Assembly: GCA_027491215.1 (NCBI GenBank)
Contig: JAIXWP010000083.1
Location: 1-46,302, forward strand
Origin: Flavobacteriales bacterium
GTDB lineage: Bacteria; Bacteroidota; Bacteroidia; Flavobacteriales_D; Sanyastnellaceae
Direction of reading: 5' to 3'
DNA: 46,302 nt
The notes below the pieces were generated by a model. That model searched no databases. It saw only the letters and a program-made list of their open reading frames with translations, and had not been told where the DNA came from. Below are positions 1 through 46,302 of this stretch, one piece after another (within the stretch, counting starts at the first letter, position 1; each line of letters begins with the position of its first letter). Position numbers and translations under genes: made by a program.

Positions 1-321
1 ACTACATCATACGGTTGCTCTATTGAAAGTGAAGTGCTCACGGTCATCAATAATGTTGATGAAAACGAATGGAGCCAACTTGTATCTATATATCCGAACC
101 CAGCAAAAGAAGCCTTCACATTGAGTATTGAAGGAGGTGATTTTGTTTGGGAAAAATTGACCGTCTACTCATCTATTGGTCAGCTTGTTTTAGATGTTCA
201 AAATCCATCGCATCTAACAAGCCTCACGATTAACACTGATGCGCTCGCAGAGGGAAGTTACATTTTACAACTTTCCAATGGTACTCAGTTGGTGACGAAG
301 AAATTGACGATTATCAAATAG
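1..321 (+). CDS. C-terminal end of a secreted protein with a T9SS type A sorting domain (5' truncated)
   Basis: The reading frame is open from the first base of the window and ends at a TAG at 319-321, so only the last 106 codons are present. The visible part carries the usual layout of a Bacteroidota C-terminal sorting domain: [13 protein letters not shown], then a strand with VYSSIGQLV, then [13 protein letters not shown] and a final basic strand KKLTIIK. Such domains direct proteins through the type IX secretion system and are removed at the cell surface. The function of the missing N-terminal cargo part cannot be inferred. The 3' end overlaps the convergent DUF3050 gene by 8 bases. The sorting domain call is firm; the identity of the protein is unknown. 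Confidence 0.85.
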
Positions 322-1105
322 GATTTTCAACCATACTAATCTGATGTGAAATGGCATTCCAAAGCTGAATTCTAGCTTGGAGTGCTGCTTTCACTGCTGC
401 AGTAGCTTCATTCCATTTTTGCTCATCTGTGCCGCAAAGTTCGCTGGTCATTTCATAAGCTAGATGCGAGTGATGATCACCATCCACTTCGATGTGACGC
501 TCTAGGTAGTATAGCATTGTGGTCAATTCTTTTGGTGCTGTTTTTTGAAGTTCTTTCACGAATGAAATAAACATTCCGGGTATAAGATCTTCACGCCCAA
601 AAGTGAACACAGCCGCTTGAATATGCGCCTGATTAGTATTGATTGTTTCGAAAGTATTATTCACAAAGGCTTGAGCAGCGGCTGGTGCTTGGGCCATGTT
701 TAACGCGTCGTCTACCTTCAAGCTATTTTTCAAAAAATCAATAAATCTCTCAATTGAAGTAGTGTCGCAACCCGCATTGCGCATTGCTTTCTGATAGAGT
801 TCAAAGTGACTAGTACGCGCGCCCTCTTCATCAACATCGCTTTCTTCTCCAACCACAATTTCATTGATTAAAAATCTTGTATTGGCATTTCCAATAGGAA
901 CCCAGGGCACCTCAACACAAGTAAGGTTTCTTTGAAGGGCTTTCAGCAAAGACATAAAATCCCACACAGCGTAGATGTGATGCTGCATAAAAACTTGAAG
1001 GTCTTCGATGCTTTTAATATCGCTATAGACAGAATGTTGCACCAATTGATCTTTCAAAGGAGCAACTTCTTGTTTTAATTTATTGAGAAAAAATTCTGTT
1101 GTCAT
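314..1105 (-). CDS. DUF3050 family protein (heme-oxygenase-like fold, function unknown)
   Basis: This 263-residue soluble protein has no signal peptide or membrane segment. It starts with a helical region, followed by the pattern [18 protein letters not shown] and [10 protein letters not shown], then [10 protein letters not shown], and later [21 protein letters not shown]. These His- and Glu-rich helical motifs are typical of DUF3050, which belongs to the heme-oxygenase-like or diiron-oxidase-like helical superfamily. The His/Asp/Glu positions ([10 protein letters not shown]) could bind metal, but that is inference. The ATG at 1103-1105 is the only sensible start. A TATTTTTG box about 70 bases upstream on the same strand is a plausible promoter. 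The physiological role is not known. Confidence 0.8.
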
Positions 1106-1453
1106 ATCAATTTCGAATAACTGAAAAAATCAAATCTTGTTCATCCTAATTCTAAGGCACCTTTGATTTTTGGGGCGCAAAAATAAGAGGTTGCATCCAT
1201 CGATTTGTGACAGAGTTTTTGATCATTGGGCGAAAAACAGGTCTATTGATAGACAAATAGTCCCTAAACTACGATTACCTCTCAGTTTTTTACGATAAAC
1301 GTCCTTGTGTTGAAATCTTCCAAAAAAGTATTAAATGTCCTTTCAGGTACACAAGACTTTTGTATTGGTCCATGAAAGGATTCAACGAGAATCATTTTTT
1401 GAGCTAAACCTAACACGAACTAAGACCTTTATTCAAGCGAGAACCCTTCACCT
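1106..1453. other. 348-base intergenic region between the DUF3050 gene and the giant adhesin gene
   Basis: No gene is visible here. It must hold the divergent promoters of the DUF3050 gene and of the 20-kb surface operon. The minus-strand TATTTTTG box at 1178-1185 is the best promoter candidate. A short perfect inverted repeat GTCTAT-TG-ATAGAC at 1241-1254 could be an operator or a weak hairpin. I could not find a full TAnnTTTG box on the plus strand; CACCTTTG near 1159 and GACTTTTG at 1355-1362 each miss it by one base. Confidence 0.5.
1178..1185 (-). promoter_or_regulatory. Candidate -7 box for the DUF3050 gene
   Basis: Read on the minus strand the sequence is TATTTTTG followed by CGCCCC, a perfect match to the Bacteroidota -7 consensus TAnnTTTG. 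It lies about 72 bases upstream of the DUF3050 start. I see no clear -33 TTG element at the expected distance. Confidence 0.45.
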
Positions 1454-4400
1454 ATGAGAGGAATATTTACTTTTTTACAAAGTGCGAAACACCTTGTGGC
1501 CGCCATCATTTTAATGTTTGGTAGCATTGGCGCTGTAGCTCAATTCGATACTGAATTCTGGATGCCACCTATTTGGGATGTTTCCAATATCGACAGAAAC
1601 AGCCCGTCAAACTTGTTCATTACAACCCCGTTTGATTTTCCTGTCAATGTTCAAGTGACCACATCGGATGGTACCACTTTCGTTTTTAATGGAACTGTCA
1701 CTTCGGGAAGTCCGCTTTCAGTGCCACTTACACCTGTTCTTGGGCAAACAAACATTGAAGGAGTTCCAAGTACCAACCAAGGTCTGCACATTACCTCATC
1801 AGCACCAATTCAGTGCACACACAAAGTTGCCGGTGGAACCAACCAGACCTTGGTGATTCTCAAAGGAAAAAATGCATTAGGACAAGAGTTTTACTGTGGT
1901 TCTCAAGTAAGAAATTTGAACTCTAACTATGGTCCTGAAGAATATCACTTCATCTCTGTAATGGCGATGGAAAATAACACACAGGTTACTTTCCAAACTC
2001 CATTTACCATGTATGGTTCTGCAGGAGCTCTTGCTAATCCACATGTAGTAACTCTTCAAGCTGGACAGAGCTATTTGATTCGTGGTAATAGTCCTACCCA
2101 GCACGTAGCAGGCGCACGAGTTACATCAAACAAAGACATTGTAGTTAATAGCGGATCAACTCACACCCGTATCTCTGGAACCGGCGCCAACGCCGCAGAC
2201 GGTGGAACAGACCAGCTAGTTCCGATTGGACTTGCAGGTACCGAATGGGTAATCATAAAAGGTAACAACAACTTCCCGTGGGACTATGCAATCGTTGTTG
2301 CAACACAAAACAACACCAACGTGTACATTGACGGTTCTGCAACTCCAGTTGCAACTATTAACGCTGGTCAGTTTTTCGATTGGACAACCACTGGAACATT
2401 TGGAGCACCGCACTATATCCGCACGGATCGCAGAGCATATGTCTATCACGTTTCGGGTTGCTCTCAAGACGAAGAAGTAGATATGTCTGCAATGCCCGAA
2501 ATATCGTGTACAGGCTCTCGATACATCGAGTTCTCTCGTTTCAATCAAGCAGGCCTTCTAGAAAATCTGCAGGTACTTATTCCACCAACAGCAGAATCGA
2601 CACTTAAATTAAATGGTGTTGATTACGACTTAATACCTGGGGTTGTTATTCAGAATGTTCCAGGCCTTACAGGTTGGAGAGCTGCAACATATCCAAATGC
2701 TAGCTTACCTACTAACAACATTCTTACCTCACAAGGTTTCTTTCATGCTGGTTGGCTGACCGGTAATGGAAGCACTGGTGCCTTTGGATATTTATCCGGA
2801 TTCGATGATGCATTTGAATTCCAAGATCCTTTTGCTGCAGACCCAATCCCAACAACTATTTATAATGTTGCTACACTATGCCAAGGTCAAAGCGTCGACC
2901 ATTGCCTCAAGGTGTATAGCTGCGGTGCAAACAACTTCATAGATAGCTTTACAGGTAATGAAGGAAACGTTGTTATCGCTCCACCCTCTTCCCCATCAGA
3001 CACTTGTTTTAGATATACCGCACCTTTCAATTTTGTTGGTAGAGACACTGTCACTTTTGTGGTTTCTAATGAGTTTGGATTTGAAGGTTCAATCGACCTC
3101 ATATTCACAGTTGTCAATCCAGACACACCGATTAATGCTGGTCCCGATCAATTCACTTGTGGTGCGTCATCTGCAACGCTTTCTGCAATCAATCCTGATC
3201 CACTTGCAGTGGGATATTGGACTGTATCTGTCGGATCTGGTGTACTTGTGAATCCGAATTCACCGACGACAGTAGTGAACAACCTTTCCGCTGGAGTCAA
3301 TGCCTTTATATGGCACCAAGACTATCCATCATGTGGAGTAAACAAAGTGGACCTCGTTCAAATAACAAGATTCTCTGGCACACCTCCAGCTGCTGCTGCG
3401 GGTCCAGATGCGAATCTTTGTTCAAGCACTACTTATATAATGCAAGCAAACAATCCAAGCGTTGCTGCGATTGGAACATGGTCTATCACTTCTGGTAGTG
3501 CTACGATTGCAAACATTAATCTTGCGAATACACTCATCACCAACCTCGCAATTGGTGTCAATACTTTCAGCTGGAGTATCAGCAATGGGCCATGTCCCGG
3601 TGGTGATACTACGGATGAAATAGTCATTCGTGTATTCAACCAAAATCACCCTGCTGCGAATGCAGGGCCTGATCAATCCATTTGTGGAACATCAAGTGGT
3701 GGAGCAGGTATTACCGCTTCACTCACTGCAAATGCTGCACAAGTGCCTGCAGTTGGGTCGTGGTCTGTGATCGCTGGTACAGGAACTTTCGCAAATGCGA
3801 ATTCACAGAATACAGTAGTCAGTGGATTGAGTATTGGAACAAATACATTCCGATGGACAATTAACAATGGTCCTTGCGGAACATTGACTGACGAGGTAAC
3901 AATTATTGTGTTCAGTCCAACGTCTCCAAACGCGACTGCGGGTCCAGACCAAACCGTTTGCTTGCCAACCAACTCAACAAACCTAGCAGGTAATACTCCA
4001 ACAGCACCGGCAGTTGGAACCTGGACCGTCATTGCTGGTTCTGGAGCATTTGCAAATGCAAACTTACCTACCACTAGTGTATCTGGTTTGTCACTTGGAA
4101 CCAATACTTTCAGATGGACTGTCAATAACGGACCGTGTCCAGGTGCAGTAACATTTGATGAAATTACGATTGTTGTTTTCCCTGTATCACAACCAACAGT
4201 AAATGCAGGACCCGATCAATCATTCTGTTTTACTTCTACACCAATATCTGCAACACTTGCAGGAAGCGCCATTACCGCTCCTGGGACAGGACTATGGACC
4301 GTTGTGAGCGGAACTGCAACTTTCGCAAACGCATCTAATCCTAACACAACAGTGACTGGATTAAGTCTTGGAAATAACGTGCTGCAATGGACAGCATCCA

Positions 4401-7400
4401 ATGGGACCTGTGATCCCTCGGTGAGTGATCAAATGATCATTACTGTTTTCAATGGAAATATCTCTACAGCTTTTGCTGGTCCAGATGGTGCAATTTGTGC
4501 GCCTGCGACAACATACACCATGTCTGCCACCGCAGCAGTTGCTCCATCCACAGGTTTATGGACTCAAACAAGCGGACCAAGCGGTGCAGCTATTAGCAAC
4601 ACATCCTCACCGACAACACAAATCACAAACCTGACTTCTGGGGTTTATGTATTTAGATGGACCATCCAAAATGGACCATGCGGTAACACAGTATTTGATG
4701 AAATGACATTGAACGTTTTCAATGCCTCTTCACAAACAGCTAATGCTGGTCCTGACCAATCACTTTGCTTCACAGGTATCGTTGGAGTAAGCGCTACAAT
4801 GGCTGCTAATACGGTCACTGCGCCATCAACAGGAACATGGACATTGGTGACTGGTGGTGGAACCATTGTTACACCAAACAGCCCAACCACAACCATTTCT
4901 AATTTACCCGTTGGTATAAATATCTTCCGTTGGACAGTCAACAATGGAGTATGCGGTAGCTCAAATGACTTGGTTGCCATTTTTGTATTTAGCTCATCGC
5001 AAGCTTCGGCCAATGCGGGTCCTGATCAAACAATTTGTTCTTCAACTACAACAGTAAACATGGCGGGTAACAACGTTACTTCACCAGCCACTGGAGTTTG
5101 GACACAAGTAAATGGTCCATCGACATTGACATTCGCGTCCGCATCAAGCGCAAACACATCAGTTACTGGAATGGTAGCTGGTGTTTATACATTGCAATGG
5201 ACTATCAATAATGGACCATGTTCTTCACCATCTATTGTAAGTGATCAGATGACATTGACTGTATTCCCTGCAGCACAAACCGCAGCGAACGCAGGACCAG
5301 ATCAGAGCATTTGTAATACAACAACATCAATAAACTTAAATTCTAATACTCCAATTTTCCCAGCAACAGGTCAGTGGAGTATTGTATCCGGAAGCGGTAC
5401 ATTCACTAATTCTACTTCACCGGTTACATCAGTAACAGGTCTTGGAGTTGGTGTGAATTGTTTCAGATGGACTATCAATAATGGACCATGCGGTTCACCA
5501 ACAATTGATGAAGTTTGCATCACAGTATTTGATGTAAATGCTCCAGCTGCAAATGCAGGAACCGATCAATCATTCTGTTTGCCTCAAACATCAACCACGC
5601 TTAACGCTAACAACGCCACCTTCCCAGCGACGGGAGCTTGGACAGTTATAGCGGGAACGGGAACATTTTCAAATGCGTCTTCATCATCTTCATCTGTTTC
5701 TGGGTTGAGCTTGGGTACAAATACATTCCGTTGGACCATCAATAATGGTTCATGTGGCACCATCACATTTGACGAAGTAACCATTACGATTTTCAATAGT
5801 GCGCTCGCTCCTCCAAATGCAGGTCCAGACGCTAACCTATGTACTCCAACAAGTACTTATGTTATGCAGGGAAGTACTGTCGCTACTCCTGCTACAGGTG
5901 TATGGACACTGATTGCGGGTACAGGTACAATTGCCAATCCAAACAGCCCAACTACATCAATATCTGGATTAGGAATTGGTGCAAATATTTTCAGATGGAC
6001 AATTCTGAATGGTCCTTGCCCAGCAGGTCAGGATTTTGATGAAATGACCATTTTCGTTTATGACGAAAACCAACAAAACGCAAATGCAGGACCCGATCAA
6101 TCTCTTTGCTTTACAGGCATTGTAGGCGTGAGCGCAACGATGGCCGCATCACCAGTTATCTTCCCTGGCACTGGTCAATGGACAGTAATTCAAGGAAGTG
6201 GAACGTTTGCCAATGCATCAAATCCTAACACACAAATTCTAAACATTGGTGTTGGTCAAAATATATTCCGATGGACAGTAAACAATGGTCCTTGCGCGAA
6301 TGCAACAACATTTGACGAAGTAACTGTTCTTGTTTATTCTGGTGCACAAGCAGCAGCAAATGCAGGTCCGGACCAATCACTTTGCTCTACTAACCCAAGC
6401 ACAACACTTGCTGCAAACAGTATTACCTTCCCGGGTACAGGTCAATGGACAGTCGTGCAGGGCACTGCAACTTTTGCAAATGCATCAAGTCCTACAACAA
6501 CTGTTTCTGGACTAAGCACTGGAACAAATGTTTTGCAATGGACCATCAATAATGGCCCTTGTGCACCTAGCACTACAACCGATCAAGTAACAATACTTGT
6601 TTACAATAATGCACAAGCGCCAGCTAACGCAGGCCCAGATTTTACGGCATGTACTTCACAAGGATCAATTACTTTAACTGGTACATCATTCACATTCCCA
6701 GCAACAGGAACGTGGGCATTAGTAAGTGGATCAGCAACAATTACAAACCCTAACCAAGCGACTACTACTGCAACTGCGCTTGGAGTTGGAACAAATATTT
6801 TTAGCTACACTATCAACAACGGTCCTTGTGCAGCGCCAACTGTAGACCAAGTAACGGTCATTGTTTATTCTGCTTCACAAGCAGCTTCTAATGCAGGACC
6901 TGATCAATCGATTTGTTTGCCAACGAACAGTGTATCACTTTCTGCAAACAGTTTGATTTCGCCTGCTACAGGTGTTTGGACACTTATTTCTGGATCCGGA
7001 ACTATTACATCTCCTAACACACCAAATACAACTGTAACAGCATTAGGAATAGGAGAAAATATTTTCAGATGGACCATTTCAAATGGACCATGTTCACCAA
7101 CACAAACAGTTGACCAAGTAAGTATCATTGTGTTTAACAATGCGCAAGCAGCTGCCAACGCAGGACCTGATCAAAGTTTCTGCGAACCCGTTTCGAGTGC
7201 AACACTTGTTGGTAATACTGCAACATTCCCAGCATCGGGTCAATGGACATGGGTATCTGGACCAACTACTCCAGTGATTACCGCACCATCAAGTGCAACA
7301 ACACAAGTAACAGGTTTAGGAGTTGGTGCCAATGTATTTAGATGGACCATCACGAATGGACCTTGTGCACCGGCATCAACAAATGATGAAGTAACCATCT

Positions 7401-10400
7401 TCATTTTTGATGCGGATCAACCTGCAGCGAATGCCGGACCTGATCAATTCTTATGTTCACCTGCATCAACAACGCAGCTTGCAGGAAACAACGCTCTTTT
7501 CCCTGCGACAGGCACATGGACATTGATTCAAGGAACAGGAACAATTGCAAATGCAAACTCTCCAACTAGTAATATTTCTGGATTATCAATTGGAGAAAAT
7601 ATTTTCAGATGGACCGTTTCAAATGGACCATGTAGCAACTCAACAACATTTGACCAAGTAAGTATTTTCGTTTACGATAGTAATGCTCCAGCAGCAAATG
7701 CAGGACCAGATCAAAGTATATGTACACCAACAAGCTCTATAGTGATGGCTGCAAACGCAGCAGTATTCCCTGGAGCTGGAACGTGGACATTGATCTCGGG
7801 CTCAGGTATTATTGTAAATGCAAATTCTCCAACAACAACAATCAACAACTTAGCCGTTGGACAAAACATATTCCGTTGGACCATCAACAATGGTGCATGC
7901 GGATCACAAACAACATTCGACGAGGTAAGTATTTTTGTATTCTCGAATAGCTCACCAAGTGCGAATGCTGGCCCAGACCAAAATATTTGTACTCCAATCA
8001 CCTCAACAACGCTTGCAGGTAGTGTTCCAGTTTTCCCATCAACAGGAGTTTGGACTTGGGTTTCAGGACCATCGGCTCCTGTAATCTCAAACCCAAGCAA
8101 TCCTGCAACTGCAGTTAGTGGTTTGACAGTGGGTGTACACGTATTCCAATGGACGGTGAACAATGGTCCTTGTGCTGCGGGTATTACAACAGATCAAATG
8201 ACCATCAATGTGTTTGATGGAAATGCGCCTCTTGCGAGTGCCGGAGCGGATCAAGAAATTTGTTTACCTACGACAAGTACAAACATGACTGCTACTCCTG
8301 CAACCTTCCCTGGAAGCGGAGTTTGGACACTCATTCAAGGTTCAGGAGCCATCACTAGCCCAACTTCTGCTACAACATCTATCACTGGTTTAACAGTAGG
8401 AGAAAACATTTTCAGATGGACAGTTTCAAATGGTAATTGTACTCCTTCATCATCATTTGATCAAGTAAGTATTTTCATCTTTGATAACACTCAAGCAGCT
8501 GCAAACGCAGGAGCAGATCAGAGTTTCTGCGAACCGACGTCATCAACGACACTAGTCGGAAACAACATCACATTCCCTGCAACGGGTCAGTGGACGTGGG
8601 TTTCAGGACCAACGACACCAACTATCGTCTCCGCAAATAATCCATCAACAGCCGTAACAGGACTCGGTGTTGGGGCGAATGTATTCCGTTGGACTATTGA
8701 TAATGGACCTTGCGCACCATCAACAACACAAGATGAAATCACCATTCTCATCTTTGATATTGATCAGCCCGATGCAAATGCTGGTCCCGATCAATCATTG
8801 TGTTCGCCAACATTCAACACATTACTTTCAGGTAACGTAGCAACCTTCCCATCGAGCGGTCAATGGACATTGATCTCTGGAACAGGAACCATTGTCAATC
8901 CAACATCTCCAACAACTGCAGTAACAGGATTGAGTATCGGTGAAAACATTTTCAGATGGACAGTGAGCAATGGGCCTTGTGCGAATGCTACAACATTTGA
9001 CCAAGTAAGCATCTTTGTATTTGATAGTGCTGCACCATCAGCAACTGCTGGACCAGATCAAAGTATTTGTACTCCTACAGGTAGTGTTGTAATGGCTGCA
9101 AATGCAGCTGTATTCCCAGGAACGGGTGTTTGGACATTGGTTTCGGGATCTGGACTAATTGTAAATCCAACATCACCAACAACCACAATAAACAACCTTG
9201 CTGTTGGACAAAATATCTTCAGATGGACCATTAACAATGGTGCATGTGGATCTCAAACAACCTTTGATGAAGTAAGTATTTTCGTGTTCTCTGAATTCTC
9301 ACCAATTGCAAATGCAGGTGAAGATCAAGACTTGTGTACACCGATTACTTCAACGAATCTTCAAGGTAGTGTCCCCATTTTCCCTTCATCAGGATTCTGG
9401 ACATTTATCTCTGGACCTTCTACTCCAACCATTGTAGATCCAACTAATCCTAACACACTTGTAACGGGATTAGCAATAGGACCAAACGTATTCCAGTGGA
9501 CCGTAACGAACGGACCTTGTGCATCAGGTGTTACCACTGATCAAGTAACTATCACATTATTTAATGGTGGTGCGGCAACACCAAACGCTGGACTTGATCA
9601 AGAAATTTGCTCTCCATTAAGCAGTGTGCAACTTGGAGCAGATGCCGCAGTCTTCCCTGGAGTCGGCGAATGGACACTTATTAATGGTACTGGAACATTT
9701 GTAGATATCAATGATGAAAGTACCATCGTAAACGGATTAACCATTGGTGTAAATACGTTCCGTTGGAGCGTAAACTATTCAACATGTGGTTCTCCATTTG
9801 ATGAAGTAGATATCATCGTTTACGACTCAAGTCAAGGCGCAGCGGTTGCTGGACCAGATCAACAAATCTGTACACCTGACAACAGTGTAAGCATGGCTGC
9901 TGACGCGGTGCTTAGTCCTGGCTTTGGAACATGGTCACTCGTCTCAGGTAGCGGTGCAATTCAAAACATAAACGATCCAAATACACTCATTACTAACTTA
10001 CCAGTTGGAGAAAACATCTTTGTTTGGACAGTGTATAACGGTTCTTGTTTGGCCCCTGCATTAACGACAGATACTGTAAGCATCTTCGTATTCTCCACTG
10101 ACAACCTCGATGCAAGCGCTGGTCTAGATCAAAGCTTCTGTACTCCAACAAACAGCGCTCTATTGACCGGTAGTGCATTGATATTCCCATCAACAGGAAT
10201 ATGGACTATCGAACAAGGAACAGGTAATATCGCAGATCCAACTTCACCATTCACAACGATCACAGATTTAACAGTAGGTGAAACGATTTTAAGATGGACT
10301 GTAAATAATGGACCATGCCCTAATACAATCAGTGCAGATGAGATGAGCATATTCATCTTTGATGAAACACAAGCAGCAGCAAACGCTGGTGCCGACCAAG

Positions 10401-13400
10401 AGTTGTGTTCAACAAATCCATCAACTACTCTCGCTGGAAACAATGTGATTTTCCCTGCGACTGGATTGTGGACCGTTGTTCAAGGAACCGCAATTTTTGC
10501 TGATGCGACAAATCCTTCTACTACTGTTTCTGGATTGAGCATTGGAACAAATATTCTTCAGTGGACCATCGAAAACGGACCATGCGATCCATCATCTACA
10601 ACTGACCAAGTAACAATCATTGTATTTGATAACGCACAAGCTCCAGCAAACGCAGGACTTGATATCGATGCGTGTACATCACAAGGTGGTGTAACTGTAA
10701 ATGGAACTGCATTCACATTCCCTGCAACAGGCGTATGGGCACTAGTGTCAGGAAGTGGTACTATCACCACTCCAAACAGTGCAACAACTACAATTACCAA
10801 CCTAGGTGTTGGAACAAATGTATTTAGCTATACTATCAATAACGGGCCATGTGCAGCGCCTTCTGTTGACTTCATCAACGTTGATACATTCGATGAATTC
10901 CAACCTGAAGCGAATGCTGGTGATGATCAAATTTTATGTTCTCCTATTTCCACAACTACTGTTACAGGAAGTGCTGTCACTTATCCTGCAGTAGGTACTT
11001 GGACATTGGTTCAAGGCACGGGAACGATCGTGTCTCCAAATAGCCCAACGACAACCATCAATGGTTTATCCATCGGAGTGAATGTACTTAGATGGACGAT
11101 TTCAAACGGACCATGTGATCCAACTGAAACGTTTGATGAATTAACTATTACCGTTTACAATTCTGCTCAAGGTCCAGCTCAAGCTGGCAACGATCAAGAA
11201 ATTTGTACGCCTTCCAACACCGTAAACATGACAGCCGATGCTGTACTTGCTCCAGGATTTGGTACTTGGTCAATCATCGCGGGAAGCGGGGTATTCACTG
11301 ATATAAACGATCCTAATACCCTTGTTACTAATTTACCTGTTGGAGAAAATATCTTCGTATGGACTGTTTATAATGGAACATGTCTTGCTCCAGAATTGAC
11401 AACAGATACGGTAGGCATATTTGTATATGAAACGGATAACTTGGATGCTGATGCAGGTGTTGACCAAAGCTTCTGTACTCCTGTATCATCTGCAACGCTA
11501 ACAGGCAGTGCGTTGATTCAGCCATCTACTGGTCTTTGGACCATCCTGCAAGGAACAGGTGTGATCAGTAATCCAACTTCTCCAACAACAACTATTACAG
11601 GTTTGACAGTTGGTGAAACAGTTGTAAGATGGACAGTTAACAATGGACCATGTCCTAACACTATTACCGAAGACGAATTGAGCATCTTCCTCTTTGATGA
11701 AAATCAAGCAGACGCGAATGCTGGTCCTGATCAAGAATTGTGTACTCCAACAACAAGCACTACACTTCAAGGAAATGCAGTAACGTTCCCTGCCATCGGA
11801 ACATGGACTGTTCTTTCTGGTACTGGAATATTCGCTGATGCAAATGACCCTAACACAACTGTAACAGGCTTGTCTGTAGGACAAAATAGCTTCCATTGGA
11901 CCATCAATAATGGCCCATGTGCAAATGGAATCACAACCGATGCGGTAAATATTTTCGTGTTCGACGAGAATAATCCAATTGCTAATGCAGGCACGGATCA
12001 AGAGGTTTGCTTGCCTACAACAACTGTAACACTTCAAGGTAGTTCTTATACTTTCCCTGCGAACGGTGTATGGACATTCTTACAAGGCTCTGGCACGATC
12101 ACAAACATCAATGATCCTGGAACAACTGTAACTGATCTTGCAGTCGGAACAAATATTCTCGTGTGGTCTGTTTCAAATGGACCATGTGCTCCGAGTATAA
12201 CGACAGACCAAGTTGAGATTCGTGTTTACGATGTCGATGCACCACTTGCAAATGCAGGTGCAGATCAAGAATTGTGCGAGCCGAATACTACTACTAACAT
12301 GGCTGCGCTCGTGCCGACAACTCCGGGCTTTGGCACATGGAGCGTACTATCAGGTGCACCATCAGTAACCATTGCAGACGTCAATGATCCTTTCACTGAA
12401 GTCACTGGTTTAGCCGTTGGTCAAACCATCTTATTGTGGACTGTCTACAATGGACCTTGTGATAATAATGGTTCTTTCGACGTGGTATCCATCTTCGTAT
12501 TTGAGTCTTCTCAACCTGCGGCAAATGCAGGTCCTGATCAAGATATCTGTACGCCACAAACCACTGCAAACCTCGTTGCAAATAATGTCATCTTCCCAGC
12601 TACGGGTACATGGACATTGCAAAGTGGTTCGGGAACTATTGTGAATCCAACAAGCCCCGTAACCATCGTTGAAAATCTGGGTGTTGGTGCCAACGTATTC
12701 TGTTGGACTATCAGCAACGGTCCTTGTGACCCTCCGACAACAACTGACTGTGTAACAATCAATGTATTTGATTCTGGTCAATCGGCTGCTAACGCTGGTC
12801 CTGATCAAGAATTCTGCTTACCTACTACATCGAGCGTCCTTGTAGGATCTGCGATCGTTGGTTCAGCTGTTGGTCAGTGGAGCATCGTTCAAGGTGGTGG
12901 TTTCATCTCTAATATTTCTTCTGCTATCACAAATATTTCGAACCTTCCTCAAGGTGAAAACATCTTCAGGTGGACGGTAGATAACGGTAGCTGTGGTACG
13001 ACACAAGATGAGGTTTCAGTTTTCATCTATAACAATGACGCTCCGGAAGCAGATGCTGGAGAAGATGTGTCATTCTGTACTCCGACGAGCACTTACACCA
13101 TGACTGCAAACACTCCAGAAATTCCTGGACTTGGAACATGGAGTATTGTAAGCGGACCAGGTCTTACAGGAACTGGTACCATCGATGACATCAATAATCC
13201 AACTGCAAACATTAGCGGTTTGGTTATCGGTGAAAACAGATTCTCATGGACGATCTACAATGGACCATGTGAAGTTCCAACTACTGATCTCATCTCCATC
13301 TTCATCTATGATGAAAACCAACCAGTAGCTGACGCCGGTGAAGATCAAGAAATCTGCTTGCCTCAAACAGCTGTTGATCTTGACGCTAACGATCCTATCT

Positions 13401-16400
13401 TCCCTTCTGCGGGTCAATGGACTATTCTTCAAGGTAGCGGAACTATTACAGATATAAATGATCCTAACACTTCTGTAACTGACCTTGCTCAAGGAAATAA
13501 TATTCTACAATGGACAACCAATAACGGACCTTGTGATCCATCCATCACTTCCGATGTTGTAACAATCTCTGTATTTGATCCAAACGCTCCTGAAGCGGAT
13601 GCTGGTCCAGATCAATCATTCTGTGAACCAGTTAGCAGTACCAATATGGCAGCGCTTCTCCCTTCTATTCCAGGTGTTGGCACTTGGACACTTGTTGGCG
13701 GAACTGGAACAATTGCAGATATCAATGATCCAAATACATTGATAACAGATCTTGTTGTTGGCGAAAACTGCTTCCTATGGACCGTTTATAACGGACCATG
13801 TGAAGAGCCTACAGAGGATGTTGTGTGCATTTACATTTACCCGTCTGATCAGCCAATCGCAGATGCTGGTGAAGATCAAGAGCTTTGCACTCCACTCACC
13901 GAAACACAGCTCACCGCTAACGCAGTCGAATTCCCTGCTCTCGGTGTATGGACACTCATAAGCGGATCAGGAACCATCAATGATATCTACGATCCAAATA
14001 CTATTGTTACCGATCTTGGCGATGGTGTGAACCAATTCCTATGGGCAATTGACAATGGTGCTTGTGATAATCCTATCTCATCTGATATCGTGGAAGTACG
14101 TGTCTATAGCGAAGATCAAACAGATGCTAACGCAGGATTAGATCAAGAATTCTGTCTTCCAACAAACAGTACTACTGTGAATGGAAATGAATTAATCGCA
14201 GCAGCAACTGGCACGTGGACGTTAATCGATGGCGGCGGAACAATTGTGAACCCAACAAGCTCAACTACTGACATCGTAGATCTACCAATCGGAAATAACA
14301 TATTCGTCTGGGAAGTATATAACGGACCTTGTGGTGTAACAACAGATACCATCACCATCTCTATTTTCAATCCTTCTGAAGTGATTGCACTTGCTGGTGA
14401 CGATGCATCTTATTGTACACCTGACGATACACATTGTATGTCAGCTAGCGTTCCATCAGAACCAGCAATCGGTACATGGATTTTAATTACGGGTATTGGA
14501 AATATTGAAGACCCAAATGATCCAAACACTTGCATCACAGGATTAGGAGTTGGAGAAAATATCTTCATGTGGTGTATCGACAATGGGCCATGTGGCTCGA
14601 CTTGCGATATCATGTCGATATTCGTTTACAACCAAGCGACTCCTGACGCGAATGCAGGACCAGATATCGAAATTTGCTTACCAACAAATGCGGTAGCTAT
14701 GGCTGCTTCATCTGCTGAGTTCCCAGCAATTGGTCAATGGTCACTTTTATCCGGAAGCGGAACCATCACTGACCTGAACAGTCCTAACGGTATCATGGCC
14801 GACCTAGGACTTGGAACCAACGTTTTTGTTTGGACAGTTAATAATGGTGTTTGTCCGAATGGTATCACTTCTGATACTGTTGAGGTTCGCGTATTCGATC
14901 CAAGTGCAGAATTACCAAATGCTGGACCTGACCAATTTATCTGTACGCCACAAAATACAGTGACAATGGCCGCAAACGCCGCACAAGATCCTTCATTCGG
15001 ATTCTGGAACTTGATTCAAGGAAGCGCAACGATTGCTGATATCAATGATCCGCTCACTGAAGTATCTGACCTCGGTGTAGGAATAAATATTTTAACATGG
15101 AGCTTCTACAACAGTAACTGCTCTGAATTCCCTCCAACGGATACGGTACGTGTACTTGTGTATGATGAAGGTCAGCCACCTGCAGATGCCGGTCCTGATC
15201 AAGAGTTCTGTTTCCCAACAAATTCTGCAACGATGGCAGCTAACGAAGCAATCGTGCCTGCAATTGGAACATGGACACTTGTCAGTGGAACTGCTTCATT
15301 CAGCGATATCAATGATCCGAACGCAACCATAACTAATCTATCACCAGGCACAAACGTATTTGTGTGGACGATTGATAACGGACCATGTGCGAATGCAATT
15401 ACAACTGATACTGTTGAAATGAGAGTATTCGTTCCGGATGCACCAGTAGCTGACGCAGGCCTAGACCTCGAGCTATGCACCCCAATTGATTGTATCGAAT
15501 TGAGCGCACTCAATCCTATTGACCCACAAGTTGGAACTTGGAGCTACGTGAGCTCTGTGAATGGCGCTGGTAATATTCCATTCGGATCAATCGATGATCT
15601 AAATAATCCTCAAGCAAACATCTGTGCGCTTGCTGTAGGTGTACATACACTGCAATGGAATATATACAATGGGCCATGTAACAACGACAGCAACGATCAA
15701 CTCGTAATAAGCGTGTATGATAACACCGCACCTGCTGCAAATGCGGGTGACGATATCTTCCTCTGCGCGCCTGAAAACGCAACACAGCTGCAAGCCAATG
15801 CTGCAATCTTCCCTGCGGTCGGAACTTGGTCAATCGCCTCTGCGATAGGACCAAACGGACCGCTTACCACTGGAACATTCGGCGATTTGAATGACCCTCT
15901 CACTTCCTTCACAGGACTTGAAATTGGTATATACACATTGATCTGGACTATTGACAACGGACCATGCGGACCGCCAACTACGGACACCGTTATTATTCAA
16001 GTCAATAATCCTGCTTCACCAAATGCTGATGCAGGACCTGATCAAGAATTCTGCTTGAACTTCGCTGATGCAACAATGGCCGCGAATACTCCGCTATTCC
16101 CTGCCATTGGATCATGGGAAGCAATCAGCTTTGATCCAACAGGAACTATCGTTGATGCAAGCAACCCAAGCACATTGATCTCCGACATTCCATTGAACGA
16201 ACACTTGTTCGTGTGGTGTATTGACAATGGATCATGCGCGAATACTGTAACATGTGATACTGTTTCAATCTATGTTAATGACATCACCATTGCTGCGGCA
16301 AATGCTGGAGAAGATCTATTCTTCTGCGGTGCTCCTGATTCATTGATCATGCAAGCAAGCATTGCAGTAGGACTTGCAGAAGGTGTCTGGACATTTGATG

Positions 16401-17113
16401 ACAACGTCTATGATTTCACAGATTCTACATTCCATGAATCAATTGTGTATGGTTTCCAAAATGGATTGAACACATTCACTTGGACCGTTGACAATGGTGC
16501 ATGCGGAATTAGTTCTGACGAAATTGTGATCACTGTATTTGATCCAACACATCCTCCAGCGGAAGCAGGATTGAGTCTAGAAATTTGTGAAAACAAATTC
16601 GAACCATTCAATCTAAATGCTGAACCACCAACATTCCCTGCTACAGGATGGTGGACAGTTGTAGACGGCCCTGCAATTCTTCAAGACTCTACCAACTATG
16701 ACGCAGAAGTACTTTCTCTCGGAGAAATATTGGTTGAGCTAGAAGATGTGCCAAGCACACTTGTATGGACCATAGATAATGGTGTTTGCGGAATCACACA
16801 AGATAGTCTTGTACTAATTCTTGAAGATTGCTTGACGGTAGAAGTGCCTGATGCGTTCTCACCAAACGGCGACGGTGTCAACGATACATTCGTGATTCCA
16901 AATCTCGAAAGCTATCCAAACCATTCATTGAAAATCTTCAACAGATGGGGAGCTCAAGTATTTGAAGCCGCTCCATACATGAGTGATTGGGATGGTAAAT
17001 CGAAACACCCAGCAACGATTGGTGAAGATCTACCAGTATCAACATACTACTACATCCTCGACCTAGGTACAGGAGAAGAAGCGTTCCACGGATTTGTTTA
17101 CTTAAAACGATAA
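1454..17113 (+). CDS. Giant T9SS-exported surface protein, 51 tandem beta domains, CHU_C sorting domain (SprB-like organisation)
   Basis: The 5219-residue protein begins with a signal peptide (about residues 1-29, ending AVA before QFD). Residues about 30-470 resemble the IgGFc-binding protein N-terminal family (TEFWMPP, SAPIQCTHK, TDQLVPIGLAG, AYVYHVSGC). Residues about 470-558 look like a bacterial cadherin/Ig-type domain (FNFVGRDTVTFVVSN). From about 560 to 5128 there are 51 tandem domains averaging 89.5 residues, each with NAGPDQxxC near the start, FPATGxW, a TTxVxGLxxGxN segment, FRWTxxNGPC and DEVxIxVF at the end. The last 90 residues (PDAFSPNGDGVNDTF ... NRWG ... SDWDGK ... GFVYLKR) are a CHU_C/gliding-motility-associated C-terminal domain, a type B T9SS sorting signal. 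It lies 4 bases upstream of a SprF/PorP-like gene, the arrangement seen for sprB and sprF. A surface adhesin is the likely role; gliding itself is unproven. Confidence 0.9.
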   Translation: MRGIFTFLQSAKHLVAAIILMFGSIGAVAQFDTEFWMPPIWDVSNIDRNSPSNLFITTPFDFPVNVQVTTSDGTTFVFNGTVTSGSPLSVPLTPVLGQTNIEGVPSTNQGLHITSSAPIQCTHKVAGGTNQTLVILKGKNALGQEFYCGSQVRNLNSNYGPEEYHFISVMAMENNTQVTFQTPFTMYGSAGALANPHVVTLQAGQSYLIRGNSPTQHVAGARVTSNKDIVVNSGSTHTRISGTGANAADGGTDQLVPIGLAGTEWVIIKGNNNFPWDYAIVVATQNNTNVYIDGSATPVATINAGQFFDWTTTGTFGAPHYIRTDRRAYVYHVSGCSQDEEVDMSAMPEISCTGSRYIEFSRFNQAGLLENLQVLIPPTAESTLKLNGVDYDLIPGVVIQNVPGLTGWRAATYPNASLPTNNILTSQGFFHAGWLTGNGSTGAFGYLSGFDDAFEFQDPFAADPIPTTIYNVATLCQGQSVDHCLKVYSCGANNFIDSFTGNEGNVVIAPPSSPSDTCFRYTAPFNFVGRDTVTFVVSNEFGFEGSIDLIFTVVNPDTPINAGPDQFTCGASSATLSAINPDPLAVGYWTVSVGSGVLVNPNSPTTVVNNLSAGVNAFIWHQDYPSCGVNKVDLVQITRFSGTPPAAAAGPDANLCSSTTYIMQANNPSVAAIGTWSITSGSATIANINLANTLITNLAIGVNTFSWSISNGPCPGGDTTDEIVIRVFNQNHPAANAGPDQSICGTSSGGAGITASLTANAAQVPAVGSWSVIAGTGTFANANSQNTVVSGLSIGTNTFRWTINNGPCGTLTDEVTIIVFSPTSPNATAGPDQTVCLPTNSTNLAGNTPTAPAVGTWTVIAGSGAFANANLPTTSVSGLSLGTNTFRWTVNNGPCPGAVTFDEITIVVFPVSQPTVNAGPDQSFCFTSTPISATLAGSAITAPGTGLWTVVSGTATFANASNPNTTVTGLSLGNNVLQWTASNGTCDPSVSDQMIITVFNGNISTAFAGPDGAICAPATTYTMSATAAVAPSTGLWTQTSGPSGAAISNTSSPTTQITNLTSGVYVFRWTIQNGPCGNTVFDEMTLNVFNASSQTANAGPDQSLCFTGIVGVSATMAANTVTAPSTGTWTLVTGGGTIVTPNSPTTTISNLPVGINIFRWTVNNGVCGSSNDLVAIFVFSSSQASANAGPDQTICSSTTTVNMAGNNVTSPATGVWTQVNGPSTLTFASASSANTSVTGMVAGVYTLQWTINNGPCSSPSIVSDQMTLTVFPAAQTAANAGPDQSICNTTTSINLNSNTPIFPATGQWSIVSGSGTFTNSTSPVTSVTGLGVGVNCFRWTINNGPCGSPTIDEVCITVFDVNAPAANAGTDQSFCLPQTSTTLNANNATFPATGAWTVIAGTGTFSNASSSSSSVSGLSLGTNTFRWTINNGSCGTITFDEVTITIFNSALAPPNAGPDANLCTPTSTYVMQGSTVATPATGVWTLIAGTGTIANPNSPTTSISGLGIGANIFRWTILNGPCPAGQDFDEMTIFVYDENQQNANAGPDQSLCFTGIVGVSATMAASPVIFPGTGQWTVIQGSGTFANASNPNTQILNIGVGQNIFRWTVNNGPCANATTFDEVTVLVYSGAQAAANAGPDQSLCSTNPSTTLAANSITFPGTGQWTVVQGTATFANASSPTTTVSGLSTGTNVLQWTINNGPCAPSTTTDQVTILVYNNAQAPANAGPDFTACTSQGSITLTGTSFTFPATGTWALVSGSATITNPNQATTTATALGVGTNIFSYTINNGPCAAPTVDQVTVIVYSASQAASNAGPDQSICLPTNSVSLSANSLISPATGVWTLISGSGTITSPNTPNTTVTALGIGENIFRWTISNGPCSPTQTVDQVSIIVFNNAQAAANAGPDQSFCEPVSSATLVGNTATFPASGQWTWVSGPTTPVITAPSSATTQVTGLGVGANVFRWTITNGPCAPASTNDEVTIFIFDADQPAANAGPDQFLCSPASTTQLAGNNALFPATGTWTLIQGTGTIANANSPTSNISGLSIGENIFRWTVSNGPCSNSTTFDQVSIFVYDSNAPAANAGPDQSICTPTSSIVMAANAAVFPGAGTWTLISGSGIIVNANSPTTTINNLAVGQNIFRWTINNGACGSQTTFDEVSIFVFSNSSPSANAGPDQNICTPITSTTLAGSVPVFPSTGVWTWVSGPSAPVISNPSNPATAVSGLTVGVHVFQWTVNNGPCAAGITTDQMTINVFDGNAPLASAGADQEICLPTTSTNMTATPATFPGSGVWTLIQGSGAITSPTSATTSITGLTVGENIFRWTVSNGNCTPSSSFDQVSIFIFDNTQAAANAGADQSFCEPTSSTTLVGNNITFPATGQWTWVSGPTTPTIVSANNPSTAVTGLGVGANVFRWTIDNGPCAPSTTQDEITILIFDIDQPDANAGPDQSLCSPTFNTLLSGNVATFPSSGQWTLISGTGTIVNPTSPTTAVTGLSIGENIFRWTVSNGPCANATTFDQVSIFVFDSAAPSATAGPDQSICTPTGSVVMAANAAVFPGTGVWTLVSGSGLIVNPTSPTTTINNLAVGQNIFRWTINNGACGSQTTFDEVSIFVFSEFSPIANAGEDQDLCTPITSTNLQGSVPIFPSSGFWTFISGPSTPTIVDPTNPNTLVTGLAIGPNVFQWTVTNGPCASGVTTDQVTITLFNGGAATPNAGLDQEICSPLSSVQLGADAAVFPGVGEWTLINGTGTFVDINDESTIVNGLTIGVNTFRWSVNYSTCGSPFDEVDIIVYDSSQGAAVAGPDQQICTPDNSVSMAADAVLSPGFGTWSLVSGSGAIQNINDPNTLITNLPVGENIFVWTVYNGSCLAPALTTDTVSIFVFSTDNLDASAGLDQSFCTPTNSALLTGSALIFPSTGIWTIEQGTGNIADPTSPFTTITDLTVGETILRWTVNNGPCPNTISADEMSIFIFDETQAAANAGADQELCSTNPSTTLAGNNVIFPATGLWTVVQGTAIFADATNPSTTVSGLSIGTNILQWTIENGPCDPSSTTDQVTIIVFDNAQAPANAGLDIDACTSQGGVTVNGTAFTFPATGVWALVSGSGTITTPNSATTTITNLGVGTNVFSYTINNGPCAAPSVDFINVDTFDEFQPEANAGDDQILCSPISTTTVTGSAVTYPAVGTWTLVQGTGTIVSPNSPTTTINGLSIGVNVLRWTISNGPCDPTETFDELTITVYNSAQGPAQAGNDQEICTPSNTVNMTADAVLAPGFGTWSIIAGSGVFTDINDPNTLVTNLPVGENIFVWTVYNGTCLAPELTTDTVGIFVYETDNLDADAGVDQSFCTPVSSATLTGSALIQPSTGLWTILQGTGVISNPTSPTTTITGLTVGETVVRWTVNNGPCPNTITEDELSIFLFDENQADANAGPDQELCTPTTSTTLQGNAVTFPAIGTWTVLSGTGIFADANDPNTTVTGLSVGQNSFHWTINNGPCANGITTDAVNIFVFDENNPIANAGTDQEVCLPTTTVTLQGSSYTFPANGVWTFLQGSGTITNINDPGTTVTDLAVGTNILVWSVSNGPCAPSITTDQVEIRVYDVDAPLANAGADQELCEPNTTTNMAALVPTTPGFGTWSVLSGAPSVTIADVNDPFTEVTGLAVGQTILLWTVYNGPCDNNGSFDVVSIFVFESSQPAANAGPDQDICTPQTTANLVANNVIFPATGTWTLQSGSGTIVNPTSPVTIVENLGVGANVFCWTISNGPCDPPTTTDCVTINVFDSGQSAANAGPDQEFCLPTTSSVLVGSAIVGSAVGQWSIVQGGGFISNISSAITNISNLPQGENIFRWTVDNGSCGTTQDEVSVFIYNNDAPEADAGEDVSFCTPTSTYTMTANTPEIPGLGTWSIVSGPGLTGTGTIDDINNPTANISGLVIGENRFSWTIYNGPCEVPTTDLISIFIYDENQPVADAGEDQEICLPQTAVDLDANDPIFPSAGQWTILQGSGTITDINDPNTSVTDLAQGNNILQWTTNNGPCDPSITSDVVTISVFDPNAPEADAGPDQSFCEPVSSTNMAALLPSIPGVGTWTLVGGTGTIADINDPNTLITDLVVGENCFLWTVYNGPCEEPTEDVVCIYIYPSDQPIADAGEDQELCTPLTETQLTANAVEFPALGVWTLISGSGTINDIYDPNTIVTDLGDGVNQFLWAIDNGACDNPISSDIVEVRVYSEDQTDANAGLDQEFCLPTNSTTVNGNELIAAATGTWTLIDGGGTIVNPTSSTTDIVDLPIGNNIFVWEVYNGPCGVTTDTITISIFNPSEVIALAGDDASYCTPDDTHCMSASVPSEPAIGTWILITGIGNIEDPNDPNTCITGLGVGENIFMWCIDNGPCGSTCDIMSIFVYNQATPDANAGPDIEICLPTNAVAMAASSAEFPAIGQWSLLSGSGTITDLNSPNGIMADLGLGTNVFVWTVNNGVCPNGITSDTVEVRVFDPSAELPNAGPDQFICTPQNTVTMAANAAQDPSFGFWNLIQGSATIADINDPLTEVSDLGVGINILTWSFYNSNCSEFPPTDTVRVLVYDEGQPPADAGPDQEFCFPTNSATMAANEAIVPAIGTWTLVSGTASFSDINDPNATITNLSPGTNVFVWTIDNGPCANAITTDTVEMRVFVPDAPVADAGLDLELCTPIDCIELSALNPIDPQVGTWSYVSSVNGAGNIPFGSIDDLNNPQANICALAVGVHTLQWNIYNGPCNNDSNDQLVISVYDNTAPAANAGDDIFLCAPENATQLQANAAIFPAVGTWSIASAIGPNGPLTTGTFGDLNDPLTSFTGLEIGIYTLIWTIDNGPCGPPTTDTVIIQVNNPASPNADAGPDQEFCLNFADATMAANTPLFPAIGSWEAISFDPTGTIVDASNPSTLISDIPLNEHLFVWCIDNGSCANTVTCDTVSIYVNDITIAAANAGEDLFFCGAPDSLIMQASIAVGLAEGVWTFDDNVYDFTDSTFHESIVYGFQNGLNTFTWTVDNGACGISSDEIVITVFDPTHPPAEAGLSLEICENKFEPFNLNAEPPTFPATGWWTVVDGPAILQDSTNYDAEVLSLGEILVELEDVPSTLVWTIDNGVCGITQDSLVLILEDCLTVEVPDAFSPNGDGVNDTFVIPNLESYPNHSLKIFNRWGAQVFEAAPYMSDWDGKSKHPATIGEDLPVSTYYYILDLGTGEEAFHGFVYLKR
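3134..16837 (+). repeat. 51-unit protein-coding tandem repeat (about 268 bases per unit)
   Basis: I counted 51 units by their AGxDxxxC start. Unit 1 begins at about 3134 and unit 51 at about 16562, giving a mean spacing of about 268 bases (89.5 residues). Every unit has two framework cysteines, one after AGPDQ and one in NGPC, which probably form a disulfide in the extracellular protein. The units are diverged at the DNA level, so this is an old array rather than a recent expansion. The fold is probably a PKD/Ig-like beta sandwich, by inference from length and alternating hydrophobic pattern. Confidence 0.9.
7154..9841 (+). repeat. Tandem duplication of a five-unit block inside the array
   Basis: Units 16-20 (7154-8500) match units 21-25 (8501-9841) one for one. 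Both blocks begin with an SFCEP unit containing WTWVSGPTTP, continue with an LCSP unit, an SICTPT unit with MAANAAVFPG, a CTPITST unit with GSVPxFPS, and end with an EIC unit. The block length is 1347 and 1341 bases. Similar five-unit offsets occur elsewhere in the array, for example units 7 and 12 (1340 bases apart). Confidence 0.75.
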
Positions 17114-17117
17114 GAAC

Positions 17118-18047
17118 ATGTCAAAGAGAATTATAATCATATCATCATTGTTCTTGTTGCTTGTCAACGCAATACAATTGCGAGCTCAACAAGACCCACA
17201 GTTTTCTCAATACATGTTCAATATTTTGAGCATTAACCCAGCATACGCAGGAAGCGCAGACCGCATTAGCGCTGTTGGTATTCATCGATCTCAATGGGTG
17301 AAATTTGAAGGAGCGCCAATTACACAAACTGTAACGGTGCACTCTCCTTTGAAAAAAGAATCCATCAGCATCGGCGGAACTATCATCAATGATAAGCATG
17401 GCCCTGTCAATCAGACTTCCATTTTTGCTGATGTGAGCTATCGCATTTTCATGAAAAATTATAAGCTCGCTTTTGGATTAAAAACAGGAATGAATTTGTA
17501 TAGCGCAAACCTTCTTGATCTAAATCCATTCGTGGAGGGCGACCAAGCGTTTCAAGCAAATATCTCCACCAAACCCCTACCAAACTTCGGTTTCGGAGTG
17601 ATGTGGTACAGCCAGCGCTGGTATTTAGGTCTAAGCACACCACGCCTGCTTCAAAACAAATTGCTCGAGGGAGAACTTCCAGACTTCATCAACAATAAAG
17701 AAAGAACACACTTATTCTTGATAGCAGGATACGTTTGGGATATCAACTATTATGTGAAGTTCAAACCGACCATCTTGCTAAAAGCTGTAAACGGCGCGCC
17801 TCCCGGAGCAGACGTGACTGCAAACTTTATGTTCTTCGATAAATTCTGGATCGGTGCATCGTACAGATGGAACGACGCAGTTGGTGCACTCGTGCAATAT
17901 GAAATCAATAACAAACTGAAGTTCGGATACGCATACGATTATGTAACTAGCGACCTAGGGAGATATACTTCCGGTAGCCATGAAGTAATGATCGGTTATG
18001 ATTTCGGAAAAGGAAACAAAGGAGATGTTTCTCCCCGTTTCTTCTAA
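17118..18047 (+). CDS. PorP/SprF family type IX secretion membrane protein
   Basis: This 309-residue protein has a signal peptide (cleavage near LRAQ, residue 24) followed by QDPQFSQYMFNILSINPAYAGS, the hallmark of the PorP/SprF family. The rest alternates polar and aromatic residues as in an outer-membrane beta barrel and ends near Phe. SprF is needed for secretion or attachment of the giant adhesin SprB in Flavobacterium, and PorP-like proteins work with type B sorted cargo. It starts 4 bases after the giant gene and 12 bases before the OmpA-family gene, so the three are almost certainly one operon. A dedicated partner role for the upstream adhesin is an inference from this context. Confidence 0.88.
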   Translation: MSKRIIIISSLFLLLVNAIQLRAQQDPQFSQYMFNILSINPAYAGSADRISAVGIHRSQWVKFEGAPITQTVTVHSPLKKESISIGGTIINDKHGPVNQTSIFADVSYRIFMKNYKLAFGLKTGMNLYSANLLDLNPFVEGDQAFQANISTKPLPNFGFGVMWYSQRWYLGLSTPRLLQNKLLEGELPDFINNKERTHLFLIAGYVWDINYYVKFKPTILLKAVNGAPPGADVTANFMFFDKFWIGASYRWNDAVGALVQYEINNKLKFGYAYDYVTSDLGRYTSGSHEVMIGYDFGKGNKGDVSPRFF

Positions 18048-18059
18048 TCCCTTAGAAGC

Positions 18060-20234
18060 ATGAAAAAAACACTATATTATTTTACTCTGTTTGTTGTTGC
18101 GATGATGTTCGCACAAACAACTTTTGCCCAAAAAGCAAAGTTGGATGTCGCTCAGAAATACTACGATCAATTCGATTTCCGCACAGCTTCAGAAATCTAT
18201 AAAGACATTATGTCGAATCCAAAATATGCTAACGACACACTGGTGTTGGATTTGGCATTGGATTGCGAACTAAAGCTTTATCGATACGAAAGCGCTGAGA
18301 CATTGGTGCGTAAGCTCATAGAAATACAACCTATGAACACCAATCACCTTCACTCACTCGCAAGCCTACAAAAAGTGCAAGGCAAATACAGTGAAGCCGT
18401 GCTCACATACAAGCAAATTTTGGTAATCAATCCAAATGATGAAATCGCGAAACAGTATTCTAAAACTCCCGATTTCGCTTATAAACTCAGTAAGGATAGC
18501 ACTATTTATGAGATTCAAAATTCAAAGGTAAATTCTGAGGCAAGCGACTTCGCTGCGTCATTCTATACCAGCGGAAGATTAATCTTCGCTTCTTCTCGTG
18601 GCCTCGGCCCAGGCGCTGATCGTGCCTATGTTTGGAATGATCAACCCTATCTCAATAACTACATTGCAAATATCAAGGACGATAACACACTCGAAAACGA
18701 ACGTGTGCTCGGAGATGATATCAATAGCCGTTATCACGAAGGAACAATGACATTTGCGCCTGGTGAAAATCTTATTTATTTCACTAGAAATAATGTGCTC
18801 AACGGAAATGTAAACAAGGCAAAATCAGGAAGACTTTATCTCGGAATTTTTACAGCTAAATCTAATAGCGATGGAACTGTCTCCGATATGCAAGCTTTCC
18901 CTTTCAACAATAAAGAATACTCGCTTCAACACCCCACACTCACTAAAGACGGCAACCGTATTTATTTCTCAAGCAATATGCCGGGAACGATGGGTGGTAT
19001 GGATATCTGGTACAGCGAAAGAAAAGAAGGTGCTTGGCAAACACCTGTTAACATAGGTCCCAAAATCAACTCAAGTGGTGATGAGGTGTTTCCATTTATT
19101 TCAAATGATAGCACGCTATTCTTTTCTTCGAATGGTCAACTTGGCCTTGGTGGATTAGATATGTATTTCGCTGTATTGAAAGGCGATACAGTAGTGCAAA
19201 ACATGGGCTACCCCGCCAATTCACGCTACGATGATTTTGGTACTATTCTCTTTCCCGATGAAACAGTTGGTTTCTTCTGCAGCAACAGACCCGGCGGTAA
19301 AGGCGATGATGATATTTACGAATTCCGCATTTCCCCTCCAGATACAATCTATATCGAAGGACTCGTAGTGGATAGCAATACGCTTCAACCGCTCAGAAAT
19401 ACGCTGGTGACAATCACAAACGACGATGGTTCTGTTGTTCAAGCTCTCACTGACAATAACGGTAAATACACTATTGCAGCTCCTTACAAACCAATGATTC
19501 AAATCGAAGGTGAAAAGGATGATTATGAAAAAGCGAGTGTTACGATGCCTACAAACCCTCGTCTTACAAACTATACAGCTCCAGAACTTCGACTGAAGAA
19601 AGTTGATCTTCTTGCGGCCGGTAAAGTAGTCTATGACGTGGATGGTTCACCAGCCGAAGGTGCAATGCTCCGACTGATCAACTCAAAAGGTGTGGCTATA
19701 GACACTACTTATGCGGCAGCGGATGGATCATACAAATTTGTAATCGAAGAAAACTCGAAGTACGTTATCGAGGCTTCAAAGCAAGATTATGTGCTTCTTA
19801 CAAAAGACCTCAGCACCATTGGAAACTCCGCAAAAGTGATCAACACGGATTTCCGTTTGTTCAAGCTTGAAAAAGGAACGGTCGTTCGATTGGACAATAT
19901 CTATTACGACTACGGCAAGTCAGACATCCGCGCCGACGCTGCTGTCGAGCTTAACAAACTCGTAAGAATTCTAGTAGATAACCCTACAATGAAAATTGAA
20001 TTGAGCTCTCACACGGATGCGCGTGGTGGTGACGCTTATAACTTGAAACTTTCAGATGCACGTGCAAACAGCGCTGTGAAGTATATCATATCACAAGGTA
20101 TCACGAGCGATCGCCTTGTAGCAAAAGGTTATGGAGAAACTAAACTCCTCAATCAATGCGGTAATGATGTGAAATGTTCTGAAGAAGAACACCAATTCAA
20201 CAGAAGAACGGAATTTAAGATTCTCGATATCTAA
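18060..20234 (+). CDS. PorE-like OmpA family protein (TPR, beta-propeller, carboxypeptidase regulatory domains)
   Basis: This 724-residue protein has a signal peptide ending TTFAQ at about residue 24. The domain order is a TPR region (about 25-150), a WD40-like PD40 beta-propeller (about 165-430, with YFSSNMPGTMGGMDIWYS, FFSSNGQLGLGGLDMYF and FFCSNRPGGKGDDDIYEF), two carboxypeptidase-regulatory-like modules (about 435-600) and a C-terminal OmpA domain (about 612-724, with YYDYGKSDIR, SHTDARG and NRRTEFKI). PorE of the T9SS has the same order and contacts peptidoglycan. Many Bacteroidota also pair such genes with PorP/SprF paralogues. The gene follows the SprF-like gene by 12 bases and overlaps the convergent methyltransferase gene by 20 bases. 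It is more likely a locus-specific paralogue than the core porE, but this cannot be decided here. Confidence 0.85.
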   Translation: MKKTLYYFTLFVVAMMFAQTTFAQKAKLDVAQKYYDQFDFRTASEIYKDIMSNPKYANDTLVLDLALDCELKLYRYESAETLVRKLIEIQPMNTNHLHSLASLQKVQGKYSEAVLTYKQILVINPNDEIAKQYSKTPDFAYKLSKDSTIYEIQNSKVNSEASDFAASFYTSGRLIFASSRGLGPGADRAYVWNDQPYLNNYIANIKDDNTLENERVLGDDINSRYHEGTMTFAPGENLIYFTRNNVLNGNVNKAKSGRLYLGIFTAKSNSDGTVSDMQAFPFNNKEYSLQHPTLTKDGNRIYFSSNMPGTMGGMDIWYSERKEGAWQTPVNIGPKINSSGDEVFPFISNDSTLFFSSNGQLGLGGLDMYFAVLKGDTVVQNMGYPANSRYDDFGTILFPDETVGFFCSNRPGGKGDDDIYEFRISPPDTIYIEGLVVDSNTLQPLRNTLVTITNDDGSVVQALTDNNGKYTIAAPYKPMIQIEGEKDDYEKASVTMPTNPRLTNYTAPELRLKKVDLLAAGKVVYDVDGSPAEGAMLRLINSKGVAIDTTYAAADGSYKFVIEENSKYVIEASKQDYVLLTKDLSTIGNSAKVINTDFRLFKLEKGTVVRLDNIYYDYGKSDIRADAAVELNKLVRILVDNPTMKIELSSHTDARGGDAYNLKLSDARANSAVKYIISQGITSDRLVAKGYGETKLLNQCGNDVKCSEEEHQFNRRTEFKILDI

Positions 20235-21573
20235 TCTTCCACTCCTTCGGATAATAGTTGTTGATGCGCTGCTTCAACACTTTTACCCAACCTAAAGAAA
20301 TATTTTCATAGACTACAAGCGCCCATCCTGTGATGGGCGTTTCTATTTTCATTTCTTCTTTACATAAATAATCCAACGCCTGACCTTTATCAATAAGCAA
20401 TCTCTGAACTCCCGAATGAACATTCGGTTGGAGCGCTAATGAATGGCTCGGAACTAAATCTTCACGAAGCATTTTTCCAATCTCTACTCCTGCCATGGTC
20501 ACAAATAGCTTCCCCACGGTCTCACTATACTCCTCCCATGACATGTTAATTGCGTGCAGAGTATCGTATTTAGAAACAATAATTTCTCGCTCCAACTCCA
20601 ACCATTTCTTGGCCTCCGCGAGTTCCGTTTTATTGGCTTTGCGATACCAGATTTTCGGATAACCCTTATACTTTCCACGCGACACTAGCCCATCCGCACG
20701 TTTGAACACACTGCAATAAAATCCCTCGCCCTTTACTTTATGGGGCAAAAACTTATATCCCACATATCCTTCTCCCTTCACCTCTTCTATCTGCCAATCT
20801 CCAGGCACATCAAACGATACACCCTCCATTCCTTCATGTGAAACGACCCATTCGCTTTGCGCTTCGTTTTCTTGAACTGAAAATGTGCATGTGCTGTAAA
20901 TCAAATGTCCATCATCGCGAAGCAACGGCAGCACATCTTTCAAAATATCCTCTTGTCGGCGCGCACACATCTCTACATTAGCCAAGCTCCACTCTGCAAT
21001 GGCTACATCATCCTTACGAAACATCCCTTCCCCGCTGCAAGGTGCATCCACCAAAATCAAATCAAAATAATCTTCACATTTCGCAAAACTCGCAGCATCT
21101 CCCTGGGTGACAATGACATTGGTAGCCCCCCATTTCACAAGGTTTTCCACTAGAATAGCATTCCTTGTCTTATTAATTTCATTACTGATCAAACATCCTC
21201 TTTCTCCAATAATCGAAGAAAGTAATAGCGACTTTCCACCTGGCGCAGCGCACAAATCCAAAACACGAACTTGTTCTTTCCCAGCCAAGACTTGCTCAGC
21301 GACCCAGCCCACAAACATGGAGGAACTCTCCTGAGAATAATATGCTCCAGCATGAAAAAGAGGGTCTTGTGTAAACTTCGGACGCTCATTCAAGAATCGA
21401 CCCTTCGGCCACCATGGCACGTGATCCGCTTCCTGAAACAAACTGGTCTCCTTTGATTCATTCAACTGAATACTAGAAATTACATCGCGCTGAATAGCAT
21501 CTAAAAATACCGAATGATCATTCGGTCGTTGTTCTGAAATACGCTTAATAAAATCTTCGGGCAGCTTCTTCAT
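20215..21573 (-). CDS. RsmF/NOL1-NOP2-Sun family RNA cytosine-C5 methyltransferase
   Basis: The 452-residue protein carries all signatures of RNA m5C methyltransferases: SAM-binding DLCAAPGGKS (residues 106-115), DAPCSGEGMFRKD with the first cysteine at about 179, and YSTCTF with the catalytic cysteine at about 229. The C-terminal region (about 280-452) fits the RsmF-type accessory and PUA-like extension that binds 16S rRNA. The target in E. coli RsmF is C1407 of 16S rRNA; the exact target here is inferred. The ATG at 21571-21573 lies 24 bases after the upstream AsmA-like gene, with GATATTTG exactly four bases before it. The 3' end overlaps the OmpA-family gene by 20 bases. Confidence 0.88.
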   Translation of the reverse strand: MKKLPEDFIKRISEQRPNDHSVFLDAIQRDVISSIQLNESKETSLFQEADHVPWWPKGRFLNERPKFTQDPLFHAGAYYSQESSSMFVGWVAEQVLAGKEQVRVLDLCAAPGGKSLLLSSIIGERGCLISNEINKTRNAILVENLVKWGATNVIVTQGDAASFAKCEDYFDLILVDAPCSGEGMFRKDDVAIAEWSLANVEMCARRQEDILKDVLPLLRDDGHLIYSTCTFSVQENEAQSEWVVSHEGMEGVSFDVPGDWQIEEVKGEGYVGYKFLPHKVKGEGFYCSVFKRADGLVSRGKYKGYPKIWYRKANKTELAEAKKWLELEREIIVSKYDTLHAINMSWEEYSETVGKLFVTMAGVEIGKMLREDLVPSHSLALQPNVHSGVQRLLIDKGQALDYLCKEEMKIETPITGWALVVYENISLGWVKVLKQRINNYYPKEWKIRYRES

Positions 21574-21577
21574 GCTC

Positions 21578-21585
21578 CAAATATC
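21578..21585 (-). promoter_or_regulatory. Weak -7-like box four bases before the rsmF-like start
   Basis: On the minus strand the sequence reads GATATTTG-GAGC-ATG. It differs from TAnnTTTG only in the first base. If used, the transcript would start at or next to the start codon. The gene could equally be co-transcribed with the AsmA-like gene, which ends 24 bases upstream. Confidence 0.25.
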
Positions 21586-21597
21586 CGAAATATCAGA

Positions 21598-24243
21598 CTA
21601 TTCTTTCTCTTGAAGCCATTTTGGAAGCTTCTTGCCATTCTTAGTTTCCTTTGGAGCCTCCGTCTTTTTGGTCTCGTTTTCAAGCTTTACAGGAGTGGCT
21701 TTCTCCTCCTCTGCTGGTGTTTCACTCGCGTCGTTCTCATCCCACTGAATAGTGGTAGTAGCTTGTGGAGCAACTTTTTCTTCTTGATAACTCCCCACGT
21801 TTTGATCGTTCTTAAACAATCCAAACTCCTGCTTCAACAGTGCTTTGATATTGTTCTTCTCGGCAGCTATTGCTTCCTGACGCTCTGCTTTCGCCGCACC
21901 TTTGTCAACTCCAAACTCAGGATTATCGGTCGTTCCGCGCATGTAGATAAACATTTGTTTGCCCAGCCCATCATCCGCTTCACCTCTATCCTTCTTCAAT
22001 AAGATGTCTCGCAATCTAAAGCCCACGGTGTAATCTATGGTATTGTCAAAGCCGTGTTTACCCGTCACACTTATATCCAAAGCAGTAGATTTAATATCCA
22101 TCATCGGAATAGTAATCTTCTTGTCTTTTATCTCAATCACATTTTCTAAATAAGAAAACTTGATATCCTTCATGCGTTCCGCAAACTTATCCTCATCTAC
22201 AAAAGGTGCTATCCACTTGTTGCTTCGGAGATATTTCGCGATCTCCTGTAGCGACTCCAAACCAATCAACTCTCCGTTGGCTATTCCAATGTCAATCAGC
22301 GCATAAAGCTTGTCTGTTTGAATATCTAAAGATTTCGATAATGGCACACTCATTTGAACTGCCGATGTGGCCTTGCCGCGCAAGTTTACATCGGTGATAA
22401 ATGTTTGACCGAAATTATCGAAGGAAACAAATAGCTTCTGGATATTGATATCGGTCATATTCGCCGCACAACTCAGCATATAGCTATCACTTCCATACGG
22501 CTCGAGTTTTACCTGACTCAAGAAACTTCCATCCGCAGTATTCAAACTAACAGGATCAATGTACAACGCGCCGCCGCGAAGAACGATCAGGCCTCGAATA
22601 TCGGTTGCTTCAAACTTACCGAACTTGAATTTTCCAATATTCGATTGCAGCGAAAAATCAAGATTCTTTGGTAATTCAAACAGATAATCTTTATTCGATT
22701 TTGTACTTGATTCGGTCTCTAGCAACTGACTAAAATCAAGCACCCGTGATTTCCAACTCGCCTCTGCCACAAGCCTTTCACCGTCTTTCAGTAAAAATGG
22801 AATCAAGTTGACCAAGGTTCCATTTAACTCGAAATCGCTACCATTCACATTTCCCACCAATCGCTGAACTACCGCATTTTTATTATCAAATAAAATAGTC
22901 GAGCCAACATCCGTAAACAAGCGATTACTATTTACCAGTTGCATCTTGGCATCAGTCAGTTCACCCTTACCAGTGAGGGTGTATGCACTATTCAGCAACT
23001 TACCCTTCATTTCCGCTTGTGCGTATATTTTTCCTTCACAAATACTCAAAGTATCCCAATTGAAAAACTCCTTCAACTCCGTAAGACCCACATCCACCTT
23101 CATTCTTAGATCCACCGTTGGGTCTTTCATTTGCTCCAATGAGCCACTAAGCTCAATTAAGCCTCCCTCTAGTCGTGCAGAGAATTTATCCAGCTGAATT
23201 CGATCCGATCGATCACTGTATTTATAATTTCCTGAAACATTCCACTCTGTCAAGGCAAGTCCACTGCTACCATTCGATACTTGTCCGTTGCTCAATGAAA
23301 AAGACGACTCAAATTTCGGACGTGATTTTTCAGAAATAGCACCACTCAATCGAGCATCAAAAGACACCACTCCATCTGCGTTATAATCACTCAATGATGC
23401 CTTATAGTCTGCTGGAATCACTTGAAGAGCCTCATTCAGCGTGATGTCATCTCCCCTAAAGCTCATGTCAATTTGAGAGGTTTCACCATTCTTGTAATAG
23501 CCATTCACTAGCAGCGGTATACCATCAATATTCAACTTGCAATTTTCGAAATCATAACGCTCGCTTTCCGTGTTTGCAAGAAAAACCGCTTCAAGTGATA
23601 CCTTCCGATCCTGCGCTAAATCTGTAGACCCGTTATATAATTGATTAATGGTGGTCTCTACATCCAAGGTAGTTTCATAGGTGCTTTCGCTAAACTCACC
23701 CTCTACGGTACCGAACAAATTCTTTAGATCAATGAAAAATTCAGACTTCGCGTTTTCATACACCAATGACATTCCCTCTACCTTAACGGTTTCAAGACGA
23801 ATATTAAAATCACTCGCTGTACTGTCATTGCTCTCTTTCAAAAAATGCCAATTGTCTTTCCCCTTTCTATCCACACTCAAATGCACCTTTCCATTCTCCA
23901 CCTGGATTTCATCAATCTCATATTTTCCCTTGAAAATATCCCAGATATCAAAAGCAAAAAACACCTTGTCCGCCGCGACCAGGGTATCTTTTGATGCAAA
24001 TGTTTCTTGAATATAAACGTCCGAAAACTTGATAGAAGCTTTTGGAAAACTCTCCCAAAACGTAAGATCAGCAGAGGATACTGTTGCGGTAGTAGAAATC
24101 TGACTATTGATGCGTTTGATAGCAAAACCTACCACTTCATCTTCATAAAAGCGCAGCACAATAAAGATGCCTAGTGCCACCAGCGCTATGACTGATAGCA
24201 GAACAATGAGGGTGCGTTTTAATATGATTTTGAACCTTGACAT
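21598..24243 (-). CDS. AsmA-like protein (inner-membrane anchored, large periplasmic domain)
   Basis: The 881-residue protein has one N-terminal membrane segment (about residues 10-30, LIVLLSVIALVALGIFIVL), then a long beta-rich region with AsmA-family features: an N-terminal SADLTFWESFPKASIKFSDVYIQ motif and a C-terminal AsmA_2-like part (ITIPMMDIKSTALDISVTGKHGFDNTIDYTVGFRLRD). The last 120 residues are charged and low in complexity, rich in Glu, Lys and Pro, and probably disordered. AsmA-family proteins are thought to act as bridge-like lipid carriers between membranes, or to affect outer-membrane assembly. The role of this member is inferred. The ATG at 24241-24243 is preceded by about 100 bases shared with the divergent superoxide dismutase gene. 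Confidence 0.8.
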   Translation of the reverse strand: MSRFKIILKRTLIVLLSVIALVALGIFIVLRFYEDEVVGFAIKRINSQISTTATVSSADLTFWESFPKASIKFSDVYIQETFASKDTLVAADKVFFAFDIWDIFKGKYEIDEIQVENGKVHLSVDRKGKDNWHFLKESNDSTASDFNIRLETVKVEGMSLVYENAKSEFFIDLKNLFGTVEGEFSESTYETTLDVETTINQLYNGSTDLAQDRKVSLEAVFLANTESERYDFENCKLNIDGIPLLVNGYYKNGETSQIDMSFRGDDITLNEALQVIPADYKASLSDYNADGVVSFDARLSGAISEKSRPKFESSFSLSNGQVSNGSSGLALTEWNVSGNYKYSDRSDRIQLDKFSARLEGGLIELSGSLEQMKDPTVDLRMKVDVGLTELKEFFNWDTLSICEGKIYAQAEMKGKLLNSAYTLTGKGELTDAKMQLVNSNRLFTDVGSTILFDNKNAVVQRLVGNVNGSDFELNGTLVNLIPFLLKDGERLVAEASWKSRVLDFSQLLETESSTKSNKDYLFELPKNLDFSLQSNIGKFKFGKFEATDIRGLIVLRGGALYIDPVSLNTADGSFLSQVKLEPYGSDSYMLSCAANMTDINIQKLFVSFDNFGQTFITDVNLRGKATSAVQMSVPLSKSLDIQTDKLYALIDIGIANGELIGLESLQEIAKYLRSNKWIAPFVDEDKFAERMKDIKFSYLENVIEIKDKKITIPMMDIKSTALDISVTGKHGFDNTIDYTVGFRLRDILLKKDRGEADDGLGKQMFIYMRGTTDNPEFGVDKGAAKAERQEAIAAEKNNIKALLKQEFGLFKNDQNVGSYQEEKVAPQATTTIQWDENDASETPAEEEKATPVKLENETKKTEAPKETKNGKKLPKWLQEKE

Positions 24244-24342
24244 TCGATGCGTGAAAGTAGAACAACAAAACTTTGCTAAAATTTCATACCGAAATCAAAA
24301 ACCCACACTGCAATGTTCACACTATTGGCTAACTTAGCCCGT

Positions 24343-25083
24343 ATGAATAAGCGTGAATTTCTCAAAACCGCGAGCGCACTCAGTGTAGGCGTGGTTCTCT
24401 CTCCTGTAATCAGTTGTGCAAACAACAAAGCTGTAGCTTCAGTGCTCGGCTTACCTACCGAAGATGGCTTCACTTTGCCAGCCCTTGGCTTCGATTTTAA
24501 GGCGCTTGAGCCTCATATCGACGGCATGACCATGGAGATTCACCACGGAAAGCATCACGCAGCTTATGTGGCCAATCTAAACAAAGCAATTGCAACGCTG
24601 CCAGCATACGCGGGCAAGAGCATTGAGCAAGTGTGTGAAATGGTCACAGCAACAGACGGCGCCATCCGCAATAATGGCGGCGGACATTATAATCACTCGA
24701 AATTCTGGAAATGGATTACCCCAGGTGGCGCTAAAGCCCCATCAGGCGACCTACTCATTGCCATCGAACGTAACTTTGGTAATCTAGATGAATTCAAAAA
24801 AGCTTTTGGCGAAGCCGCTAAAACCCGCTTCGGAAGCGGCTGGGCTTGGTTGAGCATCAATGCAAAACAACAACTCGAAATATCTTCCACTCCCAACCAG
24901 GACAACCCGCTAATGAAGTCATTGGTGGATAAACCAGGCACTCCTATTCTCGGACTTGATGTTTGGGAACACGCGTACTACTTGAACTATCAAAACAAGC
25001 GTCCTGATTACATCACTGCATTTTGGAACGTAGTAAATTGGGATGTTGTATCAGCTGATTATGCTGCTGCAATGAAAAAATAA
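24343..25083 (+). CDS. Exported (lipoprotein, Tat-like signal) Mn/Fe superoxide dismutase
   Basis: I choose the ATG at 24343 (246 residues), because it places [21 protein letters not shown] at the N-terminus, followed by the lipobox VISC with Cys25. KREFLK resembles a twin-arginine motif with Lys in place of the first Arg. An upstream ATG at 24313 would add ten residues before this signal and is less likely. The rest is a complete superoxide dismutase. Metal ligands are His67 (EIHHGKHH), His118 ([11 protein letters not shown]), Asp206 and His210 (DVWEHAYY). GGGH and Gln186 in NQDNPL resemble the manganese type. It should remove superoxide outside the cytoplasm. It is divergent from the AsmA-like gene and ends 3 bases from the convergent permease gene. 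Confidence 0.88.
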
Positions 25084-25086
25084 TAC

Positions 25087-26319
25087 CTACTGCCAAGCGA
25101 ATCTTTTCATGAGTCTTCCCACGAGGGCTAATGAAAAGACGCTTCCCAGTAACAATACGGTGATAATGATTCCCACCACATCGAGTGGCTTAACCAAAAC
25201 AGGATAGTACTCTACCATGGCTCCTTGCATGGTCACAAGCCCGAAAGTTTGTTGTGCATAACACAACCCCAATCCTACCCCTGTACCTATTAGGGCTCCA
25301 AGCGTATTGATAAAAATACCTTCATAAATAAATATCCGATCGATCATCGGACGAGTCGCTCCTAGAGATTCTAAGAGACGAATGTCTTTCTTCTTTTCTA
25401 TAATCAACATCGTCAACGACGCGATGATATTGAAACAAGCGATTCCTAGAATGAAAAGCAATATCAAAAATGTAAACCACTTCTCCGAAGCGTTGGTCTT
25501 GTAGACAAGCGCATTGCGATCATAGCGCGTTTCTACTTTTAATTCTTTTGGTAAAAAAGATTCGAGTTGCTTCTTCACCTCCTCCTCATTCGCGCCATCA
25601 GCCAAACTCAACTCTACAGAGGTAATGCGATCTTCCATCGCAAAAAGTTCACGCGCGAAATTCAATGGAACAAAAAGATATTTCACATCCAATTCTGCAT
25701 TCACAGAAAAGGCACCGCTCACCATAATGTTAGCACGATTGAACGCATTCTCTTTATAACGTGACAGCTTCTTGCCTCGAATTGGTGCATTGATTAAAAG
25801 GACGGGCGGATCATTCTCAGGGCGTGGTAAACGTAATTCGCTGTAAACTCCCAAGCCCAAAACAGCATAATTAAAACTATCTTTTTGAAGCGTGAAATTC
25901 CCGAAATACATCATGCTGTCAATAGTGGAATTACTGCCGTAATCCAGCGGTACTCCTTTGATGGTAGCTACAGAATTGTAATCAGAATATTGCAGCCAAG
26001 CATCTTCTTCGATGATGCGACTATAGTTTGCAATGCCCGCAATCTCTTTAAACTTTGAATCAACAATCAGACTATCTGCAAATGATTTTCCCTCCACCGG
26101 AACGATGGTCAATGGTGCATCGAAATTAGAAAATAATTGTTGCACCAACATTTCTATTCCACTGAATGCGCTCATCACGCAAATCATCGCCGCCGTCACA
26201 AAAGCGACAACGGTCATTGAAATCATTGAAATAATATTGATAATGTTTCGCGACTTCTTCGCGAATAAATAACGACGCGCTATGTAGTACGAAACATTCA
26301 CTTGATTACTTAGTCGCAA
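25087..26319 (-). CDS. LolC/LolE-type ABC transporter permease (MacB-like periplasmic domain, FtsX domain)
   Basis: The 410-residue protein opens with YYIARRYLFAKKSRNIINIIS, the typical start of LolC/E-like permeases, then one membrane segment (about 25-50), a periplasmic domain of about 230 residues, and three membrane segments in the C-terminal FtsX region (about 285-310, 330-355 and 380-402). Family members extract lipoproteins from the inner membrane with an ATPase such as LolD, which is not in this window. The start overlaps the upstream methyltransferase gene by 14 bases, so translation is probably coupled. rbfA next to such a permease is a common Bacteroidota arrangement; the inserted methyltransferase is less usual. 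Confidence 0.85.
   Translation of the reverse strand: MRLSNQVNVSYYIARRYLFAKKSRNIINIISMISMTVVAFVTAAMICVMSAFSGIEMLVQQLFSNFDAPLTIVPVEGKSFADSLIVDSKFKEIAGIANYSRIIEEDAWLQYSDYNSVATIKGVPLDYGSNSTIDSMMYFGNFTLQKDSFNYAVLGLGVYSELRLPRPENDPPVLLINAPIRGKKLSRYKENAFNRANIMVSGAFSVNAELDVKYLFVPLNFARELFAMEDRITSVELSLADGANEEEVKKQLESFLPKELKVETRYDRNALVYKTNASEKWFTFLILLFILGIACFNIIASLTMLIIEKKKDIRLLESLGATRPMIDRIFIYEGIFINTLGALIGTGVGLGLCYAQQTFGLVTMQGAMVEYYPVLVKPLDVVGIIITVLLLGSVFSLALVGRLMKRFAWQ
25095..25144. terminator. Inverted repeat inside the permease 3' end, possible terminator for the superoxide dismutase gene
   Basis: The arms are AAGCG-AA-TCTTTTCAT (25095-25110) and ATGAAAAGACGCTT (25131-25144), a 14-base-pair stem with a two-base bulge. 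The 20-base loop contains a small CCC/GGG pairing. It begins 11 bases after the dismutase stop but lies in the coding sequence of the convergent permease. There is no T-run after it, so a classic intrinsic terminator is uncertain. Confidence 0.35.
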
Positions 26320-27112
26320 TCACGATTAAGCCAGTTCCCGTGCGATGTGCGGTGTGACTGTCGATGAAGTTTAATATCACCGAAAACGGCATCACCACTA
26401 AATAATAAAATGGTAAGAGTATGAAAAATGCACGCGAAATATTGAGCAAACGCATAGGAATACTCATGGATAATCTCCAAGAAATTTGACCAGGAGTTCC
26501 GTAGCTATAATGTAGTTTTTTCTTTTTGAATCCCGCAAGTGCAAGCTTATCTTTCATCTCCTGCATGCCATAACCGTTGCGCACGTGCTCTTCAATAAAA
26601 CTTCCATCTTCCTCATCGTGTGCATCACTTCCTCCTTGGTCGGATGGTGTAGAGATAATCAACGTTCCACCTTCTTTCATGCTCGCATAGAAATTCGTCA
26701 ACACATCTACGTCTTCGAGAATATGTTCCATCACATCTACGCAAAGCACCAAATCAAAAGCATTTTCTTTTCTGAATTTTGTCAAATCCGCAACTTTGAA
26801 AAAAGCGTGTTGCTTTCCTAGTGCACGAAACAATTCATTGCACTCTGCCACTTGATCGTCTTTCACATCCACACCTAGCAAGCAATATTTATCGCTGAAT
26901 TTGCTCATGTGATAACTGTACTGACCGAAGCCAGAACCAGCGTCTAAAATGTGCGCTTTCTCAGGTGCGGTCTTGCGCCATTTGCGCAACTCACGATGAA
27001 TGTGCCACGTGCGAAGCAAGAGGACATCTAATAGCTTGTAAAATAAAATTCTTAAATAAGGACTACGGTTGAAAACGTTACCGAGCGACTTCTTAATAGG
27101 ATCGTAATGCAT
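26306..27112 (-). CDS. Class I SAM-dependent methyltransferase with a C-terminal hydrophobic segment
   Basis: The 268-residue protein has SAM-binding motif I ILDAGSGFGQYSYHM (about residues 56-70), an acidic loop GVDVKDDQ, and the Methyltransf_11-type motif FDLVLCVDVMEHILEDVDVL. Residues about 226-250 (ISRAFFILLPFYYLVVMPFSV) are hydrophobic enough to be a membrane anchor or to bury in a lipid-facing surface. The substrate is unknown. Quinone, lipid or surface-glycan methylation would fit a membrane association, but this is inference. It lies 21 bases downstream of rbfA and overlaps the permease start by 14 bases, so the three form one operon. Confidence 0.8.
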   Translation of the reverse strand: MHYDPIKKSLGNVFNRSPYLRILFYKLLDVLLLRTWHIHRELRKWRKTAPEKAHILDAGSGFGQYSYHMSKFSDKYCLLGVDVKDDQVAECNELFRALGKQHAFFKVADLTKFRKENAFDLVLCVDVMEHILEDVDVLTNFYASMKEGGTLIISTPSDQGGSDAHDEEDGSFIEEHVRNGYGMQEMKDKLALAGFKKKKLHYSYGTPGQISWRLSMSIPMRLLNISRAFFILLPFYYLVVMPFSVILNFIDSHTAHRTGTGLIVIATK

Positions 27113-27133
27113 GGATTCTTGTTCTTAATGATT

Positions 27134-27475
27134 CTACTTCTTCTTCAAGAGACGATCGATCTCTTCAAAATAATCAAGTGAATCATCGATATAAAAACTC
27201 AACGAAGGAATTTTTCTCAATTGCTTACCTACTGCCTCTCCCAACATTCTACGCAACACTGAATTTTTCTCTGTTACCAAAGCCATCCCGTGTTCTTTTT
27301 TTTCTGTAGGAAAAAAACTCAAATAAATTTTCGCAACACTCAAATCTGGTGCTACACGAACGTTGGTCACTGTTATCATCAACCCTTCGAAATGTGTATG
27401 CATGTTCTGTTGAAACACGGTACTCATCTCGCGCTTGATCAACGACCCCATTTTTTCTAATCGAATACTAGACAT
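27134..27475 (-). CDS. rbfA: Ribosome-binding factor A
   Basis: RbfA is a small KH-like-fold protein that binds the 30S subunit during 16S rRNA maturation and cold adaptation. The 113-residue product begins MSSIRLEKMGSLIKREMS and contains VTVTNVRVAPDLS-like (ITVTNVRVAPDLSVAKIYLSF) and KIPSLSFYIDDSLDYFEEIDRLL, all conserved in the family. An ATG at 27571 would add 32 residues and overlap the divergent GNAT gene. I reject it because family members start at about this residue and a TACCTTTG box sits four bases before the ATG at 27473-27475. It is the first gene of an operon with a methyltransferase and a LolC/E-type permease. Confidence 0.92.
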   Translation of the reverse strand: MSSIRLEKMGSLIKREMSTVFQQNMHTHFEGLMITVTNVRVAPDLSVAKIYLSFFPTEKKEHGMALVTEKNSVLRRMLGEAVGKQLRKIPSLSFYIDDSLDYFEEIDRLLKKK

Positions 27476-27479
27476 GCTG

Positions 27480-27487
27480 CAAAGGTA
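27480..27487 (-). promoter_or_regulatory. -7 box of rbfA, leaderless geometry
   Basis: The minus strand reads TACCTTTG-CAGC-ATG, a perfect TAnnTTTG with only four bases before the start codon. No clear -33 TTG is seen at about 20 bases upstream. The predicted transcript start is at or next to the A of the ATG. Confidence 0.5.
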
Positions 27488-27490
27488 CAT

Positions 27491-27498
27491 TACTTTTG
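27491..27498 (+). promoter_or_regulatory. -7 box of the GNAT-aspartate kinase operon, leaderless geometry
   Basis: The plus strand reads TACTTTTG-CTGC-ATG, mirroring the rbfA promoter. The two -7 boxes are separated by only three base pairs, so the two polymerases cannot occupy both sites together. Confidence 0.5.
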
Positions 27499-27502
27499 CT
27501 GC

Positions 27503-27991
27503 ATGGCGGTTAATGTCACTATAAGAGAAGGGCTCAAAACGGATATGCCGGCGGTACTCGCCCTCATTCATGAATTAGCCGTGTACGAAAAAGCTCCCGA
27601 TGAAGTGGTGGTTACCGCTTCAGATATGGAAGAATACGGCTTCGGAAACGAGCCTTTCTTCAAGCTTTTCGTGGCTTGTGACAACGAAAAAATTATCGGT
27701 ATCTCACTATTCTTTATCCGTTACTCTACGTGGAAAGGCCCCCTCCTTTACCTCGAAGACCTCGTAGTTTCCGATGAATACCGAGGACAAGGAATAGGAC
27801 ACCTCCTCTTCAAACGCACCATGCAATACGCGCATGAGAAAAATTTAGCCGGAATGGCTTGGCAAGTCCTCGACTGGAACGAACCTGCTATCCGTTTTTA
27901 CGATAAATACAAAGCCTCCTATTCGAGCGAATGGCTCAATGGAAGGCTATCCAAAGATCAAATCGCATTCTTTTTTAATTCTACAAAATGA
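27503..27991 (+). CDS. GNAT family N-acetyltransferase (SSAT-like)
   Basis: The 162-residue protein has the GNAT core: IREGLKTDMPAVLALIHELA at the start, LEDLVVSDEYRGQGIGHLLF with the acetyl-CoA-binding RGQGIG motif at about residues 94-99, and WQVLDWNEPAIRFYDKY in the last strands. The EYRGQGIG and VLDWNxPAIxFY pattern is close to diamine or thialysine acetyltransferases (spermidine/spermine N1-acetyltransferase-like). The substrate is inferred from this resemblance only. Its stop overlaps the aspartate kinase start (ATGA, 27988-27991), so the two are co-translated. A lysine-related substrate would suit that partner, but this is speculation. Confidence 0.88.
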   Translation: MAVNVTIREGLKTDMPAVLALIHELAVYEKAPDEVVVTASDMEEYGFGNEPFFKLFVACDNEKIIGISLFFIRYSTWKGPLLYLEDLVVSDEYRGQGIGHLLFKRTMQYAHEKNLAGMAWQVLDWNEPAIRFYDKYKASYSSEWLNGRLSKDQIAFFFNSTK

Positions 27992-29244
27992 AGGTTTTCA
28001 AATTCGGCGGAGCCTCTGTAAAAGATGCAGCGGCAGTTAAAAACGTAGCCTCTATCATCCAGAAATTCCCCAATGACAAGCTCGTCATCGTTATCTCTGC
28101 TATGGGAAAGGTGACCAACGCACTAGAAGACCTTCATCGCGAGCGTTTCCATAACGGAAACACGATTGAAGTCATCGAAAGAATCAAAGCCTATCACCAA
28201 TCAATTGGAGAAGAACTCTTCGGAAATAAATACGATGAGGCCATGGCTCCTGTCATCGCCTTATTTGAAAAAATGCAGCTTCAATGCAATGTGGCTGTAT
28301 CCGCCAATGAAGACCTCGAATATGACCAAATCGTTTGCTTCGGAGAACTCTTCTCTACTACGATGGTACAGGCTTTCCTGCAAGCAAACCAATTCAGCTC
28401 AACCTTAATTGATGCACGCGACATCATTAAGACGGACAGCCGACACCGCGACGCTCGTGTGAATTGGGACCAAAGTGCCACTGAGGCACAAACGATCCAC
28501 ACGGCAATGTCTCAATATCAAATCGCAATCACACAAGGCTTCATCGGAAGCGATATCCACGGTCACTCTACAACCCTCGGCCGCGAAGGAAGTGACTTCA
28601 CCGCAGCCATCCTCGCCTACCTTCTCGATGCGACTGATGTTACCATTTGGAAAGACGTTCCGGGTATGCTCAATGCAGACCCAAAATGGTTCGGCGATAC
28701 TGTGAAGTTGGATAAAATTTCTTTCCGAGAAGCAATAGAACTGGCGTACTACGGGGCAAGCGTGATTCACCCAAAAACAGTAAAGCCGCTGCAGAATAAA
28801 AACATTCCGCTTTACATCAAATCATTTATCGATCCTGATGCGCCAGGCAGCGCTATCCAAGAAAGCACTGAGGCAGATCACCTAGTGCCTTCATTTATTT
28901 GTAAGGCCAATCAAGTGTTGATCAGCATCACACCTAAGGACTTTTCATTTGTAGTGGAAGATAATTTGAAAGAAATTTTTGACCTTCTTTCTCAAATAGG
29001 AATCAGAATTCACCTCATGGAAAACAGTGCCCTCAACTTTTCCATTTGCATTGATAAGGATGAATACAAGCAAGAAAAGCTTTTTGATGTATTGAAAAAT
29101 AAATACACTATTCGATACAACGAAAATCTTGTGTTGCTTACCGCACGCCATTATACAGAAGAAAATATTCGCATGCTGACAAAAGAAAAAGAGATTCTTT
29201 TGGAACAACGCAATAGACAAACCATTCGATTTGTAGCGCGATAA
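27988..29244 (+). CDS. lysC: Aspartate kinase, monofunctional
   Basis: Aspartate kinase phosphorylates aspartate at the first step toward lysine, threonine, methionine and diaminopimelate. The 418-residue product begins with the kinase motif KVFKFGGASVKD and holds TQGFIGSD, the nucleotide-binding TTLGREGSDFTAA (about residues 194-207) and VTIWKDVPGMLNADPK. The C-terminal part (about 300-418) holds ACT-like regulatory sequence (LISITPKDFSFV, IGIRIHLMENSALNFSI). There is no fused homoserine dehydrogenase, unlike ThrA. The start overlaps the GNAT stop by 4 bases. The stop lies one base from the convergent truB stop, leaving no room for a terminator between them. Diaminopimelate supply for peptidoglycan is one likely role. 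Confidence 0.92.
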   Translation: MKVFKFGGASVKDAAAVKNVASIIQKFPNDKLVIVISAMGKVTNALEDLHRERFHNGNTIEVIERIKAYHQSIGEELFGNKYDEAMAPVIALFEKMQLQCNVAVSANEDLEYDQIVCFGELFSTTMVQAFLQANQFSSTLIDARDIIKTDSRHRDARVNWDQSATEAQTIHTAMSQYQIAITQGFIGSDIHGHSTTLGREGSDFTAAILAYLLDATDVTIWKDVPGMLNADPKWFGDTVKLDKISFREAIELAYYGASVIHPKTVKPLQNKNIPLYIKSFIDPDAPGSAIQESTEADHLVPSFICKANQVLISITPKDFSFVVEDNLKEIFDLLSQIGIRIHLMENSALNFSICIDKDEYKQEKLFDVLKNKYTIRYNENLVLLTARHYTEENIRMLTKEKEILLEQRNRQTIRFVAR

Positions 29245-29245
29245 A

Positions 29246-29980
29246 TTAGACCTTTTGATAAACGGGAAGCGACATTAAATAAGCTTCCAAATCTTCCATG
29301 GTCTTTGCATCTTCAATGCGGAAAGGCGCGCTCTCCGTGCGACGCAGCGCACTTAAGTGTGAGCCACTATTCAACCTTTTTCCAAAATCATTTGCAATGG
29401 TTCGAATGTAAGTTCCCTTCGAACATCTGATTTTGAAATCAACCTCTGGTAAGCGAATAGCAGTCAACTCAAATTCATAAACATGAATCAATGCCTGACG
29501 CATTTGAATTTCTTCGCCAGCGCGAGCCGCCTCATATGCGCGTTTCCCATCAATTTGTTTTGCAGAATAAATCGGTGGAGTTTGTAATTGCTCACCAATA
29601 AAAGAGGCCGCAGCTTCTAAAAGCTGGGCCTCAGTTAAATCTTTATAAGGATAATCTCCTTCAGGAGTCGTTTCTAAATCAAAACTCGGAGTCGTTTGCC
29701 CCAATACTATTGTTCCCGTGTATTCTTTTTCTCCACCTTGAATGGCTACAATTTGCTTGGTACACTTTCCTGTGCATACTACTAATAGTCCATTCGCTAA
29801 AGGGTCTAATGTACCAGCATGACCGATCTTAAACTTCGGTGCTTTGCAATGATGGCGCATGAGCCACTTTAATCTACCCACTACATCAAAGCTGGTCCAC
29901 TTCAACGGCTTGTCTACTAAAAAGACAGCACCATCCATCACTTCGTTGATGTTTTCAAAAGAATACGGCCTCGGAATCAT
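29246..29980 (-). CDS. truB: tRNA pseudouridine(55) synthase
   Basis: TruB isomerises uridine 55 in the T-loop of tRNAs. The 244-residue protein contains the catalytic motif GHAGTLDPLANGLLVVCTGKCTK with Asp59, the N-terminal VDKPLKWTSFDVV, the motif YSAKQIDGKRAYEAARAGE, and the RNA-binding KIRCSKGTYIRTIANDFG. The length is short, as in Bacteroidota members that lack a long PUA extension. The ATG at 29978-29980 is favoured over an internal Met (MDGAVF) because it has a TATTTTTG box four bases upstream and gives the usual lead before VDKP. In many Bacteroidota truB sits between uppP and queA; here it stands apart from both. Confidence 0.93.
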   Translation of the reverse strand: MIPRPYSFENINEVMDGAVFLVDKPLKWTSFDVVGRLKWLMRHHCKAPKFKIGHAGTLDPLANGLLVVCTGKCTKQIVAIQGGEKEYTGTIVLGQTTPSFDLETTPEGDYPYKDLTEAQLLEAAASFIGEQLQTPPIYSAKQIDGKRAYEAARAGEEIQMRQALIHVYEFELTAIRLPEVDFKIRCSKGTYIRTIANDFGKRLNSGSHLSALRRTESAPFRIEDAKTMEDLEAYLMSLPVYQKV

Positions 29981-29984
29981 GAGG

Positions 29985-29992
29985 CAAAAATA
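29985..29992 (-). promoter_or_regulatory. -7 box of truB, leaderless geometry
   Basis: The minus strand reads TATTTTTG-CCTC-ATG, a perfect TAnnTTTG followed by a four-base spacer to the start codon. It lies in the 16-base gap after the thioredoxin-like gene. No -33 TTG is present at the usual distance. Confidence 0.48.
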
Positions 29993-29996
29993 GGGT

Positions 29997-30641
29997 TTAG
30001 CCTACTCTCTTGATGCTACAACCCACAGGCTTTGTTTCAGCAGGATCTACTTTTTTTCCAGAACTGCTTAATTGCATTGCCTTGAATAAATAGCGTTCCT
30101 TCACTTTCTCTGGTGACTCATTGCTATCATCAATAGCACCTTTGTAGATCAACTTCATGTCCTTATCAAAAAGGTAAACATGAGGTGTAGTGCGCGCTCC
30201 GAAAGCATTTGCTAGTTCAGAATTTTTGTCGAGAGCATAAGGAATATTGCCGTAGCCCTTCTCCTCAGCGTGTTTGCGCATCTCGTCAAGACCATCTCCT
30301 TTTTCGCGCTTTGCTTCATTGCTATTCACGAGCACCATTCCAAAATTCATCGACTGAGCGTCTTTCTGAACTTGCGCATAGCGTCCTTCCCAACCTTGAC
30401 CATAGCCTTCCGCGCCAACCACGAATGGACAGGTATTACATGAGAATACTACTAGTAAACCATTCTTGCCTTTCAATTCAGCAAGAGATACCTCTTTTCC
30501 ATTGCTAAGAGACATTTTAAGGTCCGTCTTAGGTGCAAGTGCACCGATAGCCAGACTTTCAGGAGGGGTAGTGCCTTGCGTAAATGCCACCAATCCCGCT
30601 ACAGACAAGGCCATTCCGGCCATGATTAAGTACTTTTTCAT
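29997..30641 (-). CDS. Exported thioredoxin-fold redoxin (PRX_like1 type)
   Basis: The 214-residue protein has a signal peptide (MKKYLIMAGMALSVAGLVAF, cleaved near residue 21-25) and a peroxiredoxin/thioredoxin-like domain. The region LVVFSCNTCPFVVGAEGYGQGW has a CNTC motif, a CxxC redox centre, in the position typical of the PRX_like1 group. GARTTPHVYLFDKDMKLIYKGAIDDSN matches the cis-Pro and strand region. The expected location is the periplasm. Reductase, peroxidase or heme-handling roles are all possible. It may be transcribed with truB, 16 bases downstream, although truB seems to have its own promoter. Confidence 0.85.
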   Translation of the reverse strand: MKKYLIMAGMALSVAGLVAFTQGTTPPESLAIGALAPKTDLKMSLSNGKEVSLAELKGKNGLLVVFSCNTCPFVVGAEGYGQGWEGRYAQVQKDAQSMNFGMVLVNSNEAKREKGDGLDEMRKHAEEKGYGNIPYALDKNSELANAFGARTTPHVYLFDKDMKLIYKGAIDDSNESPEKVKERYLFKAMQLSSSGKKVDPAETKPVGCSIKRVG

Positions 30642-30873
30642 AACTCTTTAGGTTCGTTTTGCATGCAAGGTCTGAAAGAACCTGCTTACACAAACGAAAA
30701 AAAATGTTATTGATTTCTAATTACTCAGCCGTTCATTCTTAAATGGTTAGATAAAGTGACCCACTAATTTTCACAGCCGACGTAACCTTTACCCATCCAC
30801 ATCACGTTAAACCCCTTGTAAGTTCTCATGTAGAGATATTAGATAGTTTAATTGTTTTCATTTATTACCATTG

Positions 30874-30900
30874 AAGGCCGCTCAACGGAGTGGCCTTTTG
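30874..30900 (+). terminator. Terminator-like hairpin with no visible upstream gene
   Basis: AAGGCCGCTC-AACG-GAGTGGCCTT forms a ten-pair stem with one G-T pair and a tetraloop, followed by TTGG to give a TTTT stretch. On the plus strand no gene precedes it; the nearest gene upstream points the other way. It may end an unannotated small RNA or be a relic of a lost gene. Confidence 0.5.
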
Positions 30901-30915
30901 GTATTTGTAGAGTTT

Positions 30916-30955
30916 GGGGGTTGGGGGTTAGGGGATTGGAGATTGGGGTTTGGGG
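30916..30955 (+). repeat. G-run cluster with G-quadruplex potential
   Basis: Five runs of four or five G occur at 30916-30920, 30923-30927, 30931-30934, 30945-30948 and 30952-30955, separated by 2, 3, 10 and 3 bases. Four or more such runs can fold into a G-quadruplex in single-stranded DNA or RNA. The linkers are TT, TTA and TTT, a low-complexity pattern. Confidence 0.6.
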
Positions 30956-30967
30956 TTTGGAGATTGG

Positions 30968-31050
30968 CCACGGATTGGCCTGGCCCCCTCGTTCCCCGAG
31001 CGGAACGTAGCGCCAGCGAAGTGAAGTCGAGGGGCGGTCCCAATCCGTGG
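30968..31050. repeat. Nested inverted repeat, 83 bases
   Basis: The outer arms are a perfect CCACGGATTGG (30968-30978) and CCAATCCGTGG (31040-31050). Inside are CCCCTCG (30985-30991) and CGAGGGG (31028-31034), then a small hairpin CGTTCC-CCGAGC-GGAACG (30990-31007), which overlaps the second arm and would compete with it. It resembles a REP-like or MITE-like palindromic element. No transposase lies nearby. Confidence 0.7.
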
Positions 31051-31370
31051 ATGAACCATATCTAAATTTTCCAAGAACCATTAACCAAGAACCATCCTTC
31101 GATACACTCGCTTCACTCGCACTCAGGAACCAATTCTCCAAAAAACAAATCCCGAATCTCGAATTTCGAATAAGCGAAGCGTCGCGAAAAAAATCCCCCC
31201 GGAGAGCAAATGAAATTTTAACCTCAAAGCAATCATGAAGCCCTTGATCCGGAGGGACTATTGAGTTTCAAGTATTAAGTGTTTAATACCCCCCAAAGAA
31301 GTAACTCCTTTCACAAACTACTATACGGTGTTTCCCGTAGTTCGCAAAACTTCTGTCCACCTAAACGGTT

Positions 31371-31378
31371 TATATTTA
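31371..31378 (+). promoter_or_regulatory. Weak -7-like box before the corrinoid adenosyltransferase gene
   Basis: TATATTTA-CATC-ATG matches TAnnTTTG except for the last base and shows the same four-base distance to the start codon as the rbfA, GNAT and truB boxes. The evidence is weaker because of the mismatch and the AT-rich context. Confidence 0.28.
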
Positions 31379-31382
31379 CATC

Positions 31383-31925
31383 ATGAAAATTTATACGAAG
31401 AAAGGCGACGACGGAACCACTGGACTACTAGGTGGAACGCGCGTTCCGAAACATCACCTCAGAATCGAAGCGTACGGAACTGTTGATGAACTCAACTCAT
31501 ACCTCGGAATCCTCCGCGATATCCAACCGCTGCATCAAGATATCATCCTCGAAATTCAAGACAGACTATTCACACTCGGTAGCCACCTCGCTGTGGACCC
31601 TTCGCACGTCGGTAAAATGAAACTACCCGAAGTATCTGAACAGGATATCACGCGCCTCGAAAATGAAATGGATGCCATGGACGAAGTCCTGCCTCCGATG
31701 AAAAACTTCGTTCTTCCTGGTGGACACATCGCAGTATCGCATTGCCACGTGGCTAGAACTATCTGCCGAAGAGCTGAAAGATGTGTTGCCTCGCTCAATG
31801 ATCATGAAGCAGTGGAACCCATCATCATGACTTACCTCAACAGACTCAGTGATTACCTATTTGTATTGTCTAGAAAACTAACGATGGAGCTTGATGCCAT
31901 TGAGAAACCATGGCTCCCAAAATAG
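31383..31925 (+). CDS. Cob(I)yrinic acid a,c-diamide adenosyltransferase, PduO type
   Basis: This enzyme transfers the 5'-deoxyadenosyl group of ATP to cob(I)alamin or precursors to make coenzyme B12. The 180-residue protein shows the PduO-family N-terminal ATP-binding motif KIYTKKGDDGTTGLLGGTRVPK, then RIEAYGTVDELNSYLG (with the active-site region VDELN), LFTLGSHLA, and the C-terminal motif ARTICRRAERCV with conserved arginines, ending YLNRLSDYLFVLSR. Length and motif order are complete. No other cobalamin biosynthesis genes are nearby, so it probably serves salvage of imported corrinoids. Candidate B12-dependent enzymes are outside the window. Confidence 0.92.
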   Translation: MKIYTKKGDDGTTGLLGGTRVPKHHLRIEAYGTVDELNSYLGILRDIQPLHQDIILEIQDRLFTLGSHLAVDPSHVGKMKLPEVSEQDITRLENEMDAMDEVLPPMKNFVLPGGHIAVSHCHVARTICRRAERCVASLNDHEAVEPIIMTYLNRLSDYLFVLSRKLTMELDAIEKPWLPK

Positions 31926-31929
31926 CCCC

Positions 31930-31960
31930 TTGACAACGCCTCGCGAATATCGTACCTTCG
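31930..31960 (+). promoter_or_regulatory. Promoter of queA (-33 TTGACA, -7 TACCTTCG)
   Basis: TTGACA at 31930-31935 and TACCTTCG at 31953-31960 are separated so that 20 bases lie between TTG and the -7 box, matching the Bacteroidota pattern TTG-N19-21-TAnnTTTG with one base difference. It is followed by CCGCCC, which often follows such boxes. The predicted start is about 31965, giving a leader of about 35 bases. This is the only promoter in the window with both elements. Confidence 0.6.
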
Positions 31961-31999
31961 CCGCCCAATTTTCTAAAACTCAATACATTGATTTCTACA

Positions 32000-33052
32000 A
32001 TGAAACTCGGTCAGTTTAGGTATAAACTACCACAAGAACTGATCGCTCAGTATCCTGCAAAGCATCGCGATGAGTCACGCTTGATGGTGGTGCACAAAAA
32101 AACAGGAAAAATCGAACACCGTATGTTCAAAGACATTCTCGACTACTTCGACGAAGGAGACGTGATGGTGAACAACAATACACGCGTGTTCCCTGCTAGA
32201 ATGTATGGAAACAAGGAAAAAACTGGTTCTATCATTGAAGTATTCATGCTTCGCGAACTCAACGCTCAAAGCCTACTTTGGGATACTGTCGTAGATCCAG
32301 CCCGCAAAATCCGTATCGGTAACAAACTTTACTTCGGTAAAAACGATGAACTCGTTGCTGAAGTCATCGATAACACCACTTCTCGCGGTAGAACGCTTCG
32401 CTTCCTCTTCGATGGAACGCACGAAGAATTCAAAAAACTCATCTACGAACTAGGTGAAACGCCACTTCCGAAATATATCACAAGACCTGTTGAACCTGAA
32501 GATGAATTCAGATATCAAACGATCTATGCGAAGCACGAAGGTGCTGTAGCAGCTCCTACTGCTGGTCTTCACTTCAGCCGCGAACTTTCTAAGCGCCTTG
32601 AAATCAAAGGCATCAACATGGCTGAACTCACACTTCACATCGGACTCGGTACATTCCGCACGGTGGAAGTAGAAGATTTGACAAAGCACAAAACAGATAG
32701 CGAACAACTCATCATCCCTGGCGTTACTGCGGATATGGTGAATGAAGCAAAAGCAAACGGCCGTCGCGTTTGTGCTGTTGGAACAACTGTTCTTCGCGCT
32801 TTTGAAAGCAGTGTAAGCACTAGCAACCACCTCAAGCCTTTTGATGGATGGAGCAGCAAATTCATCTTCCCTCCATACGATTTCCAAATCGCGGATAGCC
32901 TGATTACTAACTTCCACGAACCAGAAAGCGTATTGTTGATGATGACCACTGCTTTCGGTGGATATGATTTGATCATGGAAGCTTACCAACAAGCAATCAA
33001 AGAAAAATATCGCTTCTTCTGCTACGGAGACGCACTCCTCGTATTGACCTAA
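32000..33052 (+). CDS. queA: tRNA preQ1(34) S-adenosylmethionine ribosyltransferase-isomerase
   Basis: QueA transfers and isomerises the ribosyl part of SAM to preQ1 at the wobble position, giving epoxyqueuosine. The 350-residue product begins [20 protein letters not shown] and has [25 protein letters not shown], and [23 protein letters not shown], all diagnostic. I choose the ATG at 32000. A TTG at 31988 in frame would add only four residues outside the family consensus. It has its own promoter in the 74-base gap after the adenosyltransferase gene and an intrinsic terminator 20 bases after its stop, so it is probably a single-gene unit. Confidence 0.95.
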
Positions 33053-33071
33053 GCGATTTTTTCTCAAAAAT

Positions 33072-33108
33072 AAAAAGAGGGCCTACACATAATGTAAGGT
33101 CCTCTTTT
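33072..33108 (+). terminator. Intrinsic terminator after queA
   Basis: AAAAGAGGGCCTACA and TGTAAGGTCCTCTTTT pair with one mismatch and one bulge around a CATAA loop, giving an A-rich upstream arm and a T-rich downstream arm, so it can act in both directions. It lies between queA and the TM2 gene, whose start follows 16 bases later. Confidence 0.75.
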
Positions 33109-33124
33109 CGTTTCTTCGCATTCG

Positions 33125-33502
33125 ATGAAAAATGTAGTCCTCATAATTCTTCTGCTCATTTCAATTCAAGCTTTCGCTCAGAAAGATGAATGGAACATCC
33201 CAGCATCAGGACGCATTTTCTTTAAAATTTCCGACGATGGTGATCTCGAACAACGTCGCATTTTCAAAATACTCTCAAAGTCTGATAACCCTCGCGCAGT
33301 GGCTATTGCACTCAATGCCACACTCGGTATGTTTGGCGTTCATCGCATGTACCTTGGCACTGATATCAAAGTTCCAGTCATCTACACGGTTACTCTCGGA
33401 GGCGGTTTAGTGCTTTGGGTTGTAGATCTCGGATTACTCATCGCATCCAAAGACATCAAACCGTACATGGACAATCCGCACGTCTTTATGTGGGTGTATT
33501 AA
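33125..33502 (+). CDS. TM2 domain-containing protein
   Basis: The 125-residue protein has a signal peptide (IILLLISIQAFAQ, cleaved at about residue 19) and a C-terminal TM2 domain (about residues 59-106): NPRAVAIALNATLGMFGVHRMYLGT, then two short membrane helices with a D-x-G-L-type segment (WVVDLGLLIAS). TM2 proteins are small membrane proteins of mostly unknown function. The combination with a cleaved signal is typical for Bacteroidota. The start lies 16 bases after the queA terminator, so a promoter would have to sit in or beside that hairpin (TTTCTTCG at 33111-33118 is a weak candidate). The stop overlaps the convergent PlsC gene by 4 bases. Confidence 0.82.
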   Translation: MKNVVLIILLLISIQAFAQKDEWNIPASGRIFFKISDDGDLEQRRIFKILSKSDNPRAVAIALNATLGMFGVHRMYLGTDIKVPVIYTVTLGGGLVLWVVDLGLLIASKDIKPYMDNPHVFMWVY

Positions 33503-35397
33503 CAAGCCTCGCGCTTTTCCATTCTCTTCGCTTCTCGCGATAGGATATGTATAAAACCTTTGCTATCGATATATCCGCTCCAGCCGGTACTCATCCACTC
33601 TTGATGCTCTTGCATCACCATCCCGCATCTGACGGGCGATATAGAGGCGCCTTTCAATAATAGCAATCCTTCCTCTCCTGCATTCATCTCAACCGAATGA
33701 TCATTCGGTAACACTACTTTCACAGCCACACCAGGCAATGCCTTACCAATCGAATCGGCATCGAAAGCCTCTTGTGTCAATACTTTCCCAACGATATCTC
33801 TTCCTTCGTAGTTGTGAAGATTCACTGCAAAAACACTAGTAGTAGCATTCATTCCCGCACAAGTCATTACCATTATTCCTCTAGCACTCAACGCGCACAC
33901 CGCTTCATGATTTGGATCTACATCTGCTGTAAATACATGTGTCAAAAATGGAAAATTCAATCGTGAAGTTGCACTAGCCAAGATGCGCATCTGAGTGGGA
34001 GTAGCCACGAAAATAGATGGCTTGGTTTCACTCAACTGTTGCCTTAATTGCTCTTCTGTAGCGCGTTCGCGCATATCTACTCTCATGTCAGTACATAGCG
34101 GAAGCAACAATTCCAACACCCATCCAAAAGAGTGATTTAATCCGATATTTGAACAAATAGTGGTGCCTTTTTCAAAGTGATATACTTGACGCAAAGAAGT
34201 GATGACTGACAAAAATTGCTCTTGATAAATCGGTATCAAGCGTTTCTCTTCACGTGATACATTTTCAAAAAAGATAGCAAGTGGCTCTTCTTTTTTCTTT
34301 GTGGTAAAAATGGAAATGACCTTTCTGCGCGCCCATTTCAATCGATCACACACCATCTCTACCGCATGGTCTTCTCTCAATCCTTTTTCAATATCCTGCA
34401 CAAAGATGATTCCCTCTGCAGTTGGAGCATATCGCGTATAATCCAAATCATTTGTGGTGATCAACAAGCGAGTATTGCTCTGATTCATTGCGTATAATCG
34501 CTCTTCATTCGTCCACTCTTCTAAGACTGGAACGATCGTCTTGCGTTGCAATGTCAGCCATAAATAGATCTCAAATTTCATGGCTGAATTAGGAAGTAAC
34601 ACCGCTACACGTTGTTCATTTTTCAAACTTTGCGACAACACTCTATTTAACATCGAAAGGCGCGACGATAGTTGAGAAAACTCAATCGTTCTGTCGTCCC
34701 AGATCCAAGCGCCCTGCAATGTTTGTGATAATAATTTGCTCAGTCTTTTCTGCACACTTCCCAACAACTGAAGGCGTCGCTCAAAGTTGATCACTTCAAG
34801 TTCTTTAATGCGCTGACGCAAATGAAAGGCGCTGATACCGCCATGAATAGGGGTGCCGACTTGAATAAAGATACGACGACGAAAAGCTTTTAGTCTCATA
34901 CGCACCATGTCTTTGCGACCTGCGCGATACGAAAAAGGACTGCCGGCAACATTATCAAAATGAATCGGAATAACCGGACCGTCGATCAATTTTGATAGAT
35001 GCTCCACTCCTTTCTTAAACTCCAGAATCTGACCCGTTCTCGTCACTGTTCCTTCTGCAAAAATCGCCACGAGATGTCCAGCATTTACTTGATCGACTAC
35101 CGCTTGATTAAATGCCGCCAAATCATTTCTATGACCACGCGGACCAATGGGAATGCAATTCAAAGCTTTTAAGAGGGGTTTCAATAACGGCTTTTTAAAC
35201 ACATCTTCATTCATGATGAAGTGAACCGGGCGCGGGCACATCGCCACCATTAATACAAAGTCGATATAGCTCGTATGATTGGCAACGAGAAGTCCGCCGC
35301 CTTTTTGTGGTATCGATTCCAAACCAGATATTCTCAAACGAAATAGGAGTCGGCCAATTCCTTTTACCAATGCTCCAAGAATAATAGATAGTATCAT
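33499..35397 (-). CDS. PlsC-type acyltransferase fused to a degenerate AMP-binding (acyl-ACP synthetase-like) domain
   Basis: The 632-residue protein begins with a hydrophobic helix and a PlsC-like 1-acylglycerophosphate acyltransferase domain. Its motif I is NHTSYID (His41, Asp46, the HX4D dyad), motif III is FAEGTVTR (Glu115) and motif IV is VIPIHF. From about residue 230 the sequence follows the AMP-binding family (VAVLLPNSAMKFEIYLWLTL, ETKPSIFVATPTQMRIL), an order like E. coli Aas. However, the usual TSGTTGxPK phosphate loop is replaced by FENVSREEKRLIP, the TGD motif reads STGWSGYID, and the C-terminal subdomain with its catalytic Lys is missing. The acyltransferase half is probably active on lysophospholipid; the second half probably cannot adenylate. 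It may bind acyl groups or ACP, which is inference. Confidence 0.75.
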   Translation of the reverse strand: MILSIILGALVKGIGRLLFRLRISGLESIPQKGGGLLVANHTSYIDFVLMVAMCPRPVHFIMNEDVFKKPLLKPLLKALNCIPIGPRGHRNDLAAFNQAVVDQVNAGHLVAIFAEGTVTRTGQILEFKKGVEHLSKLIDGPVIPIHFDNVAGSPFSYRAGRKDMVRMRLKAFRRRIFIQVGTPIHGGISAFHLRQRIKELEVINFERRLQLLGSVQKRLSKLLSQTLQGAWIWDDRTIEFSQLSSRLSMLNRVLSQSLKNEQRVAVLLPNSAMKFEIYLWLTLQRKTIVPVLEEWTNEERLYAMNQSNTRLLITTNDLDYTRYAPTAEGIIFVQDIEKGLREDHAVEMVCDRLKWARRKVISIFTTKKKEEPLAIFFENVSREEKRLIPIYQEQFLSVITSLRQVYHFEKGTTICSNIGLNHSFGWVLELLLPLCTDMRVDMRERATEEQLRQQLSETKPSIFVATPTQMRILASATSRLNFPFLTHVFTADVDPNHEAVCALSARGIMVMTCAGMNATTSVFAVNLHNYEGRDIVGKVLTQEAFDADSIGKALPGVAVKVVLPNDHSVEMNAGEEGLLLLKGASISPVRCGMVMQEHQEWMSTGWSGYIDSKGFIHILSREAKRMEKREAC

Positions 35398-35462
35398 TTG
35401 TTTTGATTTTGATGAGACAAATCACTACCATCTCAGTTTCCAATTCAACCCCTCTTCTGGTC

Positions 35463-35553
35463 AAAACGTAGTTCATTAATTACTCAATAAATATCATATA
35501 CTATTCATTATCACTATTTTTAATAAATAAAAACGTAGATGATAATATACTAT
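35463..35553. repeat. Short direct repeats in the divergent PlsC/helical-protein intergenic region
   Basis: AAAACGTAG occurs at 35463-35471 and 35530-35538, and ATATACTAT at 35496-35504 and 35545-35553, within a very AT-rich 189-base intergenic stretch. The second ATATACTAT runs into TATCTTCA (35551-35558), a weak -7-like box for the plus-strand gene. They may be regulator sites or products of AT bias. Confidence 0.35.
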
Positions 35554-35586
35554 CTTCACCAATGAAAAGCATAAAAAAGTGAAGCG

Positions 35587-37047
35587 ATGGACTTTTTACA
35601 AGCGGGATTAGAACTACTAAGCGACCCTGAACAGAAAGGATTTCGTCAGTATTTATCCAAATCAAAAAATGCAAAACGAGCCTTGCAGCTTTTTGATTTA
35701 ATACTAAAAAAGCCCGAGTGGGACGGTCCGACCATGGCCGCGAAAATCTATCAACCCGCCAACCTCAATGCATACCACAGCTTACGAAAAAGTCTTTTGC
35801 AACAATTAGAAGAATACATTGCGATTCAAGATCTAACGCAATCCAATTCACCGCGACACACGCTCACTATGGCGCGTTTTTTCATCGAAAATAACGGTGC
35901 CACCTACGCTACGAAGTACCTGCTGAAAGCCGCGGGGATCGCGGAAAAAAACGGCGACTACAATGGGCTAAGCGATATCTATCAGCTTCTCATTCAACAA
36001 TCGCATCAATTAGAAATTGATCCAGCGTCCTATTTTGAACCTTGGAAAAAAGCGCAGGAGAAAGTGGTGCTACAACAACAACTCACCATTGCTCACAGCC
36101 TCATTCGAAAACGCCTGTCAGAAGCGCGTTTGGAAGGTACTACCCTCAACCCTGATGATATCACTGAAGAGGTTTTCAACATCATCAATCTCCGAACGGA
36201 GGATAGTTATGTGCCGACATTCATGCTCGAAGTAGTACAAATGATTCGAAGCGCAGTAATCAGCTCCAAAGACTATTCACGCTTTGAAGGTTTCATACTC
36301 CGTGTGTACAAACGCCTCGATCAAAACAACGCGTTCGATGGCAAAGAACAAATGCGATCAAAGTTTTTATACATGATCTCGCATACACTCTATCGAAACC
36401 GTAAGCTAGAAGAGGCATCTAAGTATCTTCAACAGCTTTCACAATACAAATCACTTCGCGAAAAATATATTCAACTCCAAGCGGCAGTGCTCTCCTACCG
36501 AGGCAAGAATGAAGAAAGTATCGAGCTTCTATTAAATGAGTTGGAAAAAAATAAGGCGCGCCTACCCCTTGCGGATACGCTCAATATGCGTCTCAATCTG
36601 GTCGTGTACTACTTCCAGTCGGCTGAATATCGATCTGCCATTCAAGCAATGCGGAAAATTGAATATTCAGATCAATGGCTCGAAAAGAAAATGGGAAAAG
36701 AATGGCGATTTAAAAGAAGTATGATCGAAGTGATTGTGCTATACGAATTAGGACATAGCGACCTCGCGAGCAATCGTATCGAGGCTTTGGAAAAATATTT
36801 CTCTACTTTCTTCCAACATCCCGCATACAAGCGCGCGCAATTCTTTTTGAAGTTTATTAAAATGCTTCTGGCCAATCCTGAAAAGGCTACCACACCTGAA
36901 TTTGCGAAGGAAGTGGAGTTGGCCAACATGGCGTGGCCTGATAATAAAGAGGACACACAGGCCATTACTTTCTTTTGTTGGCTGAAATCTAAAATGATAC
37001 GCAGACCTTATTACGAAGTATTAATTGAAGCAGTTAATTCTCGTTAG
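35587..37047 (+). CDS. Predicted helical-repeat protein of unknown function
   Basis: I do not recognise this 486-residue protein. It has no signal peptide and no membrane segment. The sequence is almost entirely amphipathic helix, with TPR-like paired helices in the middle and C-terminal parts (for example EEASKYLQQLSQYKSLREKY followed by LQAAVLSYRGKNEESIELLL, and FQSAEYRSAIQAMRKIEYSD). The N-terminal part has YLSKSKNAKRALQLFDLIL and LNAYHSLRKSLLQQLEEYI. A cytoplasmic scaffold or adaptor is the simplest reading. The start follows an AT-rich leader with a six-codon open frame (35562-35582). The downstream lipoprotein gene follows after 46 bases and may have its own promoter. Confidence 0.7.
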   Translation: MDFLQAGLELLSDPEQKGFRQYLSKSKNAKRALQLFDLILKKPEWDGPTMAAKIYQPANLNAYHSLRKSLLQQLEEYIAIQDLTQSNSPRHTLTMARFFIENNGATYATKYLLKAAGIAEKNGDYNGLSDIYQLLIQQSHQLEIDPASYFEPWKKAQEKVVLQQQLTIAHSLIRKRLSEARLEGTTLNPDDITEEVFNIINLRTEDSYVPTFMLEVVQMIRSAVISSKDYSRFEGFILRVYKRLDQNNAFDGKEQMRSKFLYMISHTLYRNRKLEEASKYLQQLSQYKSLREKYIQLQAAVLSYRGKNEESIELLLNELEKNKARLPLADTLNMRLNLVVYYFQSAEYRSAIQAMRKIEYSDQWLEKKMGKEWRFKRSMIEVIVLYELGHSDLASNRIEALEKYFSTFFQHPAYKRAQFFLKFIKMLLANPEKATTPEFAKEVELANMAWPDNKEDTQAITFFCWLKSKMIRRPYYEVLIEAVNSR

Positions 37048-37081
37048 TGAGGCAACGCATTTTATTTCGTTCGTCTAAAGT

Positions 37082-37089
37082 TATATTAG
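37082..37089 (+). promoter_or_regulatory. Weak -7-like box before the lipoprotein gene
   Basis: TATATTAG-TGTT-ATG matches TAnnTTTG with one difference and again has a four-base spacer to the start codon. It is listed because of the shared geometry with the stronger boxes. Confidence 0.25.
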
Positions 37090-37093
37090 TGTT

Positions 37094-37600
37094 ATGAAGA
37101 CCCTTAACCTTTACTTAATTACTATACTGGCTGTTTTGCTATTGTCCTCTTGCGCTCGCAAGGCGGAAGAAGCAGCAGAATACAACGATAATATCGTTGA
37201 ACACCAGCTCGAAATCATTCAATCATTCGATAGATTCGACTCTGTATTCGTAGATTCAGTAGCCACCAAGGATCAAATAGAATTTGTCTATGTAAATATG
37301 CAATCCACTATTAAAAGCTCTATTCTCGCGCTTGATAGCATCGGACCATTTCAAAAAGACCCTCTCCTAGAAGTAGCAGCACGCGACTTATTCAAAGCAT
37401 ACGATCAAGTGGTTAGCAACGAATATCGCCAACTCACTGAAATAAAATTATTACCTGCAGAATCTATCACCACAGCTATCGTAGATTCAAGTTTTTCTAT
37501 TCAAATGCGCATTCATGATGTTTCCAAAATGGCGCAAGAAAAATTCCTAATGGCACAAGATAGCTTCGGGAAAAAATACAACCTCCATTTCGAGGAATAA
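37094..37600 (+). CDS. Lipoprotein, possibly LIC11966-like surface protein
   Basis: The 168-residue product has a lipoprotein signal: MKTLNLYLITILAVLLLSSC, with the lipobox LSSC at Cys20, followed by ARK rather than Asp, so outer-membrane sorting is possible. The mature part is helical and begins KAEEAAEYNDNIVEHQLEIIQSF, a pattern I associate with proteins annotated as LIC11966-family surface proteins in Bacteroidota and Leptospira. That match is from memory of the pattern and is only moderate. No catalytic motif is visible. The small outer-membrane protein gene follows 24 bases after the stop. Confidence 0.75.
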   Translation: MKTLNLYLITILAVLLLSSCARKAEEAAEYNDNIVEHQLEIIQSFDRFDSVFVDSVATKDQIEFVYVNMQSTIKSSILALDSIGPFQKDPLLEVAARDLFKAYDQVVSNEYRQLTEIKLLPAESITTAIVDSSFSIQMRIHDVSKMAQEKFLMAQDSFGKKYNLHFEE

Positions 37601-37616
37601 CCTTTTCGAAATCAAT

Positions 37617-37639
37617 GCGTATCAATGTCTATGATACGC
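37617..37639 (+). promoter_or_regulatory. Hairpin enclosing the start codons of the small outer-membrane protein gene
   Basis: GCGTATCA (37617-37624) and TGATACGC (37632-37639) pair perfectly over eight bases around the loop ATGTCTA. The candidate start ATG at 37625 lies in the loop, and the second candidate ATG at 37631 straddles loop and stem. A transcript from upstream would present or hide its start in this hairpin. Confidence 0.5.
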
Positions 37640-38122
37640 CACCTTATTCTATTTGTTTTTACAATTTCCTCCCTTGCCCTATCTGCTCAACGCGGTCGCG
37701 TTGGTATGCTAGAATACGCTGCTGGCGGGCGATTGGGAACAGGCACCGGACTCACCTTCCAGTATTTTCATACAGATAATCACGTTGCCGAAGCAATCAT
37801 TTACGCTCGTTACGAAGGATTTAGCGCTACCGCGCTATACGAACATCATATGCAAGTCCTTGATGTATATGGCCTCAAGTGGTATATTGGAGCAGGCGGA
37901 CACGCTACTTTCTACCCCGTCGGCACCGATCGTCCAGACCTCGATCAAACTATCGCTGGCAATGTTTTCATCCCCGGAGTAGATGCTATCATCGGACTCG
38001 AATATTTCTTTCGATCCGTTCCTCTCCAAATGTCGTTCGACATCAAACCAGAATATAATTTTGGAATCCTCAATTCTCTTGATACCACAATAGGCGCGGT
38101 AAGCTTGCGCTATCGTTTTTAA
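37625..38122 (+). CDS. Small outer-membrane beta-barrel protein, function unknown
   Basis: The 165-residue protein has a signal peptide (MSMIRHLILFVFTISSLALSAQ, cleaved after ALSAQ at about residue 22) and then alternating polar and aromatic stretches ending in SLRYRF. A terminal Phe is the usual signal for barrel assembly. Length suggests about six to eight strands. I recognise no family. The start may be the ATG at 37625 or the one at 37631 (MIRHL); the second gives a slightly more typical signal peptide, and both are inside a hairpin. It follows the lipoprotein gene by 24 bases and abuts the stop of the convergent LytTR regulator with no gap. Confidence 0.78.
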   Translation: MSMIRHLILFVFTISSLALSAQRGRVGMLEYAAGGRLGTGTGLTFQYFHTDNHVAEAIIYARYEGFSATALYEHHMQVLDVYGLKWYIGAGGHATFYPVGTDRPDLDQTIAGNVFIPGVDAIIGLEYFFRSVPLQMSFDIKPEYNFGILNSLDTTIGAVSLRYRF

Positions 38123-38881
38123 TCACGTATCCAACCAACCTTTAAACTCGGTCGTGCGATGACGTGACACTACCACCTCTTCATCAAAGTTTGGCTGTAG
38201 GGTCAGTTGTAATCTATTGTTGCTATATGGATCAATGCGAGAAATACTCTTGCTGGAAACAATCATCTTGCGGTTAATTCTGAAAAACTCTGATGGATCT
38301 AATTGTCCTTCCAACTCCTCTAAGGTATTCTCCAGCAAATAACGTTCGTTCTGAAGATTCACAATGAATGTCATTCCTTCTTCTGAAAAGAAATAAGCAA
38401 GTTCTGAAGATGCAATAAAAGCCAATCTTCCAGCAGTTTTTACCAAGAATCGTTTGCGATAATGCGCTTGATCCTGACGGACCGCCGCAATAATCGACTT
38501 TAAATCCATCGAAGCATGATCTTGCTTCTTTATTTCTTCAAATTTCAAAATGGCATTTCTCAACTCTTGATCTTCGATAGGCTTCAATAAATAATCAACG
38601 CTATTTACCTTAAAAGCCTTAATAGCGTAGTGATCATACGCTGTAGTAAAGACTACGGGTGCGGGCACTTTTACATGATTAAAAATCTCAAAGCTCAATC
38701 CATCCGCCAACTGTATATCCATAAATATCAAATCGACATCTACTGGATTCTTAAAGCAATCAACACTTTCCTCTACACTGTCCATGCGCTTCAATACTTC
38801 GATACCTGGTTGAATTTCTTTCAACATTCTCTCAAGCCTATTAGCCGCAGGAGTTTCATCTTCTATAATGATGATTTTCAT
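38123..38881 (-). CDS. LytTR family response regulator
   Basis: The 252-residue protein has an N-terminal receiver domain with the acidic pair Glu7-Asp8, the phosphorylation site Asp55 in LIFMDIQLADG, the switch residues in VVFTTAYDHYAIKAF and the Lys in YLLKPIED. The C-terminal LytTR DNA-binding domain (about residues 150-252) has LAYFFSEEGMTFIVN, YLLENTLEELEGQLDPSEFFRINRKMIVS and RHRTTEFKGWL. LytTR proteins bind paired direct repeats at 21-22 base spacing. The start overlaps the sensor kinase gene by 4 bases, so the two are a cognate pair. The operon continues upstream to a TonB receptor gene, which may be a target. Confidence 0.93.
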   Translation of the reverse strand: MKIIIIEDETPAANRLERMLKEIQPGIEVLKRMDSVEESVDCFKNPVDVDLIFMDIQLADGLSFEIFNHVKVPAPVVFTTAYDHYAIKAFKVNSVDYLLKPIEDQELRNAILKFEEIKKQDHASMDLKSIIAAVRQDQAHYRKRFLVKTAGRLAFIASSELAYFFSEEGMTFIVNLQNERYLLENTLEELEGQLDPSEFFRINRKMIVSSKSISRIDPYSNNRLQLTLQPNFDEEVVVSRHRTTEFKGWLDT

Positions 38882-39975
38882 TTTGTTTCTATTTTTTCTA
38901 AAGGAATTCTCACACCGAACGTTTGTTCGGTTTCTTCTACCACAATGCTTCTTCCAAAAGTGAGGCGATATCTGTTTTCAATATTGAGCAATCCCTTCTG
39001 AGTGCTTGGCTCTTCGGTAATCTTGCGCTGCAAATCATTTTTCACAATCACCTCATCATCGGTGTTTTCTATGCTAATTACTAAAGGCTTGCGCTTCGAA
39101 ATGACATTGTGCTTAATCGCATTTTCTACTAAATTTTGCAAGCTCATCGGCACTACATATTTGTCTCGAGCCTCTGGCGTGATATTGATTAAAACTTGTA
39201 AGTTCTCTGGAAAGCGTGTTTGTATCAAAAAGAGGTATTGATCCAGCGTGTCCAACTCTTCCTGTAATGTCACCACTTCACGTTCGTTGAGATCTAAAAT
39301 TTTTCTATAAACAGAACTCATCTTCTGCACAAACTCCACCGACTTCTTGGGGTCTTCTGGAATGATGCTCGCCAATGTATTTAAGCTATTGAATAAAAAG
39401 TGAGGGTTCACTTGGCTGCGTAAAGCCTGCAATTCGCTGTTCACTCTTTCCTTTTTCAACTTCTCTGTCTCTGCAATCGACTCTTTCCATTGAAAAAAGA
39501 AGTATGCCGCTTCGTAAATCGCCACGATAAAAATCGTTGAAGTAAAGCTGATTAAAAACACACGAATAGCCTCTGATTGTGTATCCGCTTGTACTGCTTT
39601 CATCGGGCCTTTCAGCTGTAAATAAGCAAGCCCAAATGATGCCACTAGTGTGTACACTAATATCGCGATCCCTTGCTTGACTAGCCTTTTCGTAAGATCT
39701 TTTTGGTCTGGAAAAAGCCTTCTAAAAAACAAAATAATCTGTCTATTCCCCAACCAAAAAACCGCAGTGAATACCATGGCCCACAAGCCTTGATCAATGA
39801 AGCAATGCGTGGCTTCACTCACATTCATATTCAAAAAGAGAATAGGAATGACAAAACTCAATAACGGTATTCCAATCAATATCACAGGCCAATCGCGAAA
39901 ACCTAAGAGTCCCTTCGGAGTCTCATCGCGATTCGTGTAATGACACTTTCTATTTTTTCTATTCAACAACTTCAT
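38878..39975 (-). CDS. LytS-type membrane sensor histidine kinase (HisKA_7TM-independent, His_kinase family)
   Basis: The 365-residue protein has four predicted membrane helices (about residues 30-50, 64-85, 102-121 and 138-161), a short coiled region (KESIAETEKLKKERVNSELQ) and the His_kinase motif LRSQVNPHFLFNSLNTLAS with the phosphorylated His192. The ATPase part has NLVENAIKHN, followed by a shortened nucleotide-binding region typical of this class. The short extracytoplasmic loops suggest that it senses a signal in the membrane or via a partner protein rather than through a large periplasmic domain. It starts 4 bases after the TonB receptor gene and overlaps the LytTR regulator gene by 4 bases. 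Confidence 0.92.
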   Translation of the reverse strand: MKLLNRKNRKCHYTNRDETPKGLLGFRDWPVILIGIPLLSFVIPILFLNMNVSEATHCFIDQGLWAMVFTAVFWLGNRQIILFFRRLFPDQKDLTKRLVKQGIAILVYTLVASFGLAYLQLKGPMKAVQADTQSEAIRVFLISFTSTIFIVAIYEAAYFFFQWKESIAETEKLKKERVNSELQALRSQVNPHFLFNSLNTLASIIPEDPKKSVEFVQKMSSVYRKILDLNEREVVTLQEELDTLDQYLFLIQTRFPENLQVLINITPEARDKYVVPMSLQNLVENAIKHNVISKRKPLVISIENTDDEVIVKNDLQRKITEEPSTQKGLLNIENRYRLTFGRSIVVEETEQTFGVRIPLEKIETK

Positions 39976-39979
39976 CTTA

Positions 39980-42340
39980 TCAAAAATACACAGAATACAA
40001 CACTACCGGGAAAAAGCCTGTTTGATATGTTGTTTCAATTTCTTCACTTCGGTTGTTATAACTCTGCATGAATATGTTTTCTCTGTTGGTGATGTTTCGC
40101 ACATCAAATGCAATGCTCTGAGAGAATTTTTTATGATTAATACGATAACTAATCTTGAAGTCTAATCGCGCATATGGGTCGTATTGCTTAGAGAAACTCA
40201 ATGCCTCAGGACGCACTTCTTCTCCCGCGGCTATCGAGGCCTCTAAATCAATCGGTGTGTACATTCTACCACCTGCATAATTGAATTTCGTGTCGAAACT
40301 CAACAAGCTATTCTCTCCAATCTTAAACTCTTTTCCTGCCAAGAAATTGAAAACATAATTGCCATTAAATGCTGTGCTTCGCTCCACGCCATCGCTGCCC
40401 TTGTACTGACTCTCAAATAATGATGTCGTAAACAATACATAGTATCCCTTATTCAAGAAACGCTCTACGGTTAATTCCATTCCATAATTGCTTCCAGTTC
40501 CCTCATTCACGAGATCAGCATTGTTTGGAAAAGTAAAATCTGCTCCGGTATTGAGCATTGAAAAGGCCGTCTGCGCGCGGTCCACAGCGATGTTGTACAA
40601 GTACTGATAATACACCTCTGTTTTGATGCGCAAATTTTCTGTCAACTGAATATCATAACCCACCACTGCATGCGCGGCCTTATTGAAGTCAAGTTGTTTG
40701 TTATTCGCTACCACACTTCCATTATCCAATTCCTGTCTACTGAAATATGTAGGAATAGGCTGCATCTGACTGTGAAGTCCCACACCAAAATTCAAGCTCT
40801 GCCCCGGACGAGTAGCGAAGCGTGCTCCCACGCGTGGCTCAATCGCTGTGCTTGAGTTCAGCAAGAAGTGTTGCGCGTGAATCCCCGTATTGATGGTCCA
40901 TCGGTCGCTGGGTTTGTTCTGCCAAAGCATATATCCTTGCACTAATCCACTCTGCCCTTCAAAATCTTGTTCGCTGAAAAAATAATTGCCCTCGTATCGC
41001 ACACTATCACGAATATCAAACAAGAACAAATCGTACATCGCTCCTACCTTAACTGTATTTCGCGCGCTGCGCTTGCTGTTCACATAGTAGTGACCACTGA
41101 TTTTATTCTGACGCTGATACACACCATAGAAACGATAAGCATTTCCATTAATATCTAGTGTATCAATGAATCCATCTGTACCACCAGTGGTCGCAGCGAT
41201 GATCGCTTTTCCTTGTGTTTTTTCATTGAAAAAATAAACATGCGATACTCCTACTACACCGGTAGTGCTCTTGAACTGCTGATTCTGTCTATTATCTGAA
41301 TATAAATTACTATCTCCCGCGTCCTCTCCTTTGAAGTTGATGAAGCTATTTCCACCCATTCCAAAAACAGAAAACTTACCCGCTTTCTTCGTAGGAATAT
41401 CCACCTTAAACGTGATGTCTTGATACTCCGGAATAGCATTACCGGTGCCGAAATCAATGCCGAGCGAACTCATGATATCGAGAAAAGAGTATCGTCCATT
41501 TACTACATACGTAGCATCACCACCTTTCTTGAAAGGCCCTTCAGCCCCGAATTCTAGCCCGTTGAAACCCATTTGAACTAAGTATTCGCGCTTGTCTCTA
41601 TTACCTGAACGAAGTCTCAAATCAAATACACCTGCAAGAGCATTTCCATAATCCGCCGAAAATGCACTCGTTGCAAAATCGCTGTTCGCGAGATTGTTGA
41701 TGTTGAGTATCGATATCGGACCGCCTGTCGTTCCTACTGTAGCGAAGTGATTAGGGCTAGGAATATCTATGCCTTCCATTCTCCACAATACGCCAGTTGG
41801 AGAATTACCACGAATAATAATATCATTTCTATCATCACTTGCATTGCTCACGCCCGCATAGTTCTGAGCCATACGTGCGGGATCCAGAAGGGTTCCGCTA
41901 TATTTCATAGCCTCGTCAATACTAAACGAGCGCGACGATACAGAGGACATTTTATTAATCGACTCCGCCTTCTCTTCTGTAGCTACTACTTCAACACCAG
42001 AGAGCTCTGTCATATCATCTTCTAACTGAAAATTCAACTCTAAGTCTTTACCAGAGTTCAATAATAGATTGTTGAGCACTTGCGGCTTGTAGCCCACTAT
42101 TCTCACTTGAACAGTCAATCGACCAACAGGCACCTCTTCTATTCTGAAGTACCCTTGATCATCGGTTACCGCTCCCTTGATAGGATCCAACGAGGTAATC
42201 AATACCTGTGCACCAACTACAGGATACTGGCTTTGCTTATCGACTATCACTCCGCGAATCGCACCCACATTCGATGTTTGCGCAAAACCCGCTACTGACA
42301 TGAGTCCCAATACTGCTAGTAAGAAAAGATTTTTCATCAT
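39980..42340 (-). CDS. TonB-dependent receptor with N-terminal carboxypeptidase-regulatory domain
   Basis: I take the ATG at 42338-42340 as start (786 residues); the next codon is also ATG. A signal peptide (MKNLFLLAVLGLMSVAGFAQ) is followed by a carboxypeptidase-regulatory-like domain (IRGVIVDKQSQYPVVGAQVLI, about residues 27-110), a plug domain with IIIRGNSPTGVLWRMEGIDI and SAFSADYGNALAGVFDLRLR, and a barrel ending YSVYF. The signature NEDxGxxR-like plug motifs are diverged, as in many CPD-containing receptors. The ligand cannot be told; there is no SusD partner, which speaks against a polysaccharide system. It heads an operon with a LytS-type kinase and a LytTR regulator, with a 4-base gap. 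A paired direct repeat lies 58-88 bases upstream of the start. Confidence 0.9.
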   Translation of the reverse strand: MMKNLFLLAVLGLMSVAGFAQTSNVGAIRGVIVDKQSQYPVVGAQVLITSLDPIKGAVTDDQGYFRIEEVPVGRLTVQVRIVGYKPQVLNNLLLNSGKDLELNFQLEDDMTELSGVEVVATEEKAESINKMSSVSSRSFSIDEAMKYSGTLLDPARMAQNYAGVSNASDDRNDIIIRGNSPTGVLWRMEGIDIPSPNHFATVGTTGGPISILNINNLANSDFATSAFSADYGNALAGVFDLRLRSGNRDKREYLVQMGFNGLEFGAEGPFKKGGDATYVVNGRYSFLDIMSSLGIDFGTGNAIPEYQDITFKVDIPTKKAGKFSVFGMGGNSFINFKGEDAGDSNLYSDNRQNQQFKSTTGVVGVSHVYFFNEKTQGKAIIAATTGGTDGFIDTLDINGNAYRFYGVYQRQNKISGHYYVNSKRSARNTVKVGAMYDLFLFDIRDSVRYEGNYFFSEQDFEGQSGLVQGYMLWQNKPSDRWTINTGIHAQHFLLNSSTAIEPRVGARFATRPGQSLNFGVGLHSQMQPIPTYFSRQELDNGSVVANNKQLDFNKAAHAVVGYDIQLTENLRIKTEVYYQYLYNIAVDRAQTAFSMLNTGADFTFPNNADLVNEGTGSNYGMELTVERFLNKGYYVLFTTSLFESQYKGSDGVERSTAFNGNYVFNFLAGKEFKIGENSLLSFDTKFNYAGGRMYTPIDLEASIAAGEEVRPEALSFSKQYDPYARLDFKISYRINHKKFSQSIAFDVRNITNRENIFMQSYNNRSEEIETTYQTGFFPVVLYSVYF

Positions 42341-42397
42341 TCTAATTTTGTGATGCAAACTTCCATCGAAGTCATAAACAATAAAATCAAATACCCA

Positions 42398-42428
42398 TGA
42401 ATTGCTTGATTTGATATGTGAATTGCTT
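42398..42428. promoter_or_regulatory. Direct repeat pair, possible LytTR operator upstream of the TonB receptor operon
   Basis: TGAATTGCTT occurs at 42398-42407 and again at 42419-42428, a start-to-start distance of 21 bases, two turns of DNA. LytTR-type regulators bind two direct repeats with about this spacing, and the operon read leftwards from here encodes one. The repeat sequence itself does not match the published AlgR/LytTR consensus closely. Confidence 0.45.
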
Positions 42429-42434
42429 CGTCTT

Positions 42435-42450
42435 GTTAAAAGTAGTTAAC
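42435..42450. promoter_or_regulatory. Small inverted repeat in the divergent intergenic region
   Basis: GTTAAAAGTAGTTAAC holds perfect five-base arms GTTAA and TTAAC around six bases. It lies between the TonB receptor and the RprX-like kinase gene, 61 bases before the kinase start. It could be an operator, but arms this short in AT-rich DNA also arise by chance. Confidence 0.2.
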
Positions 42451-42510
42451 CCCTAATACCAATCATGCCAACACTTTCCTTACTTTGTAATCCCATTTGT
42501 TTCACTTCTT

Positions 42511-44001
42511 ATGAAGTCAAGATATCTTCAATTACTAGTTGCCCTTAGCTGTGTTGCCGTTCTCGGCCTCATAGCTCTTCAAGTATATTGGGTAAATAAT
42601 ACATTCTTGCTTCGTGAACAGGACTTCGAAAGCAACGTCACCAAAGCGCTCAACAAGGTTTCGGAAAAATTAGAAAAAGAAGAGATTCGATTCTTACAAA
42701 ACTCTACTTCTGGCAGCCCTTCTGTTCGCGTGAGCGGAAACGGCAACTCAAACTTGATCATTAGCTCGAGCAAAAAAGATGTGAATCTTGTAAAAGATGC
42801 AACCCTTGATGAAAGCCGCGACTCCGCATTCTACAACAAACTCGGCTCAGGAGGAATCGAGCAGAGTCAAATCCTCAAACAATCAGGCCTACTTGATGAT
42901 ATCATGGGTGGTACGCTCGAACTAGACATTATTTCAAAAAGTATTAATGAACGAATTGACACCACCAAGGTGGATAGCCTCATCAAAGCAGAACTAGAAT
43001 ACTTCGGGATCAAAGCGCCTTTTGAATTGGCAGTATTCAACAAAATGCGCCAACCTCAAATCATTTCAGAAAACTTAAAACCCTACGCTGAGTTATTCTA
43101 TCTCGAAGGTTATAAAGCAAAGCTTTTCCCCAACGATCCTTACTCTGATATAAACTACTTGCGCGTGTGGTTTCCGAATCAAAAGGGATATCTTCTACGC
43201 TCTATGAGCGCGATGCTTGCCACGTCGGGAGCTTTACTGCTTGTAATCATGTTGCTGTTTTCATTCTCAATTCGCACTATTTATCGGCAGAAAAAATTGA
43301 GTGAAATCAAAAATGATTTCATCAATAATATGACGCATGAATTGAAAACTCCAATCGCTACAATTTCACTTGCTTGCGAAGCAATGAACGACCCCGACAT
43401 GCAGAAGAGTACTCGCGCAATGTCTACCTACATCGGTATGATCAACGAAGAAAATAAACGACTGGGGGTGCTCGTAGAAAACGTTCTTCGTACTGCGATT
43501 TTCGAACAAGGTGAAATGCAATTGCGCGTCAACAAAGTGAACATCCACACTGTTATAGAACAAGTGATTCGCAACATTGAGATTCAAGTAAAGAAGAAAA
43601 AAGGACAAATCATTCAACACTTGGATGCAAGCAATCCCGTCATTGAAGGAGATAATTTGCACATCACAAACGTCATCTATAACTTGATTGACAATGCAAT
43701 CAAGTACAGTGAAATTTCTCCGACAGTTGAAATTTTTACACGCGATGAAATGAATGGCGTTGCCATTGCGTTCCGTGATAACGGAATTGGAATTACAAGA
43801 GAAAACCAAAGAAAAATTTTCGATAAACTATACCGCGTTCCAACCGGAAACGTGCACAACGTAAAAGGCTTTGGCCTCGGATTGAGCTACGTGAAAGGGG
43901 TCATTGAAAAACATGGCGGAACGGTAGATGTAGAAAGCGAAGTAAAAAAAGGAAGCACATTCACAATACATATTCCTAGAACATATGAAAAAGAAAGTTA
44001 G
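42511..44001 (+). CDS. RprX-like sensor histidine kinase
   Basis: The 496-residue protein has membrane helices at about residues 8-28 and 232-253, flanking a periplasmic sensor region of about 200 residues without a recognisable fold. The kinase core follows directly, without a HAMP domain: INNMTHELKTPIATISLA with phosphorylated His276, and the ATP-binding boxes NLIDNAIKYSE, FRDNGIGITRENQRKIFDKLYR and GFGLGLSYVKGVIEKHGG. The layout resembles Bacteroides RprX. Its end overlaps the OmpR-family regulator start by 17 bases, so translation is coupled and the two form a cognate pair. It is divergent from the TonB receptor operon across a 170-base region. The signal is unknown; envelope stress is a guess. 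Confidence 0.9.
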   Translation: MKSRYLQLLVALSCVAVLGLIALQVYWVNNTFLLREQDFESNVTKALNKVSEKLEKEEIRFLQNSTSGSPSVRVSGNGNSNLIISSSKKDVNLVKDATLDESRDSAFYNKLGSGGIEQSQILKQSGLLDDIMGGTLELDIISKSINERIDTTKVDSLIKAELEYFGIKAPFELAVFNKMRQPQIISENLKPYAELFYLEGYKAKLFPNDPYSDINYLRVWFPNQKGYLLRSMSAMLATSGALLLVIMLLFSFSIRTIYRQKKLSEIKNDFINNMTHELKTPIATISLACEAMNDPDMQKSTRAMSTYIGMINEENKRLGVLVENVLRTAIFEQGEMQLRVNKVNIHTVIEQVIRNIEIQVKKKKGQIIQHLDASNPVIEGDNLHITNVIYNLIDNAIKYSEISPTVEIFTRDEMNGVAIAFRDNGIGITRENQRKIFDKLYRVPTGNVHNVKGFGLGLSYVKGVIEKHGGTVDVESEVKKGSTFTIHIPRTYEKES

Positions 44002-44680
44002 AGTTTTATTATGCGAAGACGATCCGAATCTCGGTATCCTCTTGTCTGAATATTTGAATGCAAAAAATTTCGAAACAGATCTCGCTACTGATGGTGCAGA
44101 AGGAAGTAAGATGTTCAAGAAAAATTCTTATGACTTCATCATCCTTGATGTAATGATGCCCATCAAAGATGGCTTCACATTAGCTGCTGAAATTCGCCAC
44201 GACGATAAACACATTCCTATCCTTTTCCTTACAGCAAAAAGCATGAAGGAAGATACACTTGAAGGATTCAAAGCTGGTGCAGACGACTACATGACCAAGC
44301 CTTTCAGTATGGAAGAGCTATTGGTAAGAATGACTGCAATCTTACGCCGTTCGGCCGCGCTTCCGGATGATGATGAGGTATTGGAATTCACTATTGGTAA
44401 ATATCATTTCGATTACAATAAGCAACGTTTGCTTTTCAATGACGAAGAACACAAATTGACTACAAAAGAAAACGAACTGCTCTACTTACTTTGCAAAAAC
44501 GTAAATGGTGTGATGGAAAGAACGTTTGCTCTCAAAGCAATCTGGGGCGACGATAATTACTTCAATGGAAGATCAATGGACGTTTACATCGCGAAACTGA
44601 GAAAACACCTCGCACAAGATCCAAGCGTTGAAATATTGAACATCCACGGAAGAGGGTTTAAGCTTATCGCTTCTTCATAG
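43985..44680 (+). CDS. RprY-like OmpR-family response regulator
   Basis: The 231-residue protein has a receiver domain with the acidic cluster EDD at 11-13, the phosphorylation site Asp55 (FIILDVMMPIKDG), the Thr in LFLTAKS and the Lys in DDYMTKPFS. The C-terminal winged helix (about residues 133-230) has LTTKENELLYLLCKN and the recognition helix NYFNGRSMDVYIAKLRKHL, then ILNIHGRGFKLI. This is the OmpR/PhoB type and is close in order to Bacteroides RprY. It overlaps the kinase gene by 17 bases. The next gene, a DUF3098 gene, follows 42 bases later with its own -7 box, so it may not be in the same transcript. Confidence 0.92.
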   Translation: MKKKVRVLLCEDDPNLGILLSEYLNAKNFETDLATDGAEGSKMFKKNSYDFIILDVMMPIKDGFTLAAEIRHDDKHIPILFLTAKSMKEDTLEGFKAGADDYMTKPFSMEELLVRMTAILRRSAALPDDDEVLEFTIGKYHFDYNKQRLLFNDEEHKLTTKENELLYLLCKNVNGVMERTFALKAIWGDDNYFNGRSMDVYIAKLRKHLAQDPSVEILNIHGRGFKLIASS

Positions 44681-44697
44681 AAAGCGATTGAATTGCA

Positions 44698-44705
44698 TAT
44701 ATTTG
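44698..44705 (+). promoter_or_regulatory. -7 box for the DUF3098-uppP-glycosyltransferase operon
   Basis: TATATTTG is a perfect match to TAnnTTTG, 17 bases before the DUF3098 start and 17 bases after the response regulator stop. No -33 TTG is seen at the expected distance. The predicted leader is about 12-14 bases. Confidence 0.5.
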
Positions 44706-44722
44706 CGTCAAACAATCGGTTT

Positions 44723-44971
44723 ATGAGCAAAAACTCGTCATTATCTTTCGCATTTGGCAAGAAAAACTTCTTGTTTGTTCTTGGTGGTCTTGCTGTTGTA
44801 CTTATCGGCTTTATGCTCATGAGCGGCGGCGGTTCTCCTGATCCAAATGTCTTTAATGCAGAGGAATTGTTTAGTGCTCGCCGCATCACTGTAGCCCCAA
44901 TCGTAGTATTGATCGGCTATGTGATCATCGGTTATGGTATTATGCTCAACCCGAATAAAAAGGAATCATGA
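44723..44971 (+). CDS. DUF3098 family small membrane protein
   Basis: I choose the ATG at 44723 (82 residues), because an alternative start at 44693 overlaps the promoter box and adds a poor N-terminus. The protein has two membrane helices (about residues 14-34 and 59-76) joined by a loop [25 protein letters not shown], with the pattern FAFGKKNF at the start. DUF3098 proteins are found in Bacteroidota, usually between ftsX and uppP. Their function is not known; the context suggests a link to cell division or peptidoglycan precursor recycling. The stop overlaps the uppP start by 4 bases (ATGA). Confidence 0.88.
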
Positions 44972-45759
44972 CCCTTCTGCAGGCTATCATTATTGCCATC
45001 GTTGAAGGTCTTACTGAATTTCTTCCCATCTCAAGTACTGGGCATATGATTATCGCCCAGCATCTAATGGGTGTACCGAACGATGCATTCACTAAAATGT
45101 TCATTATCACTACGCAATTCTCAGCAATCCTAAGCGTGGTAGTGCTCTACTGGAATCGATTCTTCCAGTCATTCACGTTCTATTTCCGACTCCTAGCAGC
45201 ATTCATTCCTGCAATGGTTCTCGGTTTTTTATTGAACGACTACATCGAGTCTTTACTTGAAAGTGTACTGGTGGTTGCAATCTCTTTGCTACTCGGCGGT
45301 TTTGTATTAATTCTGATTGATAAATATCTCAACCCAAAAGAAGAAACGGAGGTGACCTATCCGAAAGCCTTCAAAATCGGACTGTTTCAATGTATTGCTA
45401 TGATTCCTGGTGTGAGCCGCTCTGCAGCAACCATCATCGGTGGTATGACGCAAGGCCTCACCCGTAAGCAAGCGGCAGAGTTCTCATTTTTCCTCGCGGT
45501 ACCCACTATGTTTGGCGCATCAGTACTCCAACTTTACAAGGGCCTCAAAAACGCTCCAGATGTGTTTTCTGGCGACAATATCACGACGCTGGTAGTTGGA
45601 AACATTGTGGCCTTTATTGTGGCTGTAATCGCCATTAAAGGCTTTATCAGCATTCTTACTAAATTTGGATTCAAAGGCTTTGGATACTACCGCATCATAC
45701 TCGGCGCTATTCTCCTAATCCTCATTGCAAACGGTATCGATCTGCAAATCACAGACTGA
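44968..45759 (+). CDS. uppP: Undecaprenyl-diphosphate phosphatase
   Basis: UppP (BacA) removes a phosphate from undecaprenyl diphosphate, recycling the lipid carrier for peptidoglycan and other surface polymers. The 263-residue integral membrane protein has the first signature [15 protein letters not shown] (about residues 13-27) with the active-site Glu and His, and the second signature [14 protein letters not shown] (about residues 149-162) with the catalytic Ser-Arg. About seven or eight membrane helices are apparent. It overlaps the DUF3098 gene by 4 bases, and a glycosyltransferase starts just after its stop, so all three are probably translated from one transcript. Confidence 0.95.
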
Positions 45760-45760
45760 T

Positions 45761-46302
45761 TTGAAAACAAAGATTTCTGCTGCCATCATCACGTTCAATG
45801 AAGAACGTAACATTCAACGCTGCCTTGAATCGCTTCAAGGTGTGGTGGATGAAATCGTGGTGGTCGATTCTTTCTCAAAAGATCGTACAGAAGAAATCTG
45901 CAAATCATTCGGAGTACGCTTCATCCAAAATCCTTTTGGCGGACATATTCAGCAAAAGAATTTTGCCATCGATCAAACCTCTCACGATTGGGTGCTTTCT
46001 CTCGATGCTGATGAGGCACTAGATGAAACGCTCAAACAATCGATCCTTACTGTAAAAGATAACCCAACACAACTCGGCTATTCATTCAACCGGCTCACCA
46101 ACTATTGCGGACATTGGGTGAGATATAGCGGTTGGTATCCCGACACAAAAGTGCGACTCGTGCATAAGGCACATGCCCGCTGGACAGGCATCAATCCTCA
46201 CGACCGCCTCGATATGCTGAATAATGAAACGGTGGGACACCTTAATGGAGATCTGCTCCATTACAGCTACTACACGCGTGAAGATCATTTGAAACAAATT
46301 GA
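45761..46302 (+). CDS. Family 2 glycosyltransferase, WaaE/KdtX-like (3' truncated by window end)
   Basis: The frame runs open from a TTG at 45761, one base after the uppP stop, to the end of the window (180 codons and part of one more). The start reads MKTKISAAIITFNEERNIQRC, the usual GT-A nucleotide-binding entry, then EIVVVDSFSKDRTEEI, and the DXD-like LSLDADEALDE. The segment HWVRYSGWYPDTKVRL is characteristic of the WaaE/KdtX-type transferases, which add sugars to lipopolysaccharide core. No ATG fits upstream because of the uppP gene, so the TTG start is favoured. The acceptor and sugar are not known. It is probably co-transcribed with uppP. Confidence 0.85.
   Translation, partial: MKTKISAAIITFNEERNIQRCLESLQGVVDEIVVVDSFSKDRTEEICKSFGVRFIQNPFGGHIQQKNFAIDQTSHDWVLSLDADEALDETLKQSILTVKDNPTQLGYSFNRLTNYCGHWVRYSGWYPDTKVRLVHKAHARWTGINPHDRLDMLNNETVGHLNGDLLHYSYYTREDHLKQI

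Follow-up and report, generated by a model that had tools for sequence, protein, structure and literature searches.

The window analysed here, a 46,302-nucleotide stretch of contig JAIXWP010000083.1 from a Flavobacteriales bacterium, encodes a giant repeat protein in which a few units carry cysteines in addition to their two framework cysteines. This raises the question of where in the unit these extra cysteines lie, and how they are gained and lost. The following features are concerned:

1454..17113, + strand: giant surface protein of 5219 aa, with matches to PF17517, PF22352, PF13585 and TIGR04131
3137..16822, + strand: repeat array of 51 units, each about 87-96 aa long and containing two framework cysteines
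17118..18047, + strand: PorP/SprF family type IX membrane protein (PF11751, E 4.7e-85; TIGR03519, 278.7 bits)
18060..20234, + strand: PorE/OmpA-like protein with PD40, carboxypeptidase-regulatory and OmpA domains; its scores do not reach the equivalog cut-offs of NCBIfam

The 5219-aa protein consists of an N-terminal IgGFc_binding-like region, the 51 PKD-like units and a C-terminal type IX (type B) sorting domain. The units could be assigned to the K319L-like PKD domains, since PF22352 scored 121.7, 278.1 and 67.2 bits over three stretches (cut-off 27), the 278.1 bits being obtained with a 1200-aa stretch of the array. No PDB match up to E 0.1 was found for the N-terminal 561 aa. The sorting domain, as found at the C-terminus of type B type IX cargo, matched PF13585 (CHU_C) with 95.8 bits and TIGR04131 with 57.8 bits (cut-off 35). 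The PorP/SprF gene is the next gene after the giant ORF, and proteins of this family are described in the accessible part of PMC11205867 as binding type B cargo. Judged from the sequence, the sorting domain and the PorP/SprF and PorE/OmpA-like neighbours fit a type IX secreted surface protein, which is expected outside the cell because of its sorting domain.

The preliminary description had claimed seven extra cysteine pairs in six of the 51 units and no unpaired extra cysteine inside the units, and the recount bears this out. The array contains 14 such cysteines, forming seven pairs confined to units 9, 36, 40, 43, 47 and 49, with four in unit 43 (two pairs) and no unpaired one inside any of the 51 window units. 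The offsets it had given for the two families of pairs, on strands F and G and on strands B and E, agree with the aligned units. The pairs, with their model columns, are as follows:

5291..5554, + strand: unit 9, F-G pair, Cys codons 5459/5516, columns 57/77
12527..12793, + strand: unit 36, F-G pair, Cys codons 12701/12749, columns 59/75
13601..13864, + strand: unit 40, F-G pair, Cys codons 13769/13826, columns 57/77
14393..14653, + strand: unit 43, B-E pair, Cys codons 14435/14531 (columns 15/47), and F-G pair, Cys codons 14573/14603 (columns 61/73)
15455..15742, + strand: unit 47, B-E pair, Cys codons 15491/15623, columns 13/49
16031..16303, + strand: unit 49, F-G pair, Cys codons 16217/16253, columns 61/73

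The sole other extra cysteine belongs to the last stretch (unit 51, residue 89) but lies outside the unit, in the linker toward the C-terminal sorting domain and past the coordinates of the preliminary description. F-strand and G-strand cysteines occur together in five window units, alone in none and are both missing in 46 (Fisher p = 4e-7, with columns picked post hoc). The rule that the two columns of a pair add up to a constant is modest within the window alone, being reached in 1/30 of permutations.

The register became clear in a set of 1211 homologous units, with the window included in the pair counts. The columns of one-to-one F-G pairs sum to 134 in 52/52 cases and those of B-E pairs to 62 in 20/20, so that each strand pair uses a single anti-diagonal. 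Six rungs (55/79, 57/77, 59/75, 61/73, 13/49 and 15/47) account for 75 pairs, and at their 12 columns not one partnerless cysteine was found in the 1211 units; two column-57 cysteines pair with column 33 and not with column 77. The covariation that had been proposed as a check is present, and the many single cysteines at paired positions that would have spoken against the pairing were not encountered. Joint counts at the rungs range from 3 to 22, against 0.01 to 0.44 expected under independence. When the F-G pairs were collapsed by end-anchored position, all 22 placements on four rungs were matched (exact permutation probability 2e-11). Two further contact families, C-F and C-end/E-end, occur in relatives.

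Single cysteines do remain elsewhere in the unit and count against the pairing. An odd cysteine count was obtained for 20/1211 rows, comprising five truncated units, unit 2 of L070 and of L093, and 13 complete units. The latter have a spare cysteine at non-rung columns or lack a framework cysteine: L094 units 19, 22 and 38, L045 unit 31, L051 and L069 (column 56), L046, L047, L049 and L063 (column 58), and L042, L043 and L058 (column 51). None of these 13 has a spare cysteine at any of the six F-G/B-E rungs. An inter-unit bond was considered for the leftover column-17 cysteines in unit 2 of L070 and L093 and rejected, an extra cysteine just upstream of the profile match making the count even. 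An apparent half pair at column 52 of L093 unit 24 has its partner in an insertion.

Direct couplings were computed from the 1119 units without extra cysteines, with relatedness handled by sequence weighting only, and among 3328 column pairs 59/75 ranked 1st, 35/52 2nd, 55/79 6th, 15/47 12th, 33/57 13th and 57/77 19th, while 61/73 (rank 74) and 13/49 (rank 246) were weak. The mean coupling was raised on the same anti-diagonals (z 3.9 for F-G sum 134, z 2.1 for B-E sum 62). The core-parity pair 62/72 near the hairpin end (z 3.8) exceeded 61/73 (z 2.3). Large hydrophobic residues occupy columns 58, 60, 62, 76, 78, 80, 16 and 48 in 95-100% of units, whereas 10 of the 12 rung columns have them in under 30%, the exceptions being 57 (69%) and 79 (53%). 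The F-G and B-E pairs sit solely at alternate positions and face away from the hydrophobic core. Three points had escaped the preliminary description: this every-second-residue rule, the two additional contact families, and the confinement of nearly all pairs to one family.

AlphaFold strands match the cysteine register to within one residue. In a ten-unit model (pLDDT 83), unit 40 has strands B 13-17, E 45-49, F 54-63 and G 71-80, and its modelled strand ends sum to 134, compared with 133 for its cysteines. By the sum rule, the couplings and the modelled strands alike, the paired cysteines lie opposite each other on adjacent antiparallel strands. The claim that sequence predicts which strands pair, and at which register, is upheld by the homologues and by the couplings in units lacking the extra cysteines. 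The alternation of used positions would fit non-hydrogen-bonded sites, a class that the strand ends in the model strings do not decide.

Unit 43, modelled alone with a pLDDT of 95.4, matches Ig-like PKD beta-sandwiches. Its best fold match is residues 4761-4845 (9fly; Z 12.1, 31% identity) of GhpA, grappling hook protein A of Aureispira sp. CCB-QB1 (9flp, 9fly), and it also matches human KIAA1837 (2yrl, Z 10.8) and AAVR (6ihb, Z 9.5; also 6nz0), members of the K319L-like PKD family PF22352 to which the window units belong. GhpA is the closest solved relative, in which the units match 11 stretches at 4761-5720. Window units 1-12 gave a positive score for GhpA stretch 4541-5753 only, stretches before 4541 scoring below zero. 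A review passage (PMC11205867), in which Aureispira is not named, describes the grappling hooks as heptameric assemblies of a protein exported by type IX secretion. The window units differ from 2yrl and 6nz0, whose displayed aligned stretches contain no cysteine, in that nearly every one of them has two framework cysteines and some have the optional F-G/B-E pairs. A viral structure search returned one unnamed match below E 0.001.

Cross-strand disulfides (CSD, aCSDn) connect two strands that lie side by side in an antiparallel sheet, as stated in the accessible portions of PMC3912940 and PMC4354306. The pairs of the window are predicted to be placed in the same way; unlike CSDs, they are optional, use several rungs in many homologous units and show no single-Cys state at the rungs.

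The extra pairs are nearly restricted to the family of the window (74/571 units, against 0/640 in a second group). That this second group manages without any pair counts against a benefit of having one. A set of 339 more distant units yielded a single pair (61/73 in L163); the other extra cysteines at strand columns stood alone, in three units at column 36 and in one at column 46, and most of those remaining adjoin a missing framework cysteine. Most pairs are common to members of a genus, while orthologous units of different genera have theirs at different rungs. Unit 9 uses 57/77 in the genus of the window and 55/79 in L094, and the ninth-from-last unit has 61/73, 59/75 or no pair. In the L039 orthologue of window unit 43 both the column-61 and the column-73 cysteine are absent. 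Gain of matched pairs at several positions, as originally suggested, is supported by 35 unit-by-rung placements after orthology collapse, and same-rung units within one array are on the whole no more alike than other units. The pairs are thus gained and lost whole, across many units and rungs.

The extra cysteines are most probably optional cross-strand disulfide staples within the Ig-like (PKD) units of a surface protein predicted to be exported by type IX secretion. Cysteines at opposite positions of neighbouring antiparallel strands (F-G and B-E, in relatives also C-F and C-end/E-end) would be oxidised outside the cell, and the staple may stiffen certain beads of the stalk or protect them from pulling forces or proteolysis. 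Half-made pairs would be missing because a lone exposed cysteine, liable to cross-link or misfold, is presumably selected against.

There is a small chance that short gene conversion of one hairpin spread the pairs within an array, so that few events gave many copies. The F-G hairpin-minus-rest identity of same-rung units is 0.103, compared with 0.068 in the background (2% of background resamples reach this value, and the pairs are not independent), and hairpin identity peaks at 0.64 and 0.60, between units 11 and 14 of L070 and of L093. However, same-rung units have a mean hairpin identity of 0.415, no higher than the background value of 0.426, no such effect is seen for B-E pairs, and rungs differ among units of one array and among orthologous units. 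The identity comparison thus does not support conversion as the main source, and individual cases may remain.

A role as redox switches, in which strained, easily reduced cross-strand disulfides let the units change state on reduction, is less probable still. Such disulfides are called metastable and potentially redox-active in the accessible parts of PMC4354306 and PMC3912940. The protein is nevertheless expected to be extracellular, units and rungs vary between genera, and the studied switches CD4, ERO1 and AKT keep one-Cys states (for which they were chosen, in the context given there), against none at the rungs here. Bridges between neighbouring units or molecules, with which the single cysteines at other columns of the 13 complete units would agree, are very improbable, as the pairs co-occur at fixed register inside each unit and the same columns couple within units lacking those cysteines. 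Chance placement of a rare residue with inheritance of a few events, although most pairs are shared within genera, is ruled out by the joint counts and the collapsed placements.

Cross-strand disulfides as such are already known; what stands out in the predicted staples is that they come and go repeatedly with no half state in between. A literature search on the paired gain of cysteines returned no papers, and a search of titles and abstract openings, with most subscription journals outside its scope, found nothing on paired cysteine gain in tandem Ig repeats. It is conceivable, if rather doubtful, that the arrays represent a natural disulfide scan, in which both staple cysteines are effectively acquired or lost in one evolutionary step, with no persisting one-cysteine stage, and the staple of any one orthologous unit hops between rungs. 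If true, such joint gain would contradict, for exposed sites in secreted proteins, the stepwise route, via one reactive cysteine, that has been put forward for CD4, ERO1 and AKT; the joint origin of two disulfide cysteines is called a conundrum in the accessible text of PMC4354306. From the cysteines alone, part of the contact map of the unit can be drawn, in agreement with the couplings in units that lack these cysteines, and a catalogue of sites where nature may have stapled the PKD domain is obtained as a by-product. Because many genomes contribute arrays with tens of homologous units, each able to try several rungs, a single fold supplies tens of replicates, and a test of stepwise versus joint gain would be possible.

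Profile searches were performed on the single giant gene of the window, whose product carries the unit array as its body.

1454-17113, + strand: giant gene, encoding a protein of 5219 aa
3137-16822, + strand: array of 51 units, starting at 3137, forming the body of the giant protein

The N-terminal part of the protein matched IgGFc_binding (PF17517), the body K319L-like PKD domains (PF22352) and the C-terminal end a type IX sorting domain (PF13585, TIGR04131); a PorP/SprF gene and then a PorE/OmpA-like gene follow downstream. The nearest fold neighbour of the unit, and the nearest solved relative of the window units, was GhpA, the grappling hook protein of Aureispira, in its base region (9fly 4761-4845, Z 12.1, 84 residues, 31% identity), with 11 matching stretches at 4761-5720. 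The next solved-structure matches were PKD domains of human KIAA1837 and AAVR.

All 51 units carry the two framework cysteines. A count across all units confirmed the seven extra pairs reported in the preliminary description: the 14 extra cysteines are confined to units 9, 36, 40, 43, 47 and 49, and no further one was found inside any of the 51 units. The reported offsets were also correct against the aligned window units. Co-occurrence of F- and G-strand cysteines in the window was 5/0/0/46 (p = 4e-7, for columns picked post hoc), while the sum rule alone gave a permutation value of 1/30 for the window pairs, so that homologues were required.

A species-genome scan provided 39 loci and genome searches 52 fetched stretches. 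Among 114 genomes from the family of the window, 18 matched at E 1e-26 or better, and judged by contig name and length all 18 are present in the homologue set. A single profile run over the window and 91 loci yielded 1550 units, of which 1211 (1205 distinct) formed the close set, comprising the window's family and a second group, and 339 the distant set.

Extra cysteines at the six rungs (facing columns of the 89-column unit model) in the close set
55/79, F-G: both 9, only first 0, only second 0
57/77, F-G (window units 9 and 40): both 22, only first 2, only second 0
59/75, F-G (window unit 36): both 8, only first 0, only second 0
61/73, F-G (window units 43 and 49): both 14, only first 0, only second 0
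13/49, B-E (window unit 47): both 19, only first 0, only second 0
15/47, B-E (window unit 43): both 3, only first 0, only second 0

The proposed constant register held in the homologue alignment: the columns summed to 134 in 52/52 units carrying a single cysteine on each of strands F and G and to 62 in 20/20 units carrying a single one on each of strands B and E, 8 F-G and 5 B-E rows being left out of these one-to-one counts. After 20000 shuffles of F-G partners, at most 27/52 shared one sum. Shuffling of B-E partners was uninformative, chance already reaching 20/20, because 17 of the 20 pairs are 13/49. No single cysteine without a cysteine partner was found at the six rungs in the close set; both units with a cysteine at column 57 and none at column 77 have one at column 33 on strand C (pair 33/57, n=2). 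An additional anti-diagonal, with sum 87, comprises 35/52 (n=5) and 37/50 (n=2).

Odd cysteine counts occurred in 13 complete units of the close set, with a spare at column 36, 46, 51, 56, 58 or 83, or a lost framework cysteine, and never with a spare at any of the six rungs. In unit 5 of array L093, the first framework cysteine is absent and column 83 carries a new one, as though the framework bond had shifted. Single cysteines partnerless within the unit were seen at column 51 (unit 3 of L042, L043 and L058) and column 58 (unit 20 of L046, L047 and L063; unit 4/15 of L049); these columns are hydrophobic otherwise, and the single cysteines are common to several genomes.

Mean-field coupling analysis was performed on the 1119 distinct units of the close set that lack any extra cysteine; at 80% identity their effective number was 891, relatedness being handled by sequence weighting alone. 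The cysteine pairs thus had no input. Among 3328 column pairs, 59/75 ranked first and 35/52 second, followed by 55/79 (6), 15/47 (12), 33/57 (13), 57/77 (19), 37/50 (57), 61/73 (74) and 13/49 (246). The couplings peaked at the sums claimed for strand pairing: mean z for F-G was 3.9 at 134 and 2.5 at 132, not exceeding 0.5 at any other sum within five, and for B-E 2.1 at 62, 1.3 at 64 and 1.0 at 60. Along the F-G ladder, the cysteine-used rungs reached z of 7.9, 5.7, 14.6 and 2.3, against -0.6, 1.2, -0.1 and 0.6 for the alternate rungs 54/80, 56/78, 58/76 and 60/74; the hairpin-end pairs 62/72 (3.8) and 63/71 (3.5) break this alternation. Large hydrophobic residues occupy 95-100% of alternate columns 58, 60, 62, 76, 78, 80, 16 and 48, and on this basis the staple columns are expected to point away from the core they form.

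A model of units 40-49 had a mean pLDDT of 83 and a pTM of 0.37, and single units alone were therefore read from it. The modelling drew on homologues also used in the coupling test, and the two are incompletely independent.

Modelled strands and cysteines (unit residue numbering)
Unit 40: F 54-63, G 71-80; cysteines 57+76 = 133, strand ends 134
Unit 43: B 13-18, E 45-49; cysteines 15+47 = 62
Unit 43: F 54-63, G 69-79; cysteines 61+71 = 132
Unit 47: B 13-17, E 53-57; cysteines 13+57 = 70
Unit 49: F 56-65, G 73-83; cysteines 63+75 = 138

Unit 43 modelled singly with 60 homologous units reached a pLDDT of 95.4, strand B covering just residues 14-15.

Within the close set, the window's family accounts for 571 units from 19 records, the window among them; 74 of these units contain 84 pairs in all, and no pair was found among the other 640 units, from 21 loci. 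Seventeen of these loci are complete 31-unit arrays with same-index identities of 50-88% mutually and 37-47% to family arrays; the remaining four were assigned by exclusion. Pair-rich arrays occur in two related genera (L070 15/31, L093 15/31 and L095 10/16 units); elsewhere in the family, six units bear pairs in the window and in each of its two congeners, 9 of the 41 units of L094 do so, and in the other arrays no more than one does.

Family arrays were aligned from both ends. Same-offset best hits were complete within the window's genus (16/16 and 9/9 for L040) and partial across genera (for example, 5/16 and 5/9 for L094). Collapsed by end-anchored position, the pairs represent 35 placements; the 22 on F-G were all matched across four rungs (exact permutation 2e-11), in agreement with the suggested gain as matched pairs at several positions along the strands. 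Between sister arrays, pairs are retained or missing as wholes: 7 are kept between the window and L040, 6 kept and 1 absent for L039, 13 kept between L070 and L095, and 12 kept and 10 absent between L070 and L093, with 1 apparent half caused by an insertion. The clearest turnover is in the ninth-from-last unit, with 61/73 in L040 and the window, neither residue in L039 and 59/75 instead in L043; the units of L094 and L043 that correspond to window unit 43 are its best hits as well. Same-rung units of one array showed no excess hairpin likeness (identity 0.415 versus a background of 0.426).

Twenty-six arrays have 31 units, 9 belonging to the window's family and 17 to the second group, without collinearity between groups; three arrays have 41 and the window has 51; in genome G018, two contigs (L041+L052) joining within one unit give 24+38-1 = 61. 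All these counts are 1 modulo 10 (window, L039, L040, L094, L041+L052, L042-L070, L092 and L093), the 17-unit array L096 being an exception. The best paralogue lies at offset 5 for 18/51 window units and 17/24 L052 units, which on these sequence comparisons suggests array growth in five-unit blocks.

Neither cross-strand disulfides nor the PKD fold is new in itself; what is new, as far as the literature searched shows, is a tandem array with a staple placed repeatedly, at several rungs, without half states. One-Cys states persist in CD4, ERO1 and AKT (PMC4354306), unlike at the array rungs, but these proteins were selected for having such states, so the contrast is only suggestive. Matched positions, an alternate face, turnover by whole pairs and a type IX sorting domain are established here. 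The extra cysteines, if oxidised, would form staples on the outward faces of a long stalk at the surface; these may stiffen or protect certain units, and selection may have purged exposed unpaired thiols.
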